From an uncultured Phycisphaerales bacterium (GTDB taxonomy: Bacteria > Planctomycetota > Phycisphaerae > Sedimentisphaerales > Anaerohalosphaeraceae), in NCBI GenBank assembly GCA_937868095.1, contig CALMLO010000066.1, positions 1 to 64,000 of the forward strand: a DNA stretch of 64,000 bases. Reading direction: 5' to 3'. The position numbers and the translations under genes were made by a program. Below, piece after piece: positions 1 through 64,000 of this stretch. Below the pieces are notes generated by a model. It searched no databases, had not been told where the DNA came from, and worked only from the letters and a program-made list of their open reading frames with translations. Every line of letters starts with the position of its first letter. The stretch's first letter is position 1.

Positions 1-1
1 T

Positions 2-226
2 GTATATATCCGGGACTCCAAGAACCCTGCCGAGGCACGGTTCGGGCTGCGGCGGTACTTTGAGCATTACAACCGACGCCGGCGACATCAGTCGCTGGGC
101 CGGAAAACGCCGGCGGTGGTCTATGGCCTTGCAAAAGGAAGTGATATTGCTAGAATAATGAAGACAGATGGCGACCGAGCCAAGAGCCGGTTAACCGTTA
201 ACCTGTGCGAAACAGTTCCACCTTAA
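2..226 (+). CDS. IS3-family transposase OrfB, C-terminal fragment (5' end outside window)
   Basis: The reading frame is open from the window edge to a TAA at 224-226 and gives the last 74 residues of an integrase-core transposase. The stretch HYNRRRRHQSLGRKTP is the usual IS3-family OrfB C-terminal motif (YN-x-RPHQ-x-LG-x-xTP). The stop lies 33 bp inside the right terminal repeat of the element. The protein carries out DDE strand transfer, but only the end of its rve domain is visible here, so neither its activity nor its subgroup can be judged. It is the left boundary of the AT-rich SIR2-HerA segment. Confidence 0.85.
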   Translation, partial: VYIRDSKNPAEARFGLRRYFEHYNRRRRHQSLGRKTPAVVYGLAKGSDIARIMKTDGDRAKSRLTVNLCETVPP

Positions 227-259
227 TTCAAGGGTGATTCTGTCCAGCGCATGGGGACA
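209..259 (+). mobile_element. Right terminal end of an IS3-family element
   Basis: Read on the minus strand, this end starts TGTCCCCA, then CTGGACAG, then AAGGTGGAA followed by TGTTT. The same blocks in the same order occur at 3994-4034, so the two are opposite ends of the same IS type. The element ends at about 259, just after GGGGACA. No matching target duplication is visible between this end and the one at 3994, as expected if they belong to two copies. Confidence 0.75.
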
Positions 260-313
260 ACCTAAAGTACAGTATAAATGATATTATAAAGAATGTATCT
301 TTGAGAGGCTACA

Positions 314-1681
314 ATGGCAGAAACAGATACAGAGAAGGATTTCATAAATACCTTAAAATCCTCTGATGGACAAAATAAGCATTTTCTGAAATTATTTGAT
401 AAGACTGGGCAAGAATTCGTTCATTTTACGGGCGTTGGCGAAGAGGACAAAAAATCACTCGAAGAGCTTAAATTACGAATAACGTGTTTTTTTCAGGAAG
501 CATTAAAATTAGATACAGTTTCCTTCTTGTTTGGAACGGGGTCATCAAAACCTCTAGGAGCAGAAAGCATCAATGAAATACCATCATCTATATGCCAAAA
601 GATTCAACAAGGAGGAGTAAAGAATGCTTGTAAGATGGTGGTTGATTCTATTAGCGATAATAAGTGTGATACCAACGCTGGATGCAAAATTAATTTAGAG
701 AAATTATTGGGAGACTTAATAAGACTTAATAATGTCACCACATGTTTCAAAGGCATATTAAATTTCAAGACAGACGATGCTAAAAAAGGAGAAGACGATA
801 AAGAGCCAGATATATCCAATAAAGTTTTGGAATTAATAAGATTGATTAAACAAGAATTGTTCACTTCCTGTAATGTACCGATTACAGGAAGAGTTTTCAA
901 GGAATATGAAGCAGATCCATTGATTGTTCATAAAGAATTTATTAAAAAAGTACTAGCGAGACCATTGAATCTTAAACGAATCAACCTCTTTACAACAAAT
1001 TATGATTTGGCGTTTGAGAAAACAATGGACGCTTTAGGCGTAATTTATATTGATGGATTTGTTGGCAACATAAAAAGAACATTTAAGCCAGAAGTGTATA
1101 ACTATGATTATTATTTTCCCGCCTCTACCACGGAAGGTCGAGTCCACCGACTAGATAAAGTTGTCCACCTATATAAATTACATGGTTCATTGGACTGGGT
1201 AGAATACTCACCGGATTCGAAAAATATATATGGCATTGAACAGAAGAAAGATTCTGCCCGTTTTGATGAAAGTATTATAATCTACCCCCAGCCGATGAAA
1301 GAAGAGGAAACCTTAGGTTTTCCATATTCTGAAATGTTCAGAAGGTTTGCTTCAATTATTCAACAACCACAAAATGTGTTGATTACTTATGGTTACGGAT
1401 TTGGAGACGAACATATAAATAGAGTAATATATAATGCTTTGTCTATATCTACCTTTCATTTGATTGTTGTTTCCTATGGCTGGACGGAATCTCTGAAGCG
1501 GTTTTATGAAATGGCGAAAGAAGATTCACGCATCAGTTTCTTAATAGGTGAATATTTGGGAGACTGGAAAAGATTTGTTTATGAAATGTTGCCCGATATT
1601 AAGCAATTAGAGCTAGAAGAAAACATTGTGAAGACAATGAAGAAATTGAAAGGCGAAGATAAGACAGAAGGAGACGAATAA
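314..1681 (+). CDS. SIR2-family NADase-like effector of a SIR2-HerA defence pair
   Basis: This 455-residue protein has the landmarks of the SIR2-like fold used in antiphage systems: FLFGTGSS near residues 71-79 (nucleotide-binding loop), TTNYDLAFE near 229-237, KLHGSLDW near 288-295, and a late ITYGYGFGDEHIN segment. In characterised SIR2-HerA pairs such a protein depletes NAD+ on infection; that role is inferred here from family and partner. The start is preceded by GAGAGG. The stop is 2 bp before the HerA start, so the two are co-transcribed and probably translationally coupled. Codon use is strongly AT-rich compared with the genes after 4.1 kb, which suggests recent acquisition. Confidence 0.85.
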   Translation: MAETDTEKDFINTLKSSDGQNKHFLKLFDKTGQEFVHFTGVGEEDKKSLEELKLRITCFFQEALKLDTVSFLFGTGSSKPLGAESINEIPSSICQKIQQGGVKNACKMVVDSISDNKCDTNAGCKINLEKLLGDLIRLNNVTTCFKGILNFKTDDAKKGEDDKEPDISNKVLELIRLIKQELFTSCNVPITGRVFKEYEADPLIVHKEFIKKVLARPLNLKRINLFTTNYDLAFEKTMDALGVIYIDGFVGNIKRTFKPEVYNYDYYFPASTTEGRVHRLDKVVHLYKLHGSLDWVEYSPDSKNIYGIEQKKDSARFDESIIIYPQPMKEEETLGFPYSEMFRRFASIIQQPQNVLITYGYGFGDEHINRVIYNALSISTFHLIVVSYGWTESLKRFYEMAKEDSRISFLIGEYLGDWKRFVYEMLPDIKQLELEENIVKTMKKLKGEDKTEGDE

Positions 1682-1683
1682 TT

Positions 1684-3888
1684 GTGGAAAAAGACAGGCA
1701 AATAGGGCGAGTACTCAATGTAGATAGCTTTAAAGTTCTTATCGAGATAGATAAGGAAAATAAAAGCCTCACAAAAACACATTACTTCGGTATATATCCT
1801 GTCGCCAGAATAAATTCGTATGTGATTATTCCTGTTGGCTACGAAAAGATAGTTGGTCATATTACAAAAGTCCAGATGTTCACAGAAGCTGAAGGTTCTC
1901 TGAACAAAACCACGATTACTTTGCCTGATGTTAAAAGATTGATATGGGCAACAATGATAGGAACTATCAAAAAAAAAGGCGATGACGAATATTACGAACA
2001 AGGGATTACATCTTTCCCATCTTTAGATAATCCTGTATGTTTTATTTTGAAGAATGAATTGGATTTAATATTCGATGAAAAGGCTGAATACCCACTGCCA
2101 GATCAGCAGGTAAATGCCTCAAAGAATTATTATGTCCCCATTGGGAAAAGTACCGCGTTCCCTGAATACGAAATAAAAATTGACCCTGATGCATTATTTG
2201 GTAAACATCTCGCAGTCCTCGGCAATACAGGTTCAGGCAAATCTTGCACGATAACATCTCTGATACAAACATTATTAAAAAGAGAATATGGAGATAAGAA
2301 AATAACGAATGCACACTTTATAATATTAGACACAAATGGTGAATACAGCAGTGCCTTCATAAAGCGAGATCAAGAGGGGAAAATCATTGGGCGAATAGGA
2401 GATTGTCTGATAATTAACAAGGAAGGGTTGAAAATCCCTTATTGGTTCATGAATTTTGATGATTTCAAAACGCTTTTTAAAGCAACCGAGGGCAGCCAAG
2501 CTCCTGTATTAAATGCAGCGTTGGTTTTAGCAAAAGAAAAAATTGAAGGTGACAATCCCATTACATTTTACAAATTAATATGCAACGAGTTATGGGAGAT
2601 ATACAATACTATTTTAAAGACAGAAGAGAGTTGGAAAAAAGCAACGTCTTTAGGCAACTGCTGTAATCGCATTTTAAAAACGATAGAAGACAACGAGGCA
2701 CAGATTGGCTCTTATTTGACGAGTAAACACATTTCGTTAACCACTGGGGATATTAAAAGTGCTATATTACAAATAAACAACTATTTAGAGGTTAATCCGA
2801 AAAATAAACAATATTACAGCTTTAAAGCCGGAATTGATTTTTCAAGTTATCTAAAATGGTATGAAAAATATCAATCTATATTTGATCCAGCATTGCCTGG
2901 ATTTGATATGTCTCAGACAATGATTGATGCGGATATGCCTATATTTTTTGAAAAGAATAATTTTGCATCAAAATATTTATATCAAGCGATGGATATTGAG
3001 AGTAGAGAAAACAGTCGAATTAGAGAATATTGTTCGACATTAATATTAAGAATAAATTCTTTTTTCAACGACGAACGATATAAAATTCTTTTTGATGATT
3101 ACGAGAATTTTCCTTATGCGTTAGCCACTTTTCTGAGATATTGTTTTGGTAGAATGAGCAATGCGAAAATGACGGAGTTCGGCAAAAATATAGATGGACA
3201 AAAAACAGGGACGCCGCCATTTTTAGAATATTATTTAAAAGAACAAGGCTTGACTCAAAAAGAAGGCAAAAACCATCAAATAATTATTTTTGATATGAGC
3301 CTGCTAGCTTCAGATATTCTGGAGAACATAACCGCACTTTTGGGAAGATTGGTATTAGAATTCATGCAAAGAATGGGAAAGAAACAAGAAGAACGAGGGT
3401 CATTCCCTGTTGTGATAGTGTTAGAAGAGGCACATAACTATATTCCAGAAAAGAAAAGAAGTGAAGAAAAAGAATCGATATCTAAAATTGTATTTGAAAG
3501 AATAGCGAGGGAAGGACGGAAATACGGTCTTAGTTTAGTGGTATCATCACAGCGACCAAGTGAGTTATCTAAGACGGTACTCTCGCAGTGCAATTCATTT
3601 ATTGTGCATAGAATTCAAAACCCTGAAGACCAAAAATATATACAAACGATAGTCCCTTCTATTAATGAAGACTTGTTAAAACAACTTCCATCCCTAGCTC
3701 AACGAACGGCATTAATATTTGGTGATTGCGTGAGAGCTCCAGCACAATTATATATGAATCAAGCAGATCCATTACCGGATAGTAGAGACCCAAAGTTCAT
3801 GAAGCACTGGTTGAAATTAGATACAACACAGAAAGAAGAACCAGATTTTGAAAAGATTTGCGAGCAGTGGGAAGGTAAAACACGATAG
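1684..3888 (+). CDS. HerA-like DUF87 ATPase of a SIR2-HerA defence pair
   Basis: The 734-residue protein starts with GTG directly after the SIR2 gene. An N-terminal HAS-barrel-like region of about 150 residues precedes the Walker A motif GNTGSGKS (residues 180-187). The Walker B segment VVIVLEEAHNYI is near 575-586, and the region around AREGRKYGLSLVVSSQRPS has the arginine and sensor features of HerA/FtsK hexameric ATPases. In known systems the HerA ring assembles with its SIR2 partner and both are needed for defence. Length and motif order are normal and no frameshift is seen. Like its partner it is AT-rich. The assignment is firm; in vivo defence is inferred. Confidence 0.88.
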   Translation: MEKDRQIGRVLNVDSFKVLIEIDKENKSLTKTHYFGIYPVARINSYVIIPVGYEKIVGHITKVQMFTEAEGSLNKTTITLPDVKRLIWATMIGTIKKKGDDEYYEQGITSFPSLDNPVCFILKNELDLIFDEKAEYPLPDQQVNASKNYYVPIGKSTAFPEYEIKIDPDALFGKHLAVLGNTGSGKSCTITSLIQTLLKREYGDKKITNAHFIILDTNGEYSSAFIKRDQEGKIIGRIGDCLIINKEGLKIPYWFMNFDDFKTLFKATEGSQAPVLNAALVLAKEKIEGDNPITFYKLICNELWEIYNTILKTEESWKKATSLGNCCNRILKTIEDNEAQIGSYLTSKHISLTTGDIKSAILQINNYLEVNPKNKQYYSFKAGIDFSSYLKWYEKYQSIFDPALPGFDMSQTMIDADMPIFFEKNNFASKYLYQAMDIESRENSRIREYCSTLILRINSFFNDERYKILFDDYENFPYALATFLRYCFGRMSNAKMTEFGKNIDGQKTGTPPFLEYYLKEQGLTQKEGKNHQIIIFDMSLLASDILENITALLGRLVLEFMQRMGKKQEERGSFPVVIVLEEAHNYIPEKKRSEEKESISKIVFERIAREGRKYGLSLVVSSQRPSELSKTVLSQCNSFIVHRIQNPEDQKYIQTIVPSINEDLLKQLPSLAQRTALIFGDCVRAPAQLYMNQADPLPDSRDPKFMKHWLKLDTTQKEEPDFEKICEQWEGKTR

Positions 3889-3925
3889 ATGAAAATAGTT
3901 TCCCAGATTAGACTCATGATTTTAG

Positions 3926-3940
3926 AATATACAGTATATT
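3926..3940. repeat. 15-bp AT-rich palindrome
   Basis: AATATAC-A-GTATATT is a perfect inverted repeat with a single central base, 38 bp after the HerA stop. It has no T-tract and is not an obvious terminator. It may be a regulatory site or chance in AT-rich DNA. Confidence 0.3.
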
Positions 3941-3993
3941 GGCAGATAAGTTAATTGAATTTAAATATAGGTAGTATGATGGAAGTTTGAGCG

Positions 3994-4095
3994 TGTCCCC
4001 AAAAACTGGACAGTTGTTTAAGGTGGAATTGTTTTCGGGTATACTGGAGCGAAAAGCCCCGAAAGGAACTCGAAACAATGACACAGAAGCGGCGG
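3994..4095 (+). mobile_element. Truncated left end of an IS3-family element
   Basis: The sequence begins TGTCCCCA, then CTGGACAG, AAGGTGGAA and TTGTTT, matching the inverted right end at 209-259. About 85 bp in, an OrfA-like start ATG at 4079 encodes only MTQKRR before a stop, where IS3 OrfA proteins normally continue with a basic helix-turn-helix. The rest of the element is gone and host sequence (the 3' end of the ACT-domain gene) begins by 4115. Together with 209-259 this brackets the SIR2-HerA genes with IS ends in the same orientation. Confidence 0.7.
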
Positions 4096-4114
4096 TAAAC
4101 GGCCGGCCGGGGGG

Positions 4115-4420
4115 CTATACGCGGTGCATCATTTTGAAGATGTTTTCGTGCTGGAGTGTGATGGTCAGGTCCATTTGACGGGCGATTTTGTTCAGGCGGG
4201 TCTGGAGTTCTTCCAGTTCCACTGCGGCGTCGGTGATGTCAATCGCCATCGTCATCACAAAATACTCCTGCATAATCCGCTGGCTCACATCGATAATATT
4301 GATATTCGCCCTGGCCATCGTGTTAGCAATGCGTGCGATGATTCCGACCTTGTCTTTGCCTGTAACCGTCACAATGCAGATTTGCGAGACCTGCCTTTTT
4401 TGGTTCTTTGCAGCTGCCAT
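4115..4420 (-). CDS. ACT-domain protein (UPF0237 type)
   Basis: This 101-residue protein is a single ACT-domain unit: ICIVTVTGKDKVGIIARIAN, then INIIDVSQRIMQEYFVMTM, ending in HENIFKMMHRV, the normal end of this family. Such small ACT proteins are thought to bind amino acids or other small ligands as regulators; no enzyme domain is present. The start at 4420 has AAGGAG seven bases upstream, so the longer open frame extending to 5518 is not used. The gene is divergent from the DAHP synthase gene with 168 bp between starts, which makes a link to aromatic amino acid control possible. Its 3' end lies about 20 bp from the IS remnant. Confidence 0.85.
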   Translation of the reverse strand: MAAAKNQKRQVSQICIVTVTGKDKVGIIARIANTMARANINIIDVSQRIMQEYFVMTMAIDITDAAVELEELQTRLNKIARQMDLTITLQHENIFKMMHRV

Positions 4421-4588
4421 ATCAAACTCCTTAAGAGGCGTTTTCCTGCTTTCAAAGTCTATTATTATAGCCCCCTTCCGCCGGGCTTCCACTAAAATCA
4501 GAGAGCAAGCGGGGAGGTTGTCTTGAAATTTGCAGGGATTTGGATTAAAATAGGGTTTTGACTGAAAAACTGAAACTGGAATAAAACT

Positions 4589-5647
4589 ATGGAGATTATA
4601 GATAATCTTAATATTCGGTGTTTTAAGCCGCTGATTACCCCCCAGCAGCTGAAATCCGAGATACCTCAGACAGCCGAGCAGGCCAAGGTTGTCGCTTCTT
4701 CCCGCCAAACCATTCAGAATATTCTTGTCGGTCAGGACCGGCGGCGAATCGTCATTACCGGCCCGTGCAGTCTGCATGATGCGGATGCGACGCTGGAATA
4801 TGCGCGGCGGCTGAAAAAGCTTCAGGAGGAAATTGCCGACAGAGTCTTTCTGGTGATGAGGACCTATTTCGAGAAACCGCGGACGACGCTCGGGTGGAAG
4901 GGGATACTTTATGACCCCCGTCTGGACGGCTCGTATGACATTGAGAACGGCATCCGGCTGTCGCGGCGGATTCTGTCTGACATTACGTCTATCGGGCTGC
5001 CTGCGGCGACGGAGTTTCTTGATCCGATTGTGCCTCAGTATCTGTCTGATTATATCAGTTGGGCTGCGATCGGGGCCCGCACCTCTGAATCGCAGATTCA
5101 CCGTCAGATGGCCAGCGGGCTTTCTATGCCGATCGGCTTCAAAAACGCCACTGACGGCAATCTTGAAATTGCACTGGACGGCATTAAGGCCGCCCTGAGT
5201 TCTCATTCCTTCCTGGGCATCGACCAGAACGGGAAAGTGATTATTGCTGAAACGACGGGCAATAAATACGGGCATCTGGTGATGCGCGGCGGCACAAGCG
5301 GCCCTAATTATACGAGCGAGTATGTTGCCTTTGCGGAAGTTCTGCTTAGAAAGGCGCAGATTCCAAACGGCATTATCATCGACTGCAGCCACGCGAACTC
5401 GCACAAAAACTATAAATATCAGCGGCAAGTTCTTTTCGACGTGGCCGACCAAATCAAAAACGGAAACAAAAGTATTATCGGGATTATGCTTGAAAGTTTT
5501 CTCAAGGAAGGCAAACAAAGCATCGGTGCGCCGGGGGGGCTGAAGTTTGGGATTTCGCTCACGGACAGCTGCATCGGATGGGAAGAAACAGAAGAACTTA
5601 TCCGTTTTTTTGCTGAGGCCGTGGAATCTGCGTCTCTAACTCATTGA
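4589..5647 (+). CDS. aroF: 3-deoxy-7-phosphoheptulonate (DAHP) synthase, AroG/AroF type
   Basis: The 352-residue enzyme condenses phosphoenolpyruvate and erythrose 4-phosphate in the first step of the shikimate pathway. Visible signatures of the type I microbial class include ITGPCSLHD (residues 57-64), MRTYFEKPRTTLGWKG, the DPRLDGS loop, GARTSESQIHR, GFKNATDG and HLVMRGG, with IIDCSHANSHKN towards the C terminus. Length fits the family. The feedback isoform (Phe, Tyr or Trp) cannot be told from sequence alone, so the symbol is generic. An AATAAA-type box lies just before the start and the Shine-Dalgarno match is weak. The stop overlaps the region holding the downstream LacI regulator's control sites. 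Confidence 0.93.
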   Translation: MEIIDNLNIRCFKPLITPQQLKSEIPQTAEQAKVVASSRQTIQNILVGQDRRRIVITGPCSLHDADATLEYARRLKKLQEEIADRVFLVMRTYFEKPRTTLGWKGILYDPRLDGSYDIENGIRLSRRILSDITSIGLPAATEFLDPIVPQYLSDYISWAAIGARTSESQIHRQMASGLSMPIGFKNATDGNLEIALDGIKAALSSHSFLGIDQNGKVIIAETTGNKYGHLVMRGGTSGPNYTSEYVAFAEVLLRKAQIPNGIIIDCSHANSHKNYKYQRQVLFDVADQIKNGNKSIIGIMLESFLKEGKQSIGAPGGLKFGISLTDSCIGWEETEELIRFFAEAVESASLTH

Positions 5648-5689
5648 ACAAGAAGGCGTTAGGGACACTTCTAAAATTTCCTCTTTTTA

Positions 5690-5701
5690 CGAAAATTTTC
5701 G
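5690..5701. promoter_or_regulatory. Candidate operator, 12-bp perfect palindrome
   Basis: CGAAAATTTTCG sits eight bases before the -35 hexamer of the LacI-family gene. LacI/PurR-type proteins bind AT-rich palindromes near their own promoters, so autoregulation is plausible but inferred. Confidence 0.4.
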
Positions 5702-5709
5702 AAAAATCG

Positions 5710-5738
5710 TTGACTTTTTCGTCAATTTTCGTTATCTT
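5710..5738 (+). promoter_or_regulatory. Sigma-70-type promoter of the LacI-family gene (leaderless)
   Basis: TTGACT at 5710-5715 and TATCTT at 5733-5738 are separated by 17 bp. The expected start of transcription, about seven bases after the -10 box, falls at the ATG at 5746. No Shine-Dalgarno sequence precedes that ATG, so the mRNA is probably leaderless. Confidence 0.55.
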
Positions 5739-5745
5739 GCCTATT

Positions 5746-6807
5746 ATGACACGCAAACGTGTAAATCAGAAAGATATTGCTGAAACGCTCAACATTTCTG
5801 TTGCAACGGTTTCGAAGGCCCTCCGCGGTGATTACTCGGACATCAACGAAGAAACCCGCCAGCGTGTCCTGAACATGGCCACCAAACTTGGGTATGACTC
5901 GGGCTCCCACATTCAGCCGGCTCTTGAAGAGGAGGAGCGAAAGCCGTGCATGGTGGGTGTTCTGATTCTGCGGAAATATCACGAATGGCAGCATACGCAT
6001 TATTTTGCCGGAATGAGCGAGAAATGCGCCAAAATGAATGTTTCGCTCATCGTTCACTACGTTGAAGAAGAGGACAGCCGACAGATTCTTTACCCTGAAA
6101 ATCAGCCGCCGGCTATGCGGGACGGCCAAATTCAAGGGCTGATTCTGGCTAACCGCTGGCCGACGGACGTGGTTCGAACGCTGTCGGAAAGTTTTCCGTG
6201 TGTATCCCTTCTTTATGATTATTTTCCCCTTCCTATTGATGTGGTGGGTGTTGATGAAAGCCAGGGGGTTTCTCTGCTGATAGACCACTTGCTTACGCGA
6301 GGTCATACGAACATTGGGTTTTTCGGGAACTGCGGACAGGTGGTTTATGCTCGCAATCGTTTTGCGATGTACGCGGCTTCTCTGTATCGTGTTGGTCTTC
6401 CGTTCCTTCCTGAAAACGTCTGCAATCTGGGCCCGGCGACGCTTGAGGATAAGGAAGAGGACCTGAACGGACAGATTGAGCATGCTGTCGAACGGATTGA
6501 AAAGGGAGTTCGCGCATGGATTTGTGCCAATGACTGGGTGGGATATTTGCTTTGCCGAGGACTATTTGATCGGGGGTTCCGGATTCCGGGGGACGTGTCG
6601 GTTGCGGGTTTTGACAACACGGAAGACAACACACTGGGCTGTCCGCGACTGACCAGCATCTCCGTTCCAGCGCTTCGGATGGGGGCCGAATCGCTGCGTC
6701 GGCTGCTGAATCGCATCCGTTATCCGAAAAGTCCACCTCTGAAAGTGCTGCTGCCGGTTCAGTTGTTTGAGGGCCAAACGACCGGTCCGGTGCCAACGAA
6801 CGTGTAG
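5746..6807 (+). CDS. LacI-family transcriptional regulator
   Basis: The 353-residue protein has the LacI helix-turn-helix at residues 5-27 (VNQKDIAETLNISVATVSKA) with the hinge helix following, and a periplasmic-binding-protein-like effector domain (IQGLILANRWP, VGVDESQG, NIGFFGN, DVSVAGFDNTED). Most such proteins sense a sugar. The frame is open 34 codons further upstream, but a -35/-10 pair lies inside that extension and the HTH begins just after ATG 5746, so this start is chosen. Its targets are unknown: no sugar operon is adjacent and the gene is followed by a strong terminator, so it may act elsewhere. Confidence 0.85.
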   Translation: MTRKRVNQKDIAETLNISVATVSKALRGDYSDINEETRQRVLNMATKLGYDSGSHIQPALEEEERKPCMVGVLILRKYHEWQHTHYFAGMSEKCAKMNVSLIVHYVEEEDSRQILYPENQPPAMRDGQIQGLILANRWPTDVVRTLSESFPCVSLLYDYFPLPIDVVGVDESQGVSLLIDHLLTRGHTNIGFFGNCGQVVYARNRFAMYAASLYRVGLPFLPENVCNLGPATLEDKEEDLNGQIEHAVERIEKGVRAWICANDWVGYLLCRGLFDRGFRIPGDVSVAGFDNTEDNTLGCPRLTSISVPALRMGAESLRRLLNRIRYPKSPPLKVLLPVQLFEGQTTGPVPTNV

Positions 6808-6852
6808 AGTTGAAAGGGTGGGCAGCTGCAAGCCGGAGAGGGCTTGCAAAAG

Positions 6853-6893
6853 CAAGAAAAAACGATCTGTTCCGGGGGGATCGTTTTTTCTTG
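6853..6893. terminator. Strong intrinsic terminator, probably bidirectional
   Basis: A 15-bp perfect stem (6853-6867 with 6879-6893) closes an 11-base loop. The arms carry A6 and T6 tracts, so it can end transcription from either side. It lies 45 bp after the LacI-family gene. Confidence 0.8.
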
Positions 6894-7066
6894 TTTTCCA
6901 ATTCTGAACCAACAAGACCCAGAAACTATACATCCCCCTCTCCATGGGTCTTTCCTTAGGGGCTTCCTTTTGTTTTGCGGGCGTTCTGCCGAACAAAAAT
7001 GCTTGATTTTGAGGCAAACTCAGCCGATATATACTGACTGAACGTTTCTATTTCTGGAGATTGTCG

Positions 7067-7768
7067 ATGACGGAATACAGCAAACTGCCTACAGAAGAAC
7101 CATGGCGCATCTTTCGGATTATGGCCGAATTTGTGGAAGGGTTTGAGGAGCTTGCGAATATAGGACCTGCCGTATCTGTGTTCGGTTCGGCTCGTGAAAA
7201 ACCCGGCAGTCACTATTACCAATTGGCGGAAGAGACGGCGTACCTTGTGGGTAAGGCGGGCTTTGCTGTAATGACAGGCGGGGGCGGGGGTATTATGGAG
7301 GCCGCCAATAAAGGTGCTCGGCGGGCGGGCGTCAAAAGCATCGGCTTGAATATTGAGCTGCCCCATGAACAAGTTCCCAATCCGTACCAGACTCTTTCTC
7401 TGCATTTCCGATATTTCTTTTGCCGAAAGGTGATGTTCGTCAAGTATGCGCATGGGTTCATTGTGATGCCCGGGGGCTACGGCACACTCGATGAATTTTC
7501 TGAGGCCCTTCTGCTTATTCAGACTCTCAAACAGGCCTACTTTCCCGTGGTGTGCATGGGCAGTGAATTCTGGAAAGGGCTGGTGGATTGGCTCAAGAAA
7601 GAGGTGCAGGAAAGTCATCAATACATCGACCCGGAGGATTTGAATGTCTTTACTGTTTGCGATGAGCCGCAGAAGGCCGCAGACATCATCCGGGAATTTC
7701 ATCAGACCAACGGGCGCGGGGGCTATCGTCAGCCGCCGGGTATCCGGAAATGGACGGACGGGCAGTAA
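7067..7768 (+). CDS. LOG-family protein (TIGR00730, lysine-decarboxylase-like fold)
   Basis: The 233-residue protein has the LOG-family signature MPGGYGTLDE and the upstream nucleotide-binding run VMTGGGGGIMEAANKGA. Family members remove ribose 5-phosphate from cytokinin- or purine-type nucleotides; in bacteria the true substrate is often unknown. The start at ATG 7067 is preferred over the TTG two codons earlier because GGAG lies seven bases before it. The gene is convergent with the radical SAM gene, with only 3 bp between their stops. The N-terminal helix (EEPWRIFRIMAEFVEGF) is typical of the bacterial subgroup. Confidence 0.85.
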   Translation: MTEYSKLPTEEPWRIFRIMAEFVEGFEELANIGPAVSVFGSAREKPGSHYYQLAEETAYLVGKAGFAVMTGGGGGIMEAANKGARRAGVKSIGLNIELPHEQVPNPYQTLSLHFRYFFCRKVMFVKYAHGFIVMPGGYGTLDEFSEALLLIQTLKQAYFPVVCMGSEFWKGLVDWLKKEVQESHQYIDPEDLNVFTVCDEPQKAADIIREFHQTNGRGGYRQPPGIRKWTDGQ

Positions 7769-7771
7769 TTC

Positions 7772-9613
7772 TTACACAAACTTTTCTGCTTCTTCCAGCG
7801 CCTTCCGGTAATGCCTGAGCAGATAGGACTGCTCCGGCCCTCCTAAATGACCCCAGGGAAGAATCTGTCCGGGCTGGAAGGCACGCTGGGCCTGCTGGTG
7901 AACATCCATTCCGTGGTCTGCAAAGGCCTGCTGCCAGCGGTCAAAATCGAAGGTTTCATCCCACAAATCGAACTTAGCCCCCTTTCGCCAGGCGGTTTCG
8001 ATGACGTCAGCGAGGCGGCGGTCGCCCCGGCCCATTGCCGATTCGAGGACACTTCGTTCGAGGGTATGATAATGAATCTGCACGGTCCAGGCCCGCAACT
8101 GGCTTTTTCGCTCGAGCAGGAGGCGGCGGGCCGTTTGAAAATACGAAATAGGTTTTTGTCCCAGCCACTGAAACGGTGTATGCGGCTTGGGAACCAGCCA
8201 GCTGACGGAGGCCGTTATGGAGGCGGGCTGCCTGCCGAGCAGGTCTCTGCGAAGGGTCGCCAGTGCCCAGCATAAATCCACGATCCGGGCAATATCCGCT
8301 TCGGTTTCGCCGGGGAAGCCGACCATAAAATAGAGTTTGACTTTCTGAAATCCCGCTTCGTAAGCCGCCTTCAGGCCGGCGAAGAGGTCTGCATCGGAGA
8401 TGGGCTTATTGATTACCCGCCGGAGCCGCTCGGGTGCTGTTTCGACGGCGATGGTCAGGCCGCTTTTCCGAACGGAGGTCATCAGTTTCGGGAGCAGATG
8501 CAGCTGCTGCTGGACGCGCAGACTCGGAATGGAAAGGCCGACCCGGAGCGGACGAAAATAAGCCGTCATTTTCTCGGCAAGTTCCTCCAGCCAGGGATAG
8601 TCTGCGGTGGACAGACTCAGGAGACTGATGGTATCCATGCCGGTATTCGAGTACTGCTTTTGGGCCAGTTCCATAATTCGTTCGACCGAGCGATAGCGCA
8701 AGGGGCGTCGGCAGTAGCCGGCCTGACAAAACCGGCAGCGTCCCGGACAGCCCCGCATAATCTCGATGCTGATTCGGTCATGGACGGCCTGGACAAAGGG
8801 GACAATCGGTGCTTCCGGCACCGGCGCCTGATCAAAATTGTCAATCCAGGCATCTTTGAGCCGCATCGGCAGTGCCTCCGCCAGCGGCTTGAATGCTGTA
8901 ATTTGGTCCGCCTCATAGTCGAAGGCATACAGGGAGGGCACATACACAAACGGCAGCGTCCGTGCGGCACGGAGGAGAAAGTCGGCTTTGCTGAGGCGGT
9001 TCTGTTTGCAGGTTCGATAAAGTTCGAGCAGTTGGACAATTGCTTCTTCCGCCTGGCCGAGCACGAACAAATCCACGAACTCGGCGATGGGTTCGGCGCA
9101 GTCGGCCGCCTGCCCGCCTGCGATAATCAGGGGGTCCTGTTCGCTGCGCTGCGTCCGCCGGACCGCCAGACCCGCCAAATCCAGCATGTTCAGCAGGTTG
9201 GTATAGCAGAGTTCGTTGGTCAAACTGAAGCCGAGTATATCAAAGCCGGCGGCCGGCAGGCGGTTTTCGAGAGAAAAGAGGGGCAGGTTTTCTTCCCGCA
9301 TGACGGCTTCGGCATCGAGCCACGGGGCGAATATCCGCTCCGCAGAGGCCCAGAGGAGCCGGTTGACGACTTCATACACAATCGCCAGCCCCGTATGGCT
9401 CATGGCGATTTCGTAGATATCGGGAAAACACAGGCCGAGCCGGACGGCGGCGGCGGAGGGGTTTTTGCATATTTGATTGACTTCGCCGCCGATATATCGG
9501 GCGGGTTTGCGCACCCTGGGCAGGAGCCGACGGCTGACTTGTTCCTTTACAGACTGAATTGGCTTGATTATCATAGCGGGCATTATACAGAAAACCGACC
9601 TTTTTTGAATCAT
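7772..9613 (-). CDS. TIGR03960-family radical SAM protein with N-terminal B12-binding-like domain
   Basis: This 613-residue protein has an N-terminal cobalamin-binding-like region (FPDIYEIAMSHTGL, ILGFSLTNELCYTN, IIAGGQAA) followed near residue 288 by the radical SAM cysteines in GCPGRCRFCQAGY (CxxxCxxC). Later elements (SLLSLSTADYPWLEEL, KLYFMVGFPGETEADI) fit the TIGR03960 family, often encoded as one half of a fused protein whose other half is a DUF2344 domain. No DUF2344 gene follows here. The product of this family is not established; a role in RNA modification has been suggested only by analogy. Starts at 9613, 9583 or 9574 are possible, since no clear Shine-Dalgarno separates them. The gene is divergent from apbE with about 11-50 bp between starts. 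Confidence 0.82.
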   Translation of the reverse strand: MIQKRSVFCIMPAMIIKPIQSVKEQVSRRLLPRVRKPARYIGGEVNQICKNPSAAAVRLGLCFPDIYEIAMSHTGLAIVYEVVNRLLWASAERIFAPWLDAEAVMREENLPLFSLENRLPAAGFDILGFSLTNELCYTNLLNMLDLAGLAVRRTQRSEQDPLIIAGGQAADCAEPIAEFVDLFVLGQAEEAIVQLLELYRTCKQNRLSKADFLLRAARTLPFVYVPSLYAFDYEADQITAFKPLAEALPMRLKDAWIDNFDQAPVPEAPIVPFVQAVHDRISIEIMRGCPGRCRFCQAGYCRRPLRYRSVERIMELAQKQYSNTGMDTISLLSLSTADYPWLEELAEKMTAYFRPLRVGLSIPSLRVQQQLHLLPKLMTSVRKSGLTIAVETAPERLRRVINKPISDADLFAGLKAAYEAGFQKVKLYFMVGFPGETEADIARIVDLCWALATLRRDLLGRQPASITASVSWLVPKPHTPFQWLGQKPISYFQTARRLLLERKSQLRAWTVQIHYHTLERSVLESAMGRGDRRLADVIETAWRKGAKFDLWDETFDFDRWQQAFADHGMDVHQQAQRAFQPGQILPWGHLGGPEQSYLLRHYRKALEEAEKFV

Positions 9614-9624
9614 TTCAGTCCATT

Positions 9625-10656
9625 ATGGGAAAAAAACTGGACAGATTTTTTGCCGGCTTGACAGGCATTCTTCTGGCTGCGGCCGCCTTATGGGTGTGTT
9701 ATCAAAACCGCCCTGTTGTCGTCGAAAACAGCGGCTTTCGGCCTATCATGGGCACGCTGGCCCAAGTGACGGCGACGGCGGAGAATAAAGCCATCGCACG
9801 CAAGGCCATTCAGGCGGCCTGGGAGGCGCTGGAGAAGGTCTATCAGACAATGAATGACCGCGATCCTGAATCGGAATTGTCGCGATTAAATAACTCCGCT
9901 TTCGGACAGGAAGTTGTTGTCAGTTCTGAGTTGTTTGCCGTCCTTTGTGCTTCGCAGCAGTACAGCCGACTGACGGACGGGGCATTTGATATTACGGTCG
10001 GCCCTGAAACGGCCTTGTGGCGGCGGATGGAAAAGACAGGAAAGGCCCCTGCCGCTGAGGAGATTGCCGAGGCCCGCAAAAAGGTGGGATATGAAAAGAT
10101 GGTGCTGAACCCCAGCCGGCAGAGTGTGCGGTTTGAAGTGGAGGGGATGCGGCTTGATCTGGGAGGGATTGCCAAAGGGTATGCCGTGGATTTGGCCATC
10201 GCAGCAATGCAGGAGCAAGGGGCCAAAGGGGGAATGGTGGATGTGGGAGGCAATATTCGCTGTTTTGGGACGCCGCCGCCGCCCGCGAAGAACTGGATTG
10301 TTGGAATCCAAAATCCACGTTCCGAATCGTTAATCGGCAAGGTTCGGCTGGATAATTTTGCTGTCGCCACGAGCGGGGATTACCGGCGTTTTGCCCAGAT
10401 TAACGAGAAGCGGTACAGCCATATCCTTAATCCGGCTACCGGAGAATCCATCGAGGGCTTAATCAGTGTGACGGTTTTGGCCGCGAGTGCGATGGAGGCC
10501 GATGCCCTTTCTACGGCGGTGAGCGTGCTGGGGAAAGAAAAAGGGCTGGCGCTGATTGAATCCCTGCCGGAGGCGGAGGCCATTTTGATTGCTGCCGAAA
10601 AGCCGGAGGAGCTTATTCTAAGTTCCGGGGCTGAAATGTATCTGGCTGACTATTGA
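9625..10656 (+). CDS. apbE: FAD:protein FMN transferase, ApbE family
   Basis: The 343-residue protein begins with an N-terminal membrane anchor or signal (residues 10-24), then the ApbE domain: MGTLAQVTATA, DPESELSRLN, GAFDITVGP, LDLGGIAKGYAVD, GGMVDVGGNIRCFG and ATSGDYRRF, ending SHILNPATGESI and MEADALSTAVSVLG. ApbE attaches FMN covalently to threonine in proteins such as the Na+-pumping Nqr or Rnf complexes and works outside the cytoplasmic membrane, matching the N-terminal segment. No Nqr or Rnf genes are in the window. A textbook terminator follows at 10786. Confidence 0.92.
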   Translation: MGKKLDRFFAGLTGILLAAAALWVCYQNRPVVVENSGFRPIMGTLAQVTATAENKAIARKAIQAAWEALEKVYQTMNDRDPESELSRLNNSAFGQEVVVSSELFAVLCASQQYSRLTDGAFDITVGPETALWRRMEKTGKAPAAEEIAEARKKVGYEKMVLNPSRQSVRFEVEGMRLDLGGIAKGYAVDLAIAAMQEQGAKGGMVDVGGNIRCFGTPPPPAKNWIVGIQNPRSESLIGKVRLDNFAVATSGDYRRFAQINEKRYSHILNPATGESIEGLISVTVLAASAMEADALSTAVSVLGKEKGLALIESLPEAEAILIAAEKPEELILSSGAEMYLADY

Positions 10657-10785
10657 CCTATCAGCAGGCAGAGCCGTCTTCTGAATTGCCCTTTGGGGGA
10701 AGATACTTCCGCTTTTCCTGAAAACCTTCCATTTTTCTATCAATCGGAGAGGGGGTCTTGCCGCACTTTATTAAGAAGGAGCCCG

Positions 10786-10821
10786 TCAGGGGCCATCGGG
10801 GTCGGGGCCCCTGATTTTTTT
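10786..10821 (+). terminator. Intrinsic terminator after apbE
   Basis: A 9-bp stem TCAGGGGCC / GGCCCCTGA (10786-10794 with 10806-10814) is followed directly by seven T residues. It is 130 bp downstream of the apbE stop. Confidence 0.75.
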
Positions 10822-10834
10822 GGGCGGGCGCAAA

Positions 10835-10865
10835 AAAACGCCGGGAGGTTCGGTCCCGGCGTTTT
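10835..10865. terminator. Terminator hairpin at the end of the small minus-strand unit
   Basis: A 12-bp perfect stem (10835-10846 with 10854-10865) closes a 7-base loop. A-tracts on the plus-strand left arm become a T-tract on the minus strand, so it fits termination of the short minus-strand transcript that covers 10902-10997. Confidence 0.65.
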
Positions 10866-10901
10866 CCAAGGAAATCCTTTCACAAATTTGGTCTTACGGG
10901 T

Positions 10902-10997
10902 TCAGCACAACGCAATGTACGTTGCGACAGCAAGCAGCAGAATGCGCTTCTTACTCGCAAAGAACGGGTGCCAAATCTTCTCATAAAACCGTGTCAT
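10902..10997 (-). CDS. Candidate 31-residue membrane peptide
   Basis: This short frame encodes a basic, aromatic N-terminal half (residues 1-18) and one hydrophobic helix (ILLLAVATYIAL), ending in Cys. A GGGGTGAG ribosome site lies just before its ATG, a TTGTTT-N17-TATACT promoter is about 75-100 bp upstream, and a terminator lies 37 bp after the stop, so it forms a complete small transcription unit. I do not recognise a family. It could be a small membrane protein, a type I toxin-like peptide, or simply a short frame in an sRNA. Confidence 0.45.
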   Translation of the reverse strand: MTRFYEKIWHPFFASKKRILLLAVATYIALC

Positions 10998-11066
10998 TTT
11001 CTCACCCCTTCAACAAGAGTTTTCTGAATCCCCCATGACCGAAGCCATGACTTGCCTTACGCCCTT

Positions 11067-11095
11067 AGTATAACCCAAACGGCCCTGGAAAACAA
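11067..11095 (-). promoter_or_regulatory. Promoter for the small minus-strand unit
   Basis: On the minus strand TTGTTT (11090-11095) and TATACT (11067-11072) are separated by 17 bp. It would give a transcript of roughly 220 bases ending at the hairpin at 10835-10865. Confidence 0.5.
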
Positions 11096-11207
11096 GAAAA
11101 ACCTGGGCGATTGAAATGCAACTAATTGCAAAATAAAGATTTACGACTTTTCTGCTCAGGTAATTTTTCGCGGCGGAGGCCTGTTAGGCGACTTTCTGGG
11201 TCTTTTT

Positions 11208-12365
11208 TTACTTGCTCCAGCGGCGATATGCTTCCTGGGCACAGAACTCGGCGAACCGCTCAAGTTCTACAAAGTCGGCCCGCTTGAGGACTTTCTCTAC
11301 TAACTCGTTGTATTTTCGATTTTTATACTGAAACTGGAGCTGCGATTCGAGGATGTGCTGGACCTCGTCAAACGATTTGGAGACGGGCGGGGTGAAGGAA
11401 ACCAGGCGAATGATAAAGATGCGCCCGCCCTCTTCTACAGGGCCTTTAATCTCGCCAACCTGCATTTTTTCTGCGATTTTCTCTATTTTATCATAGGGTT
11501 CTGCGAGGGAATCCGTGCCTAAGGTAACCGGCGCCCACAGCCCCCCTGCCGAGGCCAGCGGGTCGTGGGAAAACTGTTTGGCCAGTTCGGCAAAATCTTC
11601 TCCCTGCTGAAGTTTCTGGAGGAGTTCGTCGGCAATCCGGCGGGCGGCCTGCTGGGGGGTTTCTCCCTCGAGGAGTTGCTGGGGAGAAAGTTTGGCTGGA
11701 ACCAGTTCAATCAGTTGAAACTGAAGCCGGCCCGGACGGAAAAACTGCTCGTTCTTGACCCGCTCATAATACTCCATCAGTTCACTTCGGGTGAATTTTC
11801 TTTCTTCCATCACCGTCGAGGAGATGTAGGATTGCGTCATAATCAGTTTTTTCTGGAAGTCGCGAAAGGACTGCCAGTCCATACCCATGCGTTTTAATTC
11901 CTGTTCGGCGAGGGCGACATTGTTGTCATAATCCGCAACAAAGCGTTCTATCTCTTTTTTGACGGCGGCCTCCAGCAGTTCATCGATGTTGGCGGGGGCG
12001 GACTTGCGGGCCTCTTCGTAGAGGAGCAAATCGGCCGCCTTGGAACGGATGATACTTCGCAGCAAGGGCATCGCCTGGGCCTCGTAAGCGGTTAAATCTC
12101 CCTTTTTCGCCAAGGGAGTCAAGGCCTCTTTTACCTGCGGAATTGAAAGAATCTCCTCGGATGTGAGCGTTTCTGAACCGACTTTGAGAACCATTCCGCC
12201 GGTGGGTTCAGGAAGGTTGTAGCGATTGGCCAGGGGAAGGTTGAGCATTTCCTCCTGGGAATATTTGCCTTGAGGGATTTTGGAGCTGCAGGCCGAAAGG
12301 AAGACGACCAGGCCGGCCGCAGCAAGTTGAAAAATCCCCCTCACCGAACGGCTGTTTTGCACCAT
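11208..12365 (-). CDS. Parvulin-type peptidyl-prolyl isomerase lipoprotein (SurA/PrsA-like)
   Basis: The 385-residue protein starts with a lipoprotein signal peptide ending VFLSACSS, so Cys26 is the likely lipid-anchored residue. A SurA-like helical N domain (residues about 60-210) precedes a parvulin (rotamase) domain with EDFAELAKQFSHDPLASAGG and an IFIIRLVSF segment. Such proteins help fold secreted and outer-membrane proteins. The cysteine anchor and domain order resemble PrsA-like foldases more than soluble SurA. The gene stands alone on the minus strand, divergent from the GH127 gene, which encodes a secreted enzyme. Confidence 0.85.
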   Translation of the reverse strand: MVQNSRSVRGIFQLAAAGLVVFLSACSSKIPQGKYSQEEMLNLPLANRYNLPEPTGGMVLKVGSETLTSEEILSIPQVKEALTPLAKKGDLTAYEAQAMPLLRSIIRSKAADLLLYEEARKSAPANIDELLEAAVKKEIERFVADYDNNVALAEQELKRMGMDWQSFRDFQKKLIMTQSYISSTVMEERKFTRSELMEYYERVKNEQFFRPGRLQFQLIELVPAKLSPQQLLEGETPQQAARRIADELLQKLQQGEDFAELAKQFSHDPLASAGGLWAPVTLGTDSLAEPYDKIEKIAEKMQVGEIKGPVEEGGRIFIIRLVSFTPPVSKSFDEVQHILESQLQFQYKNRKYNELVEKVLKRADFVELERFAEFCAQEAYRRWSK

Positions 12366-12551
12366 AAAACAAACTCCTGAATAAAAAATGTTCGGCGGAG
12401 ATTATAGCGGACAACGATTTTCTGCAAAAGCGAAAAAACGGGGACTTTTCCGGCCATCGTTGACCGCGGCACGGGGAGAGGGTATGATTATCCCTGAAAT
12501 TCGAACGAGAGCGAAACAATCCATCCATAAAGAACTTTTTGGGAGGTCATT

Positions 12552-14546
12552 ATGAAGCAGCACGCCCGACTCGGACAAGCCCTCCGTTTTTTTGCAATCG
12601 GCCTGATGACCCTTGCGGCAGCGGAACTTCAGGGGGCGGCGGACTATCCTTATCAGCCGGTTCCTTTTACGAAGGTTCAGTTCACCGACGGCTTCTGGCA
12701 GCCGCGAATTGAAACCAACCTCACGGTTACCATTCCCTATGCCTTTGAGCAATGCGAAAAGACCCATCGGATTGATAATTTCAAGATTGCCGGCAAACTG
12801 ATGGAGGGTCGCTGGGAAGGCGAGTTCGGATTCAATGATTCTGATGTTTACAAAATCATCGAAGGGGCCTCGTACGGGCTGATGGTCAGGCCGGACCCGA
12901 AAATGGATGCTTATCTGGACGAATTGATCGGTTATATTGCCGCCGCTCAGGAGCCGGACGGCTACCTTTATACGGCCTTGACCGCCAATGCCCGTGAAGG
13001 GGGCAAGCGGAAAATTACCTGCTGCTACAACAAAGAACGGTGGGACAATCTGCCCTCCAGCCATGAACTGTACAACGCCGGCCATATGTACGAAGGGGCT
13101 GCGGCACACTACCTGGCGACGGGCAAGCGGAGTTTTCTTGAAGTTGCCATCAAGAATGCTGATTTAATTTGTCAGGTTTTCGGGCCGGGGAGGAATGAGG
13201 GGGTTCCGGGCCATCAGGAAATTGAAATCGGGCTTGTCAAACTGTATCGGGTCACCGGTGATGAAAAGTATCTTCGTCAGGCCAAATGGTTTCTCGACCA
13301 GCGCGGACGAAGCGGGCACAAAGATGCCTATATGCAGTCGCACAAGCCGGTAACCGAGCAGACGGAGGCGGTCGGCCATGCCGTCCGGGCGGCCTATATG
13401 TACAGTGCGATGGCCGATGTGGCGGCGCTGACCGGCGATGCCGCCTATATCAGGGCCGTCAATGCCCTCTGGAACAATGTGGCCCATAAGAAACTTTATG
13501 TAACCGGCGGCATCGGGGCGCGGCACCAGGGAGAGGCCTTCGGCGATGATTATGAACTGCCCAACGCCACTGCCTACTGCGAGACCTGCGCTAATATCGC
13601 CAATGTGTATTGGAATCATCGGATGTTTCTGCTGCATGGGGAAGCCAGGTACATCGATGTGATGGAGCGGTCGCTGTATAACAGTGTGATTTCCGGGGTG
13701 TCGCTGGACGGCAAGCGGTTTTTCTATCCTAATCCGCTTGAGTCGGAGGGCAACTATGAGCGGAGCGAATGGTTCGGGTGTGCGTGCTGTCCGGGGAATA
13801 TTACCCGCTTTCTGGCTTCGGTGTCGGGTTATGCCTATGCCGTCCGGGGAAATGAGGCGTATGTCAATCTGTTCGGACAAAGTCAGGCGGAGCTGAGCGT
13901 CGATGGACAGAAGGTAAAAATCGTGCAGGAAACGAAGTTCCCCTGGGAGGGCCGCATCGTTCTGAAGATTCAGCCGGAAAAGGAAGAGACGTCCATGGTG
14001 CTGAACGTGCGGATTCCGGACTGGGCGACGGATGACTTCCGTTCTTCGGAATTGTACCATTTTACTGAGCCGCTGGAGCGGTCTGCTGCGGTGGCGGTCA
14101 ACGGCCAGCCGACAACCCTCCAGACGGTCAAGGGCTACGCCGTCATCAGCCGCACGTGGAAGGCGGGCGATACGGTTACTGTCGAACTGCCGATGCCGAA
14201 CCGGCGCATCCTCTGCGACCGGCGCGTTCAGGATAATATCGGCAAGACGGCCTTTCAGCGCGGGCCGCTGGTGTACTGTCTGGAGTGGCCGGATGTCGAA
14301 GGCGGCAAGGTGCTTAATCTGATGATTGAACCTGATGCGCCGCTGGAGGCGGCTTATCGGGTCGGGCTGCTGGGCGGCGTGACTGTTCTGCGCGGGACGG
14401 GGATGGAAATTGTCCGCAGCGGCGAGCAAATCAGCAAAACGCCCCGTGCGTTTGAGGCAATCCCCTATTATGCGTGGGCTCATCGCGGGCCGGGGCAGAT
14501 GGCGGTGTGGATAGCCGGCACAGAAGCGGCTGTACGGAAGAATTAG
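12552..14546 (+). CDS. Secreted glycoside hydrolase family 127 (beta-L-arabinofuranosidase-like)
   Basis: The 664-residue protein has a signal peptide (residues 1-31, ending near LQGAA) and the GH127/DUF1680 (alpha/alpha)6-barrel. In characterised GH127 a cysteine is the nucleophile and zinc is held by Glu and Cys residues. Here the matching residues are Glu344 and Cys346 in YCETCAN and the pair Cys412-Cys413 in GCACCPGN. The catalytic set is therefore complete. Substrates in the family include beta-L-arabinofuranosides and other plant or algal sugars; the exact one is not predictable. GGGAGG precedes the start. The following small membrane-protein gene is only 23 bp downstream and may be co-transcribed. 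Confidence 0.9.
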   Translation: MKQHARLGQALRFFAIGLMTLAAAELQGAADYPYQPVPFTKVQFTDGFWQPRIETNLTVTIPYAFEQCEKTHRIDNFKIAGKLMEGRWEGEFGFNDSDVYKIIEGASYGLMVRPDPKMDAYLDELIGYIAAAQEPDGYLYTALTANAREGGKRKITCCYNKERWDNLPSSHELYNAGHMYEGAAAHYLATGKRSFLEVAIKNADLICQVFGPGRNEGVPGHQEIEIGLVKLYRVTGDEKYLRQAKWFLDQRGRSGHKDAYMQSHKPVTEQTEAVGHAVRAAYMYSAMADVAALTGDAAYIRAVNALWNNVAHKKLYVTGGIGARHQGEAFGDDYELPNATAYCETCANIANVYWNHRMFLLHGEARYIDVMERSLYNSVISGVSLDGKRFFYPNPLESEGNYERSEWFGCACCPGNITRFLASVSGYAYAVRGNEAYVNLFGQSQAELSVDGQKVKIVQETKFPWEGRIVLKIQPEKEETSMVLNVRIPDWATDDFRSSELYHFTEPLERSAAVAVNGQPTTLQTVKGYAVISRTWKAGDTVTVELPMPNRRILCDRRVQDNIGKTAFQRGPLVYCLEWPDVEGGKVLNLMIEPDAPLEAAYRVGLLGGVTVLRGTGMEIVRSGEQISKTPRAFEAIPYYAWAHRGPGQMAVWIAGTEAAVRKN

Positions 14547-14569
14547 AGCGGCCAAAGGAGAAATGAAAA

Positions 14570-15097
14570 ATGGGAAGGGAACTTCGAGAGCAAATCGGCG
14601 AGGTTGTTATGCCGTTCTTTGAAGAGAGGCAGCGTTGTCCTCTGCTCATTGGAGCTATTGTGTCAGGTATTGTGCTCTTCGGGGTTGTGCTGGCAGTTTT
14701 GACAGTTCAGGGCAAGCTTGAACCGCCTTTGAAGCAGACTTTGTGGAGTATATGGGCTATTATGGCCCTTCTGGATGGGTTTTTGGCCTCGATAGCGATG
14801 AGGACACAGATCCTTCCCGAAGGGATTGTTGTCTGCTGCCTGCCGCTGCGTTTTCTCAAGCGTCGCATTGCGTGGGATGAGATTGAACGGATTTATGCGA
14901 GGACCTACCGTCCGCTGCATGAGTACGGCGGGTGGGGAATCCGGCGAGGAAAATCCGGGACGGCTTATAACATGAGAGGCAATCAGGGTATTCAGATTGA
15001 ACTGCGAAACGGACGAAAAATTCTGATCGGCACCCAGCAGCCCGAGGCCTTTCTGGATGCTGTGCGTGCGGCTGCCGGAAAGTTTCCCGGCTCCTAA
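14570..15097 (+). CDS. Two-TM membrane protein with a PH-like domain (DUF6141-like)
   Basis: The 175-residue protein has two membrane segments (about residues 26-46 and 56-75) and a cytoplasmic domain with HEYGGWGIRRG, AYNMRGNQGIQIELRNG and ILIGTQQPEAF. These blocks match a family of small membrane proteins with a PH-like fold of unknown job. It follows the GH127 gene by 23 bp on the same strand; a functional link is not evident. Confidence 0.6.
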   Translation: MGRELREQIGEVVMPFFEERQRCPLLIGAIVSGIVLFGVVLAVLTVQGKLEPPLKQTLWSIWAIMALLDGFLASIAMRTQILPEGIVVCCLPLRFLKRRIAWDEIERIYARTYRPLHEYGGWGIRRGKSGTAYNMRGNQGIQIELRNGRKILIGTQQPEAFLDAVRAAAGKFPGS

Positions 15098-15103
15098 GCA
15101 AAT

Positions 15104-15142
15104 ACCGGCTGTCCATGGGGGCGTGCGGTGTGCCGGTTTTTG
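15104..15142 (+). terminator. Intrinsic terminator
   Basis: ACCGGC (15104-15109) and GCCGGT (15132-15137) form a 6-bp stem followed by a T-tract. It ends the transcript of the membrane-protein gene at 14570-15097. Confidence 0.5.
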
Positions 15143-15287
15143 TCTTTCTATTGAGCGGTAAGGAAGCGGCGTGGAGACATCAGGCGAAGTTTCGGCCGGC
15201 CCTACGCGGGCGGCTGCGACTTTTAATTGTTGAGCGGGCGGCCGGGCGGGGATAGAATGAAAAAAATTATTTTGAAAGGACTGTCCG

Positions 15288-16058
15288 ATGGAAAAGAACT
15301 ATAAACTGGCCGCGTCCGAGATTCAGCGTCTGGTGCCCAATGTCGGCTTTGGTTTTGTTTCGGACAAAATCGCCGTGGAGGGCAAGCGGGTTCACTATAT
15401 GCTTCGGCAGGAACCGCAGGACGAGGAAGACAGCGGCTGGCGATTTCTGGGGGGCGGAGAAACGGACGAGTATCTGGACAGCCCGGACCATATTTCGGCG
15501 ATGGAGATTAACACCATCGCCAACTATGACCCTGAGATTATTCCGTTTCTGACCTATCCGCCCGGGACGGAAATTGCTCGGAATGCGGAAGGCAAACTGG
15601 AAACCATCGGGCCGGATGCGGAGGAGCCGGATGTTATCCTGCTGCCGCCGGTACTCAAAGGGACGGTGCGGGTGCCGCAGTGCTGGCGGTTTGACATCAG
15701 TGAGCAGATGTTTCGGCGGATTGACGGCGGCAGTCTGGTGTTCTGGAGGCCGGGTCTGACTCTGTGGATGGATTTGTACACAACCCCCGGCCAGCCCATC
15801 GAAGAGCGAATCGGCGAGATTCTTTCCATCAAGAACGAAGCGGCGGCCGACCTGGAGCGGCGAGATGAGCCGGGACTGGTCAAAATGCGGTACTCTCTGA
15901 CGGAAACGGCTGAGGGCAAAGAACTGCGCGGGGTGTATCTGTTCGGCTTTACGGAGGAGGAAGAACTTCATCTGGCCGCCTATTACGACAACGAGGCCGA
16001 ACTTAAAGAAATCGACAAAATCTGGGAGACGCTGGGCGTCGTGAAGGCGAAGGCCTGA
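15288..16058 (+). CDS. DUF2185-like protein of unknown function
   Basis: The 256-residue acidic, soluble protein begins with a region resembling DUF2185: SGWRFLGGGETDEYLD followed by INTIANYDPEIIPFL. A second domain (about residues 125-250) contains LVFWRPGLTLWMDLY and is not recognised. No signal peptide or membrane segment is seen. DUF2185 proteins have been placed among polymorphic-toxin immunity folds, but no toxin gene is adjacent, so such a role is only a possibility. AAAGGA precedes the ATG. The symporter gene starts 55 bp downstream. Confidence 0.6.
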   Translation: MEKNYKLAASEIQRLVPNVGFGFVSDKIAVEGKRVHYMLRQEPQDEEDSGWRFLGGGETDEYLDSPDHISAMEINTIANYDPEIIPFLTYPPGTEIARNAEGKLETIGPDAEEPDVILLPPVLKGTVRVPQCWRFDISEQMFRRIDGGSLVFWRPGLTLWMDLYTTPGQPIEERIGEILSIKNEAAADLERRDEPGLVKMRYSLTETAEGKELRGVYLFGFTEEEELHLAAYYDNEAELKEIDKIWETLGVVKAKA

Positions 16059-16113
16059 TGGGGATTTAACGTAAGGAACACGCGTTCCAGACACAGGAGA
16101 TGCTGAGGTAAGG

Positions 16114-17466
16114 ATGCCTTCGAAGTCATTTCTTTCATCGGGGGTTTTTACGATTCTGCTGCTCGGTTCGGCGGCGACGGGTGCGTGGCTGGGCTGGGTG
16201 GGCGGACCTCGAGCGGGAGCGGCTAAACCGCTGGGGGATATTTTTCTGAATCTGCTTTACTGCGGGGCTGTGCCGCTGGTCTTTTTCTCCATCAGTTCGG
16301 CGATTGCCGGTTCGGGAGGATTCGGACGGCTGCGGCGGATTGCGGTGCTGATGGTGATAATCTTTGCAGCCACCGGCTTGATTGCTTCCTGTCTGATGAT
16401 TGGGGCGGTGAAATTGTTTCATCCGGTTGGGGGGCTGACCCTTTCGATGGCCGCTCCGGAGGTGCCCGGGTCGGTTCGGATTATTGAGGTGCTTGCGGAG
16501 ACATTTACGGTATCCGAGTTCCCCAAACTATTCGAGCGTGAACATATTGCGGCATTGATTGTGTTTGCGGTTCTGACGGGTCTGGCGGCGCAGGCCGCCG
16601 GCAGCAAAGGGAGGGCCTTTCGGGCCTTTTTGGCGTCGGGGGCGGCGGTAACCGGTCGGCTGATTCGCCTGATTATGCTGTATGCGCCGGTGGGGCTGGC
16701 GGCGTATTTTGCCTATCTGGTGGGGGTGTTCGGGCCGCAGATGGGCGGCACCTACGGACGGGCGGTGCTGGTGTATTATCCGGTGTCGCTGCTGTACTTT
16801 GCCGTCGGCTTTTCTGTGTATGCGTATCTGGCCGGCGGGCGGGAAGGCCTTCGGCGATTCTGGATTCATATTTGGCCGGCTTCGCTGACGGCACTGGGGA
16901 CCGGCAGCAGTCTGGCGGCCCTGCCGGCTAATCTGGAGGCCGCCGGCAAGATTGGTGTGCCGGAGGATATTCGCAAACTGGTGCTGCCGCTGGGCGCTAC
17001 GATTCATATGGACGGCACGTGCATGGCGGCTATTCTGAAAATCGCCATTCTGTTTGCGCTGTTCGGCAAAGACTTTTCGGGGGTGGATGTGCTGGCCGGG
17101 GCAGCGGGAGCGGCCCTGCTGGCCGGAGTCGTGATGAGCGGGATTCCCGGCGGGGGATTTCTGGGGGAGATGCTGATTGTCTCGCTGTACGGGTTCGGGC
17201 CGGAGGCCCTTCCGGTGATTGCGCTGCTGGGCACGCTGGTTGATCCGCCGGCTACGATGGTCAATGCCTGCGGGGATACGGCGGCAGCGATGCTGATTGC
17301 CCGGCTGGTTGAAGGCAAACAGTGGCTCACCGCCGGCGGCAAAACGAAGGGCACCTTGAAGAGAACGGAACAAAAGCCGTCTGCTGTGCCAGATGCTTCG
17401 GCAGATGATGATGCGGCTGACGACGAGACAGAACCCCTTGCGGAGGAGCCGGAGTCGTCCGTTTGA
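16114..17466 (+). CDS. Dicarboxylate/amino acid:cation symporter (DAACS family)
   Basis: The 450-residue protein has about eight hydrophobic segments plus re-entrant loops. Family motifs include SLAALPANLEAA, LPLGATIHMDGTCM, the glycine-rich SGIPGGGFLGEM and DPPATMVNACGDTAAA near the C terminus, where the conserved Asp and Asn bind substrate and Na+. It should import acidic amino acids or C4-dicarboxylates. An acidic tail of about 40 residues after the last helix (residues 405-450) is unusual and shows no domain. AGGTAAGG lies just before the start. Confidence 0.88.
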   Translation: MPSKSFLSSGVFTILLLGSAATGAWLGWVGGPRAGAAKPLGDIFLNLLYCGAVPLVFFSISSAIAGSGGFGRLRRIAVLMVIIFAATGLIASCLMIGAVKLFHPVGGLTLSMAAPEVPGSVRIIEVLAETFTVSEFPKLFEREHIAALIVFAVLTGLAAQAAGSKGRAFRAFLASGAAVTGRLIRLIMLYAPVGLAAYFAYLVGVFGPQMGGTYGRAVLVYYPVSLLYFAVGFSVYAYLAGGREGLRRFWIHIWPASLTALGTGSSLAALPANLEAAGKIGVPEDIRKLVLPLGATIHMDGTCMAAILKIAILFALFGKDFSGVDVLAGAAGAALLAGVVMSGIPGGGFLGEMLIVSLYGFGPEALPVIALLGTLVDPPATMVNACGDTAAAMLIARLVEGKQWLTAGGKTKGTLKRTEQKPSAVPDASADDDAADDETEPLAEEPESSV

Positions 17467-17574
17467 GGGCGGCTGTTTTGATGTTTTGCCTGCTCTTCGA
17501 CTCTATCCTGACAACGGCTGACCTTGCAGAAAGGCCTGAAATGAGCCGCTTGTCTGCTGTCTTGCGGCGATGCC

Positions 17575-18924
17575 TTACCGGGTTTTCGACGGCCAATCTT
17601 GCTGTCGGGTTCCATTGTACGTTGTCAAAACATATTCAATGGACTGGGCCGACTGAGGCGGAAGCAGCAAAGTATATTTTACGGTGTCTTTGTCCACCTT
17701 TTCGAAGACTTTTTCGGCCTGCTCCAGATTTTTAATCGTCCAATAGGAGGTTGGGAAATTGCGTTTGATTTCAAGGCGGACCGGCAGATTTCGTGTGTTT
17801 TTGGCTTCGATTCGGAAGGTGCAGATTTCGTCCCAGCCGCTGATATTTCCTTCGTCATCAAAGCGGTAATTATCCGTCTTCATCTCCATCAGTTTGGGTT
17901 CCACCAGCACATCTTCGGCCTGGCCGAGGTTCAGTTCGACCTTCTGTCCGACGGGGATATATTTGAAGGCAGAGCCGCCCTCGTAGGCCAGATTTCCCTG
18001 TTTGCCGACGGTTCGATAAAGTTTCAATTGTCCGCCCGGGATGGGGGTCTGCCCCAATTGATGGTCGGCGTCGTTGACAAAAGAGAGGTAGTGAATGACG
18101 GAGGAGCCATACATTTCTTCTTCAAATTTGTAGAGATTGACTACGGGCACGGCGGCGGCCTGAAAGCTGGGCAGCTGTTTGGACCAGCCGGTGGGGATTG
18201 ATTCGGTCCCTTCGATGGTATAGAGGAAGTATTCGCTGAGGCCTTCTTTTCGAATTTCTTTGTGTGCGACGGATGCGGCCATGTCCATCGCCTTGTAAAT
18301 CCTTCCCGCGGATCGGGTGCGTTCCTGGAGCACCTGGGGCAGCATTGCGGCAATCTCCTCTCCGGGCCGGCCGTAAGGGAAGGCGCGGCGGGCCAGAGCG
18401 ACGATTTCATCGAGCAAATGAACCTGTCCGACAATGAGCCGCACCTGGGCATGGTCGTAATCCTCGCCGGACTGGTTGGTCAGGCGCACATAGCCCTCGA
18501 GGCGCATGGTCTGGCCGTCTTCGGCAAGGATGCCCGCATAAAAGGCCCGCCAGCGAAAGCCGCTGGTCAGATAGGTAATCTCGAAGGGCACACTGCCGGC
18601 AAGACGGCTTTGAATCGTCCAAAGGCCGAGATGAGATGCGTTCGGCGGATAGGACAAATCGGTGATGTCCACTTCCGCCGCGGAGGCCTTGGGGATGAGG
18701 GAAAGCGAGGTGGGGTCAATCAGCGTATCCGCCCAGGAGAACTGGAGCTGGTTGGTGCCTTCGCGAAGGGTCAAGGGCCGGCTGTCGCGGATGAGCGTAA
18801 GGTCGGCGGATTCATAAATGGTAATCTGCACTGCTTCGGAGGCCGGCAGCGTTACCAAATCGACCTTGGCGACCGCGGCGGCGGTAAGGATGCTGAGTAA
18901 AACCAAACCTGTGTATCGTTTCAT
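17575..18924 (-). CDS. Secreted DUF4139-like protein, paralogue 1
   Basis: The 449-residue protein has a signal peptide (MKRYTGLVLLSILTAAAVA) and a beta-rich body. The region around residues 120-165 (SGFRWRAFYAGIL followed by EGYVRLTNQSGEDYDHAQV) resembles DUF4139, in which an outer beta-sandwich with the pattern N-x-TGEDW is common. Function is unknown. The start at 18924 is chosen because AAGGAG is eight bases upstream. It follows paralogue 2 by 57 bp on the same strand; the two share the order of segments (PLYTLI/ADLTLI..RxLTL..G.NQ..FSW..T.IDP.S) and probably arose by duplication. Confidence 0.65.
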   Translation of the reverse strand: MKRYTGLVLLSILTAAAVAKVDLVTLPASEAVQITIYESADLTLIRDSRPLTLREGTNQLQFSWADTLIDPTSLSLIPKASAAEVDITDLSYPPNASHLGLWTIQSRLAGSVPFEITYLTSGFRWRAFYAGILAEDGQTMRLEGYVRLTNQSGEDYDHAQVRLIVGQVHLLDEIVALARRAFPYGRPGEEIAAMLPQVLQERTRSAGRIYKAMDMAASVAHKEIRKEGLSEYFLYTIEGTESIPTGWSKQLPSFQAAAVPVVNLYKFEEEMYGSSVIHYLSFVNDADHQLGQTPIPGGQLKLYRTVGKQGNLAYEGGSAFKYIPVGQKVELNLGQAEDVLVEPKLMEMKTDNYRFDDEGNISGWDEICTFRIEAKNTRNLPVRLEIKRNFPTSYWTIKNLEQAEKVFEKVDKDTVKYTLLLPPQSAQSIEYVLTTYNGTRQQDWPSKTR

Positions 18925-18981
18925 CGCTGACTCCTTATTGAGCAATCGATTTTGTGTTTTCAGGATTTTCCGCCGGCTTGT

Positions 18982-20127
18982 TCATGGCCTTATATTGCGC
19001 CGCTGATAGTGCATTTCCAATTCAACGGCGGCGGGCTTATCCCCTTTGCGCGGGGGCAGCGGAATCTCAAACTCGAGTGTCTCGGCATCCTTGCGTGTAT
19101 AGGGCAGACTGCACGAGTTCATCTCCCACTGGCCGCCGATATGTTCAATCAGGGTCAGGACGGCCGGGGTGTCTTTGAAGTTTTCGATTTTGGCTGTGAG
19201 GATTTCATCGGTGTCGTAAAGGACAATCTGTTCCTTGCGGTTGCGGCGGATATTGATTTGCTCTTCTTTCATTTTTCGCTGGGTAACGACGATATCGCGG
19301 CTGTCGCCGATGGTTAATTCGGCCTTCCGGCCGACCGGCAGCAGCGGGAGGATGTCCTCTCCGAGAAAGATGGTGCTGCCGCTGCCGTCATCCTGAAAGA
19401 GCCGCATCTTGCCGCCCCACAGGGGCGCTCGGCCCAGTCCGGCGGCCTGCTCGTTGACCAGCCGATAGAAGACGGGAATGCCGATGTTTTGCCCTTCCAG
19501 TTTCTCCGGGTCCCAGGGCTGGATGGCAGAATCCCACACCCAGACCTTCGTAATCGGCAGCGGGCCGGCCTGCATCAGGAGCAGCTGGCGTGTTTCGCCG
19601 CCGGCGATGGTGCGTTCAAAAGCGGCCTCGGCGCCAATCAGAATCCGGGCGTTGTCGAACTGCTCGCCGGAAAAATTGCGGACAATCAGATAGGCGGTCA
19701 GGTCGAGTTTCGTTTCGGCCTTGTCGGTGAGGGCCTTATAGGCGGCCAGGCGGTCAATCTGTCCGAGGAGATAACTGATGCGGACGCGCTCGGCCCAGTT
19801 ACCATCGGAGGCAATCTCCCAGACGAGGGCCGCCTCGCCGGGCGGATAACTGACATTCAGGAGGCGTACGCCGTCGGGATGGTCCAGCGGCTGGAGGCGG
19901 ATTGAATCGGGGTCGATGGACACCGCCTGCCAGGAAAAATCGACCTGATTGAGCCCCTTGCTCAGGGTGAGGACGCGCTCCTCTTCAATCAGCGTATAGA
20001 GGGGATGGTCCATGCGGATATCGACGGCTTCCCGCTGGGGCAAGGCAGCCAGTTTGGTGCGGGCAAAGAGAGGCCCCGCGCCGGCCGCTACGGCGGCGGC
20101 CAGCAGAACCTGGAGGATTTGCTTCAT
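18982..20127 (-). CDS. Secreted DUF4139-like protein, paralogue 2
   Basis: The 381-residue protein has a signal peptide ending near GAGPLFA and then KLAALPQREAVDIR, GLNQVDFSWQAVSIDPDSI and LIVRNFSGEQFDNARILIG, parallel to paralogue 1 downstream. It lacks the block of about 70 residues that paralogue 1 carries after the conserved centre. The start is ATG 20127, seven bases after AGGAG. It lies 21 bp after the serpin stop, so serpin, paralogue 2 and paralogue 1 form a likely operon of secreted proteins. Confidence 0.65.
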   Translation of the reverse strand: MKQILQVLLAAAVAAGAGPLFARTKLAALPQREAVDIRMDHPLYTLIEEERVLTLSKGLNQVDFSWQAVSIDPDSIRLQPLDHPDGVRLLNVSYPPGEAALVWEIASDGNWAERVRISYLLGQIDRLAAYKALTDKAETKLDLTAYLIVRNFSGEQFDNARILIGAEAAFERTIAGGETRQLLLMQAGPLPITKVWVWDSAIQPWDPEKLEGQNIGIPVFYRLVNEQAAGLGRAPLWGGKMRLFQDDGSGSTIFLGEDILPLLPVGRKAELTIGDSRDIVVTQRKMKEEQINIRRNRKEQIVLYDTDEILTAKIENFKDTPAVLTLIEHIGGQWEMNSCSLPYTRKDAETLEFEIPLPPRKGDKPAAVELEMHYQRRNIRP

Positions 20128-20148
20128 GGTCAATCTCCTGATAAAGAA

Positions 20149-21441
20149 TTAGTCTTTTGTCGGGTCGGTCACTCTGCCGAAAAACAAGGGGGCGCCGGTG
20201 GGCTTATCCTGAATCAAAAAGAGAAAAGGCCTGTCCACCCGAAATATCGGCGGCGGCTCGGCGACCGAAACCAGTTTCATCACTGCACCGGTGGCGGCGG
20301 CGGCTTCGGTGCCTTCTTCATCCACCTGGATAAAGGCCTTGTGAACTACATCGGAAATAAAGAAATCTTTGCCGCCGGTAATGGCGGAAAAATCGGCCGC
20401 GGCTGTAAACGCGCTGGACAATCCGAGCGATGCAAGGGCTTGTTTTAATTCGCACGCATAGGTCATGGTAAAGCGCGGCAGATGAACCTCAACCTCCTGC
20501 GGACGAAGAACTGCCAGCCATTCGGAGAGGGTTTTCGGGTTTAAGGCGTGTTCCAGCCGATATAATTCGGGGTCGTTGGGCAGCAGAATCACCATTCGCA
20601 GGTCGCCGCAGAGATACGGCAGTTCGAGTATCTGACAAATATCATTTTTCTGATATCCAAAAATACCTTTGCGGGTCATCATCTGAACTTCGACCTTGTG
20701 GTATTCCGTTTGGGGCCGGCCGTCGCGGAAGGTATAGACAGAGACAATAAAGCGATCCGGATGGGTGGCTTCTGCGTCGAAAGGCAATGCCCATTTGCCT
20801 TTGAAATAGACGGCGTTGGTAACCACCAGTCGGGTAAGGGCATCGAGTGCTCCTTCGTCAATCAGGTTCTGGATGCGGTCATGGGTCTGGGTCTGAACCC
20901 AGGAATTGATCAGTTGGCAGGCAGCGGCGGGGTTTTTGGCAAAATCGACCTGCTGGAGATGGGCTGAATAGAAGCGGCTGACTTGCTGAAGAAAAGAATC
21001 CTGCACGGCCGCCTTTTTGTCCATCCAGAGTGCGTTGACGGAAGTCAGGTCGCAGTCGCCCAGGCGTCCCTGCTCGTTGAGCCGTTTTTCCAGGCGGCCC
21101 ATAGCGTCGTGAAATGATTCCTGCGGCGTCCAGAAATGCAGGGCATCGCAAAACTGGGTTTCAGTTTGGCCTTGCGAGCCAGCATAGACGATGGCCATGG
21201 CCGTCGAAATGCTCGAAGGGGAAAAGAAGATATTTTCGATGGGCTTTTGAGGATGGGGCAGGTTGGCGAGAAAGCCGTACAAATCCATCGCAAAAGCCGT
21301 CTGCGCATCCGCCGCACGGGCAAGAACGACCTTTTCCTCGTCTGACAACGGCTGTTCTGCGGCACGGCCGGCCGCACAAAGCACCGCAAGGGTTCCCAGA
21401 GACAAACACGCGGCCCGTCTGGTGATTTTCAGCATATCCAT
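20149..21441 (-). CDS. Secreted serpin (serine protease inhibitor)
   Basis: The 430-residue protein has a signal peptide (residues 1-28) and a full serpin fold: NIFFSPSSISTAMAIVYAGS, INSWVQTQTHDRI, LVVTNAVYFKGKWALPF, and FRVDRPFLFLIQD before FFGRVTDP. The reactive-loop hinge EEGTEAAAAT (from residue 375) fits inhibitory serpins, which need small residues there for loop insertion. Counting from the hinge gives P1-P1' as Val391-Ser392, pointing to elastase-like proteases. Such proteins may protect the cell surface from foreign proteases. It heads the likely operon with the two DUF4139-like genes. Confidence 0.9.
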   Translation of the reverse strand: MDMLKITRRAACLSLGTLAVLCAAGRAAEQPLSDEEKVVLARAADAQTAFAMDLYGFLANLPHPQKPIENIFFSPSSISTAMAIVYAGSQGQTETQFCDALHFWTPQESFHDAMGRLEKRLNEQGRLGDCDLTSVNALWMDKKAAVQDSFLQQVSRFYSAHLQQVDFAKNPAAACQLINSWVQTQTHDRIQNLIDEGALDALTRLVVTNAVYFKGKWALPFDAEATHPDRFIVSVYTFRDGRPQTEYHKVEVQMMTRKGIFGYQKNDICQILELPYLCGDLRMVILLPNDPELYRLEHALNPKTLSEWLAVLRPQEVEVHLPRFTMTYACELKQALASLGLSSAFTAAADFSAITGGKDFFISDVVHKAFIQVDEEGTEAAAATGAVMKLVSVAEPPPIFRVDRPFLFLIQDKPTGAPLFFGRVTDPTKD

Positions 21442-21565
21442 ACTCCGCTCCTATCGCTCCAGGGATAGATTGATTTTGCCAACGGCTCTAACCTATTAGA
21501 CACTATTCGCACTGCTAAGTTCACAAAAAAATAAAAATCCCCCTTTCCTGAAAAACGGCACGGCT

Positions 21566-22942
21566 TCAGAATGGGCGGCGGAATTTGGTGCTGATGATGC
21601 GGTCGAAACCAGCGCGCAAGGTCATCCGCGGATCGAAAAAGAACCGCTCGATAGTGCTGAGTTTGGTCTGAGGGGGCGCATCCTCCGGCAGCATCTGGAA
21701 CAGAAGTACCGGGACAGTCCGCAAAATCGTACTGAACAGAAAAATGCTGTGAAGCTGGCTGCTGCTGAAAGTCGGCAGCATCGGCCCCACCCAGCCGCCC
21801 AGCGTCGTGCCCAGAAAGATAAAAACAGAGGAGATAAAGTTCAGATAAGAAAGACCGCTCAGGCGGCTCTGATGAGGCAGGGAATTGATGGAATAGTTAA
21901 AACTGGTCAGGGTCAGCCCGCCCCAGGATAAGCCGGAGAGCACCTGCACACCCATCAAAATCCAATAGTTGTGGGTGAGAATCCAGACGAGCGGCAGGCC
22001 GAAAACAATGGTAACCTGAAGACGCATCGGGCGCACATACCCAATGCGATCGCAGATTCGCCCCCACAGCGGCATCGACAGCAGGGTAACCAGCGTCGGC
22101 ATCTGGCTCAGGCAGGTATAGCGGATGTAGGACAGTTTCATTTCGTTCAGCATATAAAGGGTAAAAAACGGGGAACTGAAGTTGTTGGCCAGTTGAATCA
22201 GCGAATAAGCCACAACAAAGTTGCCGAAGGAAGTGTGGAAAATCTGGCGGCAAAAATCCCCGAACAGCCCTGGGCGGAGACTTTCCTGGCGGAGGGTGGT
22301 CGGTTCGTGATGGCGGAAAAAAAGAAATGAACTGACGGTGCGGGCCAGGCCGCCTGTCGTCCAAACGCAGGCAAAAATCAGCAGTGTTTTGCCGGTGCTG
22401 GTGTCCAGACAATAGCCGGCAATGACGGAAGCGGCCAGTTGGGAAAGTGTGAGCAGACGGTTGCGATTGCCGAAATAGGTGCCGCGGCGACGCCGGGGGA
22501 CAATATGCCCCATCCAGTCCGCCCAGATGCCTGAGCCGAACCCCATCGCCGCCGCGCTGACGGCCATCACAGCCATGGCCGCCCAGACACAGACAGGCCC
22601 CCGCAAGTAAATCACCAGGGCCAGCGGGAAAAAACTCAGCCCGTGCAGAAAGGTGCTCCAGAACAGGGCGGGCTTATAATAGCGGGGATTCTGAATCCAG
22701 TGAGGCACGCGGAGCTGAATGAGGCCGGTCATCAGAGCCGGCAGCCCTGAACCGATGCCGATTTCAAACTTCGTCGCCCCCAGGGCATTTAAAAAAGGGA
22801 CATAGAAGGTCTGCTGCAGGCCGATTGCAATCATCGCCAGCAGACCCTCGAGAATGGACAGACGCATCGTTTGCAGACGCCGTCTGCGGTCTAAAACTTT
22901 ATCCTGCAAGGAAGAGGTATTCATCTTTGTGTATTTCGGCAA
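21566..22942 (-). CDS. Major facilitator superfamily transporter
   Basis: The 458-residue protein has about eleven or twelve hydrophobic segments. An early loop carries the basic run PRRRRGTYFGNRNRL, in the place of the usual MFS loop 2-3 motif, and GRICDRIGYVRPMRL in the second half resembles the same motif repeated. Closely related MFS proteins of unknown substrate are common in Planctomycetota near carbohydrate genes. Substrate cannot be named. The first Met (22942) or MNTSS (22924) may be the start. Confidence 0.75.
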   Translation of the reverse strand: MPKYTKMNTSSLQDKVLDRRRRLQTMRLSILEGLLAMIAIGLQQTFYVPFLNALGATKFEIGIGSGLPALMTGLIQLRVPHWIQNPRYYKPALFWSTFLHGLSFFPLALVIYLRGPVCVWAAMAVMAVSAAAMGFGSGIWADWMGHIVPRRRRGTYFGNRNRLLTLSQLAASVIAGYCLDTSTGKTLLIFACVWTTGGLARTVSSFLFFRHHEPTTLRQESLRPGLFGDFCRQIFHTSFGNFVVAYSLIQLANNFSSPFFTLYMLNEMKLSYIRYTCLSQMPTLVTLLSMPLWGRICDRIGYVRPMRLQVTIVFGLPLVWILTHNYWILMGVQVLSGLSWGGLTLTSFNYSINSLPHQSRLSGLSYLNFISSVFIFLGTTLGGWVGPMLPTFSSSQLHSIFLFSTILRTVPVLLFQMLPEDAPPQTKLSTIERFFFDPRMTLRAGFDRIISTKFRRPF

Positions 22943-23085
22943 ATGGAGAAGGAACGATTATAGATACGGCGTTTAGAGAACTCAAGCATCTCTTTTTTTC
23001 CTCTCTATTCCCAAAAAACCTTGTCAAAAGCGGGAAAATCAGATAAAAAGAGCTTTAACGAGACCTAAAATTAAGGAGACTTCCG

Positions 23086-23250
23086 ATGAATTTGGTGAAA
23101 ATCATTCTGGCTATTTTTCTTCCGCCGGTGGCGGCTTTTTTGCAGGTTGGGTTGGGACTGCATTTTTGGCTCAATATTGTTTTGACTTGCTTGGGGGGCC
23201 TGCCGGGGATGATTCACGCCCTTTGGCTGGTTGTCTCGAAAAAATCATAG
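23086..23250 (+). CDS. YqaE/Pmp3-family small membrane protein (UPF0057)
   Basis: This 54-residue protein reads MNLVKIILAIFLPPVAAF at its start and LNIVLTCLGGLPGMIHALW in the second half, the typical two-helix pattern of the YqaE/Pmp3 family. Members sit in the inner membrane and are often stress-induced; the molecular role is unclear. AAGGAG lies ten bases before the ATG. Confidence 0.88.
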   Translation: MNLVKIILAIFLPPVAAFLQVGLGLHFWLNIVLTCLGGLPGMIHALWLVVSKKS

Positions 23251-23413
23251 TGTTCGCGGCTGTCTTTCGGTGAAAACAGCCAAATTGGGGGGAATAGAGC
23301 GGCTGTGATTGGGAGCGGCGGGAAATAATTTTTTCTCTTGCGTGGCTTGGCGGCTGCCGATACATTGTCTTCTTTGCAACGCCGAAATAAGAAAACCGAA
23401 AGGGGTCGGAATT

Positions 23414-23668
23414 ATGGCGGGCTGCCCAAAGAAGGATGTGTGTTCTCTATTGACAGATAAAACATTTCAAAAAATGCCGGGTCTTCTGCAGCGGTTTCGG
23501 AAAAACTTCTGCGAGGGAGATTTCGCTCTGTGTGCGCGCTACAAGGTAGCCGCTGCCTGTGCTGATGATGTCGTGCCGGAATCTATGCTTCCTACGCAGA
23601 TTGACTGGGCTCAGCAGATTATTCAGGAGGAAAAACCGGTGAAGGATGCTTCCTCCGAGTCCTGCTGA
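23414..23668 (+). CDS. Four-cysteine mini-protein, paralogue 1
   Basis: The 84-residue protein carries Cys4, Cys10, Cys33 and Cys40 in the pattern C-x5-C-x22-C-x6-C, with CARYKVAAA after the last one and then VPESMLPTQIDWAQQII. Two close relatives lie within 2 kb (23876 and 25105). The four conserved cysteines suggest a metal or iron-sulfur site; this is inference. Similar short proteins occur in anaerobes, but I know no function for them. AAAGGGG precedes the ATG. Confidence 0.65.
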   Translation: MAGCPKKDVCSLLTDKTFQKMPGLLQRFRKNFCEGDFALCARYKVAAACADDVVPESMLPTQIDWAQQIIQEEKPVKDASSESC

Positions 23669-23704
23669 CTTTGGGGGAACGGCTTCGTTGTCAAGGCGGC
23701 TGCG

Positions 23705-23730
23705 TCAGCCGGCGTCCTGCTGCCGGCTGA
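23705..23730. repeat. Hairpin after mini-protein 1
   Basis: TCAGCCGGC (23705-23713) and GCCGGCTGA (23722-23730) form a 9-bp perfect stem with an 8-base loop. There is no T-tract, so termination would have to be factor-assisted. Confidence 0.45.
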
Positions 23731-23875
23731 GAGCGGGCTAAGGAGAGGGGTTTGGGTCTGCGGCGGCGGGCGGGGCAGCGCTGTCATTCCAGAAAAAAAA
23801 CAAAAGACGCTTTGCGTGTCTGCTTTTCATTTGGTAAAATAAGCCCAACCGAGAACCTTATAAGGAACCGGGCTT

Positions 23876-24124
23876 ATGGAAACCTGCAAATTTCTTCAGG
23901 GCTGCACCTTCTTCAACGACCCTTCCGTCCAGAGTTTTCAGGCACTTTTTGATCAACTTAAGGCCGACTACTGCTGCGGGCATTTCGAGGATTGCGCTCG
24001 GTATCAGATTGCCAGCCGGCTCGGACAGGAACAGGTTCCAAGCACCATGCTGCCCACTCAACTGCAATGGGCAGAGATGATTTTGCGCCGCTATACAGAC
24101 CAGTCTTCCAATAAGCCGCACTAA
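23876..24124 (+). CDS. Four-cysteine mini-protein, paralogue 2
   Basis: The 82-residue protein keeps Cys4, Cys10, Cys33 and Cys40 at the same positions as paralogue 1 and adds Cys34. It shares CTFFND, YCCGHFEDCARYQIA and the VPSTMLPTQLQWAEMI block. AAGGAA lies nine bases before the ATG. Its stop overlaps by 4 bp the end of the convergent acetyltransferase gene, which would make the mRNAs complementary at their 3' ends. Confidence 0.65.
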   Translation: METCKFLQGCTFFNDPSVQSFQALFDQLKADYCCGHFEDCARYQIASRLGQEQVPSTMLPTQLQWAEMILRRYTDQSSNKPH

Positions 24125-24906
24125 CCTGTCCGCACAAGTCCCTCGCGGAGGGGATAGCGCGGATTGAACCAGACATAGTAAGCCGGACAGGCATTCAGTC
24201 GGGAAAGAACAAATCGGGTACGTTCCAGTCCGCCAGGCATCTGTCTTCGACGTCCATAGGCGCCAAGGAAGCGGCGGAAGGCCTTTTCGAGGCGGCAGCG
24301 GCAGGACGCAGGCAGGTTTTCCATGCGTTTGTGGACTTCGGCTGCATCGTGCCAGAAGGTCGGGGGGATGCCGAGCGAGGTAAGTTCCGCCGAGAGCGAC
24401 TGGGCCTGCGGACGCGGGGGGATTTCGATGCGGCGCATTCCGGCCCGCTCAAAAAAATGCCCCCAGGCGCCCATGGCGGAGATGGTTTCGATCATAGGAA
24501 CATTCAGCAGCGGCATTGTCTGGGCCACCAGCCGGCCAGCCAGTCCCAATCCGCGAAAACGAGGGTCTATCACCACGCGGCTGATTCGGCGAACCAAACG
24601 ATTCAGCCGTATCAGACGGGCTTTTTTGTCACCGGCGCAGAAACAATCCCCCGCTGCCTGACAGCGGGGAGCACAATTCAAAAGCGGCATGGCATAGGTA
24701 ATAATCCCTACGAGAACAGAGCCGGAACGGTCGTGAAAGAGGGGTTTTCGGCTGATTTTCCACGCCGCCGCATAGGGCTGCCGACTTTGAGACCTATAAT
24801 GAAAGGCGCACATCCGCCCTACCTCTGCCCTGGAAGCGGTCTCTATGAAAAAGTCCTCAAAAAAATCCGTTCGTCGGTGTTGTTTTTCGTTCTTATCGGA
24901 CATCAT
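24121..24906 (-). CDS. GNAT-type acetyltransferase of the COG2401-associated kind
   Basis: The 261-residue protein has the acetyl-CoA-binding pattern ISRVVIDPRFRGLGLAGRLVAQTMP (R-x-x-G-x-G/A loop) followed by VPMIETISAMGAWGHFFERAGM. In COG2401 proteins a GNAT domain of this kind is fused or linked to an ABC-type ATPase. Here the ATPase is a separate broken gene about 0.5 kb upstream on the same strand, with a mini-protein gene on the other strand between them. The acceptor substrate is unknown. GGAG lies seven bases before the first ATG. The frame is intact. Confidence 0.7.
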   Translation of the reverse strand: MMSDKNEKQHRRTDFFEDFFIETASRAEVGRMCAFHYRSQSRQPYAAAWKISRKPLFHDRSGSVLVGIITYAMPLLNCAPRCQAAGDCFCAGDKKARLIRLNRLVRRISRVVIDPRFRGLGLAGRLVAQTMPLLNVPMIETISAMGAWGHFFERAGMRRIEIPPRPQAQSLSAELTSLGIPPTFWHDAAEVHKRMENLPASCRCRLEKAFRRFLGAYGRRRQMPGGLERTRFVLSRLNACPAYYVWFNPRYPLREGLVRTG

Positions 24907-25104
24907 ATTATTTCTCCAAAAAATTCCGAAAAAATAATCCGTTCTCCCCTTATTGACGATAAGTCAATGTACTGATTGGCAAATAGGTAGAAGTACTTAC
25001 TGGCATAATACAAGATTGGGGTTTTATCCCAGGGCATTGAGTGTTCTTTCGCTGTGCGGAAGAGATGGAAACTGTGGAAGAAGATAGAGAAGGAATCGAG
25101 AGCA

Positions 25105-25365
25105 ATGCAGCAGCGATGTCCATTTTTTGAGCAATGTACTTTTCAGATTCAAAATCATGCGAATATGCCGAAACTGAAGAACATGTTTCGGGTACAGTAC
25201 TGTTTTGAATCTTTTGAACAATGTGCACGTTATCAGCTTGGTTTATCGGTCGGCTGTCAGCGAGTCCCGGACTTTATGCTTCCGACCCAGAATGAATGGG
25301 CCCAGCAGATTATTCAGGACGTCAAGGCCGAAACAGGGCGGCGTCCGATAAGCCAAACCTCCTGA
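25105..25365 (+). CDS. Four-cysteine mini-protein, paralogue 3
   Basis: The 86-residue protein has Cys5, Cys11, Cys33 and Cys40 (C-x5-C-x21-C-x6-C), with CPFFEQCTFQ, MPKLKNMF, YCFESFEQCARYQLG and VPDFMLPTQNEWAQQII. The ML-PTQ-x-x-WA-x-x-I block is shared by all three paralogues and may be a docking surface. AAGGA lies ten bases upstream of the ATG. The gene sits between the acetyltransferase and ABC ATPase genes, on the opposite strand, and ends in its own terminator. Confidence 0.65.
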   Translation: MQQRCPFFEQCTFQIQNHANMPKLKNMFRVQYCFESFEQCARYQLGLSVGCQRVPDFMLPTQNEWAQQIIQDVKAETGRRPISQTS

Positions 25366-25394
25366 ACATTTCTTTCAGCCCTCGCCTGCGTATC

Positions 25395-25437
25395 GCCGCC
25401 TGCTTGATCTACGGTCAACAGGCGGCATACCTTTTTT
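25395..25437 (+). terminator. Intrinsic terminator after mini-protein 3
   Basis: GCCGCCTG (25395-25402) and CAGGCGGC (25419-25426) form an 8-bp stem followed by six T residues at 25432-25437. The T-tract overlaps the original stop codon of the convergent ABC ATPase gene. Confidence 0.7.
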
Positions 25438-26092
25438 ATGGCCTCTGGGGGTAAGGATTTTGAATTTCGGTCTGTCCATTAGGCCCCTTTTGAATCAGAA
25501 TATCGGGCTGGAGATAGTCGGCCAATTCTTCGCGAGCGGCAGCGGCAAAGAGAATCCGCCGGCTTCGGCGGACAATGGCGGCCGTCTGAACCGCCAAGGC
25601 AGCGGCGCCGGGGCCGTCGAGTGCCGCACCAAATTCATCGGCAAACAGCTAGCGGCGTCGGCTCTGCATGGCCCGCACCAGACGATAGCGATACTGCTGG
25701 CCGGTGCTGAGATGACAGGGCGGTACAAGAAGGGCAAAAACATCTCCCAGTCCCATTGCCGAGAAGCAGCGAATCATCTCCTCCAGCGGCTGGTCCATGC
25801 AGTCCGCCGCGCACCGGTCCGATTCGAGCGGAATATCCTCCAGCCAAAGGCGGGCCTTGCGGGGCGCCGCCTTGTAAAACTGGCGTAAAAGAAGGGTTTT
25901 GCCCGTTCCGGAAGGCCCGGTAATCAGACAAATCCGGCCGGGGGCAATCTCCACAGTGCATCTGCCGGCGCAGGCCGCTGCGTGTTCCTGCACGTCCAGC
26001 CGGTCAAGGCCGAACCAACGCATCAGCCGGGCGGCTTTGGGGCTGAAGCGGCGGCGGGCCGGGGAGGGGGTTTTCACAGACAGGCGAGCCAT
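25436..26092 (-). pseudogene. COG2401-type ABC ATPase interrupted by an in-frame TAG
   Basis: The N-terminal part (26092 to the TAG at 25649-25651, 147 residues) carries Walker A GPSGTGKTLLL and the ABC signature LSTGQQYRYRLVRAM. Past the TAG the same frame continues for 70 codons with the exact missing parts: LFADEFGAALD (Walker B and D-loop) and AREELADYLQPDILI. Without these the protein cannot hydrolyse ATP. Only one codon differs from an intact gene, so this is a fresh nonsense change, a sequencing error, or a recoded stop. TAG is used as a normal stop elsewhere in the window. The gene starts 2 bp after the sigma-like gene's stop and so forms an operon with it. Confidence 0.8.
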
Positions 26093-26094
26093 GC

Positions 26095-26577
26095 TCAAGC
26101 CCCCCTGCTGTCCGCGGCGGTGCCGGCGGGAGTGCCGAAGGTGCGGTGTTTTTCAATCACGGCGGCCAGTTTCTTCAAATGCCGCCGAAGGGCATAGAGG
26201 GAAATGGAATGAGATGCCGCCATAGCCCGCTGGCTTTTTTTGAGTACAAACCGCTGGCGGGCAATGCTCATTTCCAGCGGGGTCAGCTGGCCGCGCAATC
26301 GCAGGCAAACCTGATAGTCCGACGAGAACAGGCCGTCCAGCAGCGATCGAACCCGCCGGGAGACCGTCGAGGGATTCTGCCGGAGAATGCCGGCAATTTT
26401 GCGGATGGAAAAGCCCTGCTCATAAATCATTTCGAGCAGAAGCCGATCGGGTTTTTCGAGCCATTCAAGCCGTCTGCAGACCTGTTCGGCAAACTCTCGC
26501 AAGGCCGTCGTCCTTCGTTCAAAACCGCCCTGGGGGGTACAGAATACAGCCCCCGCCTTTTCGTTCAAGCAGCCCAT
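26095..26577 (-). CDS. Sigma-70 region-4-like helix-turn-helix protein
   Basis: The 160-residue protein has a region-4-like HTH near residues 40-85: LEKPDRLLLEMIYEQGFSIR then KIAGILRQNPSTVSRRVRSL. No region 2 is seen, so it is not a complete sigma factor. The C-terminal half (QRAMAASHSISLYALRRHLKKLA) could form a second HTH. It is the first gene of an operon with the ABC ATPase. AAGGAG lies seven bases before the ATG. It may control the locus; the target is unknown. Confidence 0.6.
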   Translation of the reverse strand: MGCLNEKAGAVFCTPQGGFERRTTALREFAEQVCRRLEWLEKPDRLLLEMIYEQGFSIRKIAGILRQNPSTVSRRVRSLLDGLFSSDYQVCLRLRGQLTPLEMSIARQRFVLKKSQRAMAASHSISLYALRRHLKKLAAVIEKHRTFGTPAGTAADSRGA

Positions 26578-26753
26578 AGGTGTTCTCCTTTCTGCCGCCT
26601 CCGTTTCTATTTACCTTCTATCAAACTCCTTCAATTATATTATATTTTTCAAACAAGTCAACCAAAAGTTCAATATTTTTCTAACTTTTTTGCAACAGCC
26701 CTCCGGTTCTCTGGTTCGGGCGTTTTACAAACGGCACCCGGCACGCGTCTCCC

Positions 26754-26781
26754 CGCCTGCGCAGGCGGATATGACAGCGGG
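26754..26781. repeat. Dispersed palindromic element, copy 1
   Basis: CCGCC-N6-GGCGG at 26754-26769 is followed by the 12-mer TATGACAGCGGG (26770-26781). A second copy with CCGCC-N2-GGCGG and the same 12-mer is at 62335-62357. It resembles a REP-like interspersed element. Confidence 0.4.
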
Positions 26782-26820
26782 TTTGCGGAGAAACCGCTCT
26801 ATCTCTGTTCAAACAATGGG

Positions 26821-27096
26821 TTATTCGGCCTTCAAGACCGAATTGAGCGTGCCGTAGGGGTTGAAGCTGTATGAGCCGTTGTCCTTATCTTCCACCCAGG
26901 TGCCGTCCACGATAAACTTGTATTCGTAATAACCGGCAGCCAAAGGGATGGTAATAGAAAACTCTCCGGTCTTTTGTTTTGTCATCGGCCGCGGCTTCCA
27001 GTTGTTAAAGGAGCCGGCCAGATCAACCTTCTGGACTTTGCCGGAGGGGTTGTAAACAAAACGATACTCGCCTTTTTTCTTGCCTGTTTTAACCAT
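26821..27096 (-). CDS. Stand-alone CBM48 / early-set glycogen-binding domain protein
   Basis: The 91-residue protein is a single early-set domain: YRFVYNPSGKVQKVDLAGSF, then NNWKPRPM, YYEYKFIVDGTW and SFNPYGTLNSVL. This is the pattern of isoamylase N-terminal and AMPK beta glycogen-binding domains. It has no catalytic domain and no signal peptide, so it may bind glycogen or starch in the cytoplasm or act as a subunit. The start at 27096 is preceded by GGGAG eight bases away. Confidence 0.82.
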   Translation of the reverse strand: MVKTGKKKGEYRFVYNPSGKVQKVDLAGSFNNWKPRPMTKQKTGEFSITIPLAAGYYEYKFIVDGTWVEDKDNGSYSFNPYGTLNSVLKAE

Positions 27097-27197
27097 AGCA
27101 GACACTCCCTTCATCTGTTTTCAGGTTTGTTTATTCGGTTCTAATTTACGGTTTCCTTTGAAAAACCGAACTTCATTACGGTCTATCATAAGCAGTA

Positions 27198-27242
27198 ACC
27201 CTCTAAAAGCAAGAAGATTATTAGACCTTTCTTTTAGAGGGT
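27198..27242. repeat. 12-bp inverted repeat upstream of the CBM48 gene
   Basis: ACCCTCTAAAAG (27198-27209) and CTTTTAGAGGGT (27231-27242) are perfect complements around a 21-base loop. No T-tract follows. It lies about 100 bp before the CBM48 start and could be an RNA hairpin in its leader or an operator. Confidence 0.45.
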
Positions 27243-27622
27243 CTCTTGGGTAATACATCGCAGGAGCAATCATTGTTCGCTATTATCTGTCCAGAACCCC
27301 CCTATATCCCCATTGACCAGGGCCGGAAGGATTTTTTGGACAAAATCTCACAACAAAAACGTTAACAAGTCCTGCTGCAAACAGCGATTTTTACTGAATC
27401 CGACGAGGATTTTCGTAAAATTTCATCCGATTCGTCCCGATTGGAGTCATGAACATAAGTCCTTACGGAATAAGAACTAAGAAAAATACTGCCGATTTTT
27501 TCTTCTTTTTCTTCCTATTATTTTCTGAAAATCTTCAGAAAAACAGTAAAAATGCCGAAAAATAAATAACAAAATGCTCTTTTATTTCTCATAATTTATG
27601 AAGATTTCATCACCCTCCTCCG
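27243..27622. other. 380-bp AT-rich stretch without a recognised gene
   Basis: No supported reading frame is seen. It contains a 9-bp inverted repeat TTTTCTGAA / TTCAGAAAA (27521-27529 with 27534-27542) and long A/T runs. A plus-strand terminator follows directly at 27623, although no plus-strand gene precedes it, so a non-coding transcript is possible. Confidence 0.4.
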
Positions 27623-27659
27623 AAGCCAGATTTCGCTTTTAAGCGGGTCTGGCTTTTTT
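27623..27659 (+). terminator. Orphan plus-strand intrinsic terminator
   Basis: AAGCCAGA (27623-27630) pairs with TCTGGCTT (27648-27655), with an inner CGCT/AGCG pairing, and runs into a T-tract ending at 27659. The nearest gene upstream lies on the other strand, so the transcript it ends is not explained by any coding region. Confidence 0.65.
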
Positions 27660-27717
27660 CATTGCTGTGTTTCCTGTTTGTTCCCTGCTCTGCGTCTGCC
27701 CGCGGAGTCAAAATAGT

Positions 27718-27746
27718 TTGACACAAAAAGAAAGAAGAGATATAGT
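27718..27746 (+). promoter_or_regulatory. Near-consensus sigma-70 promoter of the PAS histidine kinase gene
   Basis: TTGACA (27718-27723) and TATAGT (27741-27746) are 17 bp apart. The expected start near 27753 leaves a leader of about 180 bases before the gene, which contains a strong hairpin. Confidence 0.75.
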
Positions 27747-27778
27747 ATAGCATGTCTTGACAGCAAAGGTGGAGGGTG

Positions 27779-27814
27779 CGGCCCATAGCGCCAGGAGTGA
27801 GGGGCTATGGGCCG
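27779..27814 (+). promoter_or_regulatory. Strong leader hairpin before the histidine kinase gene
   Basis: CGGCCCATAGC (27779-27789) and GCTATGGGCCG (27804-27814) form an 11-bp perfect stem with a 14-base loop that includes an AGGAG-like motif. It has no T-tract. It lies within the predicted leader and may affect stability or translation. Confidence 0.5.
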
Positions 27815-27933
27815 ACCATTTATGCAGATGAGCACCTCTTCTACGCTATTCGACCATCGCAGCACCCTTTGAAAAATGAGGGCTTGCTCTTTTCCTCAAA
27901 GGCATATATAAAAGAACCATCAGGAGTGTACTG

Positions 27934-29937
27934 ATGGAGCCGGAAAAGTTCGAGACAGCCAAGCCCGCCTCGCTGAAGGCCTCTTCACCCAAAGACGGCA
28001 GCGTTCCCCCCACCGCCCCGACAGAACCCTCTCTGCTGAAACTATTCGAGGAACTGATGTACGCTCGCCTGCAGGCGGAAGAAAATGAGCAGAAGTTTCG
28101 GGCCATTTTCGAAAATGCGCAGGATGGTATTCTGCTTGTGGATTGTCAAACCCAGCGTCTGCTGATGCCGAATCGGCAGATGTGCCGGCTGCTCGGCTGC
28201 TCGGCTGAGGAAATCGAAACGATGACCCTTTCGGATATTTTGCCGGCGGAGGTTTCCGAACAATCCCTTCGATATTTCAATTATCCGGCCGAGGACCGGC
28301 CGCAGCAGATACCTTGCCATCCCATTCGATGCAAAGACGGTAAGGTTTTTTACGCTGACATTTCTACTGCGCAATTTCTGATCAAGGGGGTTTCCTATGC
28401 GATGGGCATTTTTCGGGATGCCACGGAGCGAAAGCGTTTGCTGGACGAGGATGCGCGGCAGCAGGGCGAACTGGATGCGGTCTTTCAGGCCGTTCCTGTC
28501 GGCATCTGTCATCTCAAAAATCGCGTTTTTATCCGCGTGAACAAAATCTTCTGCGACTATCTGGGTTATCAGCCGGAAGAATTGATTGGGCGGGCTATTT
28601 CGTGCCTGTATCCGACACAAGAAGATTTTGAATACTGGGGGAAGTCACTGTATTCCCGCCTTCAATCGCAGGGGGAGGTTACTGAGGAACTGACCTTTCG
28701 GCACAAGGACGGCCGTCCGATTAACGTGCTGCTGCGGGGAGCGTATCTGAATCCGCTGGAACGGGACAAAGGCGAACTGTTTGCCCTGACGGATATTACC
28801 GACCGCAAGCGGGTCGAGCAGGAGCTGCAGTTTACGCAGTTTGCCGTGGACCATCTGACGACCCCGATGTTCTGGCTGAACTCTGCAAAGCAGTTCATCA
28901 AGGTCAACGAGGCCGCCTGCCGGCTGCTGGGCTATACGGCCGAGGAACTGCTGCGGATGAATGTATCGGATATTGACTGCGGCTGGGCGGCTCAAGAGGC
29001 AGCCCAAAACCAGCGGGTTGGGCAGCGTCCGTTTGAGACCCGCTATAAAGCCAAAGACGGCCGGATTTTTCCGGTGGAAATAACCGTCAGTCCGCTTCGG
29101 TACAAAGAACAGGATTATCACTGTGTCTTTGCACACGATATTTCGGAGCGAAAGGCCTATGAAAGCGCCCGCGAGAAACTGCTGCGGGAACTTCGGACAA
29201 AAAACGAGGAACTGGAAAGCATTGTATTTGTGGCGTCCCATGATTTGCGCGGGCCGCTGGTGAATATTGAGGGTTTTGCAGGGGAGCTTCAGCGGGCGAT
29301 AGAAGAAATCAAAGCCCTGCTGGAGCACAGCGAACCTTCGGCAGAAAGCATGGAAATCCTGCGGCAAATCCTTGAAAACGATATTCGGGAGTCGCTGCAT
29401 TTTATCTCTGCGGGCACGGCCAAAATGGATTCCCTGCTGTCGGGGCTGCTTCAACTGTCGCGTTTGGGGACGGCGCCCCTCCGGTTTGAACCGATTCGGA
29501 TGAACCTGCTTCTGCAGATGGTGCTTGGGGCGATGCGGTATGAGATTCGCCGTCTCCATGCTGAGGTTGCGGTGGAGGACCTGCCGGACTGCATGGGAGA
29601 TGCGATTCAAATCAATCAGGTGTTCAGCAATCTGATTGACAATGCCCTCAAGTATCAGCGGGCGGAGGAGCCCCTTCGAATACGGATTTCGGGACACATT
29701 GACAAAAATGAAGTGATTTATTCGGTCCAGGACAACGGGATAGGGATTGCGCCGGAGCATTATGACAAGATTTTTGAAATCTTTCACCGGCTCAATCCGG
29801 ACGGCCCGCAAAAAGGAGAAGGGCTGGGATTAACGATTGTCCGTCGGATTCTGGACAGGTTGGAGGGCAGAATTTGGGTTGAATCGGAGTTGGGCCGCGG
29901 CTCTACTTTTTTTGTCGCGCTGCCCAGTGTCCGATAA
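27934..29937 (+). CDS. Triple-PAS sensor histidine kinase
   Basis: The 667-residue protein has three PAS domains at about residues 50-165, 180-285 and 295-405 (KFRAIFENAQDGILLVD; AVFQAVPVGICHLKN; FAVDHLTTPMFWLN), each ending in a DITDRK-type linker. The H-box is SHDLRGPLVNIEG with the phosphorylated His, and the ATP-binding domain shows NLIDNALKYQ, DNGIGIAPEHYDKIF and GLGLTIVRRI. No membrane segment is present, so it senses a cytoplasmic signal. No response regulator is adjacent. AGGAG lies seven bases before the ATG. Confidence 0.92.
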   Translation: MEPEKFETAKPASLKASSPKDGSVPPTAPTEPSLLKLFEELMYARLQAEENEQKFRAIFENAQDGILLVDCQTQRLLMPNRQMCRLLGCSAEEIETMTLSDILPAEVSEQSLRYFNYPAEDRPQQIPCHPIRCKDGKVFYADISTAQFLIKGVSYAMGIFRDATERKRLLDEDARQQGELDAVFQAVPVGICHLKNRVFIRVNKIFCDYLGYQPEELIGRAISCLYPTQEDFEYWGKSLYSRLQSQGEVTEELTFRHKDGRPINVLLRGAYLNPLERDKGELFALTDITDRKRVEQELQFTQFAVDHLTTPMFWLNSAKQFIKVNEAACRLLGYTAEELLRMNVSDIDCGWAAQEAAQNQRVGQRPFETRYKAKDGRIFPVEITVSPLRYKEQDYHCVFAHDISERKAYESAREKLLRELRTKNEELESIVFVASHDLRGPLVNIEGFAGELQRAIEEIKALLEHSEPSAESMEILRQILENDIRESLHFISAGTAKMDSLLSGLLQLSRLGTAPLRFEPIRMNLLLQMVLGAMRYEIRRLHAEVAVEDLPDCMGDAIQINQVFSNLIDNALKYQRAEEPLRIRISGHIDKNEVIYSVQDNGIGIAPEHYDKIFEIFHRLNPDGPQKGEGLGLTIVRRILDRLEGRIWVESELGRGSTFFVALPSVR

Positions 29938-30340
29938 GTAAGCAAATCAGGCCTTATCCTGTTTTCGTTGGGTTTTTGAATAAAAAAAGTCCTCACCTCT
30001 GCCGGTCATCTCACCAAGGGACTTATCCAATTGCTGCCTAATCAAGAGCAAGGGCAGGGCCGTGGTAAGATGGATAATATATTCAAAAATCAATCAGCAG
30101 AATCGATTTTTTATAGGCGGAAAAACCGCATTTTTGCTTATGTTTTGGCCGAAACAAGCCGAAAAAGAAAAGGAGGGGAAAGTGCGCAAAAAGCAAAAAC
30201 AGGGAAAGATAGACAAAAAAATAGAAAAATGAAAAATTCACCTGGGCTTCGATTATTTTGTATAGTTTTTAATGAAGTCTAAGGTTAAACTTATGAGAAG
30301 AAAACTGCGTCCAGCCGAGAAAGAAATGGGGAGAAGAAGT
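29938..30340. other. 400-bp intergenic stretch with no convincing gene
   Basis: A lysine-rich open frame at 30031-30282 has neither a ribosome site nor recognisable composition and is judged spurious. A weak 6-bp stem AAGTCC / GGACTT (29987-29992 with 30019-30024) would give a T7-tailed hairpin only on the minus strand. The lipoprotein gene's ribosome site lies at the end of the stretch. Confidence 0.4.
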
Positions 30341-30676
30341 ATGAGAACCATATCTATGGCAAGTTTGGCTGTCGCAGGGATCGCGTGGCTGTGCAGCGGA
30401 TGCGGAATGACGGATTATCGTGCCCAGTGGGCACAGAGCCGCTGCAACGAGGTTTTGGCCCAGGCGCGTCTGGAAGCCGTTCATGATCTTCTGGCCAACG
30501 GACAAACCGACCAGGCCCAAGAGGTACTTTCTCACTATCTTCCAGAAGCAGCTCTTCCGCTGGGCAGCGCACCTATGCTGACCAGTGCGGAGGAAGACGG
30601 GAAAGAGGACAACCCCTCTCAATATGCCCGTCTCATTCTTGAGAGCGATCTGGAGCTGCAAAATCAGACCTGGTAA
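30341..30676 (+). CDS. Small predicted lipoprotein, unknown function
   Basis: The 111-residue protein starts with a hydrophobic signal and a near-lipobox LCSGC, so it is probably lipid-anchored at the cysteine. The rest is helical and acidic (AQSRCNEVLAQARLEAVHDL, then a HYLPEAALPLG linker). No family is recognised. The start at 30341 is chosen because GGGGAG is eight bases upstream; an ATG at 30293 with AAGG upstream would add 16 basic residues before the signal. Confidence 0.5.
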   Translation: MRTISMASLAVAGIAWLCSGCGMTDYRAQWAQSRCNEVLAQARLEAVHDLLANGQTDQAQEVLSHYLPEAALPLGSAPMLTSAEEDGKEDNPSQYARLILESDLELQNQTW

Positions 30677-30729
30677 GGGCTGATTGAGCAGGCGACCCTT
30701 ACGGCGTAAAAAGAAAGCAATTCCGGCGG

Positions 30730-30765
30730 AGGATTTCCCGGATAAAGGGGAATCCTTATTTTTTT
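30730..30765 (+). terminator. Intrinsic terminator after the small lipoprotein gene
   Basis: AGGATTTCCC (30730-30739) and GGGGAATCCT (30747-30756) pair with one G-T wobble around a 7-base loop, followed by a T-rich run to 30765. Confidence 0.65.
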
Positions 30766-30880
30766 ATTCCGGATCTCCTTCCTGTCTTTGAGGGGGAATT
30801 TTCTTTTCAAGGTCCTCCTTTTTTGCTTCATTATGAAGCATGTGAATGAGGAATGATTCTGCATTGGAAAGGATAACGGG

Positions 30881-31285
30881 ATGGACAGGAGATGCTGGAT
30901 GGCGTCGGCCGCGGCGGTGCTGGTGCTGGCGGCCGGCTGCGAGATGCTCGGCACGCCCAAAAAACTGACCTCCGGGCCGCAGGTCGCCCATATAGTATTT
31001 TTCACGCTGAAGGACAACTCCCTCTATGCCAAACAGCAATTGATTCGCGATGCCTACGCCTCTCTGCGGAATCACGAAGGCATTCTCTATTTTTCGGCGG
31101 GCGAACGGGCTGAATCCATGCAGCGGACGATCAATGACGGTTCTTTTGATGTGGGTATCCATATTGTCTTTGACAGCATCGCTTCCTATGACGCCTTTCA
31201 AACCTCCAAAAAGCATCTGGAGTTCATTGGGCGAAACGAACACAACTGGGCGCAGGTGCGGGTTTTTGATACGCTGATTCAATAA
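30881..31285 (+). CDS. Dabb-domain (A/B-barrel) lipoprotein
   Basis: The 134-residue protein has a lipoprotein signal ending LAAGC (Cys20) and then a stress-responsive A/B-barrel (Dabb) domain: HIVFFTLKDNS, IHIVFDSIASYDAFQTSKKH and a final VRVFDTLIQ. Dabb domains are small ferredoxin-like dimers, some binding fatty acids or polyketides; a lipid-anchored form is less common. The ATG follows GGAT and has a weak ribosome site. Confidence 0.82.
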   Translation: MDRRCWMASAAAVLVLAAGCEMLGTPKKLTSGPQVAHIVFFTLKDNSLYAKQQLIRDAYASLRNHEGILYFSAGERAESMQRTINDGSFDVGIHIVFDSIASYDAFQTSKKHLEFIGRNEHNWAQVRVFDTLIQ

Positions 31286-31458
31286 TTGCCTCCGTCATTC
31301 GACAGCGGCTCAGCAGCGCCGAGGCGGATAAGCCGCTGTACCGTTTTCTCCAGCCGCCGGCTTCCAAGCGGGGCCGATAACGCTATTTTCAAAAAACTTG
31401 CAGAAAAAGTATTTCCGCGGTAATCTGGGTCTTGAATTCTCAAGAAAGGATGCGGGGT

Positions 31459-32526
31459 ATGGCTGGAAACAAATCTCTCAGACGGTCCCGAAAGGCGGGG
31501 CTTCCGCCGGGTACTCTGATTCATGCCGGCGACAGAAAACCCGAAAAGACCGTGCTGACGGTCTTTGTTTTCGGACCCGGCTTTTATGAGGAGCAAAAAC
31601 CGGAGCGTCTGGAAGACTGTTTTAAGCCCCAGCCGATGCAGACTGTTCGCTGGATTAATATTGACGGGCTGGCGGATGTGAGCGTCATTGAAGGCATCGG
31701 ACGGCAATTCGGCGTGCACCCGTTGATCCTTGAGGATATCCTGAGCACCGGCCAGCGTCCCAAATGCGATGACAGCACCGAACAGCTGTTTGTCGTGCTG
31801 CGCATGCTCCAGTATGATGACGCCCATCAGACGATCCAGTCTGAACAAGTAAGCATCCTGCTGGGGCCCAATTATGTCGTCTCGTTTCAGGAAAGCGTAG
31901 GCGATGTGTTTGATCCGATTCGCGAGCAGATTCGGACGGGCCGGGGCCGCATCCGGTCAATGGGGCCTGACTATCTGATGTACCGGCTGATGGATGCCAT
32001 TGTGGACGGGTATTTCCTGATTCTTGAAAAACTCGGCGAACGGGTCGAGGCCCTCGAACAGGAGGTTATCAGCGAGCCGGAAGAGGAAACCCTCAACCGG
32101 GTTTATGCCCTCAAACAACAGTTGATATACCTGCGCAAGTCCGTCTGGCCGCTGCGGGAAGTCATCAGCCAGCTTGAAAAGACAGACAGTCCGCTGATCA
32201 CCGATGCAACCGGGCCTTACTTTCGCGATGTGTATGACCACACGATTCAGGTGATGGATTCTGTGGAAACCTTTCGCGATACGGTTTCGGGACTGCTGGA
32301 GATTTATCTCAACAGCATCAGCAATCAAATCAATACCATCATGAAAGTGCTGACCGTTATTACGACCATTTTTATTCCTCTCTCCTTTATTGCAGGAGTG
32401 TATGGAATGAACTTTAAGTACATGCCGGAACTCCAATGGCGATGGGGCTATCCGGCTGTGTTGTGCATAATGGGAGTCATTTTTGTCAGCATGCTTATCT
32501 ATTTTAAGAAAAACAAGTGGCTGTAG
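31459..32526 (+). CDS. corA: CorA-family magnesium/cobalt transporter
   Basis: The 355-residue protein has the soluble funnel domain (WINIDGLADVSVIEGIGRQF, HPLILEDIL) and two C-terminal membrane helices. The first ends with the selectivity motif YGMNF and is followed by the short periplasmic loop before the last helix and basic tail KKNKWL. CorA pentamers conduct Mg2+. The start at 31459 follows AAAGGA by nine bases; earlier ATG and TTG codons are possible. DUF2179 follows 18 bp downstream and may be co-transcribed. Confidence 0.92.
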   Translation: MAGNKSLRRSRKAGLPPGTLIHAGDRKPEKTVLTVFVFGPGFYEEQKPERLEDCFKPQPMQTVRWINIDGLADVSVIEGIGRQFGVHPLILEDILSTGQRPKCDDSTEQLFVVLRMLQYDDAHQTIQSEQVSILLGPNYVVSFQESVGDVFDPIREQIRTGRGRIRSMGPDYLMYRLMDAIVDGYFLILEKLGERVEALEQEVISEPEEETLNRVYALKQQLIYLRKSVWPLREVISQLEKTDSPLITDATGPYFRDVYDHTIQVMDSVETFRDTVSGLLEIYLNSISNQINTIMKVLTVITTIFIPLSFIAGVYGMNFKYMPELQWRWGYPAVLCIMGVIFVSMLIYFKKNKWL

Positions 32527-32544
32527 CCGCAACTTGAGACAGCA

Positions 32545-33147
32545 ATGAATGAAACATTAATGACATCCAACTGGTGGTTTTCCTGGCTTGTGCTGCCCTT
32601 TCTGATTTTTATCGCCCGCCTGTCCGATGTGACGCTTGGAACGATTCGCCTGATTTTTGTGTCGCGCAGGATGAAGGTTCTGGCTCCGGTGGTCGGTTTT
32701 TTTGAGGTTTTAATCTGGCTGATAGCCATTGGTCAAATCCTTCAGCATCTGGCCAACCCTCTGTGCTATATTGCCTATGCAGGCGGCTTTGCTGCCGGCA
32801 ACTATATCGGCATTCTTCTGACCGAGAAAATGTCACTGGGAATGGTAGTCATCCGGATTATCACGGAGAAAGATGCTTCTCCGCTGGTTGAAAAAATGCG
32901 AAGCCGGCAGTTTGGGGTGACCGTGGTGGACGGACGAGGGGCGCAGGGGAAAGTGCAGGTGATTTTTACGGTGGTCAAACACAGCCACATCGAAGAAGTC
33001 GAGCAGATGATTCATCAGTTCAATCCAAAGGCCTTTTATTCTATTGATGAGATTGGTGATGTGGAAAGAGGCATCTTTCCTGTTGAGAAAACGCGCTGGA
33101 ATGTGGAATGGCTGCGGACGCTGCGGCCGTTCCGAAAGGGAAAATAG
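32545..33147 (+). CDS. DUF2179 (UPF0316-type) membrane protein
   Basis: The 200-residue protein has three N-terminal membrane segments (about residues 10-28, 42-62 and 66-85), the first including DVTLGTIRLIFVSRR, and a cytoplasmic DUF2179 domain (VIRIITEKDASPLVEKMR, FGVTVVDGRGAQGKVQVIF). Length and order fit UPF0316 proteins, whose role is unknown; DUF2179 domains may bind small ligands. It lies 18 bp after corA in the same direction. Confidence 0.85.
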   Translation: MNETLMTSNWWFSWLVLPFLIFIARLSDVTLGTIRLIFVSRRMKVLAPVVGFFEVLIWLIAIGQILQHLANPLCYIAYAGGFAAGNYIGILLTEKMSLGMVVIRIITEKDASPLVEKMRSRQFGVTVVDGRGAQGKVQVIFTVVKHSHIEEVEQMIHQFNPKAFYSIDEIGDVERGIFPVEKTRWNVEWLRTLRPFRKGK

Positions 33148-33182
33148 GAGACACCGGCTATCTTTATTGTATCTATAAAAAT

Positions 33183-33239
33183 GGCCGCGAAGGGGGTCGC
33201 CCTCGCGGCCTGTGTGTAAACGGGGGTCTTCAAGACCCC
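33183..33239. repeat. Two hairpins in the intergenic stretch after DUF2179
   Basis: GGCCGCGA / TCGCGGCC (33183-33190 with 33203-33210) and GGGGTCTT / AAGACCCC (33223-33230 with 33232-33239) are perfect stems. Neither has a T-tract. They separate convergent genes and may mark the 3' end of the corA transcript. Confidence 0.4.
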
Positions 33240-33378
33240 ATTTAGGGTATGAACCAATTTATAAAATAGAGAATCTCTTTTCAATTTATCTTTGTGAAAA
33301 TGGGCTGTTTTTGCTGGTTTTGGGGGGTTGAGTAGCGATTTTATCGGAAACAGATGAGAAAATTTTTCGGCAGTCTGC

Positions 33379-34143
33379 TTAAGCGCGCATGTAGGCGCCG
33401 CCGTTGACGGCGACATACTCGCCGGTAATGAAATCGGCTTCGCGGCTGGCTAAAAAGAGCATGACGTTAGCCACGTCTTCGGCGGTCCCGTTGCGTCCGA
33501 GGGGGGTTTCCTGTGCGCTCTTTCGTCTGCGTTCGGGGGTGGAAAACCGCTCGTGGAAACGGGTTTCAATCAAGCCGGGAATGACGGTATTGACGCGAAT
33601 CCTGTAGGGGGCAAACTCGCGGGCCATGGCAATGGTCATTGCATGGACGGCGGCTTTGGCAGCCGCGTAAATGCCGGAGCCCCCGCCGCCGCCGTGATGG
33701 GCGGCCACGGAGCCGACATTGACAATGCAGCCCTTCGACTGCTTCAGATGCGGCAGCCCCTGGCGGGTTGCAAGAAAAACGCTTCGGCAGTTGGTCGCAA
33801 AAACATCCTCATAAAACGCCAGCGTCATTGTCTCGATGGACTGGCGGGCAATCATCGTGCCGGCATTGTTGATCAAAACATCCAACCCCCCCGCCGCCGC
33901 GGTAAAATCTTCGATGAGTTTGGAAACCTGGCTTTCCTGCCGCATATCCGCACACAGCAGGCAGCCGTCGGAGAGGGCCTTTACCTGGCGAAGGGTCTCT
34001 TGGCCGCCCTGGAGGGTTTGAAAATAATGCACGCCGACAAAACAGCCCTGGCGGGCAAAAGCAATCGCGGCGGCCTGCCCGATGCCGCTGCTGGAACCGG
34101 TCACCAAAACTCGTTTGCCTTTCAAGTCTTCGTATTGTGCCAT
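33379..34143 (-). CDS. Short-chain dehydrogenase/reductase (FabG-like)
   Basis: The 254-residue protein has the classical SDR motifs: TGSSSGIG (NAD(P) binding), LINNAG, and the catalytic Ser/Tyr/Lys set with YAAAK following VNVGSVAAHH, then the PGLIET loop. Substrate is not predictable: family members reduce 3-oxoacyl-ACP, sugars or alcohols. GGGAG lies four bases before the ATG. It follows the phosphomannomutase gene by 47 bp on the same strand. Confidence 0.88.
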   Translation of the reverse strand: MAQYEDLKGKRVLVTGSSSGIGQAAAIAFARQGCFVGVHYFQTLQGGQETLRQVKALSDGCLLCADMRQESQVSKLIEDFTAAAGGLDVLINNAGTMIARQSIETMTLAFYEDVFATNCRSVFLATRQGLPHLKQSKGCIVNVGSVAAHHGGGGGSGIYAAAKAAVHAMTIAMAREFAPYRIRVNTVIPGLIETRFHERFSTPERRRKSAQETPLGRNGTAEDVANVMLFLASREADFITGEYVAVNGGAYMRA

Positions 34144-34190
34144 GGCGCTCCCTCATCCTGAAAAAACGGAATCCGCCTCTGTCTGCCCAA

Positions 34191-35570
34191 TCAGTGCGAG
34201 ACCGGTTCTCCAAGAAACTCTTTCAATTCCGCCAGTTTTTCCTGGAGCAGTTCGGGGGTTTTGGCTTCGACATTGAGCCGAAGCAGCGGCTCGGTGTTGC
34301 TGGGGCGGACGTTAAACCACCAATCCTTGAACTGAACCGTAAGGCCGTCGAGGTCGTCCACCTGGCCCTGGCTGTATTTTCGGGCCAGTTCTTTCATGAC
34401 GGCTTCTTTGTTTTCCACCTGAAAATTAAGTTCGCCGCTGGAGGCATATCGCCGCAGGGGGGCAATCAATTCGCTCATGGGGCGGGTGGAGGTGCCGAGG
34501 ATGTTGAGCAGATGCACGAGGGTAATCAGGCCGGAGTCGGCATAAAAATTGTCGCGATAGTAAAAATGTCCGCTCAGTTCGCCGCCGAAGCAGGCGTGGC
34601 TGTCGCGAAGACTCTTCTTGATAAAAGCATGGCCGACTCGTTCGCGGCGCGGCGTCCCCCCATGCTTGATAATTTCTTCCGGAACCACATGGCTGCTGCG
34701 CAGGTCATAGACAATCACCGAGCCCGGGTTTTTGGCCAGAAAATACGGCACCATCAGGGCCATCAGCAAATCGCAGCCGATGGGAGTGCCCTGCTCATCG
34801 ACCACAACCAGCCGGTCGGCGTCTCCGTCGAAGCAGACGCCGAAGTCGGTCTGCTGTTCACAGACGGTCTGGCGAAGTTGAGCGAGATTGGCTTCCACGA
34901 GGGGGTTGGGGTCATGGGCAAATGTGCCGTCACAGCGAAAATTGATGCCGATGATTTCGAGATTGTCCACATCATCGAAAATGGCAGGCACCATCTTGCC
35001 GGCCATCCCGTTGGAGGCATCTACGGCTACGCGAAGTTTCCGCCGGCTGGGCTCGAGAAACTTCAGCACGTGCTGTTTGTACTCTTTGGTCAGGTCGCGG
35101 CATTCTACAGAACCATCGGGACGGCCGAGCGTATGCAGCAGCGCCAGGGCAATGTGCTTGATGTCCTTCAGGCCGGTATCGGCACCGATGGGCTTGGCCT
35201 GCTGACCGGAGATTTTAAAGCCGTTGTACTGGGCGGGATTGTGCGAGGCGGTCACCTGCACCCCGCCGCAGGTGCCCAGATAATTGATGGCAAAATACAT
35301 CTGCGGCGTATCAATCATCCCGATATTAATTACATTGGTGCGGGCTGCATTCATCCCTTCGATGAGGGCTTTGGCCAGGGAAGGGCTGTGGGTGCGCATG
35401 TCATAGCCCACGCAGATGCTCTGGGCGTTGGCCAGCCCCCGCTCATAACCCCGCAGCATCGAACGGAGAAATTGTGCGGTCGCATGCCCGATTTTCCAGG
35501 CGGCTTCTTCATCCAACTGATCCGGATAAATGCCGCGAATATCATACGCCTTAAAAATGGCTGGGTCCAT
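34191..35570 (-). CDS. manB: Phosphomannomutase/phosphoglucomutase
   Basis: The 459-residue enzyme interconverts hexose 1- and 6-phosphates. It has the phosphoserine loop VQVTASHNPAQYNG, the Mg2+-binding DGDADRLV, the sugar-binding GGELSGHFYYRD and the phosphate-binding RPSNTEP near the end, in the normal order. Substrate choice between mannose and glucose cannot be fixed from sequence. The start at 35570 is preceded by GGGAG seven bases away; a longer open frame upstream is not used. Confidence 0.92.
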   Translation of the reverse strand: MDPAIFKAYDIRGIYPDQLDEEAAWKIGHATAQFLRSMLRGYERGLANAQSICVGYDMRTHSPSLAKALIEGMNAARTNVINIGMIDTPQMYFAINYLGTCGGVQVTASHNPAQYNGFKISGQQAKPIGADTGLKDIKHIALALLHTLGRPDGSVECRDLTKEYKQHVLKFLEPSRRKLRVAVDASNGMAGKMVPAIFDDVDNLEIIGINFRCDGTFAHDPNPLVEANLAQLRQTVCEQQTDFGVCFDGDADRLVVVDEQGTPIGCDLLMALMVPYFLAKNPGSVIVYDLRSSHVVPEEIIKHGGTPRRERVGHAFIKKSLRDSHACFGGELSGHFYYRDNFYADSGLITLVHLLNILGTSTRPMSELIAPLRRYASSGELNFQVENKEAVMKELARKYSQGQVDDLDGLTVQFKDWWFNVRPSNTEPLLRLNVEAKTPELLQEKLAELKEFLGEPVSH

Positions 35571-35759
35571 TCCGGCTCTCCCTATAGGGTTAGGATTTGT
35601 TCGTGCCGCTGTCCTTCGGCTTTTCCAGTCTTGCCGTATGTTAGGCGTCCGAAAGAAAGATGTCAATAAGCAAATCCCCGCCAAAATTGTCTATCCAAAG
35701 AGCAAACGGGCGGCTTATAATGTCCCGTATAAAAAGTTTTCCAAAGAAAGGAGGTGTCT

Positions 35760-37106
35760 ATGCACAGCCAATTGCCCTCGGGGTGGTTTCGCAAGCGTCT
35801 GAAAACGGAGCTGGGCATCCTCGAGAAAGAGGGGCTGCTGTCTGCGGAACAGGCAGCCGCCATCAGCCGGCGGTATCGGCTGGATGCGCTGGCTTCAGAA
35901 TCCACTCGTATGCTGCTGGCCACCATTTACTTTATCGGAGCAGCCCTGGTCGGCATCGGGATTATCAGTTTTGTTGCGGCCCACTGGACACAGATAAGCC
36001 GGGAAATCAAACTGGTGCTGATTATTGGAGCGATGCTGGCCGCTCACATCAGCGGCTTTATTCTCTGGAAGGTCAAAGGAAACTACCCCAAACTCGGCCA
36101 TACGCTGGTGCTGCTGGGCACCTTGATTTTCGGGGCCAATATCGGGCTGGTGGCCCAAATCTTTCATGTCCGGGCCAACCCGTACGACGGTTTTGCGGCC
36201 TGGGCTCTGGGGGCGGCGGCTATTGCCTGGGCAGTCAAAAGCACGCCGAATGCCGTTACGGCTCTGATTGCCGCCGCCATCTTCGCCCTCGGCAGCACGG
36301 CGGCGGCGGATGGGAGCAGGCAGGTCGGCTGGTTTCTGCCGGCTGCTGCGGTGGTTTTTGTGCCGCTGGTTTATTATCTGCGTTCGCAATGGGTCGTGTG
36401 GGGAACGCTGCTTGTGATGAGTGTTTGCTGGGCGGTTTCTTTAACTGAATACGAACTGTTTCGAGACCCTGCCTATCCTTTTGCAGCCGGGACCTCGCTG
36501 CTGGGAATGATCTTTTTCTGCTGGGGTCTGGCCGGCTGGAAAGTTCCTTCGAGCCGTTTTCTCTGCGTGCCATGCCAGATTGTGGGGCTTTTTTGGGGTA
36601 TTCTGGCGGTGTTTCTGGCATCGTTCCTTGATTACAGCACAGAAATGATCGGCTGGGCAATCGGACGGAACGAACTGCTCCGTTATCCTGGTTACCTGAT
36701 TACGGCAGGCGGGCTGGCGGCGGCGGCAGTTGGGCTGGCCATCTGGGCCGGGCCGCTTCTCAAAAATACAATTCAGGCCGCCCTGCTGGGTATCTCGGTC
36801 GGCTGTTTTGTCGCGGCAGGCATTCTGCCGCAGGTAAGTACGGCTGACATCGTGGTGCTTGGCGCCCATCTGATACTGCTTTTGGCGATTGGGGTTCTGT
36901 TTTATGCCAGTCTGAAACTGGAGGACCGGCGGATTTTCTGGGCGTCGGTTCTGCTGGCGGCGGTGGTGGTGCTGGCCAGAACACTCGAATACGAAATCGG
37001 CCTGCTGGTGAAATCGGCTATTTTCACAACCTGCGGTATCGGGCTGATTCTCGCCGGCATTTTGTTTGAACGCTATTTGCGGATAAGGAGACGCACACAT
37101 GACTAA
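35760..37106 (+). CDS. DUF2157 polytopic membrane protein
   Basis: The 448-residue protein has a short helical N-terminal region (LEKEGLLSAEQAAAISRRY) followed by about twelve hydrophobic segments, with FVAAHWTQISREIKLVLIIG typical of the DUF2157 domain. Function is unknown. It overlaps the start of the GDYXXLXY gene by 8 bp, and such pairs are conserved across many bacteria. The start at 35760 follows AAGGAGG by six bases. Confidence 0.82.
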   Translation: MHSQLPSGWFRKRLKTELGILEKEGLLSAEQAAAISRRYRLDALASESTRMLLATIYFIGAALVGIGIISFVAAHWTQISREIKLVLIIGAMLAAHISGFILWKVKGNYPKLGHTLVLLGTLIFGANIGLVAQIFHVRANPYDGFAAWALGAAAIAWAVKSTPNAVTALIAAAIFALGSTAAADGSRQVGWFLPAAAVVFVPLVYYLRSQWVVWGTLLVMSVCWAVSLTEYELFRDPAYPFAAGTSLLGMIFFCWGLAGWKVPSSRFLCVPCQIVGLFWGILAVFLASFLDYSTEMIGWAIGRNELLRYPGYLITAGGLAAAAVGLAIWAGPLLKNTIQAALLGISVGCFVAAGILPQVSTADIVVLGAHLILLLAIGVLFYASLKLEDRRIFWASVLLAAVVVLARTLEYEIGLLVKSAIFTTCGIGLILAGILFERYLRIRRRTHD

Positions 37107-37629
37107 ACAATCATGGCTGTTTGCCCTGGCGGTTGCCTTTCAACTGGTTATTCTGGCCGCCATACCCGCCAAACAAATTCAGGCCCGCTGGACGGGAACG
37201 CTGATCACCATCAAAACGGCGCCCGTTGATCCGTATGATTTTCTGAGCGGCTATCACGTCATTCTGCGGTACGAGATTTCGCGACCTTCCGATGAGCACT
37301 GGTCGTCTTTTCCTTCCGAACGGAAGGATGGGATGACCGTTTATGCTATTCTCCAAAAAGGTGCAGACGACATCTGGACTCTCCGGACGCTTACAGACAA
37401 ACGGCCGAAGGAACTCCCTGAGGACCAAATTGCTTTGAAGGGGCGGATTTCCCGCAACACCATTGAATACGGCATTGAGCATTTCTTCATTCCGGAAGAG
37501 GGCCGCGACACATTCGAAGCAGCCCTGCGCAGAAATCAGCAAACCGCATTGGCACAAATCCGGGTGGACCGATTCGGCCATGCGGCGCTGATTCGTCTGA
37601 TTGTTGACGGCAAAACCTATGAATACTGA
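37099..37629 (+). CDS. GDYXXLXY-domain protein, DUF2157 partner
   Basis: The 176-residue protein has one N-terminal membrane segment and an outer domain with VDPYDFLSGYHVILRYEIS. The family motif is G-D-Y-x-x-L-x-Y; here the Asp is replaced, giving GYHVILRY. The later conserved block SRNTIEYGIEHFFIPEEG is intact. It overlaps the upstream DUF2157 gene by 8 bp, indicating coupled translation. The function of the pair is unknown. Confidence 0.8.
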   Translation: MTKQSWLFALAVAFQLVILAAIPAKQIQARWTGTLITIKTAPVDPYDFLSGYHVILRYEISRPSDEHWSSFPSERKDGMTVYAILQKGADDIWTLRTLTDKRPKELPEDQIALKGRISRNTIEYGIEHFFIPEEGRDTFEAALRRNQQTALAQIRVDRFGHAALIRLIVDGKTYEY

Positions 37630-37646
37630 CCCTGCTGAAGGCGGCT

Positions 37647-38225
37647 TTACGGGGTATTCTTCAATTCGGAAACGAGCCGTCGGGTCGAAGAACTTTGGGC
37701 GGACTGGGCCTGCTTGAAAGTTTCCGCGGCATCAGGGCAAATTTGCTTGAACAATTCATTGTTGCGGACAATTTCCCGCAGGGCCTGGGATTTTTCCCGG
37801 GCTTGCCTGAAAAAGTCAGCGGCTTTGATTCCCCAGGCCCCGCCGAGCAGGCCGGCGACGGCCAGACCCAGTTCGAGCAAGCCGTCCACAACCGACCAGG
37901 GTTTCAGCCGCTGGGCGCTGTCGGTTTGGGCCTGAGCGGCCGCCGAAGGCGCTGCGGCCAGAATCTCCTCGGCTGTCCGGGCGGAAGGAATCTGTTCCGG
38001 CAAACCGTAATCCGCCGCAAAGGCCCGGCTCTGCTCATACGCCAAAGCCGTCAAGTCCTGCAGGACAGAAGAGGTCTCTTCCGCTGCCGCCTGCTCGGCG
38101 GACAGTTGGGTCGTCCGCATGTGAAGCCAGGCATTTTCTTTCTGAGATTGGGTCGCAGGCCGGCGAAATCCCTCGCAGCCCGCCGCCATCAGCAAAACCA
38201 TGAAAATCAAATAAAACCTGTTCAT
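37647..38225 (-). CDS. Lipoprotein at the end of the phage-type head operon
   Basis: The 192-residue protein has a lipoprotein signal with lipobox MAAGC (Cys17), an alanine- and glutamine-rich helical part, a hydrophobic stretch LLELGLAVAGLLGGAWGIKAA near residues 115-135 and a charged C-terminal helix. It is probably anchored and membrane-spanning. In phages a small lipoprotein next to a small membrane protein can form a spanin or similar lysis pair, but this one is larger than usual, so the role is open. AAGGAG lies six bases before the ATG. Confidence 0.5.
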   Translation of the reverse strand: MNRFYLIFMVLLMAAGCEGFRRPATQSQKENAWLHMRTTQLSAEQAAAEETSSVLQDLTALAYEQSRAFAADYGLPEQIPSARTAEEILAAAPSAAAQAQTDSAQRLKPWSVVDGLLELGLAVAGLLGGAWGIKAADFFRQAREKSQALREIVRNNELFKQICPDAAETFKQAQSAQSSSTRRLVSELKNTP

Positions 38226-38242
38226 CTTCGGCTCCTTTTTTC

Positions 38243-38271
38243 TTGACTTTTTGTGTCTTTTTTTCTATGCT
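38243..38271 (+). promoter_or_regulatory. Promoter of the 65-residue membrane-protein gene
   Basis: TTGACT (38243-38248) and TATGCT (38266-38271) are 17 bp apart. It reads away from the lipoprotein gene and towards the ATG at 38291. Confidence 0.5.
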
Positions 38272-38290
38272 TGCTCTGGAGGATTTGCGT

Positions 38291-38488
38291 ATGAAAACGG
38301 GAACTCTCCTTCTGCTGACGGTGCTCTTTGCGCTGGGAGGTCTTGTCCTGATCGGCGGCGGGATTGCCTATCTGGTTTGGGACGCCGGCAAGCAGCGCAA
38401 GGCAGCCCGTCAACGAGACAGATTTCCAAGCCCTTCCGCCAGCCCCTCTTTCCCGCCGACACAGGACAAAGGCCCTGCGTCAAAATGA
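38291..38488 (+). CDS. Small single-span membrane protein, 65 residues
   Basis: One hydrophobic helix (LLLLTVLFALGGLVLIGGGI) is followed by a basic and proline/serine-rich tail. GGAGG lies eight bases before the ATG and a TTGACT-N17-TATGCT promoter precedes it. It runs against the head operon, and its last codons overlap by 9 bp the 3' end of the 86-residue minus-strand gene. No family is recognised. Confidence 0.5.
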   Translation: MKTGTLLLLTVLFALGGLVLIGGGIAYLVWDAGKQRKAARQRDRFPSPSASPSFPPTQDKGPASK

Positions 38489-38740
38489 AGACGAAGGGCG
38501 CTTGTCTGTTTCGACGGCACGCAGGCGGTATTCCTGCGAGAGGGTTTTTTCATGGAGGTTTTCCAGTCGGGCCGTTATCTGCTCCTGATTGTCCAGCAGT
38601 ACTTTGACATCATAGGCCACCAGGTCCAGCTGGCGCTGCAGGTTGACCCAGCCGCCGACAATCAGTCCGGCCAGCGTAAACAGCTGGACAAGGACAGAGA
38701 GGTTGACTTTTCGTTCAAACTGCCAGTGCGGGCTCGTCAT
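38480..38740 (-). CDS. Small membrane protein with coiled coil (holin-like candidate)
   Basis: The 86-residue protein has one membrane helix (VLVQLFTLAGLIVGGWV) and then a heptad-rich segment (VKVLLDNQEQITARLENLHE). Similar short proteins lie near lysis or head genes in phages. No enzyme domain is present and the holin role is only by position. AAGGAG lies seven bases before the ATG. It lies 22 bp after the connector candidate on the same strand. Confidence 0.5.
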   Translation of the reverse strand: MTSPHWQFERKVNLSVLVQLFTLAGLIVGGWVNLQRQLDLVAYDVKVLLDNQEQITARLENLHEKTLSQEYRLRAVETDKRPSSSF

Positions 38741-38762
38741 GGGTGTGCTCCTTCTGAAAGGG

Positions 38763-39422
38763 CTATTTTCTTACCATTCTTGAGTGTGTACAAGCAGGCG
38801 ATTTTTCGCAGATGGTGCCGTCCTCGGCTTCAAAGCGGACGACCGTTTGACGGCGGACCTGCTCGGCCAGACGCTCATAATGCTCCTGTTTGGCCAGGAA
38901 GAGGGCATCGGTATCTTTGTTCTGGTACATCGAAGCGAAGACCATCGCCAGCACCATCCGCACCGACAGAATGCGCAGCGGCTCGGTGCTGAGCAAATTG
39001 TCAAGGCAAAAGCAGCCGTCCGAACAGCCCGGGGTGATCGAAAGAGCCGCCATCAAAAGACGGGCTGCCTCGGCGGCCTGCGCCTCATAGGTGCCGATGC
39101 GGTAAAACAGGCCGGTGCCCGTGCCCGCAGGAATCGGCTCCGCCTGGGGGTCTGCCCGAAATACAGAGAGGGTCAGCTGAGCGGCAGCATCCAGGCGGAC
39201 GATTTCATAAAGCCCGTCGATTTTGCCGACGCCGTCCGACAGATAAATCAGATGACCGCTGCGGACCTGTTTGGCGGGAAAGTTTTCGCCGGCAGCCAGA
39301 AAGGTTGTGTCGGAAACCTGGCCGTTCTGACCGCAGGCGAGGGTCTGGCCGGCAAACGAAGTGCTTTTGAAAATCAGCGGCTCATAGCAAAACAAATCTG
39401 CATCGCTGGAAAAAACAGTCAT
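38763..39422 (-). CDS. Phage-type protein downstream of capsid, connector candidate
   Basis: The 219-residue protein starts MTVFSSDADLFCYEPLIF, has a beta-rich N-terminal part (LIYLSDGVGKIDGLYEIVRL) and a helical C-terminal part rich in Gln and Arg. In DUF5309-capsid phages the gene after the capsid often encodes a head-completion or connector protein; that assignment rests on position. AGGAG lies eight bases before the ATG. Confidence 0.45.
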   Translation of the reverse strand: MTVFSSDADLFCYEPLIFKSTSFAGQTLACGQNGQVSDTTFLAAGENFPAKQVRSGHLIYLSDGVGKIDGLYEIVRLDAAAQLTLSVFRADPQAEPIPAGTGTGLFYRIGTYEAQAAEAARLLMAALSITPGCSDGCFCLDNLLSTEPLRILSVRMVLAMVFASMYQNKDTDALFLAKQEHYERLAEQVRRQTVVRFEAEDGTICEKSPACTHSRMVRK

Positions 39423-39528
39423 AGACAAACTCCTGGCTGGGCTGTCCCTGCCGCGGGGGCAGGAAAGACAGCGGATTTAGGTTCCGATTCTGCCGGGTAT
39501 GCTTGCATTCTTTTTTCATTTTTACAAA

Positions 39529-39584
39529 GGCGGGCCCTGCGGTCCTCCGGCTGGCCGTCATGATGCGCTGCCGCAGAGCCCGCC
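39529..39584 (-). terminator. Hairpin after the capsid gene (possible partial terminator)
   Basis: Arms 39529-39542 and 39571-39584 are 14 bp with one mismatch. On the minus strand the stem is followed by TTTGTAAAAATG rather than a full T-tract. It could thin out transcription after the capsid gene, which must be made in excess. Confidence 0.4.
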
Positions 39585-39591
39585 GAGATCC

Positions 39592-40746
39592 TCAGACCGA
39601 CGCCAGCCCGCTAATCATGCCGTGAGCCGCTTCGTTCTTGAGTTCAAGCGTGTACTCGCCGATGAGCTGGCCGCATTCATAATCGCCGCCGCTGGCCAGC
39701 GGTTTGTAATGAAAACTTCTTCCGGCCAGGGGCAGCACGCTGATGCGGCTGGAATCGAGCAGCAGTACGGCATCCTGCGGCATCCATCGTGTGGTCACAA
39801 TGCGGCAGAGGCCGAAATCGCTTTCATAAAAACTCACCTGATCGCGATAGGTCGTATCCGCCGGGCCAAACGAACGCAGCCCCGTCAGAAAGCCGTTGAT
39901 TTTGCGCTTCTGAAAACCGTTGACTGCGATCAAATCAATGGTTGAGGAACTGGTTTCCCAGATTTTGCGAAGGACGTAATTCAGCTTTGTCTCGTCCAGG
40001 GTATCACCCGTCGGAAAGTCCGGCTGACCGACATGGAAGAGATGGGTTTGCAGATGCTGGATGATTCCGCGAAGAGTCCGCCGAACGGTTTCGCTGCCCT
40101 GCGGGGTGGAAGCGGGCCGGCCGCCGTTGATGACGGTGTTCTCCAGGTCGCGCAGCAGTTCCCGAAGACGCATCTGCTTCTGATAATCCATCTCATCGGC
40201 CAGACCGATGGGGCTGGCGGCCAGGTCTGTACCGCTGACCTCAACGGAATGCGTGAAAATCTGCGTCCAGTTGCTTCGGCGCTGCCGGCAGGTAAATCGG
40301 GCCTGCGGGCGTTCGGCGCCTTCCAGTGCCGCATTGCCGAGAATGTTGACGATTTGGCCGGCGGCCGCGGCTTCCGGATTGGTGCCGGCATAGCCGCGAA
40401 TCACGGAAATCGTATTGCCGGCAATCTGCGTAACGAGCATCAGTTCTTTTTTGCCTTCCATCTGAATCTGGTCGCCGACGCGGAAGCGGCCGCCGTCGTT
40501 TACAACCAGTTCCGTATCGCCCAGCGGATCCAGCAGCGACTGAGCCGCCAGAGAGTCCTTATTCGGCAAAAGGGTGTCCTCAAGCCATTCGTGTCGGGTG
40601 CTGGCTGCACTGCGGGACGGATCGCCCAGTGCATCCAGCAGCGGCGTTTCAAACGGTGAAATGATGCCGACCAAATCCGAAACATCTTCCGCCAGTTCCG
40701 GCAGAGCAGGGCCGGCGATGTAGGTTGCTTTTCCGGTAAATGCCAT
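39592..40746 (-). CDS. DUF5309-family major capsid protein
   Basis: The 384-residue protein fits the DUF5309 capsid family (SU10-like): SDLVGIISPFETPLLDALGD near the N terminus, HEWLEDTLLP, FTCRQRRSNWTQIFTHSVEV, the LRDLENTVINGG block and SRISVLPLAGRSFHYKPLA near the end. It forms the shell of a tailed-phage-type head. Length is normal and the frame intact. AAGGAGC lies six bases before the ATG. No maturation protease is adjacent. Confidence 0.82.
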   Translation of the reverse strand: MAFTGKATYIAGPALPELAEDVSDLVGIISPFETPLLDALGDPSRSAASTRHEWLEDTLLPNKDSLAAQSLLDPLGDTELVVNDGGRFRVGDQIQMEGKKELMLVTQIAGNTISVIRGYAGTNPEAAAAGQIVNILGNAALEGAERPQARFTCRQRRSNWTQIFTHSVEVSGTDLAASPIGLADEMDYQKQMRLRELLRDLENTVINGGRPASTPQGSETVRRTLRGIIQHLQTHLFHVGQPDFPTGDTLDETKLNYVLRKIWETSSSTIDLIAVNGFQKRKINGFLTGLRSFGPADTTYRDQVSFYESDFGLCRIVTTRWMPQDAVLLLDSSRISVLPLAGRSFHYKPLASGGDYECGQLIGEYTLELKNEAAHGMISGLASV

Positions 40747-40830
40747 CGTTGAGCTCCTTTCTGTGGGAAAATTTTTCAATCACAATCTTTCAAAATCACA
40801 ATCTTTCAAATTGCCGCCTGTGCATCCTTT

Positions 40831-41334
40831 TTACTTGAACTGTCTGCGCAGGCGCAGGTACTCCTGAACATCATTGAGCCGTCCGGTTTGTTCGGCCTTG
40901 CCGGCGGCCTGTCGAAGGGCGCCGCAGCCGTCGGCGGCGGAACGTACACCGGCGGTGCGGGCAGGTCGGGCTGCCGGAGCAGCGGCAAACAGCCAGCTTT
41001 TTTCTTGCTGAAGCTGAGCGAGCAGGCCCGGAATGTCCGAGGATTTTGCATCGGCCAGGCGGTGGCGAAGCAGCAGGCAGACGGTTTCGCCGTCAACGGC
41101 ACCGGCGGCCTCAGCGGCCTGGCGGAGCTGCTGGTCGAGTTGGAGCCGGCTAATCTGCTCGGCAAGTGTTTGTTTTTGCCCTTCGAGAAGGTCCCGCTCG
41201 GCTTTCAACTGGGCCAGTTCCTTTTCGGCCTGCCGGGCACGCCGGCCAAGCAGAACAGACTCCGGCACCAGCGAATCTGGAGCAGCAGCGGTCTTTTCGA
41301 GAACGTCTTCCGGTTTGCAATCAGGCGGATTCAT
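40831..41334 (-). CDS. Scaffold-like coiled-coil protein
   Basis: The 167-residue protein is mainly a long heptad coil (EKELAQLKAERDLLEGQKQT, then EQISRLQLDQQLRQAA) with a basic tail ending LRRQFK. Coiled, acidic-to-basic proteins between portal and capsid genes are usually scaffolds that guide head assembly. This is inferred from position and shape. AAGGAG precedes the ATG. Confidence 0.55.
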   Translation of the reverse strand: MNPPDCKPEDVLEKTAAAPDSLVPESVLLGRRARQAEKELAQLKAERDLLEGQKQTLAEQISRLQLDQQLRQAAEAAGAVDGETVCLLLRHRLADAKSSDIPGLLAQLQQEKSWLFAAAPAARPARTAGVRSAADGCGALRQAAGKAEQTGRLNDVQEYLRLRRQFK

Positions 41335-41403
41335 CGAAAAACTCCTTTCCAAAAAATTGAAAATTGTTTCTTATGGAGACAACAGATACAGGGCCAGAAA
41401 AAC

Positions 41404-42972
41404 TTATCCATCCGCAGCCAGGGAGCCGGGCACATCGCAGCCGAGTTCCTCCAGAATCCGCTCGGTCGAAACGCCGAGTTCTTTTTTCATCTGGGCTTCC
41501 TGAAGCCGCTCGAGGGGCTCCTCCGGCAGCGGATTGGGGAATCGAATCTCGAGGTCGCGTTCTTCGGGGTCGGTCGGATACAATCCGGTGCGGTGAACGA
41601 TGTCGAGAATCATCGCGGCCAGCTGCCGAAGACCGCGTCCATAGGTATACTGCTTGCGGCTGTTGCGGGTGAGCATTCCCATAAAGGTCATCTTCAGAGC
41701 GACGCCGGAGGTGAGATTTCCAATCTTGTTCTTGAGCACGCCGGCCACCACGGGCGTAACGCCGCTGATTTTGTCCATCGCATCGCGAATGTCGAGGATG
41801 TGCAGATTTTCGCTGGGACAGTCGCCGTCGCCGCCGAATTCCTGAATAGAGGCCTGCTCATTGTCAGTGCACCACATCCGCCCGGGCGAAACGGGCTTGT
41901 CCGGCACGCCTTCGATTCCCTTGGCCAGATACATCCGAAAGGCCTGCATCGTGATTCGATTGGCCCGGTCGGACAGCCGCGTATTCAGTTCGTCCTGCAG
42001 GCCGATGAGCTGCTCGACATCGCTGATGCCTTCATAGGTGTACGGCTGGGGAATATTCTGAATGTGCACAACAGGAATATAGCCGAGCGAGTTGGGGCCT
42101 TCGGCCAGCAGACGGCCCTCTTCATACCGCTGCCAGCAGTGAGGGCCGAGGATTTCGGTAACAGCCGTCTGCCGGCGGCGCGGGCCGGAGCGTCCGCGAA
42201 GCATGCGCTCCAGCAGCGGCCGCTCTTCGACGGTGTCGTTGCGCTCCTGGATAAAATGCTGGATATAGCAGCGGATGCTGCGGTAATCATCTTCTTCCAG
42301 GATCGGCAGAGCCCGAGGGGCTTCGATAAGTTCCAAAGCGATCTCCGATGCCGCAGTGAGGGTGCGCGAGAGGGACTGGGTGGGTGCATCAGAATGCGGA
42401 ACGAAAGGGGCGGATGCGCCCGCTTGCAGGAGTGCGTTCAGCCGATCGCTCAGGCGGATGATGCAGTCGGCAAAACCGTACACCGCCCCGAGCACTGCCA
42501 AATCCTGGAAGAATACAGCGCCCCCGCCGGCCTCGAACACAGCATTTAAGATGGTTTGAATGTCTCTGCGTCGAGACGGCTGAGGGGCTTTGCTGATGAA
42601 AGAAACTCCTTTGCCGAAAAGAAAATCCACCATCGCATGGATGCGCCAGGCGATGTCGTTTTCGATAACAATTTCCTTGCGTCGAATATCGCGGACGTTT
42701 CTGCCGGCCGCAACGCCGTCGAGAGAATCATAAAGCCGGCCGGTGATTCGCGGCGGCAGACCCATTTCCTGGGCCTGAAGATAAGGACGGGCGGCTTCGG
42801 AACAGCGGCCGTCCGGATCCTGAAAGGAAATCGGACCGATCAGCCGATTCTGGTAATACTCCCACAGGCGCTGGAGACGAGAGGACCAGACGGGCCAGTG
42901 GGACTGAATAAGCCACTGAACAAACGATTCCTTCAGCAGGGGGTCCTGAAAAATCCGCAGGTCAAAAGCCAT
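41404..42972 (-). CDS. Phage-type portal protein
   Basis: The 522-residue protein has portal features: a long N-terminal region with LWEYYQNRL, the ALGP-like crown region, QNIPQPYTYEGISDVEQLIG followed by LQDELNTRLSDRANRI (a conserved portal block) and a C-terminal helical part ending near PEEPLERLQEAQMKKEL. It would form the dodecameric DNA-entry ring. The start at 42972 is chosen because GGAG is eight bases upstream; 79 further codons are open upstream but have no ribosome site. Confidence 0.82.
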   Translation of the reverse strand: MAFDLRIFQDPLLKESFVQWLIQSHWPVWSSRLQRLWEYYQNRLIGPISFQDPDGRCSEAARPYLQAQEMGLPPRITGRLYDSLDGVAAGRNVRDIRRKEIVIENDIAWRIHAMVDFLFGKGVSFISKAPQPSRRRDIQTILNAVFEAGGGAVFFQDLAVLGAVYGFADCIIRLSDRLNALLQAGASAPFVPHSDAPTQSLSRTLTAASEIALELIEAPRALPILEEDDYRSIRCYIQHFIQERNDTVEERPLLERMLRGRSGPRRRQTAVTEILGPHCWQRYEEGRLLAEGPNSLGYIPVVHIQNIPQPYTYEGISDVEQLIGLQDELNTRLSDRANRITMQAFRMYLAKGIEGVPDKPVSPGRMWCTDNEQASIQEFGGDGDCPSENLHILDIRDAMDKISGVTPVVAGVLKNKIGNLTSGVALKMTFMGMLTRNSRKQYTYGRGLRQLAAMILDIVHRTGLYPTDPEERDLEIRFPNPLPEEPLERLQEAQMKKELGVSTERILEELGCDVPGSLAADG

Positions 42973-43248
42973 TGCTCTTCTCCGTTCTATTGGGTTTGCT
43001 GTCTTTTTTCTTGCTCTCTGCCCTTGGGGCGAATGTGCACAAATGGTTCGAAAATTCGGAAGGAGTGAGCCGCCGGAAAATCCGTAACCTCTGAGCCGGC
43101 AGGAAGTAAAAAAATTTTCCCAAAATCGGCATCGCTGCATTGGGGCTGCTGCACAAATGGTTCGATTCCGACAAAGGGAATCCGTTTTGGGCTGCAAGGA
43201 ACCGGACAAGAACGCCGGGGCTATGTCAACGCTGACGGAGATTTAGTT
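42973..43248. other. Upstream region of the head operon
   Basis: This stretch holds two copies of a 16-bp direct repeat (listed separately) and the region from which the head operon must be transcribed on the minus strand. No clear -35/-10 pair is visible. The portal reading frame remains open across it, but nothing indicates translation. Confidence 0.4.
43036..43165. repeat. 16-bp direct repeat pair upstream of the portal gene
   Basis: TGCACAAATGGTTCGA occurs exactly at 43036-43051 and 43150-43165, 114 bp apart, 64 to 193 bp upstream of the portal start. Exact 16-mers this close are unlikely by chance and suggest paired operators. Confidence 0.6.
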
Positions 43249-43326
43249 ATGTTTGTGCGGCTTTGTCGGACGCTCTTTCGCCAACCGCCGCCAATCAGAT
43301 TGCCGCCGCGACCGGCCGAAGATTGA
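43249..43326 (+). CDS. Possible 25-residue peptide
   Basis: A short frame with GGAG eight bases upstream encodes an arginine- and proline-rich peptide (MFVRLCRTLFRQPPPIRLPP and five more residues). It has no recognised relative and may be spurious. It lies upstream of the sigma-54 activator unit on the same strand. Confidence 0.2.
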   Translation: MFVRLCRTLFRQPPPIRLPPRPAED

Positions 43327-43358
43327 CGGCAAAGCCCGCCTTGGAAAGCATTCCTTGT

Positions 43359-43382
43359 TTCTATAGATAGGTTCTATAGATA
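43359..43382. promoter_or_regulatory. Tandem 11-bp repeat, candidate operator
   Basis: TTCTATAGATA at 43359-43369 is repeated exactly at 43372-43382 with GG between. Each contains the palindrome CTATAG. The pair ends 38 bp before the -35 box of the sigma-54 activator gene. Confidence 0.5.
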
Positions 43383-43420
43383 AACGACCGATAAAACCTT
43401 GTTTTTTGCAGTATTTTCTC

Positions 43421-43449
43421 TTGACAATTTATGTTTAGGCCGTTAAAAT
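43421..43449 (+). promoter_or_regulatory. Sigma-70-type promoter of the sigma-54 activator unit
   Basis: TTGACA (43421-43426) and TAAAAT (43444-43449) are 17 bp apart. The expected start near 43456 leaves about 100 bases before the small upstream frame. Confidence 0.7.
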
Positions 43450-43555
43450 ATGTAAAAATTAGGTGCGGGGAAAGAATCCCGTGAGTATTCATCTTTGAAG
43501 AAGACATCTCTTTCCGTCCGCATTGAGTAATATAAGAATACGGAGGAAGGAAGTG

Positions 43556-43597
43556 ATGGGTTTTTCAGGGACGGAGGCGGCTTATCTCCCGAGGTAG
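43556..43597 (+). CDS. 13-residue upstream ORF, in frame with the activator gene
   Basis: MGFSGTEAAYLPR is preceded by a strong GGAGGAAGGAAG site and ends with TAG at 43595-43597, 3 bp before the activator ATG and in the same frame. The better ribosome site belongs to this ORF. It may couple or damp translation of the activator, or the TAG may be read through. Confidence 0.5.
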   Translation: MGFSGTEAAYLPR

Positions 43598-43600
43598 GAG

Positions 43601-44536
43601 ATGATCGGCGGGTCTCCGGCATTTCAATCCGTTCTGGAAACTATTCGTATTGTGGCCGGGCGCACCTGCTGCGTGATTATCCAGGGTCAAACCGGCACCG
43701 GCAAAGAAATGGCGGCGCGCCAAATCCACGCGCTCAGCGAGCGGGCGGATAAGGTGTTTATTCCTGTTGACTGTACAGCCCTGAGCGGTACGCTCTTCGA
43801 AAGCCAACTATTCGGACACGTCAAAGGGGCCTTTACAGGTGCGGTCTGCGATACGCTCGGCTTTTTCCGCGCGGCCGACGGCGGCACAATCTTCCTTGAC
43901 GAAATCGGCGAAATGGAGATGGACCTGCAGGCCAAACTGCTGCGGGTTCTTCAGGACGGACGGGTAACGCCTGTCGGCTCGACCGTCAGTCATCCCGTGG
44001 ATGTGCGGGTCCTGTGCGCCACCCATCGCGACCTCAAACAGATGGTTCAAAAAGGAACCTTTCGGGCTGACCTGTATTTCCGCCTCAACGTGTATAAAAT
44101 CGAACTGCCGCCTCTGCGCGAACGAAAAGGCGACATTCGAAACCTTGCCGAATATTTTCTCCGCAAGCAAGCCGAACTTTATCAGGAACCGCTCCGCCGT
44201 CTGAGTGAGGAAGCAGCGGCCATTCTCGAGGCCTATCACTGGCCGGGCAATGTGCGTGAACTGGCGAATGCGATGGAACACGCCCATATCGCCAGCCGCA
44301 ACCTGATTATCGAGCCGGCGGACCTGCCTATGGACATTCTCGAAGGCGACCTTCTGACCGAGGCCGAGGAGGAAGACGAGTTTTATCCGTTCCGGCAAAT
44401 CCAGAAACGCATGATTGCGCTGGCCCTCAAGAAAAGCCGCGGCCGAAAGATGGCCGCCGCTCGTCTGCTGGGCATCGATCACCGCAAACTTGCCCGGCTG
44501 GTTGAAGAATTTGGTCTGGAAGTCACCTGGAAATAA
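43601..44536 (+). CDS. Sigma-54-dependent activator without a receiver domain
   Basis: The 311-residue protein starts directly at the AAA+ domain (MIGGSPAFQSVLETI). Walker A is GQTGTGKE, the sigma-54 contact motif GAFTGA is intact, and Walker B is GGTIFLDEIGEM. A Fis-type HTH is at the C terminus (KMAAARLLGIDHRKLARLV). It therefore should drive sigma-54 promoters, and lacks the usual N-terminal sensing domain, like PspF. A receiver-like protein is encoded next. Its targets are unknown; the head operon is the nearest divergent unit. Confidence 0.9.
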   Translation: MIGGSPAFQSVLETIRIVAGRTCCVIIQGQTGTGKEMAARQIHALSERADKVFIPVDCTALSGTLFESQLFGHVKGAFTGAVCDTLGFFRAADGGTIFLDEIGEMEMDLQAKLLRVLQDGRVTPVGSTVSHPVDVRVLCATHRDLKQMVQKGTFRADLYFRLNVYKIELPPLRERKGDIRNLAEYFLRKQAELYQEPLRRLSEEAAAILEAYHWPGNVRELANAMEHAHIASRNLIIEPADLPMDILEGDLLTEAEEEDEFYPFRQIQKRMIALALKKSRGRKMAAARLLGIDHRKLARLVEEFGLEVTWK

Positions 44537-44868
44537 TGCCGGCCGTCGTCTGTTTCGGCTCTTCTTTTTCGGCTGAAAGGCCGACTTCTTTTTGCTATCC
44601 TGTGCTTCTTGTCTTCGCTCTCCCTGGGTTATGCTGCCGTTTGGTAAGTCTATTCCAATTCCGCAACTGGCATCTAACCGGCTGCTGGATCTGAACTTAC
44701 ACAGAGCAAACCGCAAAAGCATTCCGAAATCCCCACTTGCCGCCTTCTGCCGTCTGCCGACCCGTCCCCAAAAAATAAATTTATAACTTCCTGCCAACAA
44801 ACGACTAACAGATTTTCCGCCGAGTTTTTATCCGCGCGGCACGGCTGTTGTTATATTCCTTAGCCAGT
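44537..44868. other. 330-bp gap between activator and receiver-like genes
   Basis: It holds a terminator at 44569-44595 and otherwise no supported feature. No promoter of clear quality was found before the receiver-like gene. Confidence 0.4.
44569..44595 (+). terminator. Intrinsic terminator after the sigma-54 activator gene
   Basis: TCGGC (44569-44573) and GCCGA (44580-44584) form a short stem followed by CTTCTTTTT. It is 32 bp after the activator stop. Confidence 0.5.
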
Positions 44869-45318
44869 ATGCAGAATAAAAACCAAAACAGAAACTTAGA
44901 CAGTCAGAAAGCAAACATGTGCCGAGTGTATTCAACAATCTTGATGGTCGAAACGGAAGATAAGGCCCGCGGCCTGCAGGAGCTGCCGGTGCGTCTGCTT
45001 CGAATGAACACAGGCCGCCAGGCGGTGCAATGCCTTCGCCAGGAGAACGTGGATACAGTCATCAGCCGGTGGGACCTGGTGGATATGCCCGATGGACTGC
45101 TGCTGAAACGCATTCTGGCGGCTCGTCCGAAGATGCCGACCATCGCCTTGATTCAGGCCGGCAACCAGCGGCAGGAGATTCTGGCCCGTTCGCTGGGCGT
45201 GACCGCCATCGTCAGTGAAGATATTGACAGTTCGTTTTTTCGCCGTCTGATTTGCGAGCTTCTCCACATTGAAGATTTTGCAGCGATGACGATGCCCGCT
45301 ATGACAGGTGCGGATTAA
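44869..45318 (+). CDS. Receiver-like (response-regulator) domain protein
   Basis: The 149-residue protein has the beta-alpha pattern of a receiver: STILMVETEDKARGL, then VDTVISRWDLVDMPDGLLLK with an Asp at the usual phosphoacceptor place, MPTIALIQAG and VTAIVSEDIDSSFF. The acidic pair and Lys of a canonical receiver are not clear, so phosphorylation is uncertain. There is no output domain. It may supply the missing input to the activator upstream. No good Shine-Dalgarno marks the start; ATG 44917 is an alternative. Confidence 0.6.
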   Translation: MQNKNQNRNLDSQKANMCRVYSTILMVETEDKARGLQELPVRLLRMNTGRQAVQCLRQENVDTVISRWDLVDMPDGLLLKRILAARPKMPTIALIQAGNQRQEILARSLGVTAIVSEDIDSSFFRRLICELLHIEDFAAMTMPAMTGAD

Positions 45319-45503
45319 AAAGTGAATATCGTAAAACCCATGATGGGCTGCAAACTACTTCCCATCTTTCTCCTCCACCCTGGGTATGACGGCCGGTGAT
45401 CGGACAGCCATACCCAGATGAAGAAAACCGCGGCAAACGCCGCGAAACGATAGAAATGCTCTTTTACAGTAAAAGCAAAGAAGCTGAAAAACTTCTTCAT
45501 CAT
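45315..45503 (-). CDS. Small hydrophobic protein in tandem repeat, 62 residues
   Basis: The protein reads MMKKFFSFFAFTVKEHFYRF and then a membrane helix AAFAAVFFIWVWLSD, with a different C-terminal end from its neighbour because the repeat stops. TAAGGAG directly precedes the ATG. Its start overlaps the stop of the upstream copy (ATGA), so translation is probably coupled. No family is recognised; such tandem tiny membrane proteins can be type I toxins. Confidence 0.5.
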   Translation of the reverse strand: MMKKFFSFFAFTVKEHFYRFAAFAAVFFIWVWLSDHRPSYPGWRRKMGSSLQPIMGFTIFTF

Positions 45504-45709
45504 CTCCTTACCCGCAGAGCTGGGTATGACGGCCGGTGATCGGACAGCCATACCCAGACGAAGAAAACCGCGGCAAACGCCGCGAAATGATAGAAATGCT
45601 CTTTTACAGTAAAAGCAAAGAAGCTGAAAAACTTCTTCATCATCTCCTTACCCGCAGAGCTGGGTATGACGGCCGGTGATCGGGCAATCATACCCAGACG
45701 AAGAAAACC
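45380..45709. repeat. Tandem 140-bp direct repeats (two full copies, one partial)
   Basis: Copies start at 45380, 45520 and 45660; the third covers about 50 bp. Each starts with CTGGGTATG and has CATACCCAG about 37 bases on, forming a 9-bp stem. Full copies include a ribosome site and a small minus-strand ORF. The copies are nearly identical. Confidence 0.8.
45500..45643 (-). CDS. Small hydrophobic protein in tandem repeat, 47 residues
   Basis: The protein starts MMKKFFSFFAFTVKEHFYHF, followed by the helix AAFAAVFFVWVWLSD and a basic tail HRPSYPALRVRR. TAAGGAG precedes the ATG. The stop TGA overlaps the ATG of the next copy. In the partial third copy the matching Trp codon is TGA, so an older third ORF has decayed. 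Confidence 0.5.
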   Translation of the reverse strand: MMKKFFSFFAFTVKEHFYHFAAFAAVFFVWVWLSDHRPSYPALRVRR

Positions 45710-45841
45710 ATCGCGCTGTGCGCGATGCCGGAGATAAAAAAATGACTTATTGGACAGGAGGATATGCCTATGAAGCAAAATAAATTGTAAATGACAAGGA
45801 TAAACCCGAACTTCAGAGAAAAACATTCTTTATGAGCTCAA

Positions 45842-46117
45842 GGGGCCGGCCGAAGATCACTGGCCGATTTTGGGCCGGCCCCGCTTATGAAAATCCGACA
45901 TCCAAAAATGAAACTCGGGAACAGGAACAGAACCGACAACCTTCAGCCGCCGGAGAAAGGGAAAGGCGTCAGAAATCGTACACAAAATCGGCCAACCAGT
46001 GAAACAAACGGAGTACGTACAAAACAAAATGGATTAGCCAGTGATCAAAATGTGCTGTACAAAAACATAAAAGCAAAACTTGTGGTTTCGGAGGAAAGAA
46101 TTATGAAACGCTTAATG
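45842..46117 (+). repeat. PEP-CTERM array repeat R1 (partial: hairpin, leader and start)
   Basis: From the GC-rich hairpin (45842-45851 with 45873-45882) through a leader of about 220 bp to the first codons of gene A. It is almost identical to the same part of R2 and R3. The part coding for a PEP-CTERM tail, present in R2 and R3, is missing upstream. Confidence 0.85.
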
Positions 46118-46798
46118 CTTATAGGGTTGTGCCTTTTTGCGGTAGCGGCGAGCTCTACCGCACTGGGTTCAGTGGAACTATTCTGGACCGGCGGAGGTGA
46201 GGCGTCGTGGGTAGAGGATTCAACCGCGCCGAGCAGTGACGGGGTGGTGGCGAAGCTGTATTGGCCAGCCCCATACCGAAACGAAAACAATGAGTATATC
46301 GTCCCAAATGCGGGAGTCCGCATCGATATTCCAGACGTGGCTATCAAAGACATAGAGAGTTGGAAGTATTATACTAAGGCACCGGTGGACTATGCCACAA
46401 ACCTCACATTCTACGTTGACCGGGAAGGTGTCGAGAACTATCCCGGCAGGGATTATGACATGACACTCTCGGCATGGCCGGATAATGATAATTACGGGGA
46501 CCAATGGCTGACCGTCGATCAGGCCACCATTGCCAACTACAACGGGTCGTATGTTGTCTGGGCCTATGGGGCAAGTTCGCCGACATGGAAATTCTCCTGG
46601 AGCACCGTCCAGAGCAGCTATGGAGACGGGGTAGTCATACGAGTTGCATTAGATAAGGGCGTAATCGGCACCAATCAGACGATAACTACCTATGTCGACG
46701 ACTTCTCTATGAACGGCGTACTGTATCAGTTAGTTCCTGAGCCGGCGACGATGGTTCTGCTGGGTCTGGGCGGGCTGTTTCTGCGGAAACGCAGATAG
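46103..46798 (+). CDS. PEP-CTERM surface protein A
   Basis: The 231-residue protein has a signal peptide (MKRLMLIGLCLFAVAASSTA) and a PEP-CTERM sorting signal: PEPATMVLLGLGG, a helix, and an arginine end. PEP-CTERM proteins are recognised by an exosortase, which is not in the window, and placed on the surface. The centre (WTGGGEASWVEDS, YYTKAPVDYATNLTFYVDRE) is beta-rich and of unknown function. The start at 46103 follows GGAGGAAAG. The open frame extends 72 codons further back, but that region is the shared leader. Its centre has no visible likeness to B or C. Confidence 0.82.
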   Translation: MKRLMLIGLCLFAVAASSTALGSVELFWTGGGEASWVEDSTAPSSDGVVAKLYWPAPYRNENNEYIVPNAGVRIDIPDVAIKDIESWKYYTKAPVDYATNLTFYVDREGVENYPGRDYDMTLSAWPDNDNYGDQWLTVDQATIANYNGSYVVWAYGASSPTWKFSWSTVQSSYGDGVVIRVALDKGVIGTNQTITTYVDDFSMNGVLYQLVPEPATMVLLGLGGLFLRKRR

Positions 46799-47097
46799 TC
46801 AATAATCATCCGGGGCCGGCCGAAGATCACTGGCCGATTTTGGGCCGGCCCCGCTTATGAAAATCCGACATCCAAAAATGAAACTCGGGAACAGGAACAG
46901 AACCGACAACCTTCAGCCGCCGGAGAAAGGGAAAGGCGTCAGAAATCGTACACAAAATCGGCCAACCAGTGAAACAAACGGAGTACGTACAAAACAAATT
47001 GGATTAACCAGTGATCAAAATGTGCTGTACAAAAACATAAAAGTAAAACTTTTGGTTTCGGAGGAAAGAATTATGAACCGCTTAATGACAATTTGTT
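46733..47097 (+). repeat. PEP-CTERM array repeat R2 (complete, about 365 bp)
   Basis: It includes the C-terminal PEP-CTERM codons and stop of gene A, the hairpin (46812-46821 with 46843-46852), the leader and the first codons of gene B. It matches R3 almost base for base. Confidence 0.85.
46812..46852 (+). terminator. GC-rich hairpin after PEP-CTERM gene A
   Basis: GGGGCCGGCC (46812-46821) pairs with GGCCGGCCCC (46843-46852). No T-tract follows, so it may protect mRNA ends or end transcription with a factor. Confidence 0.5.
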
Positions 47098-47741
47098 TTG
47101 CGGTAATACTGCTGTTGGTTACTATTCCTGCCCAATCTATGCTGCTATCCGAGCTGTTAGTCGAAGGTGCCACTATCACCAGCGGAGACAAACTGTTTTA
47201 CGGTTTTGTTAACTACGATTCGTCGGCATCGGCAAAAGGAGAATCCGTTGCGGGCGTTGATCCGGCGGATATTATCGTTTCCGCCTACCAAAATCCAACG
47301 AATGGGGAGTATGGGCTAAAGTTCCAATCAAGCAAAATCGTCATTACTGAGTCTCCCTCAGCATTAGCCCTGAGTTTCGATTACCTTGTAAGATCGACTC
47401 TCCCGAACTATTTGATCAGCGACAATACTCTCACCATGGAAGGCACGATCAGCGCTGGGAACGTTGGCGTCAACGAATCCGCCACGAATCCCGAGACCGA
47501 TTCTCAGTTGGCTTATAAATACACCTTACTGCAGGGGATGTATTATTCAAAGCTTTTTGACCACCAGACCTATACAACCCCTGCTTCAGTTGTTTATGTG
47601 TCCACGTCAATCTCGCTGAACAAAGCTTCCGGCGGTCCAAATCAGTTGACTGCGTTCACACAGACCTTCTCTCAGGTTCCCGAGCCGGCGACGATGGTTC
47701 TGCTGGGTCTGGGCGGGCTGTTTCTGCGGAAATGCAGATAG
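47073..47741 (+). CDS. PEP-CTERM surface protein B
   Basis: The 222-residue protein has a signal peptide (MNRLMTICFAVILLLVTIPA) and the same PEPATMVLLGLGG tail with one changed basic residue. The centre (VEGATITSGDKLFYGFVNYD, then IVITESPSALALSFDYLV) differs fully from A and C. Its leader is a near copy of the leader of A. Same exosortase-dependent surface fate is inferred. Confidence 0.82.
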   Translation: MNRLMTICFAVILLLVTIPAQSMLLSELLVEGATITSGDKLFYGFVNYDSSASAKGESVAGVDPADIIVSAYQNPTNGEYGLKFQSSKIVITESPSALALSFDYLVRSTLPNYLISDNTLTMEGTISAGNVGVNESATNPETDSQLAYKYTLLQGMYYSKLFDHQTYTTPASVVYVSTSISLNKASGGPNQLTAFTQTFSQVPEPATMVLLGLGGLFLRKCR

Positions 47742-48040
47742 TCAATAATTATCTGGGGCCGGCCGAAGATCACCGGCCGATTTTGGGCCGGCCCCGCTTA
47801 TAAAAATCCAACATCCAAAAATGAAACTCGGGAACAGGAACAGAACCGACAACCTTCAGCCGCCGGAGAAAGGGAAAGGCGTCAGAAATCGTACACAAAA
47901 TCGGCCAACCAGTGAAACAAACGGAGTACGTACAAAACAAAATGGATTAGCCAGTGATCAAAATGTGCTGTACAAAAACATAAAAGCAAAACTTGTGGTT
48001 TCGGAGGAAAGAATTATGAAACGCTTAATGACAATTTGTT
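47676..48040 (+). repeat. PEP-CTERM array repeat R3 (complete, about 365 bp)
   Basis: It includes the PEP-CTERM end of gene B, the hairpin (47755-47764 with 47786-47795), the leader and the first codons of gene C. In this copy the ATG that opens the upstream frame in A and B is lost. Confidence 0.85.
47755..47795 (+). terminator. GC-rich hairpin after PEP-CTERM gene B
   Basis: The 10-bp arms GGGGCCGGCC and GGCCGGCCCC are the same as after gene A. Inside, one base differs from the other copies (CACCGG for CACTGG). Confidence 0.5.
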
Positions 48041-48780
48041 TAGTAGTTATATTTGCTGCCAATAGTATAGCTGCTACCGATTTTTTTGCAAGCACCAACG
48101 AACTCGGCTATCAAGGCACTATATGGAATATAACGGACAACACAGGGCCATGGACAACCTCGACACCTCGAAATGCCAACCTGTTTACGGCGATGAACAC
48201 ACCCTACATGGATCCTGGCTATGAAGGCAATTATAACGAATTGCTAAGCAGCTGGTGGGAACACAGTCCCAGCAACCAAAATGATTCCTTTCTGCAATTG
48301 GCAGAGGAGGTGACCACCCCTAGCGTAATCAGCGCATCGGCAATCTGGGATGAAACAAAAACAATCTTTACCGTGAGAGTAAGCGGTGCCAACGCTCCCT
48401 ACCCATGGAGCCGGATGTGGCAGCCAGATAACGGAGTGGCTTGGGGGGTAACGTTCACCGAGTATAGCTACTCCTTCGAGGCCACTTTCTCTCAGGCCGC
48501 AGCTATTGATGAGTACGGCTGGCTTGCAAACACTGTATTGCCCGATACCATCATCGGCACATTTACCGGAGAATTTGTGGTCACATATGACATCGAGAAG
48601 AATCCCATTACAGACGGCGACACCTACGGCTTCAACATCAACTTCTCGAAGGAATGGTTTACCACAGACGGCGGATCTTGCGGAGAAATTACGCCTGCCA
48701 GTTATTTTGCGGTTGTTCCTGAGCCGGCGACGATGGTTCTGCTGGGTCTGGGCGGGCTGTTTCTGCGGAAACGCAGATAG
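48016..48780 (+). CDS. PEP-CTERM surface protein C
   Basis: The 254-residue protein has a signal peptide (MKRLMTICLVVIFAANSIAA) and the PEPATMVLLGLGG tail. The centre, with NELGYQGTIWNITDNTGPW and SYSFEATFSQAAAIDEYG, is unlike those of A and B. The leader again is a near copy. Surface location by exosortase is inferred. Confidence 0.82.
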   Translation: MKRLMTICLVVIFAANSIAATDFFASTNELGYQGTIWNITDNTGPWTTSTPRNANLFTAMNTPYMDPGYEGNYNELLSSWWEHSPSNQNDSFLQLAEEVTTPSVISASAIWDETKTIFTVRVSGANAPYPWSRMWQPDNGVAWGVTFTEYSYSFEATFSQAAAIDEYGWLANTVLPDTIIGTFTGEFVVTYDIEKNPITDGDTYGFNINFSKEWFTTDGGSCGEITPASYFAVVPEPATMVLLGLGGLFLRKRR

Positions 48781-48833
48781 TCAATAATCATCCGGGGCCG
48801 GCCGAAGATCACTGGCCGATTTTGGGCCGGCCC
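48715..48833 (+). repeat. PEP-CTERM array repeat R4 (partial: tail codons and hairpin)
   Basis: It holds the PEP-CTERM codons of gene C and the hairpin (48794-48803 with 48825-48833), then stops; the leader of gene D is different apart from the short GGAGGAAAG block. Confidence 0.8.
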
Positions 48834-48933
48834 TCTGTAAAACAAATTCGGAACCCAAAACCCGAATTTCAAAACACGAATTGACCAGTGAACTAAAAAG
48901 AATAAACAAAAATCTGTTTCGGAGGAAAGTGCG

Positions 48934-49596
48934 ATGAAAAAAGTTAGTCTAAAGAGATGTGCAGCCGTATGTGCGGCGATTGTGCTGATGGCCGGGGTTC
49001 TGCAAGCCGGCCCGATTGCGGGTATCTTCGATTCACGAACAGATTCGACAATTATCGCAGGTATTCCGTGGGCGGAAGGCGCCCTGGTTTGTTCCTTTTG
49101 GGAAGATTGCACTGCTGTGATTGGATTGTTCGATGGCTGGGGCTCTAAGGACGGAGTCAGCCAGTGGTATATCCAAGCTTGGAACCCCGATTGGGCCGGG
49201 TGGGCCGGCTATATCCAACTCAACTGGAACGGTCCATGGTTTGGAGACAACCCCGAAGAAGTCGGGGGCTATGAAGGCCAAATTACAGAATGGACATTGA
49301 GCGAAACCTACACAGGAGAATTTCTCGACCTTGTGCTGACCGGTACTGCTGTTCTTGATAAAAAACACTTGATGCCGTGGTATGACGGGCAGTATGAGCA
49401 GTATGAAGATATGTCCCCGGTTCCGGTAACCTTCGAAATGGGTTTTAGCGGCATCCCGGAGCAGGGTTCCGCAGAAACCTATAATGAAGGAACAATATTT
49501 GGCACACCGAGTTATGTCGTATTTACCATCCCCGAGCCGGCGACGATGGGTCTGCTGGGTCTGGGCGGGATTCTGCTGCGGAAACGCACAAGGTAA
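48934..49596 (+). CDS. PEP-CTERM surface protein D
   Basis: The 220-residue protein has a signal peptide (MKKVSLKRCAAVCAAIVLMA) and a tail PEPATMGLLGLGG. It is an older relative outside the repeat array: its leader and tail differ. The centre is tryptophan-rich (SQWYIQAWNPDWAGWAGYIQ). TTTCGGAGGAAAG before the start resembles the other three leaders. Confidence 0.82.
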   Translation: MKKVSLKRCAAVCAAIVLMAGVLQAGPIAGIFDSRTDSTIIAGIPWAEGALVCSFWEDCTAVIGLFDGWGSKDGVSQWYIQAWNPDWAGWAGYIQLNWNGPWFGDNPEEVGGYEGQITEWTLSETYTGEFLDLVLTGTAVLDKKHLMPWYDGQYEQYEDMSPVPVTFEMGFSGIPEQGSAETYNEGTIFGTPSYVVFTIPEPATMGLLGLGGILLRKRTR

Positions 49597-49624
49597 GCAG
49601 AACCGCTTCCTTATCAGCCATTCC

Positions 49625-49658
49625 AAACAGGGAGAAGACCTCTTCTCCCTGTTTTTTT
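49625..49658 (+). terminator. Intrinsic terminator after PEP-CTERM gene D
   Basis: A long stem AAACAGGGAGAAGA / TCTTCTCCCTGTTT (49625-49638 with 49641-49654) is followed by further T residues. The loop would open by a few pairs. Confidence 0.75.
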
Positions 49659-49940
49659 GTCAAAACATCAGGGGGCAGCTCACAGGGGCTTATCGGACGT
49701 GCTGCCGCCGGGATTAAACAAAATCATCACTTCATCTCCGCACCAAATCTTTTCCGCCAGCGTCCGGAAATGAGCCGGTTTCTTCGATTGATACGAAAAG
49801 CCCCCCGCATAATTCTCGAAATCTTCAGGACGTAAACCCTACAGCAAACCCAGAAATTTCTTACTTCATTCCTCAATCTCACTCAAAAAGAACAAGGAAA
49901 TCTACCGATACTCTCGCAAGCAGTTAACCGGATATCTCAT

Positions 49941-49971
49941 CAGGTTTTTGACGTCAGGTTTTTGACGATAA
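49941..49971 (+). promoter_or_regulatory. Tandem 13-bp repeat and possible FliA-like -10 box before cheW
   Basis: CAGGTTTTTGACG is repeated exactly at 49941-49953 and 49955-49967, and the second copy runs into GACGATAA (49964-49971), close to the GCCGATAA -10 box of chemotaxis promoters. No good TAAA -35 box is seen at the right distance. Confidence 0.45.
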
Positions 49972-49999
49972 CGACAAACTTTGTTTAGGAGATAGAGAG

Positions 50000-50509
50000 A
50001 TGACCTCTTCAATCTGTCCGGCAGGCGAAGAGACGAAAACGCGCCGCTCTTCCTGCGAAGGGAAATATCTGACCTTTGCCATCGGAAATGAGGAGTTTGG
50101 GGTCGAAATCCTTAAGGTTCGGGAGATTATCGGGTATGTCCCTGTGACGCCTGTGCCGAAATCCCCGGCCTATCTGAAAGGGGTAATCAATCTGCGCGGG
50201 CAGGTGATTCCGGTAATCGACCTTCGGCTCAAATTCGGCCTGGCGGAAAAAGAAATTACCGACCAGACGTGCATTGTGATTATCGAGACCCGCACGCAGA
50301 CCCAGACCGTGCTGACGGGGCTGATTGTGGATCGCGTCTCCGAAGTTCTCAACATCGACGCCGAACAGATTGAACCGGCCCCGTCACTGGGAACCTCCGT
50401 TGACACCTCTTTTATTCTTGGAATGGCCAAAGCCGGCAATCAAGTGAAAATCCTGCTGGAAATTGACGCGGTTGTTCACCAGGAAACCGAAGAAGAAATC
50501 ACCTGTTAA
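50000..50509 (+). CDS. cheW: Chemotaxis coupling protein CheW
   Basis: The 169-residue protein is a CheW domain: YLTFAIGNEEFGVEILKVRE, then YLKGVINLRGQVIPVIDLR, TGLIVDRVSEVL and IDTSFILGMAK-type ending. CheW links receptors to CheA. No CheA gene is in the window. GGAG lies before the ATG. The MCP gene follows 24 bp downstream, so they form an operon. Confidence 0.93.
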   Translation: MTSSICPAGEETKTRRSSCEGKYLTFAIGNEEFGVEILKVREIIGYVPVTPVPKSPAYLKGVINLRGQVIPVIDLRLKFGLAEKEITDQTCIVIIETRTQTQTVLTGLIVDRVSEVLNIDAEQIEPAPSLGTSVDTSFILGMAKAGNQVKILLEIDAVVHQETEEEITC

Positions 50510-50533
50510 CCCTTTCAAAAAAGGAGCCTGAAC

Positions 50534-52534
50534 ATGCTGAAGAATATGAAACTTTCGGTCAAATTGTTTTTGGGATTCGGCTGTCTGGTTGTTATCACCG
50601 CCCTTTTGGGGCTGATCAGCTGGCGAGGAATGACCTCCGTAAAAGCCCTCTCCGAGCTGGCACTGAGGGGACAGCAGGCCGTCAGCCATCTGAACGACTG
50701 CGCCACGCTGCGGCGGGATTTTATGATTAACGGATTTGCCGTCATCGGCAATGACAACAAAAACGCCGCTGAAAAATGGCACGAATCGCACGACAAAATG
50801 ACAACGATATTAAAAGAACTCAACGGCGATTCCAACCTGGGCAGCGAGGAGAAGCAGATTGTATCCAAAATGCTTGACTTAAGCACCGACTATCGAAACT
50901 GTTTTGACCAGGGGACGACCGCCCAGAAGAAAAAAGAGGAGGCCGTCGGGATTTGGCGAAGCCTCGGTGTGGAGATTACAAACAATCTCGATGAAGCCAT
51001 GGAAAAGACAATCGACCCCGAATTCCAAAAGGCCATCGAGGCAAACAATACATCGCAGGCTGCTTACTGGGCTCAATTTGATGAAATGGTGAATGAAAAC
51101 ATCGCCCAAAATTTTCTTCTGCTGCGGGTCAGCGGCGTCTATCTGATTGCCAATGAAACCGAGAAGGAATGGGAAGGATTCCAGCAGCAATTGCAGACCC
51201 TGCGTAACGGACTGGCCAAATGGACACAAATGACCGCATCCGAACCGAAACTGCAGGGGTATGCCTCCAAACTGACGGATTATATCAATCAATATGCCCA
51301 GGCCGGCGAGCAATTCCATCAGAGTCTTCTGGAGCAGCACAATGTCTTTTCGAAAATGGTGGCCACAGCCAACAGTATCGTGCAGATGATGGGCGAACTG
51401 GACGGCCGTCTGCAGAACTCTCTGAAATCCACCATTTATAGCGTCAATCTTACCCTTATTCTTGCCTCCGTGGGCAGCATTGTAATCGGTGTTGTGCTGG
51501 CGTTCGTCATTACCCGCAGCATTGTCAAGCCGATTCATCAAATCATCTCCGATTTGACCACGGGTGCTGAACAGGTCTCCAGCGCTTCCGGTCAGGTTTC
51601 CAGTGCCTCCCAGTCGCTGGCCGAAGGTGCCACCGAACAGGCCGCCGGCCTCGAAGAAACCTCCTCCAGTCTGGAGGAAATGTCCTCCATGACCAAGCAG
51701 AACGCCGACAACGCCCAGCAGGCCAATCTCCTGGCCGCTCAGGCCAAATCCGCCGCTCACGACGGAGCTGACTCTATGAAGCGGATGACCGGCGCCATCG
51801 ACGACATCCAGAAAAGCGCCGACGAAACCTCCAAAATTATCAAGGTCATCGACGAAATCGCCTTCCAGACCAACCTGCTGGCCCTCAACGCCGCCGTCGA
51901 GGCCGCCCGGGCCGGTGAGGCCGGAAAGGGATTTGCCGTCGTCGCCGAAGAAGTTCGGAATCTGGCGATGCGTTCTGCCGAAGCCGCCAAGAACACCGCT
52001 TCGCTCATCGAAGGGTCTGTCAAAAACGCCAAAAACGGCGTCGAAATCTCCACCGAAGTGAGCAAAAAACTGGAAGAAATCGTCAGCCACATTGCCAAAA
52101 CCACCGACCTGGTGGCCGAAATTGCCGCCGCCAGCACCGAACAGGCGCAGGGCATCGAGCAGATTAACACGGCTGTCTCCCAGATGGACAAGGTGACCCA
52201 GCAGAATGCGGCTGCCGCCGAAGAGTCGGCCAGTGCCGCCGAGGAACTGTCCGCTCAGGCCCAGCAGATGCACACGGTCGTCGAGAAACTCGTAACCATT
52301 GTGGACGGCAGCCGAGGGCAATTTCAGACTGCTTCCTCCCCTGCCCTGACTTCCAGACCTGCTCATCAGACGAAGCGATTGTCGCTGTCCGACCAGACCT
52401 ACCACCACATCGCCGAAGGAAAATCCCAGCCGAAGTCCAAGGCCGCTGCCGCCAGGAAGCCGGCCGGCGAACCAGCCAAGGACCCGGCGAAAGTCATCCC
52501 CCTCGACGAGGATTTCAAAGAATTTAACAGCTGA
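50534..52534 (+). CDS. Methyl-accepting chemotaxis protein 1
   Basis: The 666-residue receptor has an N-terminal membrane segment, an outer helical sensor region of about 260 residues (four-helix-bundle type), a second membrane segment ([20 protein letters not shown]), only a short HAMP-like start ([10 protein letters not shown]) and then the signalling domain with [20 protein letters not shown] at the hairpin tip. A flexible tail ends in DEDFKEF, perhaps a tether. The signalling DNA is almost identical to that of MCP 2. AAGGAG is upstream. Confidence 0.93.
51583..52270 (+). repeat. Near-identical MCP signalling-domain DNA, copy 1
   Basis: The 688 bp match 54695-55382 with only two differences seen by eye (one in a GCT/GCA codon, one CAG/CAA). 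Both are silent. The outer domains around them are not alike. Confidence 0.85.
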
Positions 52535-53026
52535 ACAATCTGACGCATTCGATAACACAGGGACGGGCCGTCTCAGGCGGCCTGTCCCCTTCTGTATTTT
52601 CCGCCCGCTGTTTCATCGAGTCCAAACACCCTGAAAAAGGCCGATAAAAATCCTGAAGACCCCAACCATTCAAACCCGCCGCCGCAGCCCTGACAAACCG
52701 GCGATAAAAACCCAGAAAGGCATCGTTTGCATCTGTTTCTTATCGGCCTTTCCCAGGAATTGCAAAGAAGGGACTATCCGGTTAAGCCGGATTTTCAAGG
52801 CGACGAAAACACCCATAAGACTTCAGCGGCAGATGCAGGAACAACACCGGCGCCGCCGGGAAAACAGCGTCTGCAGCCACTTTCAAAAAATCTGAGGCGT
52901 CCGACCGATGCGCTGAACGAAAAAGACGGCGCTTTCAGTTAAGGGGTTAAATCCCGACAAGAGATGGTTTTTGATTTGGACATCGAAATAAAAACCGATA
53001 ACTTTTTTTGTGAATGGAGACCTCCC
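52535..53026. other. 490-bp gap between MCP 1 and the Cache-like gene
   Basis: No supported gene is seen. GCCGATAA (FliA -10 type) occurs at about 52639, and CCGATAA just upstream of the next gene; the matching -35 TAAA boxes are not at the right distance, so promoter calls are weak. Confidence 0.35.
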
Positions 53027-53707
53027 ATGAAGACAAGAGTCCTGCTTTTGTGCACAGCAATGGCTGTTTTCGCAGCAGTCCTCACCGGTGCCGAAGAAGA
53101 ACAGAAAATCAATCCGAAAGTGACAGCCCTGCTGGAGCAGCTCAAACAGGCGACAGCAGCCGCCGCCCCGGACCTTTCCGAGGCAGCCACGGATGAGCAG
53201 AAGAAAGCCCTGACGGAATCCCACGCCAAACTGCAAATATTCATCACGGAAAAACTGCTGCCGCTGTGCACGAATCCCGTCTTCGTCAAAGAAGTAAAGG
53301 CCCAGAACGCCAAGGGGGTTTCGCTTGATGAAATCAAGAAAATCGATGAGCAGTGGCAGAAGGCCGAAGAAGAACTGCCCATCCACACGGAAAAACTGAA
53401 CAATGACTGCGCCAAGGAAATCAAGCGGCTGGCCAAAGAACTGGAGGTGCTCGGCGAGTGCTTCGTTATGGACAATCAGGGAGCCAACGTCGGCCAGAAT
53501 GCGATTACCTCGGACTATTGGCAGGGCGACGAGCCCAAGTGGATTAAATCCTTTAACGAAGGCAAGGGCGGCGTCATTATTGAAAAGCCGAAATATGACA
53601 AGTCCACGGACAGTGTAGATCAGAAAGTCTCTCTGCCGATTATTGACGAAGAAGGAAATGTAATCGGCGCAGTCTGCTGCGGTATCCAAGTGGACAAACT
53701 GAAATAA
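53027..53707 (+). CDS. Secreted Cache-like (PDC) sensor domain protein
   Basis: The 226-residue protein has a signal peptide ([20 protein letters not shown]), a helical region, and a PDC/Cache-like core: [20 protein letters not shown], then [29 protein letters not shown]. Such domains are normally the outer part of receptors; here it is free in the periplasm with no membrane helix after the signal. It lies between two MCP genes and may bind ligand and present it to one of them. GGAG lies eight bases before the start. Confidence 0.75.
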
Positions 53708-53825
53708 AACCGAACATCAGCGGACGCAGACGTCTGTCTTCGCCAAAACAAAAATCGGCAAGGATTCTATCAGAAAGCAAACGGCGCAAACACACAGCAG
53801 TCTTCCAAGGAAGAAAGGAAATACA

Positions 53826-55631
53826 ATGGTCATTCAAAAAAAAATCGGAATCCTGGCGGTGGTTCCCCTGGCGGCCCTGATTGTGCTGACGGCGATTACC
53901 TGGCATGCCCTGCGGCAGAATGCGGCGCGATTTGACGAAACCGTCAATCAATCCTTCGGCACGCTGATTGATGAAGAAATCAACCCGCTGATTTACCAGA
54001 CGCTCCTGCCGCTGATTAACGAAGATGTGCAGAATCTTCAGAAGATGCAGGACAGCATCGCCCTGATGCTCGAGGCCGATCGCGATGTGCATCAGGCCTT
54101 AATCGCGGAAAAAATGGCCCTAGCTGCTTCAGAACCGGAAGAACTGAAGGCCGCCGATACCGCCAACATTCAAAATATTGAGCAGGCGCAGAGCCGGATG
54201 GAAAAGGCCTCGGCTTCTTTTCGCTCGGAGCAGACCCGGCGGCTTTACAATGAATTTCTGACGGAATTTGAAACCTGGAAAGGCAAAACCCGCAAGGTCC
54301 TCGAACAAGCGGCTTCTCCGGATAAATTGATTTGGGCCAGAAAATCCAGCAACGGCGGCAGCGCTGCCCAGAGTTTTGACACCATGCGGGGGAAAATCGA
54401 TGCCCTCCAGCAGGCCCTCGAAGCGGACATCGCGGCAACCCTGCAGGCCGTAGAAGAAAAGAAGCAGATTGCCAACGCCAAGGGGCAGATTGTCAGCGAC
54501 AAAAAAGAAGAAACAATGAAGGTGGCCGAAGAGGTTCAGCAGTCCATCGAACAGACCATTACGGTCTTTCTGGCTGTGAGTATTGCCGCGGCGCTGACCG
54601 TCAGTGTGCTCACCTTCGGAACCAGCCGTTCCATTCTTAAACCGCTCAAGCGGGTCATCCACCTGCTCAGCGAGGCCTCTGAACAGATTGAAAACGCTTC
54701 CGGTCAGGTTTCCAGTGCCTCCCAGTCGCTGGCCGAAGGTGCCACCGAACAGGCCGCCGGCCTCGAAGAAACCTCCTCCAGTCTGGAGGAAATGTCCTCC
54801 ATGACCAAGCAGAACGCCGACAACGCCCAGCAGGCCAATCTCCTGGCCGCTCAGGCCAAATCCGCCGCTCACGACGGAGCTGACTCTATGAAGCGGATGA
54901 CCGGCGCCATCGACGACATCCAGAAAAGCGCCGACGAAACCTCCAAAATTATCAAGGTCATCGACGAAATCGCCTTCCAGACCAACCTGCTGGCCCTCAA
55001 CGCCGCCGTCGAGGCCGCCCGGGCCGGTGAGGCCGGAAAGGGATTTGCCGTCGTCGCCGAAGAAGTTCGGAATCTGGCGATGCGTTCTGCCGAAGCCGCC
55101 AAGAACACCGCTTCGCTCATCGAAGGGTCTGTCAAAAACGCCAAAAACGGCGTCGAAATCTCCACCGAAGTGAGCAAAAAACTGGAAGAAATCGTCAGCC
55201 ACATTGCCAAAACCACCGACCTGGTGGCCGAAATTGCCGCCGCCAGCACCGAACAGGCGCAGGGCATCGAGCAGATTAACACGGCTGTCTCCCAGATGGA
55301 CAAGGTGACCCAGCAGAATGCGGCAGCCGCCGAAGAGTCGGCCAGTGCCGCCGAGGAACTGTCCGCTCAGGCCCAGCAAATGAAAACGGCGGTTGTTCAG
55401 GAACTGCTCACGATGATTGGCGGCCTGATGGGAAAAACAAAATCGTCCTCGTCTTCACCGGCTGCCTCGCTGAAAACCAGCGATCACATCCTGCACCACA
55501 TCGCCGAAGGCAAATCTCAGCCGAAGCCCAAGGCCGCACCTGCTGCCGCCAGGAAACCGGCGAAGGAACCAGCCAAAGACCCGGCGAAAGTCATCCCCTT
55601 CGACGAGGATTTCAAAGACTTCAACGCCTGA
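53826..55631 (+). CDS. Methyl-accepting chemotaxis protein 2
   Basis: The 601-residue receptor has one N-terminal helix, an outer domain of about 220 residues, a second membrane segment ([19 protein letters not shown]), and directly after a short linker the signalling domain. From ASGQVSSAS onwards to AQQM the protein is the same as MCP 1. The tail ends in DEDFKDF. AAGGAAG precedes the start. The shorter outer domain suggests another ligand or an indirect partner. Confidence 0.93.
54695..55382 (+). repeat. Near-identical MCP signalling-domain DNA, copy 2
   Basis: It is the partner of 51583-52270. The sharp edge at both ends points to gene conversion or a recent partial duplication. Confidence 0.85.
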
Positions 55632-55699
55632 TTAAGCAAACAAAGTTTGATATACCTCGGCGGACCGGTATCTCACTGGCCCGCCGTTTTTATTGATTT

Positions 55700-57496
55700 T
55701 CAAAAAGAGGAGGAATCAATCGTTTGGGCCGGCTGCTCTATCCTCTCTGCCAGTTTGAGAAATAAATTTGCCAGAATCGCTTCCTCATGGGGAGGACGAA
55801 ACAACCCAAACCATCCGTAAACGACGGTGCCGCCGTCCGAAGTCCGCGCAATCACCAGCCCATCGCCATAGTCAATTCCCTGGCGGTCCTTCAGCCGCAG
55901 CAAAGGGCAATATTCCGTATGCCGACTATCCCGAACGAAGGGACGCCAGCGAGGGTCGGGTTCAGCAGCAAAGGGGATTTCACCGGCAAGCATCAAAGGC
56001 CCGTCAGCCGAAGGAACAAAAAAGAGTTCTTTGCCGGGCGGCGGTTTCTCCCAGCCGATTTTCAGGGTAATGCCGAAGCGGCCGGCGTGATTGACCGTCC
56101 GCCCGTCCGCATCGTAATAAAACGGCCACGGCTCACTCGGCAGCGCCGCCAGCACGCCGCCTCCCTTCCCATACGCCTCCAGCACCGCGGGCACATCTTC
56201 GGTTTGGCGGACGGTTGTCCGATAGGTCTCGCCGCCGCAATAGAGCACTATGGAAAAAGTCTCCGGCTTCAGCAAACCGCCGACCGCCTCATTCCAGGAT
56301 AACACTTTCAAATCCGGCTTATAATGCAGCAGCCACCAAAAGGGAGTAGAGGACGGTTCCGGCAGCACTGCCATTGACAGCCCCGCCAACTTTTCCCTCA
56401 GGCGTTTTTCCACGGTCGGCGGCAGAGCCGGCTGAGGCGGCTCTTTTTTACTGGGGCCCAACTTCAAAAACTGTTCGGCATACTGCCGCGTCATCTTCAA
56501 ATATGTCGTTCCATATTCGACAGAGGGCTCGATCTCGCTGCCTTCATGCCATTCATTGAAACTGGTGATTACAATCCAGTCCGGCGCTGCCTGGACGGCC
56601 TGCTGCCACTGGGCTGCATACAGCGCCCCTTCCCATCGCTCCACTTTCAAGCCCGGGGTACGGATTTTCGTATCATCATAACCAGGAATGACGGTAACGG
56701 CCGCAATCTTGCCCTGCCGGCGGGCCGTTTGAATCCACTCAGGATAGGTGCGGGCACACCACGCTCGGACCTGTTCAGGGATTTTCCCCTGGAGCATGCC
56801 GGCTGTGTTATAGGTATGCAGACCGTCAAAAACCGTCGCCGCCCCGTAAGACCAATCATCTCCAATCAAGGCGGCCTCCTGCGGGAAGGCGGTTTTCAGC
56901 CGCTCTTTCGCCTGATACCACCCGTACAGGCCCAGCTGCTGAACCGCCCGCCCATACACAAATACCACCGGCCTGCCGCCATGCTTCAGCCACGCCGGAT
57001 GGTCGGCGTACCTCGCCAGAATATTCTCGGCGATATCCTTTGCCGCCGTTTCCGGTGTCGGCGGAGCAGGCACTGCTTCATAATAGACGGTTGCCTTCAG
57101 TCCAAACCGTTCACACAGTTCCAGCACAAGAGGCATCGCGCGGTCTTCATAGGAGCCGGCGCCCCACCAGCTCACAATCAGCGTGTCGATTCCGTTTTCT
57201 GCGGCTTGCCGGCAGTGCCGCTCAACGACCTGCCTTTCATGCGAATCATACGCGCCGCCAAGCGGATAGTGAGTGCTCTCTGAAATGGTTTTGCCGGAGG
57301 CATCAATCTGCCCCCAGTGGATTGTTCTGCCGGCTCCGCCCGCTCCGTCGGCTGTGCCGTACCAGGGGTAATAAAAGGCCATCACCCGACGTGCCGCTGT
57401 TTGGCTCTCTTCTGCGGCGGAGACAGCAGAAACCAAACAGCACAAACAACCCAGCGCCGCCCGCCCGATGATCCGCTTCCAAAGCATCCGTCTCAT
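55700..57496 (-). CDS. Secreted GH99-like protein
   Basis: The 598-residue protein has a signal peptide (ending near SAVSAAEE) and a GH99-type (beta/alpha)8 domain: VMAFYYPWYGTADG, IDTLIVSWWGAGSYEDRA, YADHPAWLKHGGRPVVFVYG and VITSFNEWHEGSEIEPSVEYG. GH99 enzymes act on alpha-mannans. The C-terminal half (from about residue 360) is a separate domain with GGGVLAALPSEPWPFYYDAD, perhaps a degenerate amidotransferase-like fold. GGAG lies seven bases before the start at 57496. Confidence 0.82.
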   Translation of the reverse strand: MRRMLWKRIIGRAALGCLCCLVSAVSAAEESQTAARRVMAFYYPWYGTADGAGGAGRTIHWGQIDASGKTISESTHYPLGGAYDSHERQVVERHCRQAAENGIDTLIVSWWGAGSYEDRAMPLVLELCERFGLKATVYYEAVPAPPTPETAAKDIAENILARYADHPAWLKHGGRPVVFVYGRAVQQLGLYGWYQAKERLKTAFPQEAALIGDDWSYGAATVFDGLHTYNTAGMLQGKIPEQVRAWCARTYPEWIQTARRQGKIAAVTVIPGYDDTKIRTPGLKVERWEGALYAAQWQQAVQAAPDWIVITSFNEWHEGSEIEPSVEYGTTYLKMTRQYAEQFLKLGPSKKEPPQPALPPTVEKRLREKLAGLSMAVLPEPSSTPFWWLLHYKPDLKVLSWNEAVGGLLKPETFSIVLYCGGETYRTTVRQTEDVPAVLEAYGKGGGVLAALPSEPWPFYYDADGRTVNHAGRFGITLKIGWEKPPPGKELFFVPSADGPLMLAGEIPFAAEPDPRWRPFVRDSRHTEYCPLLRLKDRQGIDYGDGLVIARTSDGGTVVYGWFGLFRPPHEEAILANLFLKLAERIEQPAQTIDSSSF

Positions 57497-57563
57497 CTTT
57501 TTTCTCCAGGCATCGCTGCCATTGTAGCATCTGCTCCGCTGGAGACAAATGGTTTCCATCCCG

Positions 57564-59063
57564 TTAACCGCGAACCTGCCGGACTTTAGCCGACTTTTTA
57601 TAGTAATTGAGGAAAAAGTACCGCAAGGCATCGATGGGATGGTCATAGACGCCGTCTTTGACGGGCTGCTCAGCGCGTTCGCCGCTAACCGCCGCCGGAT
57701 AATGATAACACTGCAGCGCCTCAATCAGATGAACACAGCGGGGCGAAATCACCAGCCGGCTGCTGCCGTCGCCCGCCCGCAACGCACGGCGGATTTTTTC
57801 CAATCCCCCCGAAATATCGCTTCGGCTGGAGTAGGCCCTGATTCCGGCTTCCCGCAGCAGTTCGATGGAACTTCTGCCGGATTCTCCGTTTCGCTGGCCG
57901 CCCGCCGGGTCGCAATACGTTGCCGCCACCCGCGACTCGCCGCCGGACGTCTTCTTTTTAATTTCCTCGGCGTGAGCTGCCAGCGTCCGGCGGGACTGAA
58001 CATATTCATCAATCACCCGAATCAGCCCTTCGCCATCCACCTGAATCCAAAGACAGACAAACGGATGAACATAGCCAAAATCAATAGCCCGATACAGCGG
58101 CAGAGTCGGGTCATCCTGCACAGGCCGAACATGAACAGCCGGCTCAAAATCAGCAAAAACAGCATTTTCAAGATTGGGTTTCAGACAAAGCATCTCCGTT
58201 TCAAAGCCCACCCGGCTGCTGCGGCGCATCTGGGCGATGCAGTCATCAATCTGAAGAAACCCGTCCGCCCGGCGGGCCTTGCCTTGACAGTCGCGGTCCA
58301 GCGGGCAGCGGCTGCAGCTGCGATCGGAGCCGCACCGCTGAATTACCTCCCAAAGACACCATTTGAAGATGGGAATCTGGGCTGTTTGGGCATCAGAAAT
58401 AACTTTCTGCATCAGGCCCCACGGCCGGTGCATCGTGCTTAAACATTCCATCGAGCCCCGGAGAGTCCCACGGCTTTTGATGCAGAACTTGGCGGCATTA
58501 AAAATCTCCGGCACAAACAATTCGACCTCATCGCAGCGGAGTTTCTGAACATGATGGCCGCGAACGGCACGCTGAGACTGCGCCAGCAGCCGCACCTGCG
58601 TGCCGTTTTTGAAGACACATTTGTCTTTCAGAATCCGGCCTTCTATCTGGTCGGCAAAGCTGGTTTCGATAAACTCGGTCAGATATTCATACATTCGTCC
58701 GGCCTGGTCCAGCGAGCCGGCGATGATGCGGCTGCGGCAGTTCTCCTTAAAAAGTCCCTCCAGCAGTGCGGCAGCAGCGGCTATCTGGGTTTTGCCGCCG
58801 CCGCGATTGGCCCAGACTACACAGTCGCCGCTGATTTGCCCTGCCGGACGAAGCGAAGGCCAATCCGTACTCCAACTGTACCACAGATAATCCATCGGGC
58901 TGCTGTGGCCCGGGCACAAATGTGCATCCGGAATATGCAGATTCAGATGAACTTGAAGAAATTGCTTGAGTTGCTGACGCGTCTGAGGCGGATTCTCCGC
59001 GGCAAACACCTCGGTTTCCTGTCCATGCTCGTCTGGAGAGGATTCGGCAAAGGCGGGATTCAT
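57564..59063 (-). CDS. Phage-type terminase large subunit
   Basis: The 499-residue protein has the packaging ATPase (VVWANRGGGKTQ, residues 83-93; LRCDEVELF as Walker B near 165) and the RNase H-like nuclease (YRAIDFGYVHPFV, then YCDPAGG and YDHPIDALRYFF). A cysteine group CGSDRSCSRCPLDRDC lies between the domains and may bind a metal. It packages DNA into heads; the nearest head genes are about 14.5 kb away on the same strand. AAGGAGC lies eight bases before the start at 59063. A -35/-10 pair is upstream. Confidence 0.88.
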   Translation of the reverse strand: MNPAFAESSPDEHGQETEVFAAENPPQTRQQLKQFLQVHLNLHIPDAHLCPGHSSPMDYLWYSWSTDWPSLRPAGQISGDCVVWANRGGGKTQIAAAAALLEGLFKENCRSRIIAGSLDQAGRMYEYLTEFIETSFADQIEGRILKDKCVFKNGTQVRLLAQSQRAVRGHHVQKLRCDEVELFVPEIFNAAKFCIKSRGTLRGSMECLSTMHRPWGLMQKVISDAQTAQIPIFKWCLWEVIQRCGSDRSCSRCPLDRDCQGKARRADGFLQIDDCIAQMRRSSRVGFETEMLCLKPNLENAVFADFEPAVHVRPVQDDPTLPLYRAIDFGYVHPFVCLWIQVDGEGLIRVIDEYVQSRRTLAAHAEEIKKKTSGGESRVAATYCDPAGGQRNGESGRSSIELLREAGIRAYSSRSDISGGLEKIRRALRAGDGSSRLVISPRCVHLIEALQCYHYPAAVSGERAEQPVKDGVYDHPIDALRYFFLNYYKKSAKVRQVRG

Positions 59064-59223
59064 ACACAGTGCTCCTTGAATCAATGCTGTTTATCAATGC
59101 AGTTGTTTTTTCAGGCAGCAGAGGGCCTATCGCCCTTTTGCGGGAAAGCAAAACACTCGTGTTAAACGATTTGGAACTCCTTTTGGCCCTGTTTTCTTTT
59201 TTCCTCCTTTTTTTCAAGCAGAT

Positions 59224-59251
59224 ATTATACCAATTTCAGGATTTTTTTCAA
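59224..59251 (-). promoter_or_regulatory. Minus-strand promoter for the terminase gene
   Basis: On the minus strand TTGAAA (59246-59251) and TATAAT (59224-59229) are 16 bp apart, about 160 bp before the terminase start. Confidence 0.6.
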
Positions 59252-59299
59252 GTCCAAAACCGGGCGATTTCAGCCGAACGGTCAAATTCTTTCCACCGC

Positions 59300-59398
59300 T
59301 TTTCCACAAACTTGATTTACGCTGTGGATAAACCGTGCATAAGAAAAAATTTTTATCGCTAACTGTTTTGATTTGTTGAAGCTCCAGCGTGTGGATAA
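59300..59398. other. Candidate oriC: DnaA-box cluster upstream of dnaA
   Basis: Perfect DnaA boxes TGTGGATAA occur at 59323-59331 and 59390-59398. A one-off box TTTTCCACA is at 59300-59308 and a weaker one near 59334. An A/T-rich run lies between them. Position before dnaA is the normal place of bacterial origins. Confidence 0.7.
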
Positions 59399-59535
59399 GA
59401 ATCTGTTAAAAATCCATTTGCATCAGCCAACAAGGAGGCACTATGATAGGGCCAGTTGAAACAAAGTAAGAAGGCCAAACTCGAAACCTTTTAACACCTT
59501 TGGTTTTTTATAATAACGATGAAAGGGAGCAGTCT

Positions 59536-60930
59536 ATGGAGGCCACTTTCACGGATGAAATCAGCGCGATCCAAGAGCATCTGGCTCGAGAGATCGGCGT
59601 TCAGCAATATCAAATCTGGTTCCGAAATGCAACGCAGCTGACACTCCGCAAAGATTGTCTGGAAATAGCCGTGGCCAATCCATTCATCTCACAATGGATT
59701 CAGAGCCATTTTGAAAAGCCGCTGCAAAAAGCGATGGAGGCCGCTCTGCATCAGAGGCATCCCATCCACTACCGCACGGACCGCTCGCTAAGTCCGGCCG
59801 GCTCCAAAACAAATCCGAACCCAGCCGAGAGAATCCCCGCCGGCCGCAGTAAGCCCATCCGCTCCGCTGCCGGCAAAACCAGCGAACCGCTGAAGATGAG
59901 TTTGGACACGTTTATCGTAGGGGCCAAAAACGAACTGGCCTATAACGCCGCCAAAACCGTCGCCCAGCAGGAAAAAAGCCCCTTCAATCCCCTGTTTTAT
60001 CACGGCGGGTATGGAGTCGGCAAAACCCATCTCCTTCAGGGCATCTGCAACGAAATCGCAAAAAACAGACCAAACGCCAAATGGCTTTATACCTCCGCCG
60101 AGGATTTTGCCAATCAGTATGTGCTGGCTCTGAAAACACGCAGACTCGATGCCTTCCGAAACCGGTTCCGCAATCTGGATATTCTGGCTATTGATGACAT
60201 TCATTTTCTCTCGAACAAAACCGCCATGCAGGAGGAGTTTCTGCATACCTTCAACAGCATTGACCTGGCCGGAAAGCAGATTGTGCTGGCCTCGGATGCC
60301 CATCCAAAGGAAATCAGCGCTTTATGTGAGAAACTGGTCAATCGCTTCGTTTCCGGAATGGTGATTCGCATCGACCCGCCGGATTTCGATACGCGGTGTC
60401 GGATTCTGACGTGTCGGGCAAAGAAAATGAAACAGCCGCTTCGCAAGGAAGTGGTGGAATATATCGCCGGCTCCATCAGTTCGAGCGTGCGGGAGCTGGA
60501 AGGGGCCCTCTTTAAGGTGATGGCCTACAGTGCCCTTACCCAAAAGCCCATTTCGCTGGAGGAGGCCCAGGAGGTGCTCTCGGAACACATCGCCCGCACG
60601 GACCCGGTGGTGCATCATTCCGACATTACGGGGGCGGTCGCGGAGTTCTTTCATCTGAGCCCGGCGGATCTTTACTCCGCCCGAAAAGAACGAACCGTTT
60701 CGCTGGCCCGCTCGCTGGCGATGTACCTGACGCGCCGGTTTACCAAAATGTCCTTTCCGGAAATCGGCAAGGTCATGGGCAACAAAAACCACGCCACGGT
60801 CATCCTGGCCTGCCGCAAAATTGAAAAGGCCCTTGAGCAGAATACCCCGCTTCGCTGGCGCAGCCCGGCCGGTTTCCGCTCGGTGCCGGCCAAGGAACTC
60901 CTCGACCGGCTGATGGAAAAAATCTCGTGA
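59536..60930 (+). CDS. dnaA: Chromosomal replication initiator DnaA
   Basis: The 464-residue protein has domain I (residues 1-80), a basic linker, the AAA+ domain with Walker A GGYGVGKTH (157-165) and Walker B ILAIDDIHFL, the arginine-finger region and a C-terminal DNA-binding domain with YSARKERTVSLARSLAMYLT and GNKNHATVILACRKI. It opens the origin at the DnaA boxes just upstream. GGGAG lies seven bases before the start at 59536. Confidence 0.96.
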   Translation: MEATFTDEISAIQEHLAREIGVQQYQIWFRNATQLTLRKDCLEIAVANPFISQWIQSHFEKPLQKAMEAALHQRHPIHYRTDRSLSPAGSKTNPNPAERIPAGRSKPIRSAAGKTSEPLKMSLDTFIVGAKNELAYNAAKTVAQQEKSPFNPLFYHGGYGVGKTHLLQGICNEIAKNRPNAKWLYTSAEDFANQYVLALKTRRLDAFRNRFRNLDILAIDDIHFLSNKTAMQEEFLHTFNSIDLAGKQIVLASDAHPKEISALCEKLVNRFVSGMVIRIDPPDFDTRCRILTCRAKKMKQPLRKEVVEYIAGSISSSVRELEGALFKVMAYSALTQKPISLEEAQEVLSEHIARTDPVVHHSDITGAVAEFFHLSPADLYSARKERTVSLARSLAMYLTRRFTKMSFPEIGKVMGNKNHATVILACRKIEKALEQNTPLRWRSPAGFRSVPAKELLDRLMEKIS

Positions 60931-61084
60931 GGACAGAAAGCCGTCCTCCTTACCGTCCCCTGACACCGCCGGCCGGAAATTGAAACGACTCGCCCCGGCC
61001 GCAGAAGCGGCGCCTTCGGCGATATGCGGAATAAAACATCCCCCGCAGCGATGGAAAAGCCATTGCCGATGCGAGGGGCGAATC

Positions 61085-62251
61085 CTATTGGCGCCTGTCC
61101 GTCTGGCTACTCTGACGCTGCTGAGCAGAGACATAGTCTTTGGCTAACCGCTGGGCTTCAGCAATCTGGGCCGGGCTCATACAATGCTTGAGCAAACTTT
61201 TGAGCTCCGAAACATCTTTTCCATTCATCCCCGCCAGAAGCGCCCATTTATAGGCCTCGACACAGTCTTCAATGACCCCCTTGCCTTCGGCATAACAGAG
61301 ACCGAGCCGGTACTGGGCGTCCGCATCCCCCTGCTCAGCGGCCTTGATAAACCACTCGGCTGCCTTTTTAGAATCCTGCGGTACACCCTCGCCTTTGGCA
61401 TAACAAAGGCCGAGATGGAACTGGGCTTTCGCAAGTCCCTGCTCAGCGGCCTTGGCAAACCACTCCGCTGCTTTTTTATCATTCTGCGGAACGCCCCGGC
61501 CTTCGTAATAATAGAGGCCGAGATTGAACTGGGCTTTTGCAAGTCCCTGCTCAGCAGCCTTCGCAAACCACTCCGCTGCTTTTTTATCATCCTGCGGAAC
61601 ACCCCGGCCTTCATAATAATAGAGGCCGAGATTGAACTGGGCGTCTGCAAGCCCATGCTCGGCGGCCTTCGTGTACCACTCGGCCGCTTTCTTGGAATCC
61701 TGCGGGACGCCAAGGCCTAAGGCATAACAGAGACCCAGACCGAACTGAGCAACCGCATCTTCCTGTTCAGCGGCCTGGGCAAGCCGTTGAACAAAAGAAT
61801 CGTTTTCGAGGGACGGCTTTCCCTGCTTGGCGGCTTTAGCGAACCACTCAGCCGCTTTCTTAGAATCCTGCGGGACACCCTTACCTTCATAATAACAGAC
61901 CCCAAGCATGAACTGAGCATCTCCAAGCCCCTGCTCGGCGGCCTTGGCGAACCACTCGGCCGCTTTCTTAGAATCCTGCGGAACACCCTTACCTTCGTAA
62001 TAACAGACCCCAAGCATGAACTGAGTTTCCCCAAGTCCCTGTTCGGCGGCCTTGGCAAACCACGCAACCGCTTTTTCAGAATCCTGCGGGACACCCTCGC
62101 CTTTGAGATACCGGAGACCAAGATGGAACTGGGCATCCGCATCTCCCTGCTCAGAAACCTTGGCGAACCGCTTGACCGCTTTATAACTGCCTATGCACAA
62201 AAGAGAAACAGCAGCCGCACAGATAAAACAGATAAACACACGCCGTTTCAT
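61085..62251 (-). CDS. SEL1-repeat protein
   Basis: The 388-residue protein has a signal or anchor helix (residues 5-21) and eight SEL1-like repeats of 36 residues with the pattern A-E-Q-G-x-A-x-A-Q-F-x-L-G and Y-x-G-x-G-V-P-Q-D. A block of about 20 residues (KPSLENDSFVQRL) breaks the series after repeat 3. SEL1 repeats bind other proteins. The repeats are also highly alike at the DNA level. AGGAG lies seven bases before the start. Confidence 0.9.
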   Translation of the reverse strand: MKRRVFICFICAAAVSLLCIGSYKAVKRFAKVSEQGDADAQFHLGLRYLKGEGVPQDSEKAVAWFAKAAEQGLGETQFMLGVCYYEGKGVPQDSKKAAEWFAKAAEQGLGDAQFMLGVCYYEGKGVPQDSKKAAEWFAKAAKQGKPSLENDSFVQRLAQAAEQEDAVAQFGLGLCYALGLGVPQDSKKAAEWYTKAAEHGLADAQFNLGLYYYEGRGVPQDDKKAAEWFAKAAEQGLAKAQFNLGLYYYEGRGVPQNDKKAAEWFAKAAEQGLAKAQFHLGLCYAKGEGVPQDSKKAAEWFIKAAEQGDADAQYRLGLCYAEGKGVIEDCVEAYKWALLAGMNGKDVSELKSLLKHCMSPAQIAEAQRLAKDYVSAQQRQSSQTDRRQ

Positions 62252-62509
62252 GGCACATCTCCTGTTTATTTCCTTCAGGGCCGCTTCCAGGCCCTTGAAA
62301 CATCTAATAAAACCACACAAACAACCGGATATCCGCCGGGGCGGGTATGACAGCGGGGTCTATTAGAAACGTCGGGGTTTATTATACCCGCAAACGTCAA
62401 TTTATCCACCATTATAGCCCCGAACCCTTAAAAATCAGAAACCTGAAAAATGAAAGCAGAAATGACCAAAGAACAGCGGAAATAAGGATACCCATCATAC
62501 AGATACGGC
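62252..62509. other. Gap between the SEL1 gene and the candidate RNA
   Basis: No supported gene. It holds a second copy of the dispersed palindromic element (listed separately); an open frame on the plus strand at 62347-62583 has no ribosome site and crosses the terminator. Confidence 0.4.
62335..62357. repeat. Dispersed palindromic element, copy 2
   Basis: CCGCC-N2-GGCGG followed by TATGACAGCGGG (62346-62357), the same 12-mer as at 26770-26781. Confidence 0.4.
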
Positions 62510-62695
62510 CTGCGCAAAAAACAAGGGAGAGCCGGTGGATGCTCTCCCTTAGATTTAAATGGCTCTTCTCGTACAGGACTTAGCCGGCTGTCGGCTCTGC
62601 CGGGCGATTTCCATCGGCCTTGTGTGCGGTACCTGTTCGGCCGCCGCGCCGCAGCTAAGATGGCCTTTTGGGTCACTGATTAAGAGCCATTATCT
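62510..62695 (-). ncRNA. Candidate structured RNA with its own terminator, unknown class
   Basis: On the minus strand AATGGCTCTT (62682-62691) pairs with AAGAGCCATT (62558-62567), closing a region of about 115 bases that itself has stems such as CGGCC / GGCCG and GCCGGC / GCCGGC. Directly after comes a terminator: AAGGGAGAGC / GCTCTCCCTT (62541-62550 with 62523-62532) and GTTTTTT. A box GATAAT with TTGCCG 16 bp before it is just upstream. No frame of note runs along it. I cannot match it to 6S, SRP, RNase P or a known riboswitch. Confidence 0.5.
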
Positions 62696-62912
62696 CACTG
62701 TTTCTGTTGTCGGCAAATTCGCACCAAAACATTAGAAAATTCATTTTTAATATTGATAGGCAGGCTTTTATTTGCCGAAGCGGCCGCTGTTTTTATCAGA
62801 CCGGATATTTTTTTCCGGTTTTTTCCCCATCCGGCCGCCAAAAAGGTATAATAAAAGTCTTTTAACCAGACAAAAGAACTCTTATTTCAAGAGAGAAAGA
62901 AAGGAATTGGCC

Positions 62913-64000
62913 ATGTCCTCAAAACAGCCGGAATTCCGGCGGTATCTGGTGCCGATTGACAGTCTGTCCACCCAACAGTTTTTTACGGATTGTCTGGTGA
63001 TCGGCTCCGGAGTTGCCGGCCTTCGGGCCGCAATCGAGGCGGCCTCGTTGGGGGCCGCCGTCACCGTGGTTTGCAAAGGAACTCTCACAGACTCCAACAC
63101 CTGGCATGCCCAGGGGGGCATCGCCTCGGTGATTCGAAACGACGACAGCTTTGAAAGCCATATCGCCGACACGCTGGCCACAGGGGCAGGCCTCTGCGAG
63201 CCGGAAGTGGTCCGCCAGGTTGTAAAAGAAGGCCCCGCCCTCGTTCGGCAGCTGATGGAGTGGGGAACCCCTTTCGACCAGGACAACGGAACGCTGGATG
63301 TCTCCCTCGAAGGCGGGCATTCTCACCCGCGGATTATTCATTCTCACGGCGATTCGACCGGGCGGGGAATTGCCGAAGGGCTGATTCAAAAACTGAAAAC
63401 CCTCCCCCAAATTCGCGTGATTGAGCAGTTCTTTGCCATCGACCTGCTCACCAACAGCGACAATGAATGCCTGGGGGTTCTCGGCTCTTGCCAGGGAACC
63501 CTTCAGATTGTCTGGGCGGCAAAGACAATTCTGGCGACCGGCGGGGCCGGCCGGCTCTATCGGGAAACCACAAACCCGGAAGGGGCCACCGGCGACGGAC
63601 TAGCCATGGCTTATCGGGTAGGAGCCGTTTTGCGGGATATGGAGTTTCTCCAGTTTCATCCTACAACGCTGTACATTGCCGGCGCCTCCCGGGCCCTCAT
63701 CACCGAAACCGTTCGCGGCGAAGGAGCCATCCTGCGAGACCGCGACGGAAAGGCCTTCATGAAGGAATATCATCCCGACGGAGAACTGGCACCGCGCGAC
63801 GTCGTCAGCCGGGCAATCCTCGACCGGATGCTGAAAACCGGCTCCACTCATGTGTATCTGGACCTTCGCCACTTTGACAAGGAGTACTTCCGCCGGCGTT
63901 TTCCGACCATCAGCGAACTGTGCGAATCGTTCGCCATCGACATCAGCCGCGATATGATTCCCGTCCGCCCCAGTGCCCATTATATGATTGGCGGCGTAAA
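62913..64000 (+). CDS. nadB: L-aspartate oxidase NadB (3' end outside window)
   Basis: The 362 residues seen hold the FAD-binding LVIGSGVAGLRAAIEAA, the active-site blocks WHAQGGIASV, GGHSHPRIIHSHGDSTGRGI, then ILATGGAGRLYRETTNPEGA and TGDGLAMAYRVGA, FLQFHPTTLY and RGEGAILRDRDG. NadB oxidises aspartate to iminoaspartate for NAD synthesis. AAGGA lies eight bases before the ATG; TATAAT is at 62847-62852. The frame runs off the window end. Confidence 0.95.
   Translation, partial: MSSKQPEFRRYLVPIDSLSTQQFFTDCLVIGSGVAGLRAAIEAASLGAAVTVVCKGTLTDSNTWHAQGGIASVIRNDDSFESHIADTLATGAGLCEPEVVRQVVKEGPALVRQLMEWGTPFDQDNGTLDVSLEGGHSHPRIIHSHGDSTGRGIAEGLIQKLKTLPQIRVIEQFFAIDLLTNSDNECLGVLGSCQGTLQIVWAAKTILATGGAGRLYRETTNPEGATGDGLAMAYRVGAVLRDMEFLQFHPTTLYIAGASRALITETVRGEGAILRDRDGKAFMKEYHPDGELAPRDVVSRAILDRMLKTGSTHVYLDLRHFDKEYFRRRFPTISELCESFAIDISRDMIPVRPSAHYMIGGV

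Follow-up and report, generated by a model that had tools for sequence, protein, structure and literature searches.

Sets of PEP-CTERM proteins, in the PEP-CTERM/exosortase (EpsH) system, are lineage-specific and fast-changing and mostly lack homology beyond the tail (Haft et al., 2006, PMC1569441). They are among the fastest-evolving sets of their genomes, mostly contain no recognisable domains, and their turnover between close relatives has been attributed to duplication and loss (PMC1569441). The locus that we describe here, in a 64-kb stretch of planctomycete DNA (the window), shares with these sets the putative signal peptide, unrelated middle part (the payload) and PEP anchor of each gene, long upstream regions, anchors that are more alike within than between species, and a very fast turnover. 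It differs from them in two respects: most of the genes described earlier are single-gene operons, whereas here tandem units carry an almost identical leader and hairpin, and turnover was ascribed there to duplication and loss, whereas here payload and anchor appear to have separate histories. A PEP-anchored ice-binding protein of Nostoc sp. HG1, with a payload probably acquired from a planctomycete, is a comparable case of a PEP-CTERM protein with a probably acquired payload, but it is a single gene, and the accessible part of that publication describes no array, shared leader or anchor swap (PMC7783341). In the literature within our reach, from which subscription journals were mostly missing, we came across no account of payloads being exchanged beneath a resident anchor, and no paper that connects PEP-CTERM either with gene conversion and recombination or with the planctomycete order Sedimentisphaerales.

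In the vls system of Borrelia and the pilE/pilS system of Neisseria, homologous variant silent cassettes feed one expression site. These systems resemble the present locus in having a variable middle between conserved ends, which recombination alters there and may alter here, but the array contains neither silent homologous cassettes nor a single expression site: its payloads share no relationship, and each unit comes with a leader, ribosome-binding site (RBS), start and stop of its own. In polymorphic toxins, among them Rhs and CdiA, exchangeable C-terminal domains beside a conserved part are altered by recombination, with horizontal supply. The likeness lies in unrelated, horizontally supplied domains that are, or here may be, exchanged next to a conserved part; the difference is that here the conserved part flanks the payload on both sides, and neither an immunity gene nor a toxin domain was found at the array. 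Integron cassettes, finally, are mostly promoterless and are moved at attC sites by an integrase. They too form a row of unrelated open reading frames with similar non-coding repeats between them, but the units described here carry leader, signal and anchor, their joints lie in coding sequence, and payload homology stops at the PEP codons and the signal peptide rather than at a palindromic site. No tyrosine-recombinase integrase was found among the neighbours of the array examined with Pfam.

Anatomy of the array

The array is a tandem row of four PEP-CTERM genes, A-D, with three centres (46118-46732, 47098-47675 and 48041-48714) bounded by the block copies R1-R4. Each block runs from the V-P-E-P codons of one gene through its stop codon, a 41-nt hairpin and a leader of ~220 nt to the ATG and 5-9 further codons of the next gene, and the copies are 97-100% identical to one another. 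R2 (46733-47097, 365 bp) comprises the anchor codons of A, the hairpin at 46812-46852, the leader and the first codons of B, and R3 (47676-48040, 365 bp, 97% identical to R2) joins B to C in the same way, with its hairpin at 47755-47795. The two outer copies are partial: R1 (45842-46117, 276 bp, 98% identical to R2) holds the hairpin, leader and first codons of A, and R4 (48715-48833, 119 bp, 100% identical to R2) the anchor codons of C and the hairpin. Because the 5' end of R1 (45842) and the 3' end of R4 (48833) fall exactly at the hairpin, the repeated unit is hairpin plus leader plus gene, flanked by extra shared sequence consisting of the anchor codons of the preceding gene. Blocks and genes all lie on the plus strand, with A at 46103-46798 (231 aa), B at 47073-47741 (222 aa), C at 48016-48780 (254 aa) and D at 48934-49596 (220 aa). 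The R4 hairpin stands in front of D, but the leader of D is its own, and its anchor is 87% identical to those of A-C. A preliminary description of the window had delimited these repeats, from sorting codons through a GC hairpin and a ~220-bp leader to the next start codons, and its coordinates proved accurate. It had also raised the question of further copies: in this genome (3.04 Mb, 99.6% complete) the full block was found at this locus only, other block matches being merely 44-66 nt of anchor codons (83-91% identity) in PEP-CTERM genes.

Membership of the PEP-CTERM class was judged by a C-terminal PEP motif, hydrophobic stretch and basic end that match the curated models of Pfam and NCBIfam. 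All four genes exceed the cut-offs of PF07589 (24.5-26.4 bits against 20.7, with 24.5 bits for A and D and 26.4 for B) and of TIGR02595 (18.7-22.3 bits against 16), and no other domain was recognised in them with either collection. Their N-termini are hydrophobic, as read from the translations alone. The genome as a whole contains 45 PEP-CTERM matches, 35 of them over the cut-off, and on this count it likely encodes an exosortase.

The centres had been described as having no visible likeness, and an all-against-all comparison bears this out. Neither blastp nor blastn gave a match between any two of them, and hhalign of family profiles returned a probability of at most 1% for every pair among A-D and at most 2.6% across 11 payload families. 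Positive controls within families scored 68-100%, except for one distant B pair at 2.4%, so that very remote homology among the centres could have been missed. AlphaFold models were too poor for fold comparison (pLDDT 34.5 for A and 47.0 for C), and a Foldseek search of the PDB with the C model, at that pLDDT, gave no match at E <= 0.001. Relatives of the payloads exist elsewhere: A has a relative at 41% identity in one genome (G064), B has relatives at ~30% in three (G111, G134 and G057), and those of C are described below.

The hairpin has a 7-nt loop, ACUGGCC. In three congeners (G001, G002 and G005) it is followed by a T run, as in an intrinsic terminator, and this T run has been lost in the window. 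A motif further down the leader (AAAATCGGCC..CAGTGA or GCCAGTGATC) pairs with the hairpin core in the ten canonical-core units outside genome G025, a pairing that is not seen in G025; units within one genome are not independent in this count. Pairing as good occurred in at most 2 of 200 shuffled leaders, and no compensatory changes were seen. Hairpin and motif could form an attenuator, or the motif could be a protein site; we regard this as a lead only. A sigma-54 promoter in the leader is not claimed, since the sole recurrent GG-N10-GC falls inside the hairpin, and comparison with Rfam gave merely mir-3926 matches far below the gathering score. The leaders in the window are open in frame with the genes and might be read as N-terminal extensions; as an RBS precedes each ATG and the frame is closed in the G002 leaders of E and F, we take the open frame to be chance.

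The island site in congeneric genomes

We compared the genome of the window (G000) with five congeners (G001-G005), one genome per species; these are draft assemblies, in which short repeats carry a risk of mis-assembly. In the window, 6.8 kb separate a phage-type portal gene (41404-43209, minus strand, PF05133) from a CheW gene (50000-50509, plus strand, PF01584). This island begins with a sigma-54 activator of the AAA+ type with a Fis-type HTH (43601-44536, plus strand, PF00158 and PF02954), homologues of which head the arrays of G001 (88%) and G002 (84%). A receiver-like protein follows (44848-45318, plus strand; 72% to G001 and 64% to G002), with a weak PF00072 match below the cut-off, and then tandem 140-bp repeats with a hairpin (45380-45709) and the array. 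The minus strand of the 140-bp repeats encodes short peptides that end in ...WVWL(S/P)DHRPSYPA, one with a hydrophobic stretch; similar elements sit upstream of the arrays in G001 and G002, and the repeat core, GGCCGGTGATC, is complementary to the core of the array hairpin.

The site is empty in three of the five congeners: in G003, in G004 and on contig C43 of G002, the portal gene adjoins CheW with a gap of at most a few hundred bases. The other two carry different payloads there. In G001 the activator and the receiver-like gene accompany an array that carries E, F and an incomplete third payload and within which the contig terminates, and G005 has an array with payloads X and Y and a different right neighbour. 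The island of G002, with payloads E, F, G and H, is located elsewhere, beside another chemotaxis cluster. Since A, B and C were all missing from the five congeners, an unchanged payload order, which the preliminary description had named as a sign of simple old tandem duplication, does not recur among them; the comparison with close relatives suggested in the preliminary description thus yielded other payloads or none.

Several further features are recorded here in their own right. On contig C8 of G005, a second sigma-54 activator (56-60%) is the neighbour of two other PEP-CTERM genes, which points to an association of activators of this kind with PEP-CTERM clusters. The 64-kb window contains no tRNA and thus no tRNA integration site. 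The gene for DnaA (59500-60930) follows ~10 kb past the array on its downstream side, which may place the island close to the replication origin. Two adjoining chemoreceptor genes (50534-52534 and 53826-55631) have a nearly identical signalling half and different sensor halves, and form another conserved-plus-variable pair beside the array. On the other side, at 39592-43209 on the minus strand, genes for a major capsid protein (SU10 type), a scaffold and the portal are clustered, with no terminase seen beside them. Of the 40 genomes from across the order that were searched, 31 have the capsid gene, almost always in single copy; its identity declines with kinship from 86 to 57% and is only ~30% to known phages. 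These genes resemble a head module that has been domesticated and that may belong to a gene-transfer agent.

Histories of payloads and flanks

The clearest case is gene C. Its payload is 82% identical to that of a protein in G035, a member of another family (80% over the whole protein), although the DnaA proteins of the two genomes are only 55% identical. In simple global alignments, the two C genes are 62% identical in their anchor DNA and 41% in the upstream/leader DNA, which is the level of unrelated PEP-CTERM genes, whereas the anchor and leader of C match those of its unrelated neighbours A and B at 97-100%. Further relatives occur in G090, from the same order (58%), and in a Deltaproteobacteria metagenome-assembled genome (MAG; 60%), and their tails differ again: that in G090 is another 26-residue tail and that of the Deltaproteobacteria MAG is VPEPATMLLIGAGLVGLAGLRRRRR. 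These comparisons indicate a horizontal origin of payload C, and no relatives of it were found in viral contigs or plasmids. Payload F, present in 7 of 148 genomes searched, gives a similar picture. It occupies the second island slot in both G001 and G002, yet the two copies belong to different clades, that of G001 with G035 and G008 and that of G002 with G021, G033 and G067, the branches separating the groups being supported at 94 and 98%.

The flanks within the array tell a different story from the centres. Up to position 355 the blocks show 12 substitutions, every one of which lies in one or the other flank of B; the flanks of A and C have none (runs test for clustering, p = 0.0025). The private substitutions of R3 are all on the B side, and the flanks of A and C are identical around unrelated payloads.

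Switches of partner were also seen outside the array. On contig C61 of the same genome (15000-20500), three adjacent genes combine payloads and anchors in different ways: a single payload occurs with two different anchors, and a single anchor with two unrelated payloads. Genes 1 and 2 share a 637-bp stretch that is 96% alike (~350 bp identical) but have different signal peptides and anchors; gene 1 shares its anchor and 3' end with the unrelated gene 3 (86% of 153 bp). The partner of likeness switches at CCGGAACCGGC, that is, at the PEP codons, and the array-type hairpin is absent from this cluster. In G064, gene 9 is of the payload type of genes 3 and 5 (44-50%) but matches gene 6 in its anchor (93%) and in its downstream DNA (98%). 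Over the collected arrays, anchor likeness was 0.753 within an array against 0.672 between arrays, and for homologous payloads in different arrays it was 0.652, the background level; the shuffle test on these values serves as a guide only, the genes being not fully independent. The PEP anchor is also tied to the host exosortase, and selection could therefore account for part of the likeness of anchors within a genome.

A PEP-CTERM array in G042 follows another pattern, in which whole genes recur in two similar sets (e.g., 3376-4320 and 6683-7618), as in block duplication of whole units and not payload exchange.

Mechanism, alternatives and significance

We interpret the locus as a modular PEP-CTERM array in a variable island, in which payloads may be exchanged by recombination in shared flanks, with horizontal supply and homogenised flanks, and assign this reading a probability of roughly three in four. 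The unit would consist of hairpin, ~220-nt leader, putative signal peptide, payload and PEP anchor. New payload reading frames would arrive from other strains, families or even another phylum and would be inserted, or replace a resident payload, by recombination, with the 5' join in the leader, the RBS or the first/signal-peptide codons and the 3' join in the conserved PEP codons or in the anchor or hairpin just behind. Since a payload entering in this way would come to lie between a retained leader and a retained anchor, a single step would place a foreign extracellular domain under local leader and local sorting signal. The flanks of neighbouring units would be kept alike by gene conversion. 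Exchange is inferred here from comparison between species, each represented by one genome; the agent would presumably be RecA-type homologous recombination, the proteins are presumably displayed at the surface, and selection for diversity, or some other benefit, may be involved. No donor copy of the A-C payloads is left in this genome, and no recombinase or competence gene was linked to the locus. The preliminary description had envisaged recombination that swaps payloads while promoter, signal and anchor stay: payload C, payload F, the substitutions in the block flanks, the C61 cluster and G064 now lend it comparative support as regards leader and anchor, whereas its suggestions of a promoter in the leader, of a storage role and of active diversification find no support in these comparisons. 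A wider version, to which we attach little probability, is an order-wide pool of extracellular payload reading frames plugged into resident leader-anchor sockets, perhaps with the phage-head module acting as a gene-transfer agent and with hairpin and leader as a shared attenuator that gives any payload the same control.

In G000, G001 and G005, leaders and anchors resemble those of their own genome more than those of other genomes, and the substitutions among R1-R3 are mosaic. Both observations would also be expected if old, unrelated PEP-CTERM neighbours had merely had their flanks homogenised by gene conversion, with no exchange of payloads. Homogenisation probably happens as well, yet it is insufficient alone: payloads are patchy and partly horizontal, the island site is empty in three congeners, and C61 holds one payload under two anchors, which makes concerted evolution by itself unlikely. 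If a single gene had been duplicated in tandem long ago and the centres of its copies had then diverged rapidly, the tandem layout and the signal peptide, anchor and leader common to all genes would be accounted for. Such a history, however, would have left a non-coding leader 97-100% identical while the centres lost all profile similarity, and the centres each have separate relatives elsewhere, in the case of C at 80% in another family. We therefore consider such an origin very improbable.

Equally hard to sustain are two readings that take the repeats themselves as the cause. The strong hairpin conserved in each unit invites comparison with the recombination site of an integron-like, site-specific cassette system; this is highly improbable, since Pfam recognised neither an integrase nor a transposase in the neighbours examined (portal, sigma-54 activator, receiver-like protein and CheW) and the joints lie at the PEP codons and signal peptide, away from the hairpin, which the C61 cluster lacks altogether. 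Mis-joining or collapse during assembly is a concern with repeats of 276-365 bp, which are difficult for short reads, and the G001 contig does end in its array, but the copies differ by 2-3% in a structured way and the same architecture is found independently in G001, G002, G005, G008, G035 and G064, so that an artefact has very little to recommend it.

If, as our preferred reading of payload exchange holds, payloads swap under a resident anchor, PEP-CTERM proteins that look like orphans would become traceable through the relatives of their payloads, and trees of anchors would be records of recombination and not of gene descent. PEP-CTERM turnover would gain a testable mechanism, namely crossover at the PEP codons, and the swapping of payloads between genes and species, with the local tail kept, would explain the fast change of the PEP-CTERM class.
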